A program made the translations under genes and the position numbers. From the NCBI GenBank assembly GCA_018902385.1, contig JABSSW010000003.1, positions 1,302,001-1,366,000 on the forward strand: 64,000 bases of DNA, given 5' to 3'. Shown here one piece after another: positions 1 to 64,000 of this stretch; position 1 is the first letter of the stretch; each line of letters opens with the position of its first letter. Under the pieces are notes generated by a model that had not been told where the DNA came from, made no database searches, and saw only the letters and a program-made list of their open reading frames with translations. Origin of the DNA: Physcia stellaris (lineage: Eukaryota > Ascomycota > Lecanoromycetes > Caliciales > Physciaceae).

Positions 1-179
1 CATGTTAATGTTGAATTTGTTGATGAATTTGTCGATGTAATTGTTTTGACAAAACGACGTTGTTTGTTGTTTTTTATCGCGTGTAATGCGAATATTGAAA
101 AATCATTCGATTTCGTCGATGTTTTTTATTTCGTATGTTTCGAAGAGTTTTTTTTCGAAAACGTCGACTTGTTTGAAAT
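1..179 (-). mobile_element. Ty1/Copia element, reverse-transcriptase 3' part (left segment of a split element)
   Basis: Read on the minus strand this stretch encodes a decayed piece of Copia reverse transcriptase just after the catalytic motif. Recognisable are the segment ending IDEIE, a TGA where Trp is expected, then FFNIRITRDKKQ and YIDKFINKFNI, which match the usual Copia order. It continues in sense from the Copia segment at 6926-9347 once the LTR element at 180-6920 is removed. The 5 bases at 175-179 (GAAAT) are repeated at 6921-6925 as the target duplication. The element runs off the left edge. Gly and Pro codons are missing, as in all the mutated DNA here. Confidence 0.75.
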
Positions 180-416
180 TGTTACGAGCATGTTTGACAA
201 ATAAATCTGACAAATAGATAATTGATATGATAAATGATTAAACAAATATGTTTGAATCGAATTATGTTTTAATTTTCTGACGAAATTAACGTGATTTGAA
301 ATTTGACGTTCGCACATTGTTTGCAATTTCATCATTTTGTATCTATTTGTTTTTGCAAATTTATTGTTTTCGTCTAGTTAATCAATAATACGTTTATTCA
401 AATACGATTCATGATA
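180..416 (+). repeat. 5' LTR of family 1 copy 1
   Basis: It begins TGTTACG and ends CATGATA, and is 237 bases long, the same length as the 3' LTR. I counted about 16 differences between the two. All are C/T or G/A; 14 are at CpT or CpC sites (or their complements) and 2 at CpA. The end was set where the two LTRs diverge and where the target duplication begins after the 3' copy. Confidence 0.9.
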
Positions 417-956
417 TTACAATAAATTTTCAATTTTATCGTTCGTCGTGATACGCGAACGTTCAAAAATAAAACTTCAAATCGATCAAATTTTTTTGAC
501 GAAACAAACGACGAAAAGTTTTGTTGATCAAACAAACGATCAAAAATTTTCTTGACGAAACACTTGACGAAAATCGTGAAATAACAAATCGAATTTTCAC
601 GCAAACGACGATATTTTCGACGATAAAAAAGAATTGATTCGATTAATTTTTTTTTTTTATCATTTTTCAATTTTTCATTTCTAGTTATGACTCGAAGTCA
701 TCACGAAACAATTTTTTTCGAATTTTCTATTTCGATGAAATAACGTTTCAAAACATTACGTTTCAATGTGAATCGTATGTTACAAAAAATCAATGACAAT
801 TTTTTCGACGAGAATTTCGTCGAACAATTCAAATGTCGTTGATTTGTTTCAACGATCGAATTCATAAAAATGAAAAATAACGAAATCATTCATTTTTTGA
901 ACATCGTCATCATCGATCAATTGAAATGATGAATCAATCAAAAAAATATCGATTTT

Positions 957-2100
957 TTGAAAAAATTTGATCGATTACGCATTGATCGTGACAATTATTT
1001 GAACGTTTTGATTCAATATCAGAATTTGTACAATATCGTCAACGTCGATCGTGACGAATTGATCAATACAAACGTTGAATTCGATGAAATTCGTAAAAAA
1101 ATGAATACATTGAAAATTAATTACGAACAAACGCGTGATCGATTTTTAATCAAACAACACGATTACATTTTTTTCAAAAAAATCATGACGTTTTGCTAGT
1201 CACGACTCGCGATCGTACACGAAATTTTGATGACGACAATGACGACAACGACGACGAAATCAACGTAATTAATTTTTTCAATAAAAGCAAACGACGTTCA
1301 AAAATTCATTCAGATTTTTTTAAATTCATCGAGAAAATGAAATTTATTTGACGTGTTTGAAAAACAAAAATGCATGATAAAATAACGATCAACGTCGATC
1401 ATTACGACACGAACATGATCGCAATCATTATTGTGATTGATTGAATTAAAAATGATGTCGATGATCACATACAATCGATACGTGATATCGACATGAATCA
1501 TTTCAAAAATTGACATATGATATTGAAATTTTTGAATTTTATTTTCGAAAAATCTGATTTCAAACGCAATATACGTATTCAATTTCGAACATTGATCATG
1601 AATATTCAAAACTTTCAATTTTTTTATTTCATTTTTTTTCGCTTTAGCAATTCAATCGATTATAACGAAATCATCAAAATCGAAAAATTGATGAACAAAA
1701 TTTTCTGAAATTTAAAAAAAACGATGAATGTATATTCACGTGAATTTATCACGTTTGATGAAATTCGAATCATTTTGCAACAAATATACAATCGACAATC
1801 GAATTTTCGAAAAAAAAAATCGCGACACGTCAACAACGTTTTGAATTGTTTTAATTCAAATCAATTTTTGTCGTTTCGATTTCGATGTTTTTTACGAAAT
1901 TTGTTATTTCGATTTTTTTCGTGAAATTTGTCGTTCATTATCATTTCAACGTTGAAATCAAAATTCGTAATTCGATAACAAACAAATTGATTGTTACGAA
2001 CAAATGTTTCATTTGCGATGAAATCGATCACGTATGAAAAAAATGTTCGAACGTTCACAAACATCAAAAACGTCATTGACACAAAATGCAAATGTTTTAC
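957..2100 (+). pseudogene. Decayed gag of family 1 copy 1 with CCHC zinc knuckle
   Basis: A helical, charged gag-like stretch begins near 957 (MKKFDRLRIDRDNYLNVLIQ) and is broken by stops and frameshifts. Near 2004-2045 it carries a retroviral-type zinc knuckle, CFICDEIDHV then TGA then KKC, with spacing C-x2-C-x4-H-x4-C. The two usual Gly positions are Asp, as expected if GGN codons became GAN. The same protein is present in both minus-strand copies, near 41597-41992 and about 48200-48580. Gag would package element RNA; this copy cannot. Confidence 0.7.
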
Positions 2101-2141
2101 ATGAACATGATTAACGAATCGAACGAATTTGATTCGAAAAA

Positions 2142-2540
2142 TTGATAATTCACATCAAAAACGCGATTGATGAATGTTTAAAATTTTTTTTTATTTATTA
2201 TGACGAATTGTTTGATTTCTTTGTCAAACGATTTTTAATCATCAATTGTACGTTGTCATTCAACGATAATAAACATAAATTAAAAATTTTAATAAACATT
2301 GATGCAATTGATTATGCTTTCATTGATAAAAAAATTGCGCAATTTGTATGCAACATGTTGAACATGAATTTCGTATTTTTATTAAAATCGAAACTCATTA
2401 TCGAATTCGACGATCGTTAAATTTTTTCAATAATTCATGTCATTTATTTCAAATTGACAATTGATTTGCATTTCGAATTGACAATTTTTTTGTTCATCAT
2501 CGATTTGAACAATCATTCGATAATTTTAAAAAAATCGTGA
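2142..2540 (+). pseudogene. Decayed aspartic protease region of family 1 copy 1
   Basis: The segment reading KILINIDAIDYAFIDKKIAQ (about 2281-2340) matches the active-site neighbourhood of Gypsy retropepsins, where a D-S/T-G triad is followed by a hydrophobic strand. The Gly of the triad is lost. A stop follows at 2418. The minus-strand copies at 40409-40807 and 46972-47370 stay open further with the same sequence, confirming the frame. Catalytic activity is not possible as read. Confidence 0.65.
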
Positions 2541-3046
2541 ATGAACAAACATGAAATTATTTTGAATATGATTTACGATAAATTGATTTTCAAATCGTTC
2601 AAATGTAATTATCATGACAATATATTCATCAAAACAATGCAAATTCGACATTTGAAAACTTTTGATTCAAATCGTCGATAAAACGTATTTAATTGACGTC
2701 GCGATATCTTTTTATCGAAAACAAATAACGCGAAACATATTGTTGCAATAAAATTTCGATATACGATTTTATTTCGTTCGCAATTTAGTTTTTCAACGTT
2801 TTATGTACAAAACGAATCAAACGTATTCGATTCAAAATGTTTCGATTGTTTTATTCATTCGAAAATCGATCAAAATAACGAGTCGTTCGTCGTTGAATCA
2901 AATCATTCAAAAATTGATATCACAACGATTACGAAAACGATTTTCGTCAAAAAAAAAATTTAAAAAAACAACGCAACAAACGTTGAAAAATCAAAAAACA
3001 ACAATTCGAAATTTTTTCATTTTCGAAACTGAATTCAGACGATTCG

Positions 3047-3900
3047 ATGAATATCGCGATAATTGATGCAATTTTTTTTTGTTTGTTCGTCGATTTCAAA
3101 AATCGAAAACAAAAAATGCAATGTTTTTTCATTACGATCAATCAAATCAATTTCGCATTCAAAACATTGCGAACAAATTTTGAATCGTTGAAAATTGTCG
3201 TCATGATTAAAAAAATTCTGAAACACGAACAAATCAAATCGATTTTTGAACGTATAATAAAAAAAATATCGAAATATTTCAAATATTTGTCAAAAATATT
3301 CGATTTTCAAAAAACAATTAAATTGTCGTCGTATCGAATTTACGATCACAAAATCGAATTTTTAAACGATAACAATACATTGTTTCGAAATCGAATATAT
3401 TTTTTGTTCGAATTCAAATTTCAAAAACTCAAAAAATATTTGAAAAATAATTTTCAAAAAAATTTCATCGTATTCAATCAAACAACATACGTTTCGTTCG
3501 TTTTATTTGCAATCAAATCAAATGATCAATTACGTTTGTGTGTAAATTATCGACGATTTAATCACATCACGAAACGCAATCGATATTTTATTTTTTTGAT
3601 CGAAAAAATTTTAATCAAAATGCAAAATTGCAAATATCTGATCAAACTGAATATTATATCGATTTTCAACAAGTTTCGAATGAATGAAAAAAATGAAAAA
3701 CTTATCACGTTTGTTATTTTCATGAAATCATACAAATATCGAATGTTATTTTTCGAATTGATCAACGAATTCGCGAATTGACAACATTACATGAACGATT
3801 TGCTATTCAATTTTTTGAACGATTTTTGTCAAATCTATTTAAATGATATTTTTATTTACAACAAATTCAAAAAAACACATCGTTCACGTTCGTAAAATAT
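3047..3900 (+). pseudogene. Decayed reverse transcriptase of family 1 copy 1
   Basis: The longest open piece (3047-3781) carries the fingers-palm order of Gypsy reverse transcriptase: LRLCVNYRRFNHITKRNRY near 3531-3590 and LIKLNIISIFNKFRMNE near 3640-3690. After a TGA at 3779 comes YLNDIFIYN near 3838-3862, which corresponds to the YxDD catalytic box with its first Asp changed to Asn (GAC/GAT to AAC/AAT). It lies between the protease and RNase H in the chromovirus order. The stop falls where Trp or another G-rich codon is expected. Confidence 0.85.
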
Positions 3901-4220
3901 TGAAAAAATTCAAAAAAGTCGAATTATAAATAAATATTGAAAAATGCGAATTTTTTAAAAAAGAAATAACATTTTTGAACGTCATATTATCGATAAATGA
4001 TTTTCGCATGAATTCGAAAAAAATAAAAATCATTGTCAATTGAAAACGTTTTACGAATTTGAAAAAAATACAAATTTTCGTGAATTTCGTCAATTTTTAC
4101 AAACGATTCATTCGTGATTTTTCAAAAAAAATTCGAATTTTCATTCGAATGATAAAAAAATTTGTGAATTTCGAATGAATTGAAAAAATCGAAAAAATTT
4201 TCAATTTTCTCAAGAAAACA

Positions 4221-4530
4221 ATGACGAAAATTTTCATATTACGACATTACGATCGAACAAAACAAATCATTTTGAAAATCGATTTTTTTGATTACGTCAA
4301 TGCAAAAATGTTATTTCAATATGACGACGAAAAAGTGTTGCATTTCGTTGCTTTTTACAATCGTAACATAATATCAATCGAATGCAAATACGAAATTTAT
4401 GATAAAAAATTTTTAGTCATCATTTGTTGTTTAAAACATTGACGTTTTGAATTCGAAAACATCGAAAAATCGATCAAAATTTTCATCGATTACAAGAAAT
4501 TGAAAATTTTCATGACGTCAAAAAAATTCA
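4221..4530 (+). pseudogene. Decayed RNase H of family 1 copy 1
   Basis: An open stretch contains KIDFFDYVNAKMLFQYDDEK, then HFVAFYNRNIISIECKYEIYDKKFLVI and CLKH, the usual order of Gypsy RNase H (first catalytic Asp, Y-E-I-x-D-K block). The stop at 4441-4443 is TGA, exactly where the family has a conserved Trp before R-x-E-L/F-E; sequence similar to the family resumes in frame after it. This single site illustrates TGG to TGA change at GpG while neighbouring CAA and CAT codons survive. Confidence 0.8.
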
Positions 4531-4959
4531 TTTTTCGTCAAACTCGTTGAATAGAAATTTTTTCGAAATTCAACATTATCATTCAGTTTCAATTCGAAAT
4601 TCAAAATGTTAAAACAAATGTTTTGATTCGTATGTTTGATTTTCGATTCAAAAACGAAATTGATAAACGACATCAATATCGAAAACAAATATTGTTCATT
4701 TCAAAACGATTCGAAATTCACGCGATAAAATTTGACGAATTTATTTACGAACGAATTTTGATTGTCAATAAAGTTGACGATAATTGCACGACATATCGTG
4801 AAATCATCGAACAAAATTTCACATCAATGAACGAAATCGATTTACGAAATTGCAATGAAAAAAACGATGTTTTATATCGAAATGATCGATTATGAATGTT
4901 TATCGACGTTTTTTTATTCGTTGATTTTTTCAAAAAAATTCATGAATTTTCGATTTCGA

Positions 4960-5990
4960 AACATTTAAATTTCAATCGTATGAAAAATTTTATACGTCGC
5001 GATTATTATTGATTTAACATGCGCAAATTCGTTCGTCGATACGTACGCAATTGTTATGAATGTCAACGTACGAAAATTTTTCGAAATCGAAAAAATGATT
5101 TATTCATTTTTTTGATCATTTTTTTGCAACGTTGAATCGACATATTTATGAATTTTATTATCGAATTGTTCGACGTTCACGATCACAACGTTATTTGCAC
5201 GATAATCGACAAATTTAATAAAAAACGTCATTACGTGTTTTGCATCGTCGACGATGAAAATACAAATGCGAAAATCACGATCAAAATATTTATCAATTAC
5301 GTGTTTCGTACGCATGAATTATTTTTTTTATAACGTCAAATTGAAAATTTCAATTCATATCGTTCGTTTGACAAGTTTTTTGCAAAATTTTCGACATCAA
5401 ATGTAAATTTTTTATCGTTTTTCATTCAGAAATCGATGAACAAATCGAAAAAATCAATCAAAATATCGAAAAACAATTGCGACAATATTGCAATTACATG
5501 CAAAACGATTAAAACGTTTGATTATTCATAATCGAATTTGCAAACAACAACACGATATTGACAACAACAAAATTATTATCATTTTTCATCAATAAAAGTT
5601 TTCATTTTCGCATGAATTTTTTATCAGATTTTATTTCGTATGTTACAACGAAAAAACGATTTTTGATCGTCAAAACAAAAAATATCATCGACACGATGCA
5701 AAATATTTTCAATTACGTACGAAATCATGCAAAAATGTTTTAAAAACGTATGACAATTCAAATCAACAAACATCGAAAAATCGTAAAATACGTCGAAAAA
5801 AATTTCGTTTTTTTCGATCGACGAAATATCAAAACGATCAAATCGTTTGACAAATTCGATGACAAAAAATTAAATTTTTACAAAATATTACAACGTATGA
5901 ACAATTTTTATCGATTCGAATTGTTTGAAATCATGCGTATTTACGATGTGTTTCATTGTTGATTTTTGCGCAAAAATTTTCGTGATTCAT
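4960..5990 (+). pseudogene. Decayed integrase of family 1 copy 1
   Basis: Near 5018-5090 the reading MRKFVRRYVRNCYECQRTK gives the C-x2-C end of the HHCC finger. The core follows at 5148-5333 (FIIELFDVHDHNVICTIIDK, then HYVFCIVDDEN and FINYVFRTHELFF), which matches the Tf1/Gypsy integrase core around the first catalytic Asp. Downstream, 5558-5743 and 5750-5962 hold the rest of the core and C-terminal part, separated by a TAA at 5740. Integrase would insert the cDNA; here it is broken by several stops. Confidence 0.8.
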
Positions 5991-6029
5991 TCGAAAATCA
6001 AATCAATGAATTTTTTGATTTCGTCATCG

Positions 6030-6220
6030 TCAACGAGAATTTCGAATGAAAAATGAACGATATTTTGAAATTTCGATATTATTACAATCGTTTTCAATAT
6101 CGTGTCAATTGATCGAATTGATTTCATGATCGAACGTGATATTATGTCGACAACGAAAAATTCGATAATATTCGCGATGTGATAAACGATTTTTATCGTA
6201 ATCATTTCACGACAACAAAT
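6030..6220 (+). pseudogene. Decayed chromodomain at the integrase C terminus, family 1 copy 1
   Basis: In the frame after the integrase the reading FE-stop-KMNDILKFRYYYNRFQYRVN-stop follows the chromodomain pattern in which acidic-aromatic residues precede D-I-L and a R-Y-x-x-R-x-x-x-Y-x-V-x-W strand. It continues YYVDNEKFDNIRDVINDFYRNH, the C-terminal helix. The stops are TGA at expected Trp positions of the aromatic cage. Chromodomain integrases of this class steer insertion to methylated-histone chromatin, which fits nested copies in one block. Confidence 0.7.
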
Positions 6221-6667
6221 TCAAAATCGTTCAAAACGTTGATTTCAATATTTCAAATCGTTGTCAACGAATCAAATTTTTCAACGAATCGTCGTCGTTT
6301 TCGAAAAAAAATCGTCATGTTGACATTAATCGAAACTATTTTCAATTAACATTTGAAATTACGAATTCAATGTTCATTCATTCGTTTTTGATTTCACGAT
6401 TTTTATTCAGCAATTCAGTTTTTATTATCATTTCGATGTTATTTACAGTCAGAATTTACATCGCATAAAAAATTGAATCGTGTCAAAAACATTTTCAAAA
6501 ATTGTCGTCAAATTTTATCGAACGTTGAAATGACAATAAAACATTAAAAAATGAAAAATGATGATCGTGAAATTTTTAAATTTTGCAATCATACGAATTA
6601 ATCAACAAAATTTTCAACAAGATTTTCAAATTTTGAAACAACAACGAATCGTCGAAACGACGTTCGC

Positions 6668-6680
6668 GAAAAAGAAAAAA
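6668..6680 (+). other. Polypurine tract of family 1 copy 1
   Basis: A 13-base run of A and G (GAAAAAGAAAAAA) lies 3 bases before the 3' LTR start at 6684, the expected place for the plus-strand primer. The same tract adjoins the LTR in the minus-strand copies. Confidence 0.7.
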
Positions 6681-6683
6681 TAA

Positions 6684-6920
6684 TGTTACGAACATGTTTG
6701 ACAAATAAATTTGACAAATAAATAATTGATATGATAAATGATTAAACAAATATGTTTGAATCGAATTATGCTTTAATTTCTTGACGAAATTAGCGTGATT
6801 TGAAATTTGACGTTCGCACATTGTTTGCAATTTCATTATTTTGTATTTATTTGCTTTTGCAAACTTATTGTTTTCGTTTAACTAATCAATAATACGTTTA
6901 TTCAAGCACGATTCATGATA
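6684..6920 (+). repeat. 3' LTR of family 1 copy 1
   Basis: It is 237 bases, TGTTACG to CATGATA, followed at 6921-6925 by the GAAAT target duplication. In one place the 5' LTR reads TC and the 3' LTR reads CT at two adjacent bases, consistent with an ancestral CC in which each copy lost a different C. Confidence 0.9.
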
Positions 6921-6925
6921 GAAAT

Positions 6926-9347
6926 ATTGAAAATAATACATGATTGCTATATCGTTCACGAAGAAAAATAGAATCATGTAATCGTTGATGAATAAACATT
7001 CGATATCGAACATTTGTTTTAAATTTAAATTGTTGAAAATGATCGATAAATAACGATATCATAACGTTGAAAATTGTTTCAATTCATAAAATGTTTTCAA
7101 TAAAAAAAATAACACATTGTTTGTTTTTTTTCAATCGTCAAACGATTTGCAATAAATGAATTCGTCGATATCGTTATTTGCGAATGCGTTGATTGCGTTA
7201 TATTAACGAATGTTCAAATCGAAAATTGTAATTATGATCATTAATGTTCGAAAAATTTTAATAATTAATGTAATTGCGTAAACATTTTGTTCGATTTGTT
7301 GAAAATTTTTTCGAACACACAATCGAATTTTGTGTTTAATCAAATATTTTTCATTGTCGAATTTGTATTTGAATATTCATGTAATAAATATAAAAATTTT
7401 TTTTGCGTTTTTAACATGATGTCATGAAATTTTTTTTCAAATTTGTTTTGATTGTAATGTTTTGATTTTCACGTCAATGATTCGTAAAAAATCGACGATT
7501 TCAAAATGTTTGAACATTTGATAATAAAAACGTGATTCGACGAAAAAATCGTCACGATGCGATTTTTTTTTTTTCGTCATTGAAGTCATGAATGTTTCAT
7601 AAAATGAACGCATTTTTTTTGCTGACGCATTTTTTAAAACGATGAAATGATTGAAATTTCGAAGTGAATTTGATTTGCGAATACGAATGAATTTTTCAAA
7701 TTGAATATTGATTTCGTCAATCGTTGTTTTCGTTCAATGTTTCGATTTTTTTTTTTCAACGACGATGCAAACGAAAATAATTTTTTTATTGTTTTTGCAA
7801 CGACAAATGACGAAAAATTTTTTGTAACGACAAATGACGAAAAATACGAAAAATTAAACGTATTTGACGTGTTTTCACTTTTTGACGAAAATGAAACAAA
7901 TGAAAATAAATATTTTGATTCAAAATCGTTTTCAATCGTTTGTTTGTGAAATTTCTTTGCATCGCGATCGATAATAAATTTTGTAAATGTTAATTTTTAT
8001 ACATTTTCGTCGTTGTTTGATTCGATGTTCATTATTTTCGTGAAATCGTTTTGCGATATGTCAAACGTATCGTTAATCAAAAAAAATTCGTTGACGAATT
8101 GAATTAAATTTATTTCATTAAAACGATAACGTGAATTTTCGTTGAATGTGACGTCACGTGTACGTATAATTTTTCGTTGATTAAAAATTTAAATTAAAAA
8201 GATGTTGATATTGTCATAATTTACAAAAAAGTCGATGTGTGTTTTGATTTTCATTTTTTTCTTTTTCGAAATATTTTTATTCAAAAAATATGTTTTTGTT
8301 TCATATTGTACGATGTGAACAAAATTCGATTTTTTGTCGATGATCATTTCGAACGATGTTTTTCATTCATGTTTTTTAAAAAATGTACGATTTATTATGT
8401 AATCAACGATTTCATTGATTCATGATTATAAATAAACAAATAAATTTGTTTCGAATTTCATTGTTCGTGATTTGATCAACAATATGTCATTTAGTCGTTC
8501 GTTGTGATCGTTTTGTGTTAAAATATCAACGATCGAAAATTCAAATGTAATGTTTTTGAATGCGCAATAATTATTTCATTGAATGTTTAACGCACGTTCG
8601 TCGTCAAAACGTACAAATACGATTTTGTCGTTGTATTTGATTTCGATTGTATGAATGATTCGAATAAACATTTTCGTGATTTGTTTTTTGTTTTCGTGCG
8701 TGTATATCATGTGAAAATTTGTTTCGAAACATGTCACGTGCGATATTCATTTGTGTTTGTTCAAAATCGTTGTCATATCGATGAAATCGTATGTAATACG
8801 ATAAAACGATTTGTTCGAAATTTTTGATTTTACAGAAAATTTGAATACGATTCTATGTGCTTTGAAAAATGCACATTTTTCGCATTTGTTAATCAAGAAC
8901 ATTTTATTTTTGTTAATAAATTTCATTTTTTCAGCTACTTTTTGTAAATGCTGTATGACGTCATTATTCGCATGAACGAAAAATTGATGTCATTTTAAAA
9001 TAAATTTTTGTCGCACAATGATTGCAAAAATGTTCATTTTTTCAAATTTATTATTTTCGAAAACGTAATGTGCATTTATTTTTGACACGTGAACGATCGA
9101 TTTATCGTTTTTATGAAAATGATCGTGTGTCGTATCGAAATGTAAATTTTTGTTTGCAAAAATATTATTCGCAACGATGTTGATCATGAAATCGAATACA
9201 TAAACAACATTTAAAAATTTTATTGATTTTTTTTTTGTGAATGTATCGACGTCGATACGCATTCGATCATATGTCAAAATAAAAAATGATTTCATGTCGA
9301 ACATAATTTTCGATTCGTTTGTGCAATTTCGTTTTTTTTTTTGAAAA
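6926..9347 (-). mobile_element. Ty1/Copia element, middle segment: pre-integrase, integrase and reverse transcriptase (decayed)
   Basis: On the minus strand, 9304-8990 is an open stretch with the Copia segment before integrase (LNVVYVFDFMINIVAN, then HFDTTHDHFHKNDKSIV and HYVFEN). Lower coordinates give integrase and linker text (FVHIVQYETKTYFLNKNI, RTRDVTFNENSRYRFNEINL near 8160-8080) and then reverse transcriptase (KHKIRLCVRKNFQQIEQNVY, IYCKSFDD, FFFVNDI near 6965-6945, where the V-D-D box reads V-N-D). The segment stops at 6926 and resumes at 179, across the family 1 insertion. Its other end at 9347 resumes at 17049, across family 2. Pro, Gly and Trp codons are gone. Confidence 0.8.
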
Positions 9348-9548
9348 TGTTAGAAGTTTGCAAACTAACTTGTCGACTATGAGACGAAAATCTGTCTGAC
9401 GATTGTCAATGACGAGATTTGAAATGAAAACGTGTCTGTCGTTGAAAAACAAATCATTTGTCACATAATTTTACAATATATATTTCGAAACTTTTTCGAA
9501 AAATTAACAATCAAATTTTTTACATTTTTTCACACATTGTTCTTGACA
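9348..9548 (+). repeat. 5' LTR of family 2
   Basis: It starts TGTTAGAAG and ends CTTGACA (TG...CA) and is 201 bases. I counted 12 differences from the 3' LTR, all C/T or G/A: 11 at CpT (or ApG) and 1 at TpG/CpA, with mutations on both copies (4 in this one, 8 in the other). Confidence 0.93.
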
Positions 9549-10105
9549 ATTTGATAACATCATTTTATCACATCAACGTTGTTTGCATCATTGATTGCAA
9601 CAACATCATCAAAATTCTGTCAATTTTGCATTGCATTGTACGCAAATCTGTCAATTTCTTGAATTTTACTTTTTGTCGTTTTCGCTTTCTTGATGTCGTT
9701 AATGCTGTAAATTTTACGTCAGTTCTATTCATTTGATTGTGAAAAATTTTTATTTCACTTTATTTCATTTTTCGTTTTATTATCAGTTTGCGAAAGACTT
9801 TTTTCTAATTTATTGTACGAATAATTCGAAAAACTTTTTCAGCTAATTAAATCAACAAAAAAACTTTCACAATAAATTATCTATAACTCATTCTGACGTC
9901 AGTTTTCAACGAAATCATTCAGTTTGCGTGATTCATTTACGACTTTTTGCAAATCAATCACGTTTTTTGCTCGTTATTCGACGATACTGATCGACGTACG
10001 ATGAAAATTTTGATCGTTAAAATTTTCAAATTTCTCAAAACTCGAATCAGCGATTTTGCTTATTTATTTCAGTGAATCAACGACGTCGTTTCGTTTCAGA
10101 ACGTT

Positions 10106-12229
10106 TTGATTCAATTTCGTTTTGATATCGAACGTTTTCGCAACTCGAACGTTTTTCGAAACTTTTTGATCAAATTTTCAGCTGTAATCAATTCAAAATT
10201 CAGTGACTCGATTTCATTTTCGATTTCTCGTTTATTCAAACTAGAAACGTCAATTTCGTCAATCTCATTAATATCGTTTGATGTTTTTTCTTCAAAAAGA
10301 TTTCGACGCAATAACGTGTCGAAAATTCAAATTTTCAATTTCACATTTTCGTTTGTAGCATTCAATTATTCATTTATTATCACGTCAAACACGTCGATCG
10401 ATTCTGCATTTAATTTCAATTTTGTCAACATTCGTGATATCTCAATTGAAAAAATTATTTACACACAATTCATTGATTTTGTCATGTTTGATCAAAAACA
10501 AAATCAAAATCAAAATCAATTTGATTCGATTATTCAAACAATCATTACAACAACGATCATTGCAATCGTTATTCAAACATTTGTCGATTTTACAGCACAA
10601 TTTCAACGTTTTCAGCAAAATAACATCGAAAATAACAACGAACGTGATGATCGACGTTTTTCTGATTTTGATTTTGATTTTTCGAATGAAATTGCGACTG
10701 ATGCTAATGACGAAAAATCAGTTTTGAAAAATTCAGAAAATATCGACTTCTTTGATTTTCGTCGTGAAAATGACAAAAACAAAAATGTCATTGTCAACGT
10801 TGATCGACATATTTATTACAAAAATGTATTTGTCTTTACTGACAGATTTAAAAATTTGAAAAAAAATTCGTTTGATCACAAAGTGCGTGAATTTATTGCC
10901 GAATGTTTACGCGATGATATTTTCACTTGACATTCATTGAAACTAAATGAAACTGAAAAAAATATGTTTCGTGATGTATCAATGAATCAATGATGTCGTG
11001 ATTTGATTCGTCGATTCAAAAAACGTGATTCACAAATTCTCAAAAATTTGCAAACTGAAAAATACATTATGTAAAATGTTCGCAATAATAAAACGTTTAG
11101 AATTTACGTGCAAAACATCATGCGTCATTTTAAAATCGTCGAATTCAATTCTATTTACAATCAATTAATTATGACGTGAAATAATCTGAATTTTAATTTC
11201 AAAATGCAAATATTTGAATCAATCACGATTATCATTTTTATTTCGTTTTTCGATTCATTTGACGTCAAAATCAATATCTGACAAAAAATAATTGCTTATA
11301 AATTTATTCAACATGTCAATTTTAATTCTGATCAAATCGATAAACAACGTCAAATCAATAAACAGAATCGTGAACGACAAAACGACTTTCAACAACAATT
11401 TGACGCTGACAATTTTCAATTTTTTTATTTTTCGTATGAATATTGATCATCATCAAATTACAATTCATATCAATATCAAAATTCGACGTTTCAAAATAAT
11501 GCTTATCAGAAATATCAGAAATTTCAATATCAATTTTCAAGCGCATTTCAAAAAACATTTGTCGTTTTTGTCTTGTCAATTGACAAACAGTTTTTGCAAT
11601 TGATTTTCGAAAACGCGTCAAATTTCAAGTTCAAAAATCAATCACAACGTCGATTAGCAAACGACACAAAACAAAATAATCGAAACGAATTTGACAATCG
11701 TGACGACAAAACTAAAACTTTTGTTGTCGATCAAAATAACAACGAAAAAAAAAAATTTGTGAAAAACTTTCACAATTCATTTGCGAAAAACTTTCTTAAT
11801 GAAAAGCATGAAAATTACTATATTGAAGACGAAAATTTGAATTATTACAATTCGAATCAGAAAAATAAAATTTTCGTCAATTTCATTGCGTCGATAATAG
11901 TGATCAAGTCGTCGTTATTTCACTGTCGTCGATATAGAAAGATTTTCACATTTAATAACGAATTACATCGTCATTTTCGTGATGATTGTAATTTGATTTT
12001 TTCAGAAAAATCGAAATTCTTTAGCGACGTCGAAACATATTCGATCAAAAATTTCAATTTCAACTTGTTTACAATCGATGTTACAAAAAAAATCAACGAG
12101 TTTAATCAATTGAACACAATCACGTCTGTTGAATTTACGAATTCATTTATTTCGTTTGAGTTCATCATTATTCGTTTTAACGTCGACTCGTCAACAGATA
12201 TTGACATCGAATACGAATTTCGTGATTGA
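10106..12229 (+). pseudogene. Decayed gag-like region of family 2 with a C2H2-type finger
   Basis: Two open pieces, 10106-10930 (Ser/Phe/Asp-rich, 274 residues) and 11573-12229 (218 residues), cover the region before the protease, separated by stops. The second piece carries FHCRRYRKIFTFNNELHRHF followed by RDDC near 11918-11987. This resembles a C2H2 finger with the C-x2-C-x4-F-x2-N-N-x-L-H-x-H plan, with the second Cys replaced by Tyr (TGT to TAT). The minus-strand relative has the same finger at 62416-62631. A C2H2-type finger instead of a CCHC knuckle in this position is unusual for Gypsy elements. What the finger binds cannot be told. Confidence 0.55.
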
Positions 12230-12442
12230 AATTACGTCAAAATCAAAATTTCATTTGTCGTAATCGTCGTGTCAAAAAACGTGTGTTTGAACATCGATGT
12301 TAACGTTTCATTTATAAATCGAAACTTTTTCAAAACACAAATATTCAATATTTTCATTCGTATCATGATTTCGTCATTTCAAATTCGTGATTTAGACATT
12401 AATCGACATGAAAATTGAAAATATGTCATATGTGATATTCAT

Positions 12443-12985
12443 ATGTTTGACACAAAAAATGATCAAAAAATCACGTCGTTGTTCAAACGTGAAATTTATT
12501 TCGTTGACAACTTGAAAATCAATATGTTTTTAAACAATGACATCATTGAATTCGAAAATTTCGCTATTGACATGATCAAAAAACATGCAATAATTGATAA
12601 TATCGACATAATCATATCGTTGAAAATACGTTTTTTCAAATTGACGATTCAACGATTTGTTCATTTCAAAAAAATTACAATCATTTCGTCACATGTCGAA
12701 ATGATCGTCGTCGTTCATCATGTTGAATTGTCGATTACAAAAAATTTTTTGTTTGAATCGAATGACAATTTCAATTTCATTTTGTATGCACATTTCGTTG
12801 ACGCGTTTATTAAATCTATTATTGTACGCAACGATAAAGAATTTTCAATTATGATTTCTAGAAATTTTCGACTAAACAAAATATTTGAAATTGATTTTTT
12901 CAGTGATTTTCATATCGATATCGACGACGAAAATGTCAAATATTTCGTCGTCAAAAAATCAAAATTCATTCACAAAAATGATTGA
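12443..12985 (+). pseudogene. Decayed protease-region polyprotein segment of family 2
   Basis: An open stretch of 180 residues contains YFVDNLKINMFLNNDIIEFE, which matches the retropepsin region of fungal Gypsy elements just after the active-site strand (the usual L-I-G-N-D box has lost Gly). It continues to the linker preceding reverse transcriptase. The same text occurs on the minus strand at about 61616-61897. Function would be polyprotein processing; the copy has lost key Gly residues. Confidence 0.5.
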
Positions 12986-13559
12986 TTCAAAAAATTCATT
13001 TTCGTTTGCGTCGTGATTTACGTCGTCGTTGTTACAATCGATAATAATTTTTCGATTACGTTTGTTATTTCATCGTCGTTAATCATTCTGTCACAAACAT
13101 CAATATCGTTTGTAATCATTCTGTCACAAATTTCGATGTCAATTGCTGAATTGCGAAAGATTTTCACAATCAGAATCGATGATAACGATTTCGAAAAGTT
13201 TTTTACAAACGTTTTTATTTCGTTGATCGAAATCGTTTTGTTTAACGACGTTATCGTTTACAATTTCGACGAACTAAACTCATTCGTCAAAATTGTTGAG
13301 AAATTTTCGACGTTCTGACAGAATATCGATTTTGCTAAAATGTCGAAAGAGAATTGAATGAAAATATCATTGAAAAATGACTGAAAAAAACGTGTATCAG
13401 AAAAAACAAAAATGTATTTTCTGAATACAAAGAACAAAAAATTGATTGACAAAATTTTCGACGATTTGTATCGCATTGATCGAATGTTTTGAATTAATCA
13501 ATCAACGTCATTTTTCTATTTTTGCTTTTGCGTTTGAAAAAACGTTGACGACGAGAAAA

Positions 13560-14920
13560 AAAATCGTGTAATTATAAACATCAGAAATCTCAATGTCATA
13601 ACACAATTTGACGCATATTCGTTATCATTGCAAACAAATATCATAATCGCAATGCGAAATTGCGATTACATATCAGTCATTGACTGTTCGATTTTTTTTT
13701 ATCAATGACGAATTCATTCAAGTGATCGACACAAATTTACTGTTGTCAATCACAAAAATCAAAAAAATTTCAACGTGATTGTCATGAATTACAAAAATTC
13801 ATCGACGTACGTGCAACGTCAAATTGATCGATTGTTTCGCGAATATCGTCACTTTGCCAGAATTTATGTGAACGATATAATGATATTTTCTCGTACAAAA
13901 ATCGAACACGAAATTCATTTGCGCAAGATATTTTCAGTGCTAAACAAAAACAACATTTCGATCAAATTTATCAAGATTTTTCTGAATTATTTATCAGTTT
14001 CATTTCTCGATCAGAAAATTGATTCATTCGATCTAGTCACGTTCGAAAAAAAACTCAAAACAATTGTCAAATTTCGATTTTTTCGCACTTTTCGACAATT
14101 CGAAACGTATCTTGATTTGACTGACTGATTACGTGATTACATTGCTCATTATGTTGACATTTTCAAATCATTACAGAACAGAAAAACGAAGTTTTTGCGT
14201 AACGAACTTATTGCAAAAAATGTTAAACGTGTCTATTTTTCGAAAACACGCGTACAACATTTTACAACAAAAAAATTGATTTTATTCGATGTTTTGCAAA
14301 TCGTTTTGACAAAATTTTTTTATTTAATTCATTCGAATTTCAAACGTCAATTATTCATTGATTTGAATGCTAACAAAAAGTTCGAATTCGATGTCATGTT
14401 ATATTATGTCAAGAAAATTTTTCTCGAATCAAACAAATACTTTTTTCGTCATGTTATAGAGTCGATATTTTTTCTTAATCGATTATTTATCGATGTCGAA
14501 ACAAAATATTGATCGACTGAATTGAAAATAACAAACATTGTGTGAATACTCAAAAAAACAAAACATATTGTTGAAGTTTCGTCAAGCAAAACAATCGTTT
14601 ATATTGATCATGAATTTGCATTCGACATTGTTAATCAAATCACGATGACAACAATTTCAATCGACAAATTCAATTTACGTCTTGTTCGTGTTTCAGATTA
14701 CATTCAACGTTTCAATTTCGATATTCGACATAAATCAAACAAGCAACACATTGTTTTTGATGTTTTGTCACGTTTAATCAGCGATAATATCAACGCGTCA
14801 ATGATCAGAAATTCTGATGAAAATGAACTTGATGTTTTGTTCACAATTTCATTAATCGAAATGAAAAAAGATTTTCGCAATCGAATACTCGATGATTACA
14901 AAATTGATTTGAATTGACAA
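13560..14920 (+). pseudogene. Decayed reverse transcriptase and RNase H of family 2
   Basis: The piece 13775-14128 reads VMNYKNSSTYVQRQIDRLF, then FARIYVNDIMIFSRTKIEHEIHLRKIF, the palm with the YxDD box changed to Y-V-N-D, and the thumb. RNase H follows at 14195-14512, where FSYLIH-type and IDLNANKKFEFDVMLYYVKK match the first catalytic-Asp region. The connection segment at 14645-14917 contains FNLRLVRVSDYIQRFNFDIR and KQHIVFDVLSRL, a hallmark of the RNase H/integrase border. Stops between pieces are mostly TGA. Confidence 0.8.
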
Positions 14921-14935
14921 AAAATCAATCAAATA

Positions 14936-16126
14936 TTGAACGTTGACGACGAGAACGTCGCAAAGTTATTTTTTTATAAAAAAGAAAATGATTTGATTTT
15001 TCGTTCGAATGATTTTATCATTGATGATTATGTTTACGAGTCTCGTCGATTTTGCATTTTTCATCTCGTTGTATCAAACATTTTGCGATTAGTTCATGAC
15101 GACGAACATGCGAATTATGTCAAATGTTTCGAAAAAATGTTCGCTTCATATTATATTCGCGATCTGTCTCGCTATTTGCGTGATTATTTGAAACATTGTT
15201 CGAAATGTCAAATGTATCAAATCAGAAAACACGCATCGTATGATTCGTTACAGTTCATATTAATTTCGTCGATTTCATTTCATACAATCATCATTGATTT
15301 CATTTTGATTTTATTTGTTTTTCGTGACGAATTGAATATCACGATGTTTGTCATTTGCAAATTCACGAAGCGATTCACACTTATTGTCGACAAAAAGATT
15401 TGATTTGTCGCTGAATGAAAAATCGCGTTAATCGACAAACTAAATGTTGTTGATTGAAATATATCGAAAATCATAATTTCGAATCGAAATCGCAAATTTC
15501 TGTCTGATATGTGAACAGCAATTTTCAAGCAATTCGAAATTCGTTTGCTTTATTCAATTGCATATCATTTTCAAATTGACGATCAATTCGAACGAACTAA
15601 TCAAATGATTGAGATTGCTTTTCGATTTTATTTGATTACAATGAAAAATTCAATTGAGTGATTTAAAATACTGATCAGATTGCAACGTCATTTCAACAAT
15701 TTTCATTCTGTCATTATTCACAAAACATTCAATGAAACGTTTTACGAATTCATTTCGTTGCAATCTTTGAACATGTTTCGTCAACTCGTTACATTTGATT
15801 TCATCGACGATTTGAAAGAATTTTTCGCAATTGACAATCGAAAATCATTCGCAAAAACTTTTTTCAATGCAATTATTCGTGTTCGTTTTGAAATGACTGA
15901 CGTCATTGCATTCGCTCAAATGATCAACAAATATTATTATGATCGTAAACATCAATTCTTGTTCATGAAAATTGACGACTATGCATTGATTAAATTGCAT
16001 CATGATTACAACATATCGACAATTGAAATTTTCGATAAAAAGTTGAATCAACAATATATCGATTTTTTCAAAATTTTTGAAAAGATTGACAATCTGACAT
16101 ATCGATTGAAATTTCCGAATCATTGA
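14936..16126 (+). pseudogene. Decayed integrase of family 2
   Basis: At 14936-15403 the HHCC finger is clear: LVHDDEHANYVKCFEKM and then LKHCSKCQMYQI. The start of the catalytic core follows (FHTIIIDFILILFV, FVICKFTKRFTLI). After stops, 15680-16126 carries the core C-terminal half and the linker (HKTFNETFYEFISLQSLNMF, AFAQMINKYYYDRKHQFLFM), which ends in one of the few surviving Pro codons of the block (16115). The minus-strand relative has the same linker at 58440-58712. Confidence 0.8.
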
Positions 16127-16199
16127 CGTATACATTTCGTTCTATTCATAATTCAATTGAAATTTGTCTTTTCATCAATGAACGATTTTTTCAATCGTT

Positions 16200-16440
16200 C
16201 ACGTTCAAATCAGTCAAATTCTGTTTTCGTTGAAAAAGACACGAATCGAATCAAGTCATGAAAAATTGAAAAATTTATCAACAAACGTCAAATCAAACGT
16301 CGTGACGATGAATATCTTGTCAAATGAAAAAATTGAAAATCACAATACGATGAATGACGAAATTTATCAGAATTCGACGACGTTCAAAATCTTGTACAAA
16401 ATTACGAAAACGCTTTACGTTTTACGATTTTTTTGTCAAA
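16200..16440 (+). pseudogene. Decayed chromodomain of family 2
   Basis: In the frame following the integrase the reading SVFVEKDTNRIKS-stop-KIEKFINKRQIKRRDDEYLVK-stop fits a chromodomain: an aromatic-acidic entry, I-x-x-x-x-x-x-R-R-x-D-E-Y-L-V-x-W, and a helix (NLSEFDDVQNLVQNYENA). Stops are TGA at Trp positions. Both Gypsy families in this block therefore ended in chromodomains, in line with insertion into heterochromatin. Confidence 0.65.
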
Positions 16441-16847
16441 TCGTTTGCAAAAGTTTTTCGTCATTTCGTTAATCAAGATTGTCATTTCGTCAAAGTTTTT
16501 CGTCGTCATTTCACTGATTAAAAACTTTTCACAACATCGACGTCGACGTTTGTCAGTCAATCATCAACAAATCAACGATTCGCAATTGTCATTTCACGTA
16601 AATCGAACACGACATTTTCGTTAATTTCTGACATCGAATCACTTGCTCTGACTCGAAAGTCAATTACAATCGAATTGATCACATTTTCAGTCACGTCATC
16701 AGTCGTTGCAATTGATATTTTGATACGACGATTTCATCGACTTCAATAACTAAAAAAGAAAAACTAAAAATATCAACACGAATATTGTTTGACATGATTA
16801 GAAAACATGACATCGAGACGATGTCGTTTATTTTAATTGAAACAAAT

Positions 16848-17048
16848 TGTTAAAAGTTTGCAAATTAACTTGTCGACTATGAAACGAAAATCTGTTTGAC
16901 GATTGTCAATGACGAAATTTGAAATGAAAACGTGTCTGTCGTTAAAAAACAAATCATTTGTCACATAACTTTACAATATATATTTCGAAATTTTTTCGAA
17001 AAATTAGCAATCAAGTTTTTTACATTCTTTCACACATTGTTTTTGACA
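16848..17048 (+). repeat. 3' LTR of family 2
   Basis: It is 201 bases, matching 9348-9548 from TGTTAAAAG to TTTGACA, followed directly by the GAAAA target duplication at 17049-17053. The 12 differences from its partner are all transitions. Confidence 0.93.
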
Positions 17049-18420
17049 GAAAACGTTGTTTCATTGTGTTGTTGATCACGTAAATGTCGAAATCGTGATT
17101 CATAATTCACGACGAACGAAAAAAATAATTTGACGAAAACGAATCGTTTGTAAACGATTCTATAACATTGACGTGAATGACGACGAAAAATTTTATTTCG
17201 ATTTTTTTGTTTTTGTTATTATCGTTTTTTTTTGACGTTTTTCGTCAATTCGTTTGATGCTTTGTTTTATTTGTTTTTTTTTTGAATTTTTTTTCGCTTT
17301 TTTTATTTTAATCACGATTTTTAGTTTCAATTTGAAATCATTTGAACGTATGTTTTCGTTGAAATAGAAACAATCGTCGTAGAAATGTTTTTTTTCGCAA
17401 ATGCAAAAATTTCGAAACTGATTTTGATTTCGAAATGACGAAATGTCAGAAAAATTTCGATAATTTGTGTGTTCGTATTCGTCAATTGCGAATGTCGAAT
17501 TAAATATCGTTTTTTTTTCTTTTCGAATTTTCTTTATGCGCATGTGATGACGAAAAATCTCGATGAAAATGAAAAACGTTGTTTCGTGATTCGTTACGAT
17601 GTTTAATTGAAATAATTGTATTTCAACGAAAATAAATGCGATTTTGTCGATTGCGTATAAAAAGTCACGATACGCTCGTTTGTTATCGATGATTTCAACA
17701 ATTTTCGTTTGTTTAACGAAAGTCAACATTTTCAAATAATCGTTTAGTCAAACATCAATGTTTTGATGATTGAATGAATTTTTGATCATGCGATTGTATT
17801 TTTGTTTCAATTTCAAATTTCTAGTCGAATCGATAAATGCAAAACGTGTTTTGAAAACGCGAAAAACGATTCATGAATGAATTTCAACGATTTGAATAAA
17901 ATTGACATTTGTAATCGTTGTTGTATCGTAAATGTGATCGATTATTTTTCTCATGAAATTTTTTTGCTTTTTTCAATTTTGAAATTTTTTTTTGTATTTC
18001 GATGTCGTTATTTTGTATCGAACATGTTTTTTGCTGAAATTCGCATTTTGTTGTGTGTCAAAATTGAATTCTAAAAATTCAATTTTCTTTATTGATTTAA
18101 TATCGTTGAATGAATCGATGAAATTTCAAATCGAATATTTTGTGATTTTGACTCGTACGATCGAAAATCACGCGTCTCAATTTTTGAAAAAATTCAATTT
18201 AAGTTTTCGTTTCGTATTCGTCATCGTGTTGAACGAACGAATAAATAAAAAAATTTTTTTGATTGTTGTTGATTGTAAAAAAATGTAAACACAAAAATGT
18301 TTTCGCGATGTTTTGATTTCTCGTATTAATTTGTCGAAACAATCGAATGTTGAAAATATTGATAATTAAATAAATCACGTGATGAATGCAACAATTAAAC
18401 GTAATTCGAATTCATAACTG
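17049..18420 (-). mobile_element. Ty1/Copia element, gag and start of protease (right segment of the split element)
   Basis: The minus-strand open stretch 17735-17193 encodes a Copia gag. It contains YLKMLTFVKQTKI-like text, then DNKRAYRDFLYAIDK, and a knuckle CICEKKHFYDDC (C-x-C-x3-H-x4-C) near 17396. Upstream on the minus strand an in-frame TGA interrupts gag-like text that continues to about 17,900 and perhaps 18,400. Downstream a protease-like stretch (MNHDFDIYVINNTMKQRF) ends at 17049 exactly where family 2 was inserted and continues at 9347. The Copia LTR and 5' end could not be located. Confidence 0.75.
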
Positions 18421-18449
18421 TAAAATTGCATGAAATCGTAAATCATTGT

Positions 18450-19194
18450 TTGCATGTTGTTTTATCGAATGCTAATTTACATGATTTTTAACATTTAATG
18501 TCATTGAAATGCGCACTAATTACTAAGTTCTTGACGATCTCTGATTGATCATCTAGTTTTACAAAAGATTTTCATACTGACAGAACTATGTAAAAAGAAA
18601 ATCGATTTATATTCACTAAATTACTGTTGAACTTTTGAACTGCTCAAAAAAAGAAAATATTCAGTTGTAAAGAAACTCTGAAAAAATGAATACGAAACTC
18701 GAAACAGAGTGAAATTTACTTCGTACGTCGTCTTTGATCTTGAGTGCTGCTTCTCAGAAGCAATTTTTCTGCGAACAGTTTCTCTCTCAAAGCTTTTTAC
18801 AAGATATCTGATCGTGTTTCGTCTGATGTATGACTAGTTGCGTCAGCTCTTCTGCGTTCGCATTTCGATTGTTAATATACATGCTAAAAGATTAATCAAT
18901 GCATTTCTTGTTCACTGACTCTCGTCGAATGATTTTCGTCGAATGATCAACACACACTGCGCAAAAGCGAAAAGAAAACTTGACGTCAAAAGTACAATAA
19001 ATAGAATATCGATTTGATTTCGATCATGTCACGATTTATAAATTTCGAATTTCATTGCAAATTCTCTTTTCTATTTCAGTCTATACGAATCTTATTGCGT
19101 GATAAAGAACTCGAACACGCACTGAACTGTGTCAAAATCACGTGTCTATGAATCAGTGCACGACTAACAGCTCAAACACGAGAAAAGAAACGAT
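18450..19194. other. Mutated shoulder without recognisable genes
   Basis: From 18481 to 19223 I found no CC and no GG, although CT and AG are frequent and base composition is less extreme than to the left. No coding frame or repeat match is visible. It looks like single-copy or unrelated DNA hit by partial, spreading C-to-T mutation next to the Copia element. Confidence 0.6.
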
Positions 19195-19386
19195 GTGATC
19201 GTCGATGAAAATGAAAATTCAAAGCCGAAATCGACGACGAGATGTGTGCTTTGCGAAACGCGTTTTCGTTCGATTTCTTATCATCATATCAACTCTGCAG
19301 CGGCGACGAGATACCATTTAGAGCATTTGAGAAATATGCAATTGCACATCGGACGCATCGATGCGGCGACTAGGTATGCCCAATGA
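19195..19386 (+). pseudogene. Possible zinc-finger fragment at the island border
   Basis: A 63-residue open stretch begins without a clear promoter and contains CVLCETRF and, 20 or so residues later, RYHLEHL, loosely like a C2H2 or BED finger (C-x2-C ... H-x2-H). It lies on the border between the mutated shoulder and normal DNA. It could be the end of a broken transposase or a chance ORF; I do not recognise a family. Confidence 0.2.
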
Positions 19387-19604
19387 CTAGTAAGCATAGT
19401 ACATACACCAGACGAAAGGCGGTTAGACACCCTGTAGGGGGCTTTGGAAAGGAGACTGCCCGCAGAAAAATTGCCCCAGAAGATTGTCTGAGAGCAAGAC
19501 GATCTGTTGAAATCCTATTGAAATTACATCAGTACAGAAAGATGAATGCTTAGCATAAGGGCCCGGAGTCGATATCAAAGCCTACTAGCCCTTCAGGATA
19601 GATA

Positions 19605-20106
19605 TCGCATTAATTGGCCAATAAGACCCCTCCGGGTTATAAGACACTCTGAGTTATAAAACACGGTTCCAAATGAGGTTTTCGAACGGTAGGGAGGGTT
19701 TTGTTTATAAGATATGTTTTTGGAACCTGCCTGAACGCTGCAATTAAGATACCTGATTTTTGATTTGAAATTGTAGAACATAGAAGTACCATTCTATTTT
19801 CATTGAGATTGTATTCAATTTCGATTTATTTACTGATCAATTTGATACTTCATGTCTCGAATCTTTAATTATGATCAGTCAATAATGAGGTACCGAGTAA
19901 TAAGAAACAGTCAAAACATCAAAAATCGTTTCATGATTGCGGGCGATAAACGATTCCATTGACTAAAAATTGCTTAGTCACTCTACTAACTGATCTATTA
20001 AGCACTTTGGCTTGTAAAACACCTTCGATTATAAAACACCGTTCTAATCGAGGCCAAAACATACCTCTGGGTTATAACTTACTGTTTTATTGGTCAATTA
20101 ATACGG
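19605..20106. mobile_element. MITE-like Tc1/mariner-type element with TA target site
   Basis: A 502-base non-coding element. Its ends are inverted: the left end reads YCGYATTAATTGRCCAATAA, and the right end is the reverse complement of the same pattern over about 22 bases with only C/T and G/A differences. TA flanks both ends (19603-19604 and 20107-20108), the target duplication of Tc1/mariner elements. Inside, a unit with GTTATAARACAC motifs near 19637-19685 is repeated in direct orientation near 20008-20056. There is no transposase ORF, so it would need one in trans. It is not depleted in CC/GG, so the mutation process has not hit it strongly. Confidence 0.6.
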
Positions 20107-20697
20107 TATGATGCGATAGGTGTACGGGTATGCTGTCAGCAGTGCAGGATCTGCAGAAAAATCAAAGGCCTGATGCCAAAAGATCAATTACATAAGCAAA
20201 CTCTGATTGGCCCGCTTGATATTTCGATTTTTCCCTGTAAGCGATCTCAATCATTCCCTCCATCGGTCTCGAATACCACCACATCCATTTTGCAGAGTCT
20301 CGCGCAGAGATATGCTTCGAGCTACGAGTTCTTGTCTATTTGAACCTTTCGCGCCTACGGACCGCTTCTCCTTGCGTAGTCTCGCCCTGAAACATGCGCT
20401 TCAAGCGATAGGTCGAACCGTCGCACTCTTATTGAGGGATTGACCGTCTTTTAGGATCCTTCAGACTAGCAACAATCATATCTAGAGGCGACCCGCCATG
20501 GAAGTGGGAAGCCAGTCGCTACCTGCCACCGTGAATCAACGGCAGAGTGTCCTTACATCTCTCAAACTATGGAACATTCTAGCTATCTCCGAGTCTACAG
20601 TGGCCACGCACTTGTTTGAATGCCAAAGACCTCATCAATCGTAGGCGCCACCAATCTACGGGAACAAAGAATTGTAGGCCCGCTTTGCCACACCGCG
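20107..20697. other. Intergenic region upstream of the secreted-protein gene
   Basis: Normal base composition, no repeat recognised. A 78-codon open frame at 20207-20443 has no family resemblance and no supporting context, so it is not called as a gene. The promoter of the gene starting at 20698 should lie here. Confidence 0.4.
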
Positions 20698-21371
20698 ATG
20701 CATTTCTCTGAATGCCTTCGCCTCCTCGCTATCTTAGGCCTCTCGTCTGTCATATTCGCTCAACCGCTCGTCGATAGAATGAGAAAAGAGGTCCAACCGG
20801 CGCACCATGACCTTTTGCCCCGTTTGGAGATGGACTTTGGTAGATGGCGTTTGCTTATCGACGAACTGCCCCAAGTCTTTTTACCCGCCTCTAACGTGGC
20901 GTTCTGGGGCTTCGAACTCTTCCTCAAGTCCACCATAAGGCAAATGGCAGGAAATTTCCTTGCGCAGCCTCCTTCTGATACCTATTCCATCACTATGGGC
21001 GCTTTACAACTATATGCGGAATCAACCACCAACGAGCCTATTGACTGGGAAACAATGAATTGGTTTGTGGGGAGATTGCTTACTTGGTTAGAAGGAGGCT
21101 GGACGGGCTGTGAGATGAATGCGTGGGTCACGGATTCATGGACGGAGAAAGCTGTTAAAGTGAGCTTGCGCACAGTATGTAATTGAGGAGCTTCCTTGTG
21201 TCTTTATAGAGGGTAAGGCTGACTTCGAAAATCACTGCAGTTGCTAGACAGGCCCTTGCAATGATGGTGGAACGTAAAAGAAGGCCTGGAGGCCTTGCTG
21301 CCATCCGTGACCTCATACATCCAAACAAGGAATGGGAGAAAGATCTTGAAGCCATCGGAAAAAGGGTTTGA
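20698..21371 (+). CDS. Small secreted protein of unknown function (one intron)
   Basis: Two exons, 20698-21159 and 21210-21371, give 207 residues ending in TGA. The 50-base intron has donor GTGAGC and acceptor TTATAG. I chose the ATG at 20698 over the upstream in-frame one at 20620 because it opens a classic signal peptide: MHFSECLRLLAILGLSSVIFA followed by QPLVD, with likely cleavage after Ala21. The mature part is mostly helical and acidic-aromatic (WFVGRLLTWLEGGWTGCEMNAW near residue 125), and the second exon ends in a basic-rich segment (MMVERKRRPGGLAAIRD). Only a few Cys are present and no enzyme motif is visible. It lies about 470 bases before the helicase gene on the same strand. It could be a secreted effector-like or wall-associated protein, but nothing proves that. 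Confidence 0.6.
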
Positions 21372-21843
21372 AAATCTACAGGATGAATAGCACAGTAGAT
21401 TGAGAGATCTAGATGATTGCTTCATTTCAGTGACTGCTGAATTTGGGCAAAAAAGAAAAACCAACATGTAGGTAGCATGAGTTTCATGTGATCGGCTCTT
21501 TTTGCCTTTGTAGTATCCATGCTTTCGCTTGTAGCAGGAAATGCAGGTAAGCGTGCACTCAACATTATCTTGCCCTTCAAAATGCCTGTTCTACCCTGAT
21601 CTCGGAGGTCCTACGTGAGCATTGAATCGTATCATCACAATTACGAACCCGTGTTAGCATTTCCAAATTTGGTAGAGCCGAATATTCCCTTCTCGCTTGC
21701 GTCTTTTTGTTACTTACCGTGACCCTCGGCAAGCTCCGCGCTTAAGGTACTACACAGACGCGTCCGTCGTCTTCACAATCCAGCACAGCTCACTTGACCC
21801 GCAGAACTGAGAAGATTCTGCTGGAGTATCTATTCTACAAAGG
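21372..21843. other. Intergenic region before the helicase gene
   Basis: No coding frame or repeat recognised in these 470 bases. It should contain the 3' UTR of the secreted-protein gene and the promoter and 5' UTR of the helicase gene. Confidence 0.4.
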
Positions 21844-24800
21844 ATGGCCGGAACGTCAAGGTAAGCGTTCAAAGATGTCACAGAGGGTTCTTGCAAACGT
21901 TCTAATCATCATGGGTAACAGCAAAGCTCCGCCGAGCAAGCCTTGCAGATTTGTCAACTCAAGTAATGGCTGTAAGCATGGCGCGAACTGCAAGTTCTCT
22001 CACCCGTCTGAAGAGACAAAAACAACGAAGCCTTCACCTTCTACAGCGCAACAGAAACCAGCCTCAACCACGGTCCAAACCAAACTCGACGAGCAGCTTC
22101 AGCAATGGATCTATCTATTACCCCGACCCAAAAGCCTTCACAACTACGAAGTTCGCGCCAATGGCACACGGAAACTGTTCAATTCTGGGTGGGAGCTGGT
22201 TGCGGCAGAGAATTTTGGAGTCGCTCAACAAGTCATATCGAAGCTGGCGACGGAAAGTGGCCTGAAGATGATCAAGGCAGTCATTGATTCACTGGAGGAA
22301 ACACATCCTGACGCAGTGCTCCATGGTATCTATAAAGAAAACGTTCTTCCGCTCTTTAGGATTCTCTCACACCCAATGGTCCAGTCGTCACTGATCTTGG
22401 AGACGCCGCTGAACCATATATTCAATCTGTTGTATGGCCCCAACGGAAAGCGACTCGTTACGATCTTTCAGTCTACCGTAACCTCCATCAGCTACCTATT
22501 CTCAGAAGGGGAGAATGAAGAATACCGTGTGGCGATAGTTTCCACGCTTCGGGTTTTGCATGCTATTTGCGATTTGCACCAGAAAGCTCAGGTGCTTGAG
22601 GAACTACCTTCCTTACTCGAGATTCTTGAAGCCTGCGTGCCTTCCGAGCAATTGTACCATGAAGCAAGACAAACACTTCTCAAGATCAAGCGAAGGCTAG
22701 GCCTTGGGGCCCATTTACCCACCGCCCCTGCTCAGGCTGCTATTTCGAAGAATAGACGTCCCCATGCCAACAAAGCAAGCTTCAAGTTCCGGTACGACCT
22801 TCCCGGCCAGCTGTCCGATCAAGGTCCTCGTCACGATAATGATCATGAAAGTATTAGGGATATAAAGATTTTGCCTACGGCTGAGGAGATTCTCTCGACC
22901 AGAGAGGAGTATCTGCCTTCTAATGACCCAAGTGAAGGCCATCTGCCCGGTCTCGAGGGCCTACTCGATCGCCAATTTCGACTGCTGAGGTACCACTTCC
23001 CCTTCCAGATGCTCCTTGTTTTTTAAGCCATGCCCAAGTCCTACAAGGCGTTGACAGCACCTGTCTTCGCCTAATGCACACAGTTCTACCCACGCTGATT
23101 ATCTTTGGCGTCGTGTCTACTGCGGGATAGCTTTCTTGAACAGCAAGCTCTAGGTTGAGAGTATTCAAGGCTGGAAATCGATCAATTTTGCAAGACATTC
23201 GTATACCTCAAGCGTATTTGGAGAAACAAAAGCTGACACCTTTTTCTACGATAGGGAGGATCAGATAGGGCCACTTCGAGATGCCGTCCGAAACGAAATC
23301 AACAGATTCACTCATACAAGCCTTCTGAATCCCAAGGACCAAGCTGCCCGTACCATAGGCCATGGGAACGCGATGCTGCTTGGTTGGGAAGTCGATAGAC
23401 GGAAGGGTCTACAGATGATCGTAGAATTCGATCAGCCGGCCGCTATCAAAGCGAAACAGGACTCGAAGCAACGTGAACAGGCTTGGATCGAGAGCAAACA
23501 GCTTCAGATTGATGCTTTAGTATGCTTGGTTGCTGCATCTGGAAAGATAGTGTTCCTGACAGTCTGCGATCCAACGCCGACTCCTCCTCCCGCGAGACAT
23601 CAAGATACTGGGGATGAGATCGGGATGGATGATGAAGTCCAACGAGAAACAGAGAACTACCTTAGAAGGCAGAGAAACACGCCTAGCCTGCACATGAACC
23701 GGGACCGGGCTGCTGTAGCCTTGAGTATGATTCAGTATGATGAAGACGACGTTACGTGGATCAATAATCAACTGCACCAGTCGCCACAAATCAATCAGGC
23801 GCTCGTCGAGTTTCCCGGAATACTGCTTCCATCTTTTCAGCCTGTGCTACAAGCATTACAATCCATGAGTGAGAGCCTGGATCTCCCATTTTCTGAATGG
23901 ATTGCTCCAGAGGACCCCAGGTCTCCAAGGACTGTTCTCGATCCACCAGCATATACGCGAAGACGCGGCTTTGCGTACGACCTGAACGCTCTAGCGCCTG
24001 ATGCAGATCTGAGATTTACTCCATTCGGTCATTATTTCGACCACAGCGCACTACAGGCAAAGACAACACTCGACTCAACCCAACAAGCCTCGGTTCTACA
24101 CGCTTTGAGTAGCGAATTAGCACTTATTCAAGGACCTCCCGGTACAGGGAAGTCATATACAGGTATTTCCCTCGTCAAAACCTTGTTGGACAGCTGTAGT
24201 AGTATCGATTCGGGGCCAATTCTTATTGTATGCTACACCAATCACGCCTTGGATCAATTTCTTGAAAGTCTCGTGAAAAGTCAGGTAGAGCAAATCATTC
24301 GATTGGGAAGGCGGTCTCAGTCAGCTATACTAGAAACGTTAGGTCTACACCACCTTACACAGAAAATAGAGTCAACAAAGGTGGAGAAACAGACTAGATG
24401 GGAATTACACCAAGCATTCGATCGCGCAGTAACAAGAGTCGGTCGCCTCTTGCCACTCCTCAATACTATAAGCTCGTCGGCAAGTATCAGAGAGTATCTC
24501 AAACAGAGCAACTATGTGCATTATAGTGAGCTTTTTGAGTCCACTGTCGACGAAGAGGGTTTCCAGCTTGTTCGGGCAAAGGAGACTGATCCTCTTCGTT
24601 CCTGGCTTCGCGGTACCAACAATGATTCTCATCCTTTTCCTCCGCCTAGATCGATACAATCTTTGAACAACATTTCGTCGCGAAGCATGACAATACCCGA
24701 GCGTCAGATACTGTACGATCACTGGAAATCAGAGCTCGGTGAAGACCTAAATGAGAAGCTGCTTCTTGCGCTCGCTACCTACAATGCCGCCAAGACAGCA

Positions 24801-27800
24801 CTGACAAGATGTAACCAAGAGAGGGACTTGAGATGTCTATTGCAAGCGCAAGTCATTGGCTGCACGACTACAGGGCTTGCGAGAAACTTAGATGTTCTTC
24901 GTAGAGTTCGCACGAAGATTGTTGTGGTAGAGGAAGCAGGTAAGCTTGTATCTCTCAACAAGCAGCAACCTGCTAATAGCTAGTGCTTTACTTCCAGGCG
25001 AGGTCCTCGAAGCGCATACCCTTACAGCTTTGCTGCCTTCAGTTGAACATGCTATCCTCATCGGCGATCACGAACAGCTAAGGCCTCAGATCAATAATTA
25101 TGAGCTTCAACATGACCATCCGCGAGGTGAGCGATACGCACTTGACGTCTCGCTCTTCGAGCGCTTCGTAAGGCCAAAGCACGGAGCTCCTGAATTGCCC
25201 TATAGTAGTCTAAAGACACAGCGGCGTATGTTTCCTTCTATCTCGGACCTAGTTCGCTCTACATTGTACCCTCAGCTGGAAGATCACGAGTGCGTGAAAA
25301 GCTATCCAGAGGTAGTCGGGATGCGGGACCGATTATATTGGCTAGATCACAATGAGCAAGAGGACAAAGCAACACCCGGTGCGGCGGCGGCTTTCTCTAA
25401 AAGCAATGCCTTCGAAGTCGAGATGGTAGCGGCTCTTGTGTCACACCTCACAAGACAAGGTATCTATTCTGCCGAGGATATAGCCGTTTTAACGCCATAT
25501 CTCGGTCAGCTGAGGAAGATCAAACAGCGACTAGGATCGACGTTTGAGATTGTTATAGGCGATAAAGACGACGAGGCAATGGAGGCTCACGGTCTGAAAG
25601 AGACCATGACCGCCACACAGATTACACACGCACGAAAATCAACGCTTTTGAAAGCCCTAAGATTAGCTACGGTCGATAACTTCCAGGGGGAAGAAGCGAA
25701 GGTCATAGTGGTATCTCTTGTTCGAAGCAATGATGAACGGAGATGCGGGTTTCTTAAAACCTCTAACAGAATCAATGTGCTGCTCAGCCGTGCGCGTCAC
25801 GGCATGTATGTGAGTAATTTTCAAGCTTCTTTGTTGCTATTTTGAACAGTTAATGCTGACTCGGAGATCGGCTTAGATCATTGGAAACTCATACACAGCG
25901 AGTTCAGTCAAGATGTGGGCGGACGTTATCCGGATCTTGGAAGATAAGAACCAGATTGGTACCAGCCTGGCTCTCTGCTGTCCTCGTCACAGAGAGACCC
26001 CTATCAAAGTCCGTACGCCGGATGATTTCGCCCTCTTAGCACCTGAGGGTGGTTGCAGTCGAAAATGCAGTCTACGCTTGGAGTGTGGCCATGCATGTGT
26101 GAACCAATGCCATGCGACTCCCCTACACGAAGCCGTAGTCTGCTTGGAACGTTGCCCAAGGCTTAAACAAGGCTGCCAACACCCTTGCCAGCGGCCATGT
26201 GGCGAGCCGTGCGATAAGAAATGCAAAGATATCGTGCCAGGCATCGCCCTCCCGTGTGGACATACCCCTCGAACGCTCGAGTGTCATCAAGCTCAGTTTC
26301 CAGAAACAGTCAAATGTATGGCAATAGTGGAAGTGACCATGCCGTTGTGTGACCACAAGATTTCTGTTCGATGCAGCGATTTGCCGCTTTCGGACGATTT
26401 CTCTTGTCCTGCAGAATGTGGGACTATCCTAAAATGTGGACACAAATGCAAACGAGATTGCAAGACTTGCAACACTGTCAAGGATGGAGTCCTTCTAGCT
26501 ACATATCATGGAGACTGTGCCGCCATTTGCGGCCGAAACTTTACGACGTGCCGCCATTCGTGTAAACGTAGGTGCCACGATGGAGAGCCATGCTCGCTGT
26601 GCGAAGAGCCCTGCGAAGTCCGATGCAGTCATTCTCAGTGCAGCAAGAAGTGCTCCGAGCCTTGTGCCCCTTGCGTCGAAGATTGTTCGTGGGTTTGTCC
26701 TCATCGCGGAAGGTGTGAGATGGCCTGCGCAGTACCATGCAATCTACTACCGTGCTCGAAACGATGTGAGAAAACGTTGAGCTGTTTACATCAATGTCCG
26801 TCACTGTGTGGCGAACGATGCCCAGATGCACGATTCTGCCAACAATGTGCGGATGGCTCGATCAGAGAAACGATGGTAGACTACATTATGCAAACTACAT
26901 ATGCGGACGTGGATCTAGACGAGAATCCGGTTATAGTTCCGGCATGTGGACATTTAATTACTGTCGAAAGCTTGGATGGACACATGCATATGGAAAAGTC
27001 CTTCGAGTTTTTTCCAGCAGATTCTATACATGTCAAAGCGCTCAAGTCAACTTCGAGACCGTTCGAAGCAGCAGATCTGAAGGGCTGTCCTCTTTGTCGG
27101 ATGCCACTTCGCAATATTAATCGTTATGGGCGCATTGTTAGGCGAGCATTTGTGGATGAAGCTACTAAGAAGTTTATCGTGTGGGCCAACTCATCATTTG
27201 TTCCTTTGGCCAAACAGCTAGTCGACCTTGAAGAGAGACTAGCGTCGACCTCTAAAGATCATGAAGCAATCGCCCGACCACCAGCCGGCTCAATTACCAA
27301 GGAGTCCATTGTATTGAAGGGCGATGTCAAATTCCAGGTCGCCAGAATCAAGAACATCATAGGGCACCAGAGAAAGTACAAGGATCTCTTTTCACTTCGT
27401 CGAAACATTCAAGGATTTCACAAAAAGGTTGGCGAGACTGAACAGCCGTTCAGCCGCATCTACGATCTTGTCATGGATGCTCGCATAAACCGAGGCAAGG
27501 AGACTGGAAACTTCGATTTCGTACCCGAGATGCTCCAGACCAGGAATCGCCTCCTAGCAACGGCATTGTTACTCCGGTGTGACTACCTGATTCTACTGGA
27601 ATTTCTCACCATTTACAAAGAAGGTAGAGCGGTGCAGGCGCTTGGGAGTGCACCCATCCTCGAAGTCGATTTCACCAATACCCGTGACACCTGTTGCCAA
27701 TTGATTGGGGACTCCATCAACCAGCAACAGTGGGCCACTGTTATTGAAGGGCAACTGTACTGGGCCCGCTTTGCTGCTCTGGAGCGAGGTTTTAGTCAGG

Positions 27801-28195
27801 CCAATGATTACATGGCTGGACTTCTGAAAGACGCTCGTGGCCATATGACGAATGCCCGCTTCACGTGCTCGGAGTACCCCGGACAAACAAAAGGGATGTT
27901 GGCAGAAGTTGAGGATGTAGAGCGAATGCTCAACGATGGGACCTTCTACGCCCCGGTCAGCAACGAGGAAAAGGCCGCCGTATATGCAGCTATGGCATCT
28001 GAATTCTCTGGTACTGGGCACTGGTACTATTGTGAGAACAACCATCCTTTCACAGTTGGGGAGTGCGGTATGCCCATGCAGACTTCCGTGTGTCCACAAT
28101 GTGGTTCGGCTGTCGGTGGTAGCGATCATCGGAGTGTAGGGGGTGTTACGAGGGCGGAAGATCTCGAAGGGCAGTTTGGCAGAATGGCTATGTGA
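21844..28195 (+). CDS. ZNFX1-type RNA helicase: CCCH finger, SF1 helicase, NF-X1 fingers, RZ finger
   Basis: Five exons (21844-21860, 21922-22989, 23255-24939, 24998-25809, 25877-28195) join in frame to 5901 nt, 1966 residues. Splicing is supported by restored family motifs at each junction and by CTAAT-like branch sites; intron 2 is long (265 bases). Domains: a CCCH finger (C14, C23, C29, H33), a helical region, Walker A GPPGTGKS (655-662), DEAD-like EEAGE (about 921-925), GDHEQLRP (946-953), and motif V/VI around VDNFQGEEAKV and LLSRARHGMY (to 1194). Cys-rich NF-X1 repeats follow (about 1250-1520), then a C-terminal RZ-type finger (GHWYYCENNHPFTVGECG..., about 1908-1950). The order matches animal ZNFX1 and fungal NF-X1 helicases; relatives Hrr1 (fission yeast) and SAD-3 (Neurospora) act in small-RNA silencing. 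All helicase motifs are intact. An alternative start is the ATG at 21911. Confidence 0.93.
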
Positions 28196-29070
28196 GTGAA
28201 TGGCTATATGAGTGGATGGGTTGGGGGAGATTTCTTGCTATGAGAATGTCTCGCTAAAGCTAGCGATGGCAATTGAATAGAGACGGGAGGCTACAGCTGA
28301 CAATAAATCATGATGTGGATTAAAGCTGAGCAGCTAGCTGGATAGATATGTTGCAACACAAAATAGCCTATAAAGTCAGGCTTTCTTGCACAGGAGCAAT
28401 CATTTTAAAATCGTTGCCGAAGATAAATCACCAGTTGAGCCTTTTGCGAAAAGGTGACTTCTTCCAGCAGCCTTGAACGTAGAGACGAAGCCTGAGCCAA
28501 CAATTTATTCGATAGACCATAAGCGTCCCGCTCTCAGAGGAAGGAGAAGCTCTCTGGAAGAGTGAATTCATTGGATAAGCAGACACCAAATCTGAGATAA
28601 ACCCTCCAGCGGGACTAGCTGAGAAATCATGGAAACCGCAATGCATCACAAACATTGACAACATGATCGAGTATATCGCGAAGGAAACTGCAATAGGCAG
28701 GCACGGTCCTCTTGACCGAAATTCCAAACCCGTGATTACCGTTCTGGGAACTTACCGCCGTCCGATAAACGCTCGTCTAATCTATTGTGTAAGAGGCAAT
28801 AGCCCCTCCCAAATTCTTCTTCTCTCTCCACGCGGCGTGCAATAGTTCAGGCTCGTACTGAATAATTGGGCGTGGCTCTCTAGATCGGTGGCTTGTACAT
28901 TGACTAATCACCTTATCTTCCAACGTCCTGACCTGTGCAGGACTTGACTCCACCAAACTCCAGATACCCGACTTGTGCGGGTACTGATCTTCTCCTTCTC
29001 TTTCTTCTTTCCATCCCTTCACCCTCGCCCTTTTCTTTATTTGATTTGATCTCTGCCCGGTATTGACAAT
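28196..29070. other. Intergenic region with poly(A)-like signal and pyrimidine-rich promoter
   Basis: An AATAAA at 28302-28307, 107 bases after the helicase stop, is a likely polyadenylation signal. The stretch at about 28985-29060 is strongly pyrimidine-rich (runs of TTCTCC, TTTCTT, CCCTTC), a common feature of promoters of expressed fungal genes, and leads to the ATG at 29071. No further gene is convincing here. Confidence 0.45.
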
Positions 29071-30130
29071 ATGGGTAAAAGCAGAAACGAGCTACGTAAA
29101 GTTAGCAAAGCCAAAACCAGAGAGGCACTAGCAAATACGGACCCTGACAACGTGGAGCTTCAACAAAGGGCAGAAAGATATCATGCTGCACAGAAAGCCG
29201 AACGTGAAGCACGCGAGGCCGAGTACCCAGGATTGACCAAACTGGAAATAGACCGGCAGAAGGCACTCCAGAAGGCACTCCAAAAGGTAGCCGAGGCCAG
29301 GACAGCAGTCGATGCCGTCCAAAGTCAATTGAGGAATAGAGAGCAGCGTCTGAAACAGGCAAAAGATGCAGGGGTATGTCATGTGTCACTGTCATCGTAC
29401 CATAAAGGTTTCACTAATAAGTTTCGCAGGAACGTAGGGCAGTCACAGACAGCATTACCCTCATCAAGAGCAAGCTCGGTGCTGCTTTGGTCGACCTGAA
29501 CGCTGCAGAGGCAAAGGTCACCGAGAAGACCAAAGAAGTGGAAGCCGACAAAGCCAAGGCAGAGGGAACCCTTGTGCCCGATTCTGGAGGCCAATCCAGT
29601 TCATTGGGGAGCATGCCAAAGCCGAAGAACCAGCTCCGCCTGACTTGGGCGATGCCTCTAACAATCCTTGGGGGGAGCTTACTTTTAATCCTTGGCTGGA
29701 CATCGAAAAGGCCGTCGAACAACCACCTCCCCTCCGAGCACACTCTCCATCGCCTCCTCCGCCACCACCACCACAGATTCGCTCGCCTACTCCTCGGTCT
29801 CACGCTCCCTCGCCTCCTCCCCCAGCAGTACACTCTCCGACACCTCCTCTCCTCCCGCAACACTCTCTGCGGCCTGCACTCCCGGCGCACTCTCCCCAAG
29901 CCGCCCCATTACCCCGCCTCTCCGCCCCCATTCTCGAGACGATTATCTTCGACTCACCAGCGAAAACCCTCAAGCCAGGCAGCGGAAAAGCTGCTCAATT
30001 GTCTCTCAAAGATTTGATAGACTACTCATTTTCTTTCTTCTCTTTTGTCTCGTCTTTTTCGTCATTCTTTTTTCAATTCAAATTGACGAGTCTGTCATCG
30101 AGTCAATCATTTTCGATTCGACATTGACAC
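29071..30130 (+). CDS. Coiled-coil and proline-rich protein of unknown function; 3' part uncertain
   Basis: Exon 1 (29071-29373, 101 residues) starts MGKSRNELRKVSKAKTREAL and is rich in Lys, Glu, Ala and Gln heptads. A 56-base intron (GTATGT, branch ACTAATAA, acceptor TTCGCAG) leads to exon 2 at 29430, which continues the coiled coil (ITLIKSKLGAALVDLNAAEA) to about 29570. From about 29610 a different frame looks coding: LGDASNNPWGELTFNPWLDI, then a Pro/Ser/His-rich tract to about 29930, open to 30127. A second intron (for example donor 29517, acceptor 29611, which keeps frame) or a one-base frameshift would join them. Beyond 29985 there is no CC or GG, and the end of the reading frame becomes Ser/Phe-rich. 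The gene tail therefore seems to lie in the mutated shoulder. No family recognised. Confidence 0.5.
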
Positions 30131-31600
30131 AACTCGAATCAAACATCGAAGAAATTCAGAGACAACAAAGCGCTTCGAAAAAACGCAAAATTATGAAAAT
30201 TAATTAGTTATAAAAAAGCATTGAGAAACATGATGAAATATTAACATTTTCAAATATTTCTCATTTTGATGAATTTAAAATATTCAAGTGATGCAATAAA
30301 TCGTGAACTCGACTTGAGAAATAGTTGAATTCGAAAGTGTTTTTATTTATCAAAGTTTTTGTTCTTTCAGCATTCTCGATTCAACATGACTGAGAAAAGT
30401 GATTAGAAATTTAGATGAAATAGATGATCATTACAGTTACAAATGATCAATTCGATATTGAAATTCGAATGAAATGAAGTTGAGATTTTCGATGATTCGC
30501 TAGAAGTCGATGATTGTTTTTTGATATCGAATGAAAATATAAGATAAATTTTCACTCTCTGTGCTCTATTGTTTAATTAGATTAATCGTTGAGTTTTTAA
30601 CTTCTTTTGAGACTTTTAGTTCACAAAATGATCATTTGTTTTTGCATTTGATCACTTTTTCTTCATCTACTAGCGTTTACGAGTGATAGTCACAACTGAA
30701 ATGCACAGATGATCAGAACTCTGTCATATGTGATGAAATACTGTACGTGAATTATCGATCGATCGACTTCGACATCACAAACAGAATTGATTTCACACAA
30801 AATTGTCAATCTCATCGATGAATATTGCTCTATTGTTTTTGAATTGTCGTAATCACAAATCGATCGCTCGGAACGTTTTGCGAACAGTTCACGTAATTTC
30901 GCTAGCATAGACATAATTTTGAAAAAAATGAAAATCTAATTGATCATCTCATCGTCGACAGAGAAAACGAATTCATACATTGTCGTCGAAGAAGCGAGAA
31001 ATAAGATGATCTTAACGAGTCTTGTTTTATCTTTTGAAGTTTCATTTGCGTAGTCAATCTTCAGTCAATATCGAACTTAAAATTTACTCGAATTTCTACA
31101 TCGAATGAAATAGAATATGAAAAATGATAAAAATTCATGCTGATTATTTCAGAAAGATCAAAAACTTAAGTCTCAACAGAGGTGATTTTATTATCTGAAA
31201 ACATTGACAGATTTAATTTTGTCGTTCAAGTATGAATTCGAGATCTATAAAATCTGCAAAATGATTAGATGATGATAAACTTGATGTAGAAAATTTCTTA
31301 TTTCAGACTTTTGTGAAAGCATGCAGAAGAGACACGAAGATTGATTACATAGTCGCTCACTGATTGATTCGCTTATTTTACGATTCAATATCTGATTTTC
31401 TTAGCAAGAAAAATGTCGACATCGAATCGTCGAATCGTTTTTTCGATGTGCAGAACTCTTGCGATTGCTTGACACTCGTAAATTTTTTTATCTCATCAGA
31501 TTTTGATGCAAATTCAAGAAAATTTTGAAAAATTTGATCGTTTGAATAATTTCAAACAATTTCATTTGTTCGATCATTTATTGAAATTTCATTTTTTTGA
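30131..31600. other. Mutated shoulder to the right of island 1
   Basis: From 29985 to about 31500 I found no CC and only two GG (near 30870 and 31180), while CT and AG remain common. No coding frame, tRNA or repeat is recognisable. Base composition drops stepwise into the AT-rich block beyond. Confidence 0.55.
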
Positions 31601-31749
31601 ATATTATTGATTTTTGATGTTGCAAATCATGTTTTATCGCAAAATCGATTTCATCATCAAAATCAATTTTGTGATTTTGTTTGACGATCATTGAAAATTC
31701 AAAATCGTTGTTTTCAAAATCGATTGTCATTATGTCACGACATGTCGAT

Positions 31750-32690
31750 GAAATCGTCGTTTATCGATGTATGATGTATCGACATTATTTTCGCGATTGA
31801 AAACGAATATTTTTCGTCGATTAATTTTTTACATTCGAATTCGAATGTTTGAATATTTGAAATTGCGTTCATGAACGTATCAAAACGAATTACAATTTGT
31901 TTTGAAAAAAAAATGAAACGTGAAAATCAATCGATTTACGATATCAAAAATTATCAAAAAAAAAATTTCGATCGAAAAAAATGACAATTTTATTCGAACA
32001 AACAATTTCATCAATTACGCGTTACGTGACAAACGAATATGTTCAATTTCACGACGAAACAATTGATCGTTATTGATGAAATTTTTTTCAAAATTCAAAC
32101 GAATTGACGATGCATGACGTACGAATTTATTGATGAAATCATTCGATATTTTGAAAATTTTCGAAAAAATGATACATTCAACGTTTTGTCGATTTACATC
32201 ATTGAAAATTATTTATTTTGTACGATCATTCGTCAAAATTATTTCGATAACGAAATTTTTTACAATTGAATTGTGAACGATTTTTTATCGCATTGTAACG
32301 TTTATTTTGTTTCGCGCAACGTTATCGTTTTAAACAACGTTAATATTCATATCAAATTTCGAATTCGCGAAATCATCGAAATCAAAAAATGTTTGATTCG
32401 ATATTTTTTTTTACTCGTCAAATTTCAATTCAATCGAATTAACGTTTAATGTATTCAAAATTTGAATGCGACGTTATTGACGAGAATTTCGAATTCAATT
32501 TCAAAACGATTTCGTCGATTTTTTGAAATACGCAATGAATTTCAACGATTGTGATATTTTTGCGAAAACGCATTTCAAATACAACAATGAAAATTATGAT
32601 GATTATCGATTTGAAAACGATTATGAAATTTTTCAACGAAAATTTGAAATTTGATTTTTGCAACGCGAAAAAAAGAAATAAATTTTATGT
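31750..32690 (+). pseudogene. Decayed Tc1/mariner-type DDE transposase
   Basis: In one frame, with several stops, the reading FTTKQLIVIDEIFFKIQTN, then CMTYEFIDEIIRYFENFRKN, FYN-stop-IVNDFLSHCN, VIVLNNVNIHIKFRIREIIE and CLIRYFFLLVKFQFNRIN follows the fungal Tc1/mariner catalytic core. The first Asp (I-D-E, about 32075) survives. The second (L-D-N-V-N-I-H, about 32332) reads Asn, and the Pro-rich Y-x-P-x-x-P-x-x-N-P-I-E block near 32421-32445 has lost its Pro codons. A C-terminal helical part extends to about 32690. Terminal repeats were not found. It shows that DNA transposons as well as LTR elements were mutated here. Confidence 0.7.
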
Positions 32691-32741
32691 ATAACATTCG
32701 ATATCGTCAAGAATTTTGTATGTAAAACATTTGTGTTTTAA

Positions 32742-33150
32742 AAATGTATAATAAAAAACAATATTATGATTAAATCAATAATTGCAAAATTAAATATTTT
32801 ATGAAATTTTGTTCATATAATCGATTAATCTGTTCAATCGTACACACATTCAAAAATTTATTCGAAAATATGAATTTGTTGAATTCAATCGAAAATTTGA
32901 TGTTGACGTCGTCAAATTGATTTATTTCGTGATTCAACGATTTAAATGTATAACAAAAAACAATATTGTAATTAAATCAATAAATTCAAAATTAATTATT
33001 TTACGAAATTTTGTTTATATAATCGATTAATCTGTTCAATCGTACACACATTCAAATGTTTATTCGCAAATATGAATTTGTTGAATTCAAACAAAAATTT
33101 GATATTGACGTCGTCAAATTGATTTATTTCGTGATTCAACGAATTTGAAT
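32742..33150 (+). repeat. Tandem pair of a ~204-base repeat starting TGTATAA
   Basis: Two units, 32742-32945 and about 32946-33148, abut head to tail. Each starts TGTATAAYAAAAAACAAT and contains AATCTGTTCAATCGTACACACATTC and a conserved ATGAATTTGTTGAATTC segment. A third diverged copy with the same orientation starts near 50036, and a reverse-complement version is visible near 54735-54890. One reading frame stays similar between copies (FNRTHI, RKYEFVEFNRKFDVD). They may be LTRs or a short coding repeat; the class is unclear. Confidence 0.6.
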
Positions 33151-33199
33151 GATCAAATGAAATTATTTATCATCGAAATTTCATTTTTTCATTTATTTA

Positions 33200-33760
33200 T
33201 TCAACTATTTATTTATTCATTTTTTTATTGTTATAATTTTCATTTTTTTCATTTTGCAAACTTTTTCATTGCATTCATTTTTTTCATTCAATCGATTTTT
33301 CGCATTTTTCAGATTTTTCGCAACATTTTCAAATTGTTTCGTCGTTGTTTCATCGCGTTCAATGTTTGTTTTTCAATTTATTTCGCGAAAATTTGTATCA
33401 ACTAATCAATTTTACGATACGTTCTGAATACGAATTTAGTTCGTTTGAAATTTTCACGAATTGTTTCGTCGAATCTCTATAGCAAAATTCAAAAATTTTC
33501 GATTCGAAAAGTTTCGAAACTTATGTTCAAAAATCAATGTTACGAAACTATTTTAGTTTTTGAACGTATTACGTTTAATTAAATCAAATATACGAAACAT
33601 GCGCAATCGAAATCAAAATGCAAACATTGAAAATGATTGAAAAACGACGAAACAATTTGAAAATGTTGCGAAAAATTTGAAAAAAAAAAATGATTGAAAT
33701 TCGAAAGAAATGAAAAATGTGTCGCACGCGAAAAGCATTCAATGCACATGTAAAATTTTG
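33200..33760. repeat. Inverted-repeat (foldback) segment
   Basis: A stretch at 33311-33350 is repeated in inverted orientation at 33639-33678, with an uninterrupted core of about 25 bases (GCAACATTTTCAAATTGTTTCGTCG and its complement), about 290 bases apart. Weaker complementarity may extend outward over pyrimidine-rich and purine-rich sequence. No ORF is recognisable between the arms. Confidence 0.5.
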
Positions 33761-34632
33761 TTTAAATCGTATGTTGATTTAATTTAATCATAAATCGTTA
33801 AAAAATTGTCGAATCGATAAAAAATCAAATTTGATGCGAATAACATACGTTGATTATTGTCGTGATTTTAAATTTTACATTTTACGTTTTTTGAATTTGT
33901 ATCGACGTCAAAATTTCGTCAATCATTCGATTAAATCAAACAATAATCAACGACGATGTTTTTGACACGATTCAATTCGTTGTTGTAAATAAATTTTGAC
34001 GATAAATAATGCGAAAATGTTTGACGTTTCGTCAATCAATCATTTTTTTTTCATTCAACGATTTCGTTTTACAATTGACATACGCAAAATGAAATAACGT
34101 GAAAACACGTTAAACATATTATTGATGCGATTCGTGAAACATCGAAAAGCATCGAAATTTCGTAAATTTCGCAATTTTCGAATTGCGAAATCAACAAAAA
34201 AAATTATGTCAAAATTATTCGATAAATGCGTAATAATTCAAATTCACAACGTTAAATTCGCGATACATATTAAATACATACAAATTTGATTCAAAGTTAT
34301 TTGATTATTGAAAATTCAATTACATTCAATTGTTTTGTGCAAAAAAATCATCAAATAATTTTTTGAATTTTTTTTTTCATGTTTTACATTATTCATATGT
34401 TCGATTTGATATATTGATTTTCAAATAAATTTAAATTTTTTGAATTTTTCGTCGAAACGCATGATTTGATCGATGAACAAATGTTTTTTCAAAATTCATT
34501 GTTGCAATTTCGAATTTTTCGTAAATATTTTTCGAATATTATCGATCGTTAAATCAATTTCATTCAAAACGTGTTTGATGTTGATTAATCGAATTCGATT
34601 TTTTGCAAAAATTTTTTACGAAATTTTCAATT
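33760..34632. other. AT-rich sequence without recognisable content
   Basis: The same CC/GG-free composition as the surrounding block. I see no domain, LTR or terminal repeat here. Confidence 0.4.
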
Positions 34633-36040
34633 TCAATAATCACGAAATATTTTGACATCGTCGTTTTGATTTTCAATAAAATTAAATTTTCGTTTACGCA
34701 TTGATTTCACGTTTCGTTGCGAAACAAATTGAAATTGTTTCATCGTTTGCGAAATTGATTGTTGAACGAATTGTTGAAATGAATTTGTAAATGCATCGTA
34801 CGACGCGACATAAAATTGAAACGACGACAATTGTTGAACGAATGAATAATTTTCATACGAAACAAATCACGTTTGTTGTGCGTATTGAAATAAAAATGAA
34901 TTAATTGAATTAACAACAAATGCGTACGTTTGTTTCGTGAATTGTTTCAATTTCAACGTTGCGTATTGACGATCAAACATGCGATCATGTCGTTGTTAAC
35001 GACGATTTTTTCTTTCTCGTCGTCGACGATTTCGTTTTCGTCGTTTTTTTTTTCAATTCGTCGTTGTTTTCGTTCGTGTTTATTAATCAATATCAAAAAA
35101 TTTGTGAACTTGATGTCGACGACATTTTGAATGATTTTTATATGTTTTAACATCAAAGCAAACGAATGTTCAACAAAAATTTCATTTTTATCGTCGAATA
35201 TCGAATTAATTCACGTTTCGAAATGAACGTTAATCAATTTGTAATAATTACGATTTTTTGAATAACAATAATTCGATTCGTTGAAACAAATGTCGTTGTG
35301 ACATTTTCATTTTTCGATTAATTGAGCACGAAAATCATTTGTTTGTTCAAACTGATTGTTACGTTCAATATTCGTTTTTTTCAATTGTACGATTCGTGTA
35401 TTGCGAAATGTTTGAATTCGAACATTATTTTGATCAATTTGAACAATATTTTGATTAATTGTTGTTGCAATAATATTTTCATTCATTGAATCAACGCATT
35501 GTACATTAATTTTCAATTCGTAATTTGATTGTCGTTTTCACATTTCGATCAATTGATTTTTTACGAAAATTCAATTAATCGACGAAAAATCAAATAAATT
35601 GATCGTCACGTTATTGACGAAATTGCAATTCGATTTCACGATGACAATAATATCGATAAATTCAAAAACGTTGAAATTTTTTTAGCATTATCGATTATTA
35701 AATCGAAAATTTCAACGTGAAATCGATTTTTGAATCAATTGTTTTGCATATTTTCGTTCGATTGATTGTTTATTGAATCAAATCATTTAATGAAATTATT
35801 GAATCGATTGTATCGCACACGTAACGACGTTTTGAATTTGAAAAAATATTGTTCACGTGTTCAAATTTCATAATTATCATTTTTCGTCGTTTTTTTTATA
35901 TTTTCGAAATCATCATTTTTCATTTTTTTTTCGATCGTATTTGTATTATTGTTTTCATCAATCGCAAATCGATTCGATAAATTATATGTCGTTCGTTGAA
36001 TCGCGATTTGAATTTCATCGATTGTATCAAATATACGATT
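34633..36040 (-). pseudogene. Decayed ORF of unknown family, cut by the family 1 insertion
   Basis: On the minus strand several open pieces run in one direction with protein-like composition: about 36040-35861 (IFDTIDEIQIAIQRTTYNLSN), 35516-35307 (CVDSMNENIIATTINQN, FEQTNDFRAQLIEK), 35156-34953 (NKHERKQRRIEKKNDENEIV) and 34830-34633 (SFQFYVASYDAFTNSFQQF). They read like a long, partly coiled protein broken by stops. The 5' end is lost at 36041, where a family 1 LTR begins. I recognise no family; an accessory ORF of a transposon or a mutated host gene are both possible. Confidence 0.35.
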
Positions 36041-36264
36041 TATCATGAATCGTGTTTGAATAAACGTAATATTGATTAACTAAACGAAAACAATAAATTT
36101 GCAAAAACAAATAAATACAAAATGTTAAAATTGCAAACAATGTGCGACGTCAAATTTCAAATCACGTTAATTTTAACGTAAAATTAAAACATAATTCGTT
36201 GTTCGATTATATATCATATCAACTATTTATTTGTCAAATCTATTTGTCAAACATGTTCGTAACA
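36041..36264 (-). repeat. 3' LTR of family 1 copy 2
   Basis: 224 bases; on the plus strand it runs from TATCATGAATCG to TTCGTAACA and is followed by the pyrimidine-rich complement of the polypurine tract. It is about 13 bases shorter than the copy 1 LTR. Confidence 0.85.
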
Positions 36265-39200
36265 TTATTTTTTTTTTTTCGCGAACGTCGTTTCGACGAT
36301 TCGTTGTTGTTTCGAAATTGAAAAATTTTGTTGAAAATTTTGTCGATTGATTTGAATGTTTGCAAAATTCAAAAATTTCACGATTATCATTTTTCATTTT
36401 CAAATGTTTCGTTATTGTTTCAAAACTCGATAAAATTTAACAACAATTTTTGAAAATATTTTTGACACGATTCAACTTTTCATGCGACGTAAATTCTGAC
36501 TGTAAATAACATCGAAACGATAACGAAAACTAAAAATTGCGAAAACGTTGCGAAAATGAAATCGAAATGAATGTATTGAATTCGAAATTTTCAAATTTTA
36601 ATCGAATGTAATTTCGATTAATGTCAACATAACGATTTTTTTTCGAAAACGACGACGATTCGTTGAAAAATTTGATTCGTTGACGACGTTTTGAAATATT
36701 GAAATCAACGTTTTGAACGATTTTGAATTTGCAATCGTGAAATGAATGCAATGAAAATCGTTCATTACGTCGCGAACATTATCAAATTTTTCGTTGTCGA
36801 CATAATATCATGTTCGATCATGCGATCAATTCGATCAATTGACACGATATTGAAAACGATTGTAATAATATCGAAATTTCAAAATATCGTTCATTTTTCA
36901 TTCGAAATTTTCGTTAATTATAACAAAATCAAAAAATTCATTGATTTGATTTTCGAACGAATCACGAAAATTTTTGCGCAAAAATTAACAATGAAACACA
37001 TCGTAAATATACATGATTTCAAACAATTCAAATCGATATAAATTGCTCATACGTTGTAATATTTTGTAAAAATTTAATTTTTTGTCATCGAATTTGTCAA
37101 ACGATTTAATCGTTTTGATGTTTCGTCGATCGAAAAAAACGAAATTTTTTTCGACGTATTTTACGATTTTTCGATGTTTGTTGATTTGAATTATTATACG
37201 TTTTTGAATCATTTTTGCATGATTTTGTACGTAATTGAAAATATTTTGCATCGTGTCGATAATATTTTTTGTTTTGACGATCAAAAATCGTTTTTTCGTT
37301 GTAACATACGAAATAAAATTTGATAAAAAATTCATACGAAAATGAAAATTTTTATTGATAAAAAATGAAAATAATTTTGTTGTTACAAATATTGCGTTGT
37401 TGTTTGCAAATTCGATTATGAACAATTAAATGTTTCAATCGTTTTGCATGTAATTGCAATATTGTCGCAATTATTTTTCGATATTTTAATTAATTTTTTC
37501 GATTTGTTCATCGATTTTTGAATGAAAAACAATGAAAAATTTACATTTGATGTCGAGAATTCGACAAAATGTTTGTCAAACGAACGATATGAATTAAAAA
37601 TTTCGATTAAACGTTATCGAGAAAAATAATTCATGTGTACGAAATACGTAATTGATAAATATTTTGATTATAATTTCAACATTGATATTTTCGTCGTCAA
37701 CGATATAAAGCACGTAATAACGTTTTTTGTTAAATTTGTCAATTATCGTGCATATGACATTATGATCGTGAACGTCGAACAATTCGATAATGAAATTCAT
37801 TGATATGTCGATTCAACGTTGCAAAAATATAATCAAAAAAATAAATAAATCGTTTTTGCGATTTTTGAAAATTTTCGTGCGTTGACATTCATAACAATTA
37901 CGTACGTATCGACGAATCGTTTTGCGCATATTAAATCAATAATAATCACGATGTATAAAATTTTTCATGCGATTAAAATTTGAATATTTCGAAACAAAAA
38001 ATTCATGAATTTTTTTGAAAAAATCAACGAATAAAAAAACATCGACGAACATTCAAAATCGATTTTTTTGATACAAAACGTCGTTTTTTTCAATGCAATT
38101 TCGTAAATTAATTTCATTCATTGAAATGAAATTTTGTTCGATAATTTCACGATAAATCGTGCAATTATCGTCAATTTTGTTAACAACAAAAATTCGTTCA
38201 TAAATAAATTCGTCAATTTTCATCGCGTGAATTTCGAATCGTTTCGAAATAAACAATATTTGTTTTCGATATTGATATCGTTCGTCAATATCGTTTTTTG
38301 ATCGTGAATCAAACATACGAATCAAAACATTTGTTTTAACGTTTTGAATTTCGAATTGAAATTGAATAACAATATTGAATTTCGAAAAATTTTTGTTCAA
38401 CGAATTTGACGAAAAATTAATTTTTTTGACGTCATGAAAATTTTCAAATTTTTGTGATCGATGAAAATTTTGATCGATTTTTCAATATTTTCAAATTCAA
38501 AACGTCAATGTTTTAAACAACGAATAATGATCAACAATTTTTTGTTATAAATTTCGTAATTGCATTCGATTGAAATCATGTTACGATTATAAAAAACAAC
38601 GAAATGCAAAACTTTTTCGTCGTCGTATTGAAATAATATTTTCGCATTGACGTAATCAAAAAAATTAATTTTCAAAATGATTTGTTTGATTCGATCGTAA
38701 TGTCGTAATATGAAAATTTCGATCATCGTTTTTTTGAAAAAATTGAAAATTTTTCGATTTCAACAATTCATTCGAAATTCACGAATTTTTTGATTATTCG
38801 AATGAAAATTCGAATTTTTTTTCGAAAAATTACGAATGAATCGTTTGTAAAAATTGACGAAATTCACGAAAATTTGCATTTTTTTCAAATTTGTAAAACG
38901 TTTTCAATTGACAATGATTTTTATTTTTTTCGAATTCATGCGAAAATCATTTATCGATAATATGACGTTCAAAAATGTCTTTTTTTTTTTTGAAAAATTC
39001 GCATTTTTCAATATTCATTTGTAATTCGATTTTTTTGAATTTTTTCAACATTTTACGAACGTGAACGATGTGTTTTTTTTTAAATTTGTTGTAAATGAAA
39101 ATATCATTTAAATAAATTTGACAAAAATCGTTCAAAAAATTGAATAACAAATCGTTCATATAATGTTGTCAATTCGCGAATTCGTTGATCAATTCGAAAA

Positions 39201-42200
39201 ATAATATTCGATATTTGTACGATTTCATGAAAATAACGAATGTAATGAATTTTTCATTTTTTTCATTCATTCGAAATTTGTTGAAAATCGATATGATATT
39301 CAATTTGATCAAATATTTGCAATTTTGCATTTTAATTAAAATTTTTCGATCAAAAAAATGAAATATCGATTGCGTTTCGTGATGTGATTAAATCGTCGAT
39401 AATTCACATACAAACGTAATTGATCATTTGATTTGATTGCAAATAAAACGAACGAAACATATATTGTTTAATTGAATACGATAAAATTTTTTTGAAAATT
39501 ATTTTTCAAATATTTTTGAATTTTTGAAATTTGAATTCGAACAAAAAATATATTCGATTTCGAAACAATGTATTGTTATTATTTAAAAATTCGATTTTGT
39601 GATCGTAAATTCGATGCGACGACAATTCAATTGTTTTTTGAAAATCGAATATTTTTGATAAATGTTTGAAATATTTCGATATTTTTTTCATTATACGTTC
39701 AAAAATCGATTTGATTTGTTCGTGTTTCAAAATTTTTTTGATCATGACGACAATTTTCAACGATTCAAAATTTGTTCGTAATGTTTTGAATGCGAAATCG
39801 ATTTGATTGATCGTAATGAAAAAACATTGTATTTTTTGTTTTCGATTTTTGAAATCGACGAACAAACAAAAAAAAATCGCATCAATTATCGCGATATTTA
39901 TCGAATCGTTTGAATTCAATTTCGAAAATGAAAAAATTTCGAATTGTTGTTTTTTAATTTTTCAACGTTTGTTGCGTTGTTTTTTCAAATTTTTTTTTTT
40001 GACGAATGTCGTTTTCGTAATCGTTATGATATCAATTTTTGAATGATTTGATTTAACGACGAACGATTCGTCATTTTGATCGATTTTCGAATGAATAAAA
40101 CAATCAAAACATTTTGAATCGAATACGTTTGATTCGTTTTGTACGTAAAACGTTGAAAAATTAAATTGCGAACGAAATAAAATCGTATATCGAAATTTTA
40201 TTGCAACAATATGTTTCGCGTTATTTGTTTTCGATAAAAAGACATCGCGACGTCAATTAAATACGTTTTATCGACGATTTGAATCAGAAATTTTCAAACA
40301 TCGAATTTGCATTGTTTTGATGAATATATTGTCATGATGATTACATTTGAACGATTTGAAAATCAATTTATCGTAAATTATATTCAAAATAATTTCATGT
40401 TTGTTCATTCACGATTTTTTTAAAATTATCGAATGATTGTTCAAATCGATAATAAACAAAAAAATTGTCAATTCGAAATGCAAATCAATTGTCAATTTGA
40501 AATAAATGACATGAATTATTGAAAAAATTTGACGATCGTCGAATTCAATAATGAATTTCGATTTTAATAAAAATACGAAATTTATGTTCAACATGTTGCA
40601 TACAAATTGCGCAATTTTTTTATCAATGAAAACATAATCAATTGCATCAATGTTTATTAAAATTTTTAATTTATGTTTATTATCGTTGAATGACAACGTA
40701 CAATTGATGATTAAAAATCGTTTGACAAAAAAATCAAACAATTCGTCATGATAAATAAAAATTTTTTTTAAACATTCATCAATCGCGTTTTTGATGTAAA
40801 TTATCAATTTTTCGAATCAAATTCGTTCGATTCGTTGATCATGTTTATGTAAAACATTTGCATTTTGTGTCAATGACGTTTTTGATATTTGTAAATATTC
40901 GAACATATTTTTCATACGTGATCGATTTCATCGCATGTAAAACATTTGTTCGTGATAATCAATTTGTTTATTATCGAATCATAAATTTTAATTTCAACGT
41001 TGAAATAAAAATGAACGACAAATTTCACGAAAAAAATCGAAATAACAAATTTCGTAAAAAACATCGAAATCGAAACGACAAAAATTAATTTGAATTGAAA
41101 CAATTCAAAACGTTGTTGACGTGTTACGATTTTCTTTTTTCGAAAATTTGATTGTCGATTGTATATTTGTTGCAAAATGATTCGAATTTCGTCGAACGTA
41201 ATGAATTCGCGAAAATATACATTCAAGTTTTTTTCAAATTTCAAAAAATTTTTTCATTAATTTTTCGATTTTGATGATTTCGTTATAATCGATTGAATTG
41301 TTAAAACGAAAAAAAATGAAATAAAAAAATTGAAAATTTTGAATATTTATGATCAATGTTCGAAATTGAATACGCATATTGCGTTTGAAATCAAAATTTT
41401 CGAAAATGAAATTCAAAAATTTCAACATCATATGTCAATTTTTGAAATAATTCATGTCGATATCACGTATCGATTGTATGTGATCATCGACATTATTTTT
41501 AATTCAATCAATCACAATAATGATTGCGATCATGTTCGTGTCGTAATGATTAACGTTGATCGTCATTTTATCATGCATTTTTGTTTTTCAAACACGTCAA
41601 ATAAATTTCATTTCGTCGATAAATTTAAAAAAATTTGAATGAATTTTTGAACGTCGTTTGTTTTTATTGAAAAAATTAATTACGTTGATTTCGTCGTCGT
41701 TGTTTTCATCGTCGTCATCAAAATTTCGTGTACGATCGCGAATCGTGACTAGCAAAACGTCATGATTTTTTTTGAAAAAAATGTAATCGTGTTGTTTGAC
41801 TAAAAATCGATCACGCGTTTGTTCGTAATTAATTTTCAATGTATTTATTTTTTTACGAATTTCATCGAATTCAACGTTTGTATTGATCAATTCGTCACGA
41901 TCGACGTTGACGATATTGTACAAATTTTGATATTGAATCAAAACGTTCAAATAATTGTCACGATCAATGCGTAATCGATCAAATTTTTTCAAAAAATCGA
42001 TAATTTTTTGATTGATTTATCATTTCAATTGATCGATGATGACGATGTTCAAAAAATGAATGATTTCGTTATTTTTCATTTTTATGAATTCGATCGTTGA
42101 AACAAATCGACGACGTTTGAATTGTTCGACGAAATTTTCGTCGAAAAAATTATCATTGATTTTTTGTAACATACGATTCACATTAAAACGTAACGTTCTG

Positions 42201-42538
42201 AAACGTTATTTCATCGAAATAAAAAATTCGAAAAAAATTGTTTCGTGATGATTTCGAATCATAACTAGAAATGAAAAATTGAAAAATAATAAAAAAAAAA
42301 AAATTAATCGAATCAATTTTTTTTTTTTTTATCGTCGAAAATATCGTCGTTTGCGTGAAAATTCGATTTGTTATTTTACGATTTTCGTCAAATGTTTCGT
42401 CAAAAAAACTTTTGATCGTTTGTTTGATTAACAAAATTTTTCGTCGTTTGTTTCGTCAAAAAAATTTGTTCGATTTGAAATTTTATTTTTGAACGTTCGC
42501 GTATCACGACGAACGATAAAATTAAAAATTTATTGTAA

Positions 42539-42762
42539 TATCATGAATCGTGTTTGAATAAACGTATTATTGATTAATTAAACGAAAACAATAAATTTGC
42601 AAAAACAAATAAATACAAAATGTTGAAATTGCAAACAATGTGCGACGTCAAATTTCAAATCACGTTAATTTCAACGTAAAATTAAAACATAATTCGTTGT
42701 TCGATCACATATCATATCAATTATTTATTTGTCAAATCTATTTGTCAAACATGCTCGTAACA
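42539..42762 (-). repeat. 5' LTR of family 1 copy 2, at the junction with copy 3
   Basis: 224 bases, same limits as its partner at 36041-36264. It directly abuts a 62-base stretch (42763-42824) that repeats part of an LTR end. Confidence 0.85.
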
Positions 42763-45700
42763 AATTACATATTATATCAATTATTTATTTGTCAAATCTA
42801 TTTGTCAAATATATTCGTAATATTATTTTTCTTTTTTCGCGAACGTCGTTTCGACGATTCGTTGTTATTTCGAAATTGAAAAATTTTGTTGAAAATTTTG
42901 TTGATTGATTTGAATATTTGCAAAATTCAAAAATTTCACGATTATTATTTTTCATTTTCAAATGTTTCGTTATTGTTTCAAAATTCGATAAAATTTGACA
43001 ACAATTTTTGAAAATATTTTTAACACGATTCAGTTTTTCATGCGACGTAAATTTTGATTGTAAATAACATCGAAACGATAACGAAAATTAAAAATTGCAA
43101 AAACGTTGCGAAAATGAAATCGAAATAAATGTATTGAATTCGAAATTTTCAAATTTTAATCGAATGTAATTTCGATTAATATTAACATAACGATTTTTTT
43201 TCGAAAACGACGACGATTCGTTGAAAAATTTGATTCGTTGACGACGTTTTGAAATATTGAAATCAACGTTTTAAACAATTTTAAATTTGCAATCGTGAAA
43301 TGAATACGATGAAAATCGTTCATCACGTCGCGAACATTATCAAATTTTTCGTTGTCGATATAATATTATATTCGATCATGCGATCAATTCGATCAATTGA
43401 CACGATATTGAAAACGATTATAATAATATCGAAATTTCAAAATATCGTTCATTTTTCATTCGAAATTTTCGTTAATTATAACAAAATCAAAAAATTTATT
43501 GATTTGATTTTCGAATAAATCACGAAAATTTTTGCGCAAAAATCAACAATGAAACATATCGTAAATATGCATGATTTCAAACAATTCGAATCGATATGAA
43601 TTGTTCATACGTTGTAATATTTTGTAAAAATTTAATTTTTTGTTATCGAATTTGTCAAACGATTTGATCGTTTTGATGTTTCGTCGATCGAAAAAAACGA
43701 AATTTTTTTCGACGTATTTTACGATTTTTCGATGTTTGTTGATTTGAATTATTATACGTTTTTAAATCATTTTTGCATAATTTTGTACGTAATTGAAAAT
43801 ATTTTGCATTGTGTCGATAATATTTTTTGTTTTGACGATTAAAAATCGTTTTTTCGTTGTAACATACGAAATAAAATTTAATGAAAAATTTATACGAAAA
43901 TGAAAATCTTTATTGATGAAAAATGAAAATAATTTTGTTGTTGCAAATATTGCGTTGTTGTTTGCAAATTCGATTATAAACAATTAAATATTTTAATCGT
44001 TTTGCATGTAATTGCAATATTGTCGCAATTGTTTTTCGATATTTTGATTAATTTTTTCGATTTGTTCATCGATTTTTGAATGAAAAACGATAAAAAATTT
44101 ACATTTGATATCGAGAATTCGACAAAATGTTTGTCAAACGAACGATATAAATTGAAAATTTCGATCAAACGTTATCGAAAAAAATAATTCATGTGTACGA
44201 AATACGTAATTGATAAATATTTTGATCGTGATTTCAACATTGATATTTTCGTCGTCGACGATACAAAACACGTAATGACGTTTTTTGTTAAATTTGTCAA
44301 TTATCGTGCATATGACATTATGATCGTAAACGTCGAACAATTCGATAATGAAATTCATTGATATGTCGATTCAACGTTGCAAAAATATAATCAAAAAAAT
44401 AAATAAATCGTTTTTGCGATTTTTGAAAATTTTCGTGCGTTGACATTTATAACAATTACGTACGTATCGACGAATCGTTTTGCGCATGTTGAATCAATAA
44501 TAATCGCGACGTATAAAATTTTTCATGCGATTAAAATTTGAATGTTTCGAAACAAAAAATTCATGAATTTTTTTGAAAAAATCAACGAATAAAAAAACAT
44601 CGACGAACATTCAAAATCGATTTTTTCGATACAAAACGTCGTTTTTTTCAATGCAATTTCGTAAATCAATTTCATTCATTGAAATGAAATTTTGTTCGAT
44701 AATTTCACGATAAATCGTGCAATTATCGTCAATTTTGTTAACAACAAAAATTCGTTCATAAATAAATTCGTCAATTTTCATCGCGTGAATTTCGAATCGT
44801 TTCGAAATAAACAATATTTGTTTTCGATATTGATATCGTTCGTCAATATCGTTTTTTGATCGTGAATTAAACATACGAATCAAAATATTTGTTTTAACGT
44901 TTTGAATTTCGAATTGAAATTGAATAACAATATTGAATTTCGAGAAAATTTTTGTTCAACGAATTTGACGAAAAATTAATTTTTTTGACGTCATGAAAAT
45001 TTTCAAATTTTTGTGATCGATGAAAATTTTGATCGATTTTTCAATGTTTTCAAATTCAAAACGTCAATGTTTTAAACAACGAATAATGATCAACAATTTT
45101 TTGTTATAAATTTCGTAATTGCATTCGATTGAAATCATGTTGCGATTATAAAAAACAACGAAATGCAAAATTTTTTTCGTCGTCGTATTGAAATAATATT
45201 TTTGCATTGACGTAATCAAAAAAAATCAATTTTCAAAATAATTTGTTTGATTCGATCGTAATGTCGTAATATGAAAATTTCGATCATCGTTTTTTTGAAA
45301 AAATTGAAAATTTTTTCGATTTCAACAATTCATTCGAAATTCACGAATTTTTTGATTATTCGAATGAAAATTCGAATTTTTTTCGAAAAATCACGAATGA
45401 ATCGTTTGTAAAAATTGACGAAATTCACGAAAATTTGCATTTTTTTCAAATTTGTAAAACGTTTTCAATTGACAATGATTTTTATTTTTTTCGAATTTAT
45501 GCGAAAATCATTCATCGATAATATGACGTTCAAAAATGTTATTTTTTTTTTTGAAAAATTCGCATTTTTCAATATTCATTTGTAATTCGATTTTTTTGAA
45601 TTTTTTCAACATTTTACGAACGTGAACGATGTGTTTTTTTTTGAAATTTGTTGTAAATAAAAATATTATTTAAATAAATTTGACAAAAATCATTTAAAAA

Positions 45701-48700
45701 ATTAAACAACAAATCATTCATATAATGTTGTCAATTCGCGAATTTGTTGATCAATTCAAAAAATAATATTCGATATTTGTACGATTTCATGAAAATAACG
45801 AACGTGATGAATTTTTCATTTTTTTCATTTATTCGAAATTTGTTGAAAATCGATATGATATTCAATTTGATCAAATATTTACAATTTTGCATTTTAATCT
45901 AAAAATTTTCGATCAAAAAAATAAAATATCGATTGCGTTTCGTGATGTGATTAAATCGTCGATAATTCACACACAAACGTAATTGATCATTTGATTTGAT
46001 TGCAAATAAAACGAACGAAACGTATGTTGTTTGATTGAATACGATAAAATTTTTTTGAAAATTATTTTTCAAATATTTTTGAATTTTTGAAATTTGAATT
46101 CGAACAAAAAATATATTCGATTTCGAAACAATGTATTGTTATCGTTTAAAAATTCGATTTTGTGATCGTAAATTCGATGCGACGACAATTCAATTGTTTT
46201 TGAAAATCGAATATTTTTGACAAATGTTTGAAATATTTCGATATTTTTTTTTCATTATACGTTCAAAAATCGATTTGATTTGTTCGTGTTTCAAATTTTT
46301 TTGATCATGACGACAATTTTAACGATTCAAAATTTGTTCGCAATGTTTTGAATGCGAAATCGATTTGATTGATCGTAATAAAAAAACATTGCATTTTTTG
46401 TTTTCGATTTTTGAAATCGACGAATAAACAAAAAAAAAAAAATCGCATCAATTATCGCGATATTTATCGAATCGTTTGAATTCAATTTCGAAAATGAAAA
46501 AATTTCGAATTGTTGTTTTTGATTTTTAACGTTTGTTGCGTTGTTTTTTCAAGTTTTTTTTTTGACGAATGTCGTTTTCGTAATCGTTGTGATATCAATT
46601 TTTGAACGATTTGATTCAACGACGAACGATTCGTCATTTTGATCGATTTTCGAATGAATAAAACAATCAAAACATTTTGAATCGAATACGTTTGATTCGT
46701 TTTGTACGTAAAACGTTGAAAAATTAAATTGCGAACGAAATAAAATCGTATATCGAAATTTTATTGCAACAATATGTTTCGCGTTATTTGTTTTCGATAA
46801 AAAGACATCGCGACGTCAATTAAATACGTTTTATCGACGATTTGAATCAGAAATTTTCAAACATCGAATTTGCATTGTTTTGATGAATATATTGTCATGA
46901 TGATTACATTTGAACGATTTGAAAATCAATTTATCGTAAATTATATTCAAAATAATTTCATGTTTGTTCATTCACGATTTTTTTAAAATTATCGAATGAT
47001 TGTTCAAATCGATGATAAACAAAAAAATTGTCAATTCGAAATGCAAATCAATTGTCAATTTGAAATAAATGACATGAATTATTGAAAAAATTTGACGATC
47101 GTCGAATTCGATAATGAATTTCGATTTTAATAAAAATACGAAATTTATGTTCAACATGTTGCATACAAATTGCGCAATTTTTTTATCAATGAAAATATAA
47201 TCAATTGCATCAATGTTTATTAAAATTTTTAATTTATGTTTATTATCGTTGAATGACAACGTACAATTGATGATTAAAAATCGTTTGACAAAAAAATCAA
47301 ACAATTCGTCATGATAAATAAAAAAAAATTTTAAACATTTATTAATCGCGTTTTTGATGTGAATTATCAATTTTTCGAATCAAAGTCGCTCGATTCGTTG
47401 ATCATGTTCATGTAAAACATTTGCATTTTGTGTCAATGACGTTTTTGATATTTATGAACGTTCGAACATTTTTTTCATACGTGATCGATTTTATCGCATG
47501 TGAAACATTTGTTCGTGACGATTAATTTGTTCGTCATCGAATTACGAATTTTGATTTCAACGTTGAAATGAAAATGAACGACAAATTTCACGAAAAAAAT
47601 CGAAATAACAAATTTCGTAAAAAACATCGAAATCGAAACGACAAAAATTGATTTGAATTGAAACAATTCAAAACGTTGTTGACGTGTCGCGATTTTTTTT
47701 TTCGAAAATTTGATTGTCGATTGTATATTTGTTGCAAAATGATTCGAATCTCGTCGAACGTAATAAATTCGCGAAAATACACATTCATCGTTTTTTTCAA
47801 ATTTCAAAAAATTTTTTTCATTAATTTTTCGATTTTGATAATTTCGTTGTAATCGATTGAATTGTTAAAACGAAAAAAAATGAAATAAAAAAATTGAAAA
47901 TTTTGAATATTCATGATTAATGTTCGAAATTGAATACGCATATTGCGTTTGAAATCAAAATTTTCGAAAATGAAATTCAAAAATTTCAACATCATATGTC
48001 AATTTTTGAAATAATTCATGTCGATATCACGTATCGATTGTATGTGATCATCGACATTATTTTTAATTCAATCAATTACAATAATGATTGCGATCATGTT
48101 CGTGTCGTAATGATTAACGTTGATCGTCATTTTATCATGCATTTTTGTTTTTCAAACACGTCAAATAAATTTCATTTCGTCGATGAATTTAAAAAAATTT
48201 GAATGAATTTTCGAACGTCGTTTGTTTTTATTGAAAAAATTAATTATGTTGATTTCGTCGTCGTTGTTTTTATCGTCGTCATCAAAATTTCGTGTACGAT
48301 CGCGAATCGTGATTAACAAAACGTCATGATTTTTTTGAAAAAAATGTAATCATGTTGTTTGATTAGAAATCGATCGCGCGTTTGTTCGTAATTAATTTTC
48401 AATGTATTCATTTTTTACGAATTTCATCGAATTTAACGTTTGTTATGATCAGTTCGTCACGATCGACGTTGACAATATTGTACAAATTTTGATATTGAAT
48501 TAAAGCGTTCAAATAATTGTCACGATCAATGCGTAATCGATCAAATTTTTTCAAAAAATCGATGATTTTTTGATTGATTTATCATTTCAATTGATCGATA
48601 ATGACGATGTTCAAAAAATGAATGATTTCGTTATTTTTCATTTTTATGAATTCGATCGTTGAAACAAATCGACGACGTTTGAATTGTTCGACGAAATTTT

Positions 48701-49303
48701 CGTCGAAAAAGTTGTCATTGATTTCGTGTAACATACGATTCACATTAAAACGTAACGTTTTGAAACGTTGTTTCATCGAAATAAAAAATTCAAAAAAATT
48801 TGTTTCGTGATGATTTCGAATCATAATTAAAAATGAAAAATTGAAAAATGATAAAAGAAAAAAAATTAATCGAATCAAATTTTTTTTTCGTCGTTTTTTA
48901 TCGTCGAAAATATCGTCGTTTGCGTGAAGATTCGACTTGTTATTTCACGATTTTCGTTAAATGTTTCGTCAAAAAAACTTTTCGTCGTTTGTTTCGTCAA
49001 AAGAATTTAATCGATTTGAAATTTTATTTTTGAACGTTCGCGTATCACGACGAGCGATAAAATTGAAAACTTATTGTAATATCATGAGTCGTGTTTGAAT
49101 AAACGTATTATTGATTAACTAAACGAAAACAATAAATTTGCAAAAACAAATAGATTCAAAATGTTGAAATTGCAAACAATGTGCGACGTCAAATTTCAAA
49201 TCACGTTAATTTCAACGTAAAATTAAAACATAATTCGTTGTTCGATCACATATCAAATTAATTATCTATTTGTCAAATTTATCTGTCAGACATGTTCGTA
49301 ACA
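42763..49303 (-). mobile_element. Ty3/Gypsy chromodomain retrotransposon, family 1 copy 3 (decayed, 3' LTR truncated)
   Basis: A second minus-strand copy directly behind copy 2. The 5' LTR is complete (49080-49303), but the 3' LTR is represented only by about 58 bases at 42767-42824, its outermost TGTTACG end. Internal order is as in copy 2: chromodomain near 43300-43520, integrase 43762-44358, RNase H about 45060-45290, reverse transcriptase about 45650-46440, protease 46972-47370, knuckle about 47475-47520, gag about 47800-48580. In a 300-base sample aligned with copy 2 the differences are all transitions, mostly at CpA and some at CpG. TGA stops sit at Trp positions. Confidence 0.88.
49080..49303 (-). 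repeat. 5' LTR of family 1 copy 3
   Basis: 224 bases, from TATCATGAGTCG to TTCGTAACA on the plus strand; the next bases (AAGCG) do not match the left flank of the tandem pair. Confidence 0.85.
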
Positions 49304-49357
49304 AAGCGAAACGTTCGACGATGTAATCTTGAAAGTTTCAAAACTATTGCGATAACG

Positions 49358-49706
49358 AATCGATTTCAATGATTTTTGAAACGTTGAAATGCGTTCATTT
49401 AATTTTACAATTTTGAATAATTAAGTGAAAATCATATGTGATTGTTAATAAAAATGCAAAATGCGAAACAATTGTACGAACGACGAAGAAATGAACGAAA
49501 TCTTTTCGCAATTATTTCAGTTGCGATTTGACACACATTTGACAATCATGAAATTTTCGAAATTTCAAAACTATTGCGATAATGAGTCGATTTCTGTTAT
49601 TTTTGTAACTTTGAAATGCACTCATTTTGCTTTACAATTTTGATTAAATAAACGAAAATCATATGTGATTATTGATTGATGTGCAAATTGCGAAACAATT
49701 GTACAG
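49358..49706 (+). repeat. Direct repeat pair of about 125-135 bases
   Basis: A unit at 49358-49482 recurs at 49569-49706. Both contain AATTGTAC after TGCRAAWTGCGAAACAAT and the segment AAAATCATATGTGATTRTT. The second unit keeps more CT and AG (TTTCTGTT, ACTCATTTTGC) than the first, where corresponding bases are mutated. A 64-codon frame (49461-49643) spans the gap. Nature unknown. Confidence 0.5.
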
Positions 49707-50470
49707 TGCAAAAACAATTTTGAAATTCATTTTTAAATTTTCTTTTTAAAAATTTGAATTTTCAATTGATGAAAGTTATCGAATTTAAAGAATACGATTT
49801 CAATATTGATCAAAATTCTTTTCGATCGATCATTCGCGTTAAGCGAATTTACAGAATATTTTATTATAGAAAAATTTTATTTGATTTTGATAAATTCAAA
49901 ATGAATTTATTTTCAAAATTCGTAAAAATATTTATATTGTTGAAAAATGTAAACATATTGTATACACGAATGATGTTAATTTGTGAATTATGATAATTAT
50001 TAAAATGTAAAATTCAAAAAATGTGACATCAAAAATGTATAACAAAAACGATTGTATGATTAAATTAATAATTGCAAAATTAATTATTTTACAAATTTCT
50101 GTTTATATAATCAATCAATTTGTTCAATCGTACACACATTTCGAAATCTATTCGAAAATATGAATTTGTTGAATTCAATCGAAAATTTGATGTTGACGTG
50201 ATTAAATTGATCGTTTTCATGATTTATCGAATTTCGATGATCGAATTGTTTGATATAATTTTATCGAAATTCGATTCGCAATGTTTTGTTGATTTGAATT
50301 CTGAATGTTTTACAATTTTTCATTTGTTTTGTCAATATTTTATTTTTTATTCACACGTAAAAATTATATTATTGTTCATATTTTTATGTCATTGTTTTCG
50401 TGACGTATTCAAATTTATTTCGTTATAACGATTTTACGAAATTCATCAAAATTACGATTTCGATTGTTCG
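49707..50470 (+). repeat. Decayed repeat copy carrying the TGTATAAC unit
   Basis: From about 50036 this matches the tandem repeat at 32742-33150 and extends at least 60 bases beyond its limit (similarity to 33120-33180). An open frame at 50120-50428 contains FNRTHI and RKYEFVEFNRKFDVD, shared with the other copies. The left part (49707-50035) shows nothing recognisable. Confidence 0.45.
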
Positions 50471-50476
50471 TAAATT

Positions 50477-51262
50477 TTGCAAATTCGTAAAATTTGCGAA
50501 ACACAAACGTGTCATTTTTCAAAAATCGAACAAATTTTACGAAATTCAAAACAACAACAAGTCGAACAAATTCGTTTAATCAAAAAACGTCAAAAAGTTA
50601 AACAAATTCGTTCAAAAATTAAACAAATTCGAATTTACAAAATTTATTTAATTCGTCAAAAACAATAAAAACGAAATCAACAAACACGTATATTCAAAAA
50701 ACAACAACAAATCGATAAAAAAAGTCGAAAAAATTCGTATCGCAATAACGCAAACAGAAATTCGTTTCACGATTTTTGCATGTAAACGTTGTTTTGTTAA
50801 ATTTTCGAATAATTCGAAATTTCATTTACATATTTGCGATCATTATACGAAAAAATCGAAATTTGTTGTTTTGAATTTTTTTATTTTATTTTTTACGTTA
50901 TTTGAATCGATAATTTTTTTATTTAATAGTTCGAAATTTGCATCTTAATTGAAAATCGTATTTATTTCATTTTTTTCATTTTTTCGATCGATAATCGTTT
51001 TATTAGATTTTTCGTCGAAAATTTCATCATTTATTTCATCGAATTGCTCATTTTTTTCGAATTTTGTATTAAATTTCGTATCAAAACGTTCAAAAATTGC
51101 ATCAATCGTTTGTTCGTTTACGTTTATTTATACGTTTGTTGCAATGCGATCAACATTTTTTTCAAATCGATTTTCAAAACATTTTCGAAAAAATTCTATT
51201 TGTCGATAAATGATTTGTTTCGCATGTTCGTTGAAAAGTTGAAATCAATAAATTTGCAATAA
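50477..51262 (+). pseudogene. Decayed ORF with C2H2-type finger and DLFRMF tail
   Basis: After a Gln/Lys/Arg-rich stretch (50477-50668), the reading ACKRCFVKFSNNSKLHLHIC followed by DHYTKK appears at about 50778-50870. This is a C2H2-like finger of the C-x2-C-x4-F-x2-N-x-x-L-H-x-H plan. A Ser/Phe-rich region follows whose Phe and Ser runs are what a Pro/Thr-rich linker would become if CC and CT were mutated. It ends SINDLFRMFVEKLKSINLQ at 51262. Multi-copy fungal ORFs with an N-terminal finger of this plan and a similar tail are, as I recall, common in ascomycete repeat-rich DNA. Function is unknown. Confidence 0.45.
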
Positions 51263-52035
51263 CATTAAAAATATCAATTTTTTTCGCGTATTTTTGATAT
51301 TTCAAAACGAAATTTTACGTAAATGCGCATGATTTTTTATTTTTTACTCGTCAAATCGACGAAATTCGAAATTTTTACATTAATGTATAATTCGATTAAA
51401 CAATCAATTCGTGTTTTATTTTCGCGATTTTTATTTTTTTCATTTCGATTTTTTTTTCGATTCGATTTTTGATTTCGACAAGTTTTTTTTCTTTTCTGTT
51501 TGTTGACGTTGTCAAAAACTTTTCGTCATTTGTTTATTTGACAATTGAGTTGATTAAATTGTCGCAAAAATTGAAATATTTATAAAACGACGAAAACGTC
51601 ATTTTTTTCTTTAAAAAATAAACATGTTGTTAAAAATTGTTTCAAAAATGTCACGTGACAATTTCAATAAAATTAACGTCGTCGCAACGCGATCATGTAA
51701 ATATTTTTTCGCATACATTTTGTTAATTAATTAATCAATATTTATTTATCACAAACAATCTAATTATCGTTGTCACAAATCATTGTAACAAATTAATTGA
51801 ATGTCATTGAAACGAACAAAAACGTTAAAATTGACGAAACGAAACGTAATTCAATTTTTTTGTTTAAAATTGTGAATAATTGTTTGTTGATTTGATAATA
51901 AAATTGTTATGTGTGATTTTCATTTTTCTTTTCAACAAAGCGATGTCTCAACGCTTAAACAAGAAAATAAAACGAAATTCTGTCAATGCAAAGTCGCAAA
52001 AGTTGTCTCAGAGACAGTTTGAAGACGAGTGACAC
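51263..52035. other. AT-rich sequence and short border before island 2
   Basis: Nothing recognisable to about 51930. From about 51940 CT and AG return while CC and GG stay absent until 52139, so the border is narrow and the last part of the SET gene lies within it. Confidence 0.4.
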
Positions 52036-52061
52036 GACGCGTTGATTGATAAAAGATCATT

Positions 52062-53601
52062 TTATTTGTTTTCTGAATTATTCTTTGAAGCTGTACTTGC
52101 GACTCGACATACGATCTTGTGCTCTTTGTAGTGAGCGACCTGACACGTCCGCGTACAATAAAACACCGTTCTGCATCTCCCACATACCATGAAAGGTTCA
52201 GATTCAGAAACTTTTTCGCAATTCGCGCATCGCGCCAGTGGCGACAAACCTCCCCTTCTCCCACGCCCACTCTCTGCCGCCGCTAATAGATCCTCCGCTC
52301 TCTTCCTCGCCAATCTCAACACCCGCTGTTCGCCCAAGCTGACATGCGCCGCGGCCCATGCGTTCCCGCCCGGAGCGTGGACGCTCGCTGCGAGTTGTTG
52401 CTCTAGTATCTCCAGTTGAGTTCCGAAATTTTCCAGAAGACCGCGGAATGAGTCCACTATAAACTGCAGGACTTCTACCTCATTCGATACGTTAATTATT
52501 CCATCCGTAGCGTCCACTTGTATCACGGAGAGATCCGATTCGTCCAATCGCTGAATACGGAGGTATCGAAGGACGGTTTTCGGTAGCGGATCGGTGAGAG
52601 TGAGGGAGATGGTACAGGTCGAATCGAGTCCAGCCGATATCCAGAGCTTTTGCTTCTGCTCCCAAAATGGGGCCGTAGGATGCGTTGAAAGGACGATATC
52701 ATAGCTGTCGTTGGGATTACTCGATAAGACGAAGCCATAGAGGCGTAAAAGGCGATTATTCGGAAGGGGACCATAATTGATAAAAACCTGAAACAATATG
52801 TCCCATGTTATAACGACAAATCTAGCACCGCTAGAGAATAAAAAGAATATACCTGATCTCCGGCTTTGTAGTTTTTCCCCGCAAGGACAGAGAGGCTTCC
52901 GGACGAGGCATCGTAGACGTGACACTGCTTAACCTCATAAGAGTGGTTCAACATGTCCGCGAAAGGTGCCAACAATCGAAGGGAATTTCCATCCTGCAGC
53001 ACAAAATCCATCCCACGACTCCATACAGTGGAGAGAGCCCACTTATACTACAAGTAAGGGATATACAGATTAGCATTTGATTCGTAACATACATCAGCCA
53101 TGTAACACATACGTCTTCGATAGTGAATTTGTCGAGGGGGAAAAGATCTTGATATTGCACAAAAATTCGCGCGACCAACCCCACGTAGTCCTCCTCAATC
53201 TGTCGCTTTAGCTGCTTCGTTATAGTGTACAGTGAGGTCCCGGCGCAGATTTCCAACTCGTTCTCGGTAAAGAAGATGCTTGAAGAGTAGCTCGTAGGTA
53301 GGGTCGCCACATGGCTTCGCAGGCCATTGTATCCCGACCTGCGTGATCGGACGAAGAGGATATATGTCGCCAAGGTGTCTTCGACAGTCAAGGGCGGCTG
53401 CGTAGAACGAAGGGCTCGCCCCAGAAGGGGATCAGCATATGCATGTTCGACTGTCCAGAGACTGCCACATGGAATGGTGAGAATCCTTTCTCCTTCCTTA
53501 TAACACTGCAGTGATCTAACACCACGCCCGGTGACCTGGAATTTGGCGAGCTCCAAGTCGTCCAAGCCGACCGCTCCAGATTCTTTTAGCCAGCTTTCCA
53601 T
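52062..53601 (-). CDS. SET-domain protein with C-terminal MYND zinc finger (three exons)
   Basis: Minus-strand exons 53601-53113, 53047-52853 and 52787-52062 join to 1410 nt, 469 residues; both 65-base introns are phase 0 (GTATGT...TTGTAG, GTATAT...TTTCAG). The SET parts are GRGV (25-28), a helical insert, APFADMLNHS with the N-H pair at 197-198, and FINYG with Tyr233. This pattern belongs to the SETD6/Rubisco-methyltransferase-type SET group, which methylate lysines on mostly non-histone proteins using S-adenosylmethionine. The C terminus has a complete MYND finger (residues 415-455; C-x2-C-x11-C-x2-C-x5-C-x3-C-x7-H-x3-C), a protein-binding module. In SMYD proteins MYND is inserted in SET, so this order differs. 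The gene is intact, alone in a 1.9 kb island, and its TAA overlaps an AATAAA. Confidence 0.9.
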
Positions 53602-54095
53602 GGGATTGGATACGGAGGATGGGCAGGAAGATGGATGACGGCGAGGATTGCTACTAAAGACAACTCAGATACGCGGAGGAAAGTAAGGTGGCCGATTGCT
53701 TCTATACTGCAGACGTTTTTTATTTTCTTATCAGTAGGGAGATGTGGCCGTGCAAGATTGGATGGATATCTTATGTAGTTGATTCACTAATACATATCAA
53801 CGAGATCAATGAAATCTATCAATCTATTCTGTCACGGTTTCAGCGCAGACTTTCCGGTAGTAACTCTGCAGGCCTGAATTCATGTCAAGTCTGATCTAGA
53901 GCTCAGCTCTATACGAGATCCTTATAATCATTTTGCAACTTGCACTGCTAGATTTTCTTCTCATAATTAGTATGTTCGTTTGATATTTTAATATTATTCT
54001 TGATATTTTTAACAAAACTCAACTCGTAACATATATTATAAATCATGTTTGTATATTTGTATTAATTGATTACAATCGTTTTAAAAAATGACGAT
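53602..54095. other. Promoter side of the SET gene and border into block III
   Basis: Normal sequence to about 53920, probably the promoter and 5' UTR of the SET gene. A 68-codon plus-strand frame here (53688-53894) has no support. CC and GG disappear after about 53925, and composition becomes AT-rich within roughly 100 bases. Confidence 0.4.
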
Positions 54096-54560
54096 TGTTA
54101 CGAACATGTTTGACAAATAAATTTGACAAATAAACAATATAATAACATAATGAATATTCGAACAAATATGTCGAAATCGACAAATTATGTTTTAATTCAA
54201 TTTCGAAATTAACGTGATTTAAATTTTGACGTTCGCACATTATTTGTAATTTCAATATTTTGTATTTATTTGTTTTTGCAAATTTATTGTTTTCGTTTAA
54301 TTAATTAATCAATACAAACATACAAACACGATTTATGATATTACAATAAATTTACAATTTTTATCGTTCGTCGTGATACGCGAACGTTCAAAAATAAAAC
54401 TTCAAATCGATCAAAGTTTTCGCGAAAAACAAACGACGAAAAGTTTTTTTGACGAAATAAACGATTCAAAATCGTGAAACAACAAAACAAATTTTCACGC
54501 AAACGACGAAATTTTTGACGATAAAAAACGACGAAACGATAACGATTTTTCAAAATGATT
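54096..54560 (+). mobile_element. 5' fragment of family 1 (LTR plus leader)
   Basis: An LTR of about 245 bases (54096-54340), TGTTACGAACATG to TTTATGATA, is followed by the same leader as copy 1 (matching about 417-620). Similarity ends near 54560. It is a truncated fourth copy of family 1 in plus orientation. Confidence 0.8.
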
Positions 54561-55200
54561 TGAAATCATTTTTATACATTTTTATTTAAATTTTTCAAAA
54601 AAAAAATTGTAAAAAATAAAAATTCAAAATTTTCGAAAATGCGATTCGCATTTCGTCAATCAATTCGATTATCGAAATTCGAATGATTTCGAAAAAAATT
54701 CATTTCAATCATTTTACAATTCGATTAACGATAAATTTAACAAATTCATATTTTCAATCGAAATCGATCGAATTCGTACGATTGAATAAATAAAATGTAA
54801 ATAAAAAACAATTGCAAAACGTAATTTGTTTTGTAACGATTAATAAATCAATATATTACATTTCAAATTATACATTTTTGATGTCAATAATTCATTAAAT
54901 TATATTATTTTTAATACGAATTTTACATTTTAATCGTTATCATATTTCAAAATGATGTCATTCGTGTATATTTAACAAAATACAATTTTGTTGTTTCGCA
55001 TACATCATGTCGAATTTTGATAATGATTTGTTTTTTAAATTTGTCGAAAATATTGACGTATTTTTTTGATTGATTTATTACAAACAACAAATCGAAAAAA
55101 ATCACAAAAAAAATCAAATTTCAAATTCGAAATATCGAACGTTTCGAATTTGCAATTTCTATTTTATTTGTTTTTGTTTTTGTTTTCGTTTGAAAACTTT
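54561..55200. repeat. AT-rich repeat debris, with a reverse copy of the TGTATAAC unit
   Basis: Around 54735-54890 the sequence resembles the reverse complement of the repeat seen at 32742 and 50036 (AACAAATTCATATTTTC, then TCGTACGATTGAA, ending TATACATTTTTGATG). The rest is unrecognised. Confidence 0.4.
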
Positions 55201-55205
55201 TCGTC

Positions 55206-57480
55206 ATGAAAATTATAAATGTTACATTTGATCAATACGAAAAAAAAATTATAAAAAATGAAAAAAAATATTGTAAACAAATAAAAAATCAATTCACGCA
55301 AAACAACGTAAATTATATAATTCAATTTTCGAATCGAATCAAAATCGTTTACGTCAATATTTATTTCAAATCACAAAACAATACGAATAAATTGTGAAAC
55401 GCAAAAATCGATGTTTATTCAAACAAACAATATATTTAAAACGAATTCAAAACTTTTTTGAAAAACGATATCGAACGAACAATTACGTTGCAACAAATTT
55501 TTTTTAAAAAATATCGCAAACACAAACAGAATTTCAATCAATTCGTTAAAAATTACAATGTTGAACAAATAAATATGTTTGTGAAATTGAAATTCGAATT
55601 CAAATTCACGAATGTCGTGAAATTTAACGATTTTCGTGACGAATTTCGTATAAAATTTCGTTGCATGCTTTTTAAAAAAAAAAAATTTTACGAAAATCGA
55701 ATTGTTTGAACGATTCAAACGTATAAAAAATAATCAAATTTTGAAAAAAAAACTCAAAAATTTCAAAAAGCGTAAAATTTCGTTCGATATTGACAATTTT
55801 GAAAATGAAAACGAAAAATTCAAAAATGCGAAATTCAAAAATAAAAAAATAAAAAATATTAACAAAATCAATTCGAATCACGAATCAATCAAATCGAAAA
55901 ATATTCGAATATATCGTTAATTTGTTCGCGAATTCAAAAAAATTCAAAACAAAAATAATTGTATCGAATGTGACAAATCAAATTATCAAATTGAAATTTA
56001 CATAAACAAAAAAAAATCATTTTCGTTGATCAAATTTTGAAACAATCAAAAAATTAATCGATTTGATGATTTTCGTTCAAATCGTTAAAAAAAAAAATTT
56101 CGAATTTCGATTTCGATACGTCGTTTTTTTCAAACATAAACAAAAATCATGTTAACAAAAAAAAACGACGCAAAAAATTCAAAGAATTTGTAATTCGTAA
56201 ATGCGTCAAAATCAAAATTAACATACAAAATGAAAATCAAATTTGAAACGAATCGAAAACAATATTCGATACAAAAACGAAAATTAATTTTATAAATCAT
56301 GTTTATGCGAAAAAATTCGATTTTCGTCGTTTCGAAATTTTAAATTGTGATGTAATAACAATTGACAATTATTGTTTGAAAACGTATGACGTTTATTTCG
56401 TACAATTCGAAATGTCAAACGTCAAAAAAATCAATCGTTTTTTCGAAAAATCATTTTTGATCGTGAATTTAAATTGAAATTTAACGTTAAACATGTTTTG
56501 AATACAATTTTCGAAAATCAAAATAAATTGAAACGACGACAATATCAAAATTTGACGTTGCAAAAAAAAAATTCATTTTTATTACGAATCGTATCGAAAA
56601 CATCGAATCAAAACAATTGATAAAAAACGTCATCGATAACGAAATCGAAACGTATTTCATGTTCGTACGAATATATATTGACAAACAATTTGACATGCAT
56701 GAAATGCACGTTTCAAAACGAATTCAAATAAAATTTGATTTGACAAAAATGAAAAAAAAATTCGATATCAAAATCACGCTTTTCGAAATTCTGAAAACGT
56801 ATAAAAAACTCGATAACGAAAATAAAATTTACGAATTATCGAATCATGATTCAAACGATCATTTTATTGATTTAAAAAAAAACAAAAAATCGTCGCATGA
56901 ATCAATTTATTTTTTATTTGAAAATGAATTTCAAATATTACGTGTTTACATCGAAAAACATTTAATTAACGATTTCATTCGATTTTTATAATTTTTTGCA
57001 AAAACGTTTATTTTGTTCGTCAAAAAAAAACGATAATTTACGATTATACGTGAATTACAAAAATTTTAATGTTTTCACGATAAAAAATAAATATTTTTTA
57101 TCGTTAATCGATGAACTTTAAATAAACTCAACAAAATCGTTAAATATATCAATATTAATTTGATTGTTGTTTATCATCGATTGCGTATCAAACATGAAAA
57201 CGAATGAAAAACAATTTTTCGTATTCGATATGATCATTTCGAATATAACGTATTTTTTTTCGATTTTATTAACGTTTCGACGACGTTTCAAAATTTCATC
57301 AATCGAATTTTAACGATTCGTTTCGATATTAACGTCATTGTATATTTGAATGATATAATAATTTATTCGATAAACGTCGAAATTCATGTCGACGATGTCA
57401 AATGAATTTTTGATCGTTTTAAAAAAAATAAATTATACATTGTTTTTGAAAAAATGTTAAAAGCAAAAAAAAAGTAAAAA
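55206..57480 (+). mobile_element. Truncated Ty3/Gypsy relic, family 3 (gag to reverse transcriptase)
   Basis: Gag-like charged frames occupy 55206-55920 (DIERTITLQQIFFKKYRKHK, FKFTNVVKFNDFRDEFRIKF). A knuckle-like CIECDKSNYQIEIY near 55955 follows, in which the last two CCHC ligands read Tyr. A linker (56617-56991) ends YIEKHLINDFIRFL. Reverse transcriptase is read across frameshifts: FILFVKKNDNLRLYVNYKNF near 57010-57065, YDHFEYNVFFFDFINVSTTF near 57217-57290, and the active box YLNDIIIYS near 57340-57370. The element stops near 57480, where the minus-strand family 2 relative follows after about 230 unassigned bases. RNase H, integrase and LTRs are missing. Confidence 0.65.
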
Positions 57481-57716
57481 GTTGTATTAATTTTATAAAA
57501 CGAAATTTGCTTATAAACAAAAAACATTAATTTACATACGATCAATTTCAATTGACAAACATTGATCAATTTCATTGATCAACAAACAGAAATTTTTGTC
57601 AAATTTGATCAAATGTTTTAACAGTTTGTTTCAATTAAAAAAATAAAACATTGTTTCAATGTCATTAATAATCAATATCGTCGATTCGTAATTTTAATTC
57701 ATTTTTTCATTTATTT

Positions 57717-60700
57717 TTAATTTTTTTTTGTCAATCGATTCGAACGTCGAATTATTTGATCAATCGACGAGAAAAAAATTGCGACAAATTTTCGAATTAA
57801 CGTAAAAGTTTCGATGTTTGACGTCAACGACGTTAACGTTGTGATTGATTTTCGTGAAATAACAACGACGAATCGTTGATCAAACGAAAATTGATTGACA
57901 AAAAACGTCGACGTCAATGAAATGATTGTGAAAAATTTGTCGTTAAAAATTACGAAAAACTTTCGCAATTCAAAATTTCTAATCATAAATTGAAAAATTT
58001 TGTCAATCAAATCGATTTCGTAATCGTTGATCAAATTCATGACATTGTCGAATTCAAAAAAAATTTTTCATACGTCATGTTGTGAATTTTAATTTTTTTA
58101 ACGTACAAAATATTCGATTTTTCGATGAAATTTTCGCTTGTTCATAAAGCGATTCAATTTTCAAAATTTGATTTGATTTGTATCGTTTTCAGCGAAAATT
58201 GAATTCGATTTTGTTAATTTAAAACGACGATAAAAATTATCGTCAAACGACGAACAAAATTTTAATTGAACGATAATAAAAACAAAATAAATTTGTCAAT
58301 TAATTGAAAAAATTAATCGATAAACAAGTTTTTCGATGCGTTCAATAATTTGAAATAAATCAATATATTGTTGAGCGTATTTTTTGTTTAAATGAATCGT
58401 GATTGATATTTTGTAATATTTGTGCAATTGAAAAAATGTTCAATCGTCGATTTTCATGAAAATTGAAATGTGATTTTTATCGTAATAATATTTAACATGC
58501 ATTTGAGCGAACGTTATGACGTCGATTATTTCATTTCGAATAACACGTTGAATCGAACGAAAAACAATCGACGAAAAAATCAAAATAACATCGACAAAAA
58601 ATTTCGATAATAAATTTTCTGAATAAAACAAAATGAAATCATAAAAAATTTCATTGAATGTTTTGTCGATGTTGATTATGATATTGTTGAAAATTCGTTG
58701 AATTCGAAACATTAAATTTGATCAATCAATCGAATTGTTTAACATGATCATAACGAATCGTAACGCGATTGTTACGATTTAATTGATTCGTTCAAATTGA
58801 TTGTCAATTTATGAATGATATGCAATAAAATAAAATAATTTGACGTTTAATTGACAAAACAATTCAATTTATAATTCAAACATGAATTTGCGATTTTTGT
58901 TCGAAATAATAATTTTCGAAATATTTCAATCGATTACGTCGAAACGATTCAACAAAATTTTGATTTATTGAATGATTGTTCAAATGAATTTTTTCAATAT
59001 GCAAATGATACGTTTGAAAAATTTGCAAATAATTGACATAACGACATCGAATTTTTCGCGAAATTTGAAAAAATTCAAAATGAAATCAATAATGAAAATG
59101 TGAAAAAATATCGAAATCGACAAAATTGATTGTAAAAAATCATACGATTTATGTCGTTTGATTTGATGAATTTGACAATTCGAACAATAACGTAAATATT
59201 TTCGTAATTGTTTGAAAAAATTACGAATAAAGTAAAAGATTGATATTCGTTCGTAACATTTGACAAAATCGAAATGATCATTGACGACGTCATGAAATGT
59301 ATCGAAAATTTCGTCAACAATTGATTATGAAATGCATAATCGACGAAATTGAAATGCGTGATCAAAAATATGATCGTCAACGCGAAAAATGAAATCGTTT
59401 TTTCGATAAAAAAAAAATTGCATTGTTTTCAATGTCGATTTGTTTCTGTGCATTCAACAAAACGATAATTTTTTTTTTCAAACAAAATTTTTGATGTAAT
59501 TTTTCAATAATCGATTGCGAAAAACTTTTTTCATTTCAATAAATGTCGTAATGAACAATGCATTTAATTCGTTTTCGTCGAAAAATTTCTTGATATTGTC
59601 ATTGAAATTGATTAAACGCGATAAAACGTTTGACATTATATGTTGTTTGTCAAATTTGTGACGAATGTCAAGATTGAAACGTTGTATGTAATTCGACGCG
59701 CGCACGAATCGAAAATTAAATTTGTCAATTGACGAAATAATGAAAAAAATTTGTTTGACAATTTTTAACGTCGAATCATGATTTGTATAAATAACGATTG
59801 ATAACACGAACGAATCGATAAAATGTTTTATTTTTTTCAACATTCAAACAATGTCAATCAATTTTAATTCGATTGATCAATAACGCGTTTCGATTGAAAT
59901 GAATAATCGATTAAAAAACAATATAAATTCAATGAATTTTCGAAATGAATAATCGATGTCATTTCAATTTGCGAATGATTTCACGTGATAAATCATGACA
60001 TTTAATTCGAATTTTTTGTTAATATCGAAATCGACAAATGTTTGTCGTTTGTTATCATGATGAATTAAATATGAAAATTTGAATAACAAAAATTGCAATA
60101 TGCGAAAGAATTCGATTTTCAAAAATGAAACATTATTCAATCGAATGCGATTTGAATATGTTTTTTTAACGTTGTCAATTTTGAAAAAAAGTTTTAACAA
60201 TTCAATTTTGCGTTTTTGTAACGTTTTGAATACGTCAACGTAAAACGATACGTAATCACGTAATCAATCAATTAAATTTAAATAGATTTCGAATTGACGT
60301 AAAGTTTTTGAAAATGAGAATTTCATTATGATTTTCAGTTTCTTTTCACTGATTGACAATTCAAATGAATCGATTTTTTGATCGAATAATCGAACAAACG
60401 AATAATTTAAAAAAATTTTTGTTAAATTTAATGAATATGTTGTTTTGACGTAACATGTCGAAAACAAATCGTAAATGTTGAACATGTTTTTCAACGATTT
60501 TAAAATAAATGACGATATTATTTACGTAAATTCGTGCGAATCGACGAAATTTGCGCAATAATCGATTTATTTGTCGTTGTACGTAAATCGATGAATTTTT
60601 GTAATTCATAACGATTACATTGAAAAATTTTTGATTTCGATACGTAACGACAATGAATTTGTGTTTGTCATTCGAATGTACGCGTCATTGATAAAAAAAA

Positions 60701-63700
60701 ATTGATGCGTTTACAATTGAAATGAAAAAACAATTACGAACGACGAATACAATGTCAATTTGTAATAACAAAAAATAAATATCTGATTATGTAATAACGT
60801 TCAACTCGCGTATATTTACAATTTTTTTTTTTTCATCGACGTTTTTTTAAACAACGAACGTCGAATAATTAAATGACGTTAAATCAATAATTTAAAACAA
60901 ACGATTTTGTTCGTGAAATTCGTCAAAAGTTTTATTAATTAAATTTTTGTCGCGTTGATTAAATGAATAAATTTTGATTTTATTGTTAATTCGATTTTTT
61001 CAATCAAATTTCAAAAAAATACGCATTCAAATATTTTGCAACAATTCGACGAAATCAATGTTTTTTCACAATGCGAAAAATTCGTCGATTATGTTGACGA
61101 AAAATTGAATGACGTTTGATTGATATATCGTGACGTCGTTAAAAAAAATAATTTTAAAAAAATTGTTTGCGAAAAATTTTTCGTCAAAATCGATAACGTC
61201 GATTGTGCTGAACGAAATTTTGATAATTTGAATAAAAAAAAACTTTCGCAATTCAAATACGAAAATTAAAAAAGATTTTTGCAATTCGAATATGAACGAT
61301 TCGACAATGTAAACAATAACGTTGAAATTATTCTTTGACAAAATGAAATCGATTGAAATTTTTGACAAAACGATATTGATCACGACAATGACGATCACGT
61401 TGACGACGACGATGATTGTTATGAATTTTTTGAATCAAAATGTTTTGTATTTAAATTTAAATTTTCGTTTAATCAATTCGACGACGTTTTCGTTTTCGTT
61501 TAGATGATAAAATTGCGAAAAATCAAATTCAATCAATTTGTTTAATCGAAAATTGCGTGAGATTTTGACGACGTGATTCGAATCGTTGATAATCAAAACG
61601 ATTTTAATGTCGACGTCAATTGTGAACATATAAAATGAAATTTGATTCGTCAAATTCGAATAAAAAATCGCGATTGACGAACAATTTGTCGACAAAATAA
61701 TGTATAAAAATAATTATTTGATTACGCGACGACAATACAATAATTTTTTTGACATGAATCGAACGTTGTTGAACGTGATTAATTCGCGATCGTACGTCAA
61801 AAACGATAATCACGTTACAATTATTAATAAAAATTTGCTTTTTGATTAAATCGAAAACGACGTTTTTTGACACAATGACATCGTTATCGATAAACATGTT
61901 GATTTTAAAATTGTTTACAAAATATATTTCGCGACGAATAAAAATTTTGATTGAATTATCGTTTTTGACGTCGACAAAATTTTTGACACAATAACATAAT
62001 TTGAATTTTGATATTGTAAAATATTTAAATTTATTTCAAAAAAACGTAATCATTTGACGTATCGAAACGTCAAAATTTTGTCGAAAAAAAATTGCGTTTA
62101 TTAACGTTACGTTGACATTTGTATCGAAATATACGTCGTTTTTTTTTTTTCATTTTCGATCAACGACACGTTTTTTTTTTATATACGATCAATTTCGAAA
62201 TTCAAAATCAATGTCGAAATTTTGAAAACGTCGACGTTTAACGAAATTATTGACGTTTTGATTAAATTTGTTGATTTCGATTTTTTCAAAAAAATTGAAA
62301 TTTTCGACAAGAAATCGATTGAAATTTCGATCACGATTGACATTTTGAAAATTTTGATGACAACAATAAACGAAATTTCGACGATTAAAATTGTAAAAGT
62401 TTTTCGCAATTCATTTTAACAATCGATGCGTAAATGAACGTGTAATTGATTATTGAATTCGAATGTTTTGTGACATCGACGTTTTTCAATTGCAAACGTA
62501 AAAATCACGAAATAAATTGCGAAAACGTCGTTTTCAAAATCGTCAAATTCGTAATTTGAATCATAATAATGAAATTTTGCGAATAAAAAACGTTCTGAAA
62601 ATAATGACAAAATTTTCAACAAATTTTTCAATAATTTTTTTCGTCATTTTCATCAACGACATAAATTTTGTTCTTTTGACGAACGTTGTTGTTGTTGTTG
62701 TCAATTGATCGATTATTATCAACAAATCGTTTAACGTTTCGTGAAAATTTCTGATTTAACGTAATCGAATTTGACGCGTTTTCGTCGATGATTTGAAATG
62801 ATTGTTTTTCGAATAACAAAACGCGTTGTGATTGACGATCGTTTGATTGTTGATTATTTTTGATAAATTCGATTTTGATAAATGAAAAATTGTCGAAACG
62901 AAATTTTGAAACGTCGATTGATAAATGTAATAATTATTAATTCGATTATCGAAACGAAATTTTTAGAATTTTGCTTATTGTTATTGTTATTTGAATTTAG
63001 TTTTCGATTATTATTATCGAAAAACTGATTTCGAAACTGATTTCGATCGAAATGTTTAGTCATGTCGTATCATATTTCGATTTTTTTATTCAATTTTTCA
63101 AGAAATTGACGTATAATTTTCAGAATTTGATTTTGACACATGTTGACGAAATTTTCAATCGAAATTGTTTCACGTCATGATGAATTGATTGAAAATTGAA
63201 TTTAATTCAATTGATTTAACATGTCGAAAATTTTTGAACGTATAAACGTGAATTGCGTGCATTTCGTGCGTCAAAATCATGATGTAACGAAAACGTTGTA
63301 ATTTTTCGAAAATTTCTGACGTTCGTTTTTAAATTTGACAATCAAAATTTCGTATCAATTAATCAACGTAACACGATTTCGAAACAAATTTTTTCGAAAT
63401 TTTGACAATTTCGCAAAATGTCATATTAAAACAATGTCACGTAAACATTGCGAAATGACGATACGTAATTTATTTTTTTCACGTAACGATGTCATATTTT
63501 TTAATTTGTCGATAAAAACATAAACGTTTCGATAAAATACGTGACGATTAACGTTGACGAAAAATCGTCGATGTGAATTGAATTTTCGTATTTCGAATCA
63601 AAAAAATCAATGTTTTTCGATTTTCAATCGTTAACATTGTCAAATTTGAAAAATTGACGTTAATTGAAAATAAATTATTTTTTTTTTTTCATCATTATTG

Positions 63701-64000
63701 ATTTCGTCAATATTATCAATATCATCGTCATTGAATGTTGAAAATGACAATTTTACGTATAACAAATGACGACAAAAATAATTATTTTTTCAATCAATAC
63801 GTTGTTGATTTGAAAATGTCGATTGATTAAACATATTGAAATCGTTTTTTTATTTTTTCAATTGTAATTGATTCGATTTTTGATACGAATTAAACGATTT
63901 TTGACGAATATCAATCGAATTAATGACGTCGAAATCGATTCAGAAATTGTTAACATTGATCGACGTTTTTGAATTTGTCAACGATAATACGTTAAATGTG
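57717..64000 (-). mobile_element. Decayed minus-strand relative of family 2 (runs off window)
   Basis: Minus-strand pieces match family 2 in order: chromodomain end (NLINDYE near 58040, with related text up to 58150), integrase linker (58712-58440: FNEIFYDFILFYSENLL, AQMHVKYYYD), RNase H/integrase border (59843-59478: FNFRFVRASNYIQRFNLDIR), RNase H (about 60200-59964), reverse transcriptase (60609-60264: MNYKNSSIYVQRQINRLLRK, ARIYVNNIVIYF), protease region (61897-61616), the C2H2-like finger (62631-62416: CHKTFEFNNQLHVHLRIDC) and gag (63063-62628). It is more heavily mutated than the copy at 9348. LTRs were not found; its 5' end lies beyond 64000. Confidence 0.75.

Follow-up and report, generated by a model that had tools for sequence, protein, structure and literature searches.

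C-to-T mutation of transposons at CpC and CpT in the lichen fungus Physcia stellaris, a probable variant of RIP

Known RIP-like systems and the Physcia locus

In Neurospora crassa, RIP acts in the order CpA>CpT>CpG>CpC, and in Trichoderma reesei CpA and CpG are about equal and are followed by CpT and then CpC (PMC5496416; one sign of the latter order is absent in the passage). As a RIP variant that follows a dinucleotide order of its own, T. reesei RIP resembles the process in Physcia stellaris, but its least favoured dinucleotide, CpC, is the most favoured in P. stellaris. In Magnaporthe oryzae, Botrytis cinerea and Sclerotinia, C-to-T mutation is biased towards CpT, which has tentatively been tied to a RID motif (PMC4352252). 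CpT is a major target there as in P. stellaris; unlike P. stellaris, however, these fungi co-target CpA, and the term CpC is absent from PMC4352252. Microbotryum and, weakly, the rusts show C-to-T changes with a CpG signature (PMC4352252), sharing with P. stellaris a context-limited C-to-T mutation of transposons, whereas CpG is least or equal-least affected in P. stellaris. In the lichen fungus Cladonia rangiformis, RIP leaves TE-derived sequence mostly at 10-20% G+C with a local peak at about 16%; sharp gene/TE borders, RID and DIM-2 are further likenesses to P. stellaris (PMC12542154). A survey published in 2025 and covering 1,239 fungal genomes concludes that a preference for CpA is common to RIP-like defences, and places its 130 strong-signature species in four classes other than Lecanoromycetes, a class that the legend of its S13 Fig includes among those with k-mers enriched in non-coding DNA (PMC12543289). 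For RID-class enzymes, in vitro catalysis was not detected according to a review (PMC13297926).

The window analysed here is a stretch of 64 kb from P. stellaris, a lichen-forming ascomycete of the Lecanoromycetes, in which AT-rich blocks alternate with gene islands (Table 1). We consider it likely that the blocks consist of transposons on which a RIP-type genome defence of this fungus has acted; a putative enzyme and timing are proposed below. The Lecanoromycetes would then include a species whose RIP-like mutation is intense and almost opposite in preference.

Table 1. Features of the 64-kb window
Feature	Coordinates	Strand	Remarks
Block I, transposon block	1..18480		AT-rich (27% G+C in 1-18450), CpY-depleted
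Hypermutated LTR retrotransposon	179..6920		Same family as both block II copies, opposite orientation; terminal direct repeats about 180-416 and 6684-6920
Hypermutated Ty3/gypsy element	9344..17048	+	205-nt terminal repeats
Left flank of gene island 1	18480..19290		CC-depleted
Gene island 1	19300..29990		Without CpY depletion; helicase gene (zf-CCCH, AAA_11/AAA_12 and ZnF_RZ matches); also short unassigned frames
Right flank of gene island 1	30000..31490		CC-depleted
Block II	31500..52130		AT-rich; CC+GG = 0 in 31500-51950
Hypermutated LTR retrotransposon copy, block II	36041..42762		
Second LTR retrotransposon copy	42539..49303		Tandem; terminal repeat 42539-42762 common to both copies
Gene island 2	52139..53920	-	Without CpY depletion; gene with Rubis-subs-bind and zf-MYND domains
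Block III	53940..64000		AT-rich; CC+GG = 0

There are 46 AT-rich open stretches of at least 100 aa. Among the 20 that were Pfam-scanned, two have above-cutoff transposon domains and two a sub-cutoff SH3_Tf2-1 match, the others giving chance-level names or no match. In the Ty3/gypsy element, RVT_1, Integrase_H2C2 and sub-cutoff SH3_Tf2-1 matches share one frame.

Dinucleotide loss is not explained by base composition. Block I (1-18450) contains 3 CC, 0 GG, 230 CT and 179 AG, with CA (1249), TG (1168), CG (1113), TC (1421) and GA (1299) common; from composition, 693 CC+GG and 1836 CT+AG would be expected instead of 3 and 409. The corresponding observed and expected counts are 0 versus 644 and 134 versus 1918 in block II (31500-51950), and 0 versus 305 and 81 versus 935 in block III (53940-64000). 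A compositional cause of the CC/GG loss is therefore rejected, the observed counts lying far below the expected ones in all three blocks. An earlier sequence-only reading of this DNA, which proposed this count and named a compositional account as one possible refutation, was exact in reporting three CC and no GG in 18.4 kb where hundreds would be expected; the counts also agree with its description of strong CT/AG depletion, of CA/TG, CG and TC as still common, and of the same grammar in blocks II and III. Between the blocks, CC is normal, at 0.87 of expectation in 18451-31499 (depleted flanks included) and 0.96 in 51951-53939. Within the blocks, C/(C+T) is 0-0.001 before C, 0.02-0.06 before T, 0.47-0.56 before A and 0.48-0.53 before G (the latter two 0.60 and 0.43 in gene island 1). 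By 5' base it is alike after A, G and T and close to 0 only after C, because CC itself is lost.

Mutation spectra against unmutated relatives

The genome retains unmutated relatives of the window's transposon, so that mutations can be polarised. Unmutated copies L025 or L026 served as references for the three window copies and for a half-mutated copy, L028, and L037 for L042 in a second family. Against L025, C-to-T changes in window copy part 3422-6575 affect 96.6% of CC, 90.4% of CT, 14.8% of CA and 7.9% of CG; the values are 97.8, 97.7, 15.5 and 5.7% for part 36373-39512 and 98.4, 98.2, 17.9 and 5.0% for part 42931-46075. Reverse transitions in these copies form a background of 1.2-2.4%, and T-to-A changes amount to 0.6-1.4%. 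The second family gives 93.9% for CC, 77.2% for CT, 5.4% for CA and 5.5% for CG. Between the unmutated L025 and L026 there is no strong context effect (CC 11/445, CT 16/397, CA 10/412, CG 10/417). L028 is changed at 76% of CpC, 45% of CpT, 3% of CpA and 2% of CpG. The target order is thus CpC > CpT >> CpA > CpG, and the half-mutated copy gives the sequence, CpC before CpT.

The changes are C-to-T (G-to-A) at CpY on both strands of the transposon copies, with low transversions. In L028 they lie in strand-specific patches (patch statistic 5.29, the highest of 2000 permutations being 2.93; one copy): in alignment positions 750-1600, a range chosen post hoc, 10/106 CpY sites are changed on the top strand and 88/114 on the bottom strand. 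Strand patches are known in Neurospora RIP, and strand-specific runs in one copy are typical of RIP. The cytosine-targeting process with a 3'-pyrimidine preference that had been read from the letters alone is hence supported as directional C-to-T mutation at CpC and CpT. Its corollary, that CpA is spared, holds for the 82-85% of CpA sites that survive but not for the 15-18% changed in the saturated copies, which exceed the background, so that a weaker CpA activity may coexist.

The coding consequences follow the same rule. In the three window copies, codons aligned to L025 have lost Gly (GGN; 0/87 kept), Pro (CCN; 0/96 kept) and Trp (TGG to TGA in 27/27), while most Gln and CGA Arg codons remain, stops having arisen from 2/57 and 0/45 of them, respectively. 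Loss of TGG predicts the predominance of TGA among stops in integrase and reverse-transcriptase domains. Genome-wide, 144/150 scored matches to the integrase zinc-binding domain contain a stop (147 TGA, 2 TAA and 1 TAG, counted by eye), as do 133/137 RVT_2 matches (401 TGA, 101 TAA, 3 TAG) and 9/10 further transposon-domain matches; the 24 stops in the Ty3/gypsy frame 10076-16123 are 23 TGA, 1 TAA and 0 TAG. The 101 TAA among 505 RVT_2 stops count against the main reading.

A forward model in which every CpY is converted and nothing else lowers G+C from 49.2% to 24.3% and comes close to the dinucleotide frequencies of the blocks (e.g. GC.0129 predicted,.0100-.0140 observed); its misfit is that CG and TA are observed above prediction and CA/TG and AA/TT below. 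With a floor of about 24% G+C in the CpY-only model versus 10-20% in Cladonia, Cladonia presumably loses CpR too, and on this model the P. stellaris rule would not extend to every lichen fungus.

Candidate enzymes and the flanks of gene island 1

The search for RID/DIM-2-type methyltransferases that the sequence-only reading had suggested found a canonical RID-type, a divergent RID-like and a DIM-2-like gene. The canonical protein (P0001, 932 aa) carries the motifs PPCQFFSDAHT and VTLEQT and is labelled RID from these motifs and from lichen-fungus relatives. A PDB search with the RID-type exon returned generic methyltransferases only. Within the methylase match of the second RID-like gene lie two in-frame TGA, which may be read as introns. 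The mutator would be a C5-cytosine methyltransferase of the RID/Masc1 class, either the canonical protein or the divergent second paralogue, possibly aided in the flanks by the DIM-2-like enzyme; the 3' neighbour that it recognises would have changed from A to a pyrimidine. By analogy with Neurospora it would be active in the sexual cycle. CpY conversion is nearly complete in the window copies, and the genes between the blocks are free of it.

Like N. crassa RIP, the process in P. stellaris comprises C-to-T on both strands of repeats, strand-specific runs (L028) and a RID/Masc1-class gene, which belong to the usual criteria of RIP, and the genome has relatives of both RID and DIM-2. It differs in its order, in stops arising mainly from Trp codons and in silent RIP indices; the CpA preference usual for RIP, which is built into these indices although published orders vary, is absent, with CpA at 3% in L028. 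What determines the target dinucleotide of RID-class enzymes thereby becomes a testable question.

The flanks of gene island 1, 0.8 kb on the left and 1.5 kb on the right, follow another pattern. CC+GG number 1 versus 48 expected from composition on the left and 2 versus 71 on the right, while CT+AG stand at 84 versus 92 and 142 versus 159. This amounts to 1.2-1.3 CC+GG per kb and 104 (left) and 95 (right) CT+AG per kb. The last CC/GG of the island begins at 29984. In the right flank (30001-31480), which is otherwise one copy, a single 81% relative spans about 375 nt and short matches of 33-42 nt lie at the outer edge. The CC:CT rate ratio of L028 would leave 27 CT+AG per kb (2.5-97.5% range 20-35, 105 proxy windows, the flank ancestor being approximated by gene-rich DNA). 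Flanks without CC that keep most CT perhaps represent a second mode; their CC selectivity exceeds that of the repeats, a difference for which a single enzyme of fixed preference does not account.

A re-specified RIP with two modes, CpC-only into single-copy flanks and CpC plus CpT on repeats, carried out by different methyltransferases of which one is the second RID-like paralogue, is possible, although we would sooner doubt it. Equally tentative, and compatible with a RIP-type defence as the main reading, is the coupling of a CC-selective flank activity (DIM-2-like or second RID-like) to a CpC plus CpT repeat activity (RID). The excess of flank CT+AG over the L028 expectation and the presence of a DIM-2-like gene besides the two RID-like ones argue for two coupled activities; against them stand the approximated ancestor and a basis of two flanks of one island, with copy number available for the right flank only. 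If the two-mode reading is true, Neurospora's least favoured dinucleotide ranks first and its favourite third, and transposon genes are stripped of Gly, Pro and Trp codons.

Other explanations and reach in the genome

Slow decay, in which methylated CpY cytosines deaminate passively over long periods with no active mutator, would account for changes that are only C-to-T and lie in transposons, and a DIM-2-like enzyme is present. It is nevertheless unlikely, as 97-98% of CpC is changed in window copies with so few reverse transitions and T-to-A changes, and as L028 has strand-specific patches. Such patches of C-to-T could also be the work of a cytidine deaminase of AID/APOBEC type. The preference of APOBEC-type enzymes is governed by the 5' base, however, whereas here the 3' base decides, which makes this explanation very improbable; a search of the genome with PF08210 (APOBEC_N) gave no match, and the control genomes likewise none. 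We give as little weight to a sequencing or assembly artefact, such as nanopore miscalls at methylated CpY. The assembly is nanopore-based but received two rounds of Illumina polishing (PMC7513301); one family comprises unmutated and half-mutated as well as mutated copies, with strand patches, and CC is likewise missing from the right flank, which is mostly single-copy and to which short reads should be mappable.

Among the mutated window copies themselves, C/T differences with the same 3' base number 506 at CpA, 286 at CpT and 180 at CpG (pooled across overlapping, non-independent pairs). CpA is the top class because CpY is already T in every copy, and comparing mutated copies with one another, in place of an unmutated reference, gives a false picture of the target. 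The condition that the sequence-only reading set for its own refutation, CpA as the main target in repeat alignments, must therefore be applied with care; against an unmutated reference CpA is a minor target. An over-saturated classical CpA-type RIP, to which this ranking would lend support, can practically be dismissed given 3% CpA versus 76% CpC in the half-mutated copy, the CpA sites left intact in the window copies and the prevalence of TGA stops. Ultraviolet dipyrimidine mutation gives C-to-T at TpC; this origin is disfavoured, as had been argued from the retention of TpC, which is not depleted in the blocks, and L028 is changed at 5/119 TCA and 3/134 TCG. MIP, methylation without mutation, is rejected as well, the sequence having changed in the polarised comparison.

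By domain matches and sampled windows, repeats are mutated and genes spared, the exceptions being unmutated copies and depleted flanks. The unmutated copies found are L025 and L026 (95.5% alike), L037, and L040 and L041 (96.8% alike). As the P. stellaris culture behind the assembly was raised from ascospores (PMC7513301), such multi-copy elements indicate that the process is not fully efficient. None of 99 AT-rich windows passes the RIPper thresholds, and the RIP product and substrate indices give no signal in the sampled AT-rich windows; owing to the unusual target order, the standard test for RIP misses the mutation in the DNA examined, and an index based on CpY may be required when lichen fungi are surveyed for RIP. 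CpY/CpR is below 0.5 in 3/346 sampled non-AT-rich windows. Other sampled AT-rich loci obey the same CpY rule. A point against the main reading is that much AT-rich DNA outside the window has kept a good deal of its CpT, windows of 25-30% G+C having 35 CT+AG per kb.

Cytosine loss by 3′ neighbour

The window consists of AT-rich blocks (25–27% G+C; block I, 1–18450; block II, 31500–51950; block III, 53940–64000) interleaved with gene islands. The sequence-only reading had counted three CC and no GG in block I and had proposed the same grammar for blocks II and III; a dinucleotide count reproduced the former to the digit and found no CC or GG at all in the latter two, the numbers expected from base composition being 693, 644 and 305 for blocks I, II and III. 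The strong depletion of CT/AG was likewise borne out (CT+AG observed/expected 409/1836, 134/1918 and 81/935, respectively). Tabulation of contexts in the blocks showed that the 3′ base determines which C survives, the 5′ base being relevant only through the absence of CC.

When the whole genome was searched for the integrase zinc-binding domain, 6 of 150 matches had no stop within the domain. Two of these, L025 and L026 (53–54% G+C, 68–70% identity to the window copies of the LTR family over 3.1 kb), are unmutated relatives of that family, and a third, L028 (37% G+C), is intermediate. With L025 as reference, C-to-T change at CC/CT/CA/CG amounted to 97.8/97.7/15.5/5.7% in the 36-kb copy, 98.4/98.2/17.9/5.0% in the 43-kb copy, 96.6/90.4/14.8/7.9% in the copy at 3–7 kb and 75.6/44.7/3.1/2.2% in L028, with reverse transitions at 1.2–2.4%. 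The picture was unchanged with L026 as reference (CG up to 9.6%, reverse transitions 0.9–2.9%), and a strong context effect was absent between L025 and L026 themselves. In a second family, the corresponding values from unmutated L037 to mutated L042 were 93.9/77.2/5.4/5.5%, with reverse transitions at 2.05%. The tables of both families therefore indicate that CpC is hit first and CpT next, with CpA and CpG minor and CpA exceeding CpG in the window copies only, which supports and refines the earlier interpretation of a cytosine-targeting process with a 3′-pyrimidine preference.

Retrotransposons and their coding frames

Blocks I and II contain LTR retrotransposons (see table). From L025 to the three window copies, TGG became TGA in 27 of 27 cases and the residue was kept in none of 87 Gly and none of 96 Pro codons, while stops arose from 2 of 57 Gln codons, 0 of 45 CGA codons and, once, from another codon. 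The Ty3/gypsy frame (10076–16123, 2016 codons) carries 24 stops, 23 of them TGA, and has neither TGG nor GGN, yet Gln is still encoded 87 times and Arg by CGN 98 times. Genome-wide, the integrase domain (150 scored out of 658 first-look candidates) showed 147 TGA, 2 TAA and 1 TAG across 144 damaged matches counted by eye; RVT_2 (150 scored out of 165 candidates) showed 401 TGA, 101 TAA and 3 TAG in 137 matches, with 4 stop-free; and DDE_1, also counted by eye, 44 TGA and 3 TAA in 10 matches, with 1 stop-free. The TAA minority in RVT_2 fits weak CpA activity, and equally double TGG changes, which were seen in 2 of 13 cases in L042.

Features of the window and methyltransferase loci of the genome
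Feature	Position or locus	Details
LTR family copy 1	179–6920	orientation opposite to other two copies (repeat comparison)
LTR family copy 2	36041–42762	tandem with copy 3
LTR family copy 3	42539–49303	tandem with copy 2; one terminal repeat common to both
Ty3/gypsy element, separate from LTR family	9344–17048	reverse transcriptase and integrase matches in single frame
Tandem duplication, 202 nt	32742–33145	third copy at 50032–50233, 17 kb off
Left flank of island 1	18480–19290	CC+GG 1 (expected 48); CT+AG 84 (expected 92)
Right flank of island 1	30000–31490	CC+GG 2 (expected 71); CT+AG 142 (expected 159)
Canonical RID-type	L003	full protein P0001, 932 aa
Divergent RID-like	L001, G000:C6:790057–794028	motif ITMEET
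DIM-2-like	L002	DNA methylase + DUF7893

The middle terminal repeat common to the two tandem copies at 36041–49303 suggests that terminal repeats have recombined. Two unmutated retrotransposon pairs, L025/L026 (G000:C5 and C12, 95.5% alike) and L040/L041 (G000:C8 and C42, 96.8% alike), went unmutated in a culture raised from ascospores; according to the genome paper, this culture was sequenced as a Nanopore assembly with two Illumina polishing rounds (PMC7513301).

Breadth, strand patches and island flanks

Among 20 more 10-kb stretches, 3 of them on methyltransferase loci, examined in 1-kb half-overlapping windows, the ratio of CpY (C before C/T) to CpR (C before A/G) was below 0.5 in 34 of 34 windows under 33% G+C vs 3 of 346 others. 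The 34 fall in three stretches (L009, L018 and L019), in which CC is almost absent and CT loss often partial; the nine windows sampled at 25–30% G+C hold 35 CT+AG per kb, compared with 134 in gene-rich windows. A forward model converting all CpY to TpY in a 174-kb gene-rich proxy, with nothing else altered, gave 24.3% G+C and dinucleotide frequencies near those of the blocks, in which CG and TA are somewhat higher and CA/TG and AA/TT somewhat lower. Fitted rates were CC 0.99–1.0, CT 0.75–0.95, CA 0–0.13 and CG ~0 in the blocks, and CC 0.97–0.98, CT 0.25–0.32, CA 0.06–0.11 and CG 0–0.12 in the flanks; since the proxy differs from the true ancestor, the polarised tables outweigh these fits.

In half-mutated L028, CpY was mutated at 10 of 106 top-strand vs 88 of 114 bottom-strand sites within alignment positions 750–1600, a range chosen post hoc, and the global patch statistic (200-nt bins) reached 5.29, the highest value among 2000 permutations of this one copy being 2.93. 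These patches, from a single copy, therefore favour an active strand-wise process and disfavour slow symmetrical decay.

The flanks of gene island 1 hold 104 (left) and 95 (right) CT+AG per kb, the L028 CC:CT rate ratio predicting ~27 (range 20–35), so that with their CC loss they appear more CC-selective than the repeats, with a second enzyme as a possible source. The right flank is single-copy except in two parts: ~375 nt for which a single 81% relative exists, and a short outer edge that recurs at twelve places. An open frame at 29689–30207 extends ~200 nt into the depleted zone. Between two hypermutated blocks lies a large gene (21746–28195) encoding zf-CCCH and ZnF_RZ domains along with an AAA_11/AAA_12 helicase; it resembles NFX1/ZNFX1-type helicases.

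Relation to RIP and candidate methyltransferases

As far as the available passages of these sources show, the order of targets is CpA>CpT>CpG>CpC in Neurospora and CpA~CpG, then CpT and CpC, in T. reesei (PMC5496416), ten genomes carry CpA, CpT or CpG signatures (PMC4352252), and a shared CpA preference is concluded in PMC12543289. By RIPCAL, CpT changes outnumber CpA ones in Neurospora Tad1 (PMC2621366); PMC7882544 gives CpT as dominant in its control fungi; a CpT target is therefore not new. In Monilinia, classical CpA RIP is described as accompanied by CpC-to-TpT double mutations (PMC8959702). CpC as leading target was named in none of the titles, abstract openings and passages found by full-text search, a scope of mainly open-access literature, and the term 'repeat-induced' is absent from the text of the P. 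stellaris genome paper (PMC7513301).

Blocks I–III have TpA/ApT of 0.39–0.47 and a substrate index of 1.20–1.35, and by the calling thresholds quoted in PMC10998396, none of the 99 AT-rich windows here qualified as RIP, nor did any of the 34 from the sampled stretches. Repeats of the lichen fungus Endocarpon pusillum are given classical index values (1.47 and 0.70) in PMC3897900. The mutation in P. stellaris works like RIP, with strict RIP (premeiotic, RID-dependent) as a candidate class only.

A PF00145 profile search of the genome gave 4 matches, two belonging to one gene, and recovered the RID/DIM-2-type methyltransferases that the earlier reading had proposed to look for; the DIM-2-like label of L002 is our reading. 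These RID-type, RID-like and DIM-2-like proteins may be candidate sources of the CpY pattern. L001 falls in a cluster separate from the canonical RID-type protein, its members being P0125, P0126 and P0128 from Heterodermia (SH-aLRT 100). Two in-frame TGA in the methylase match of L001 are taken as putative introns because P0128 is complete. Relatives of L001 occur at 60–94% identity, one a Heterodermia record.
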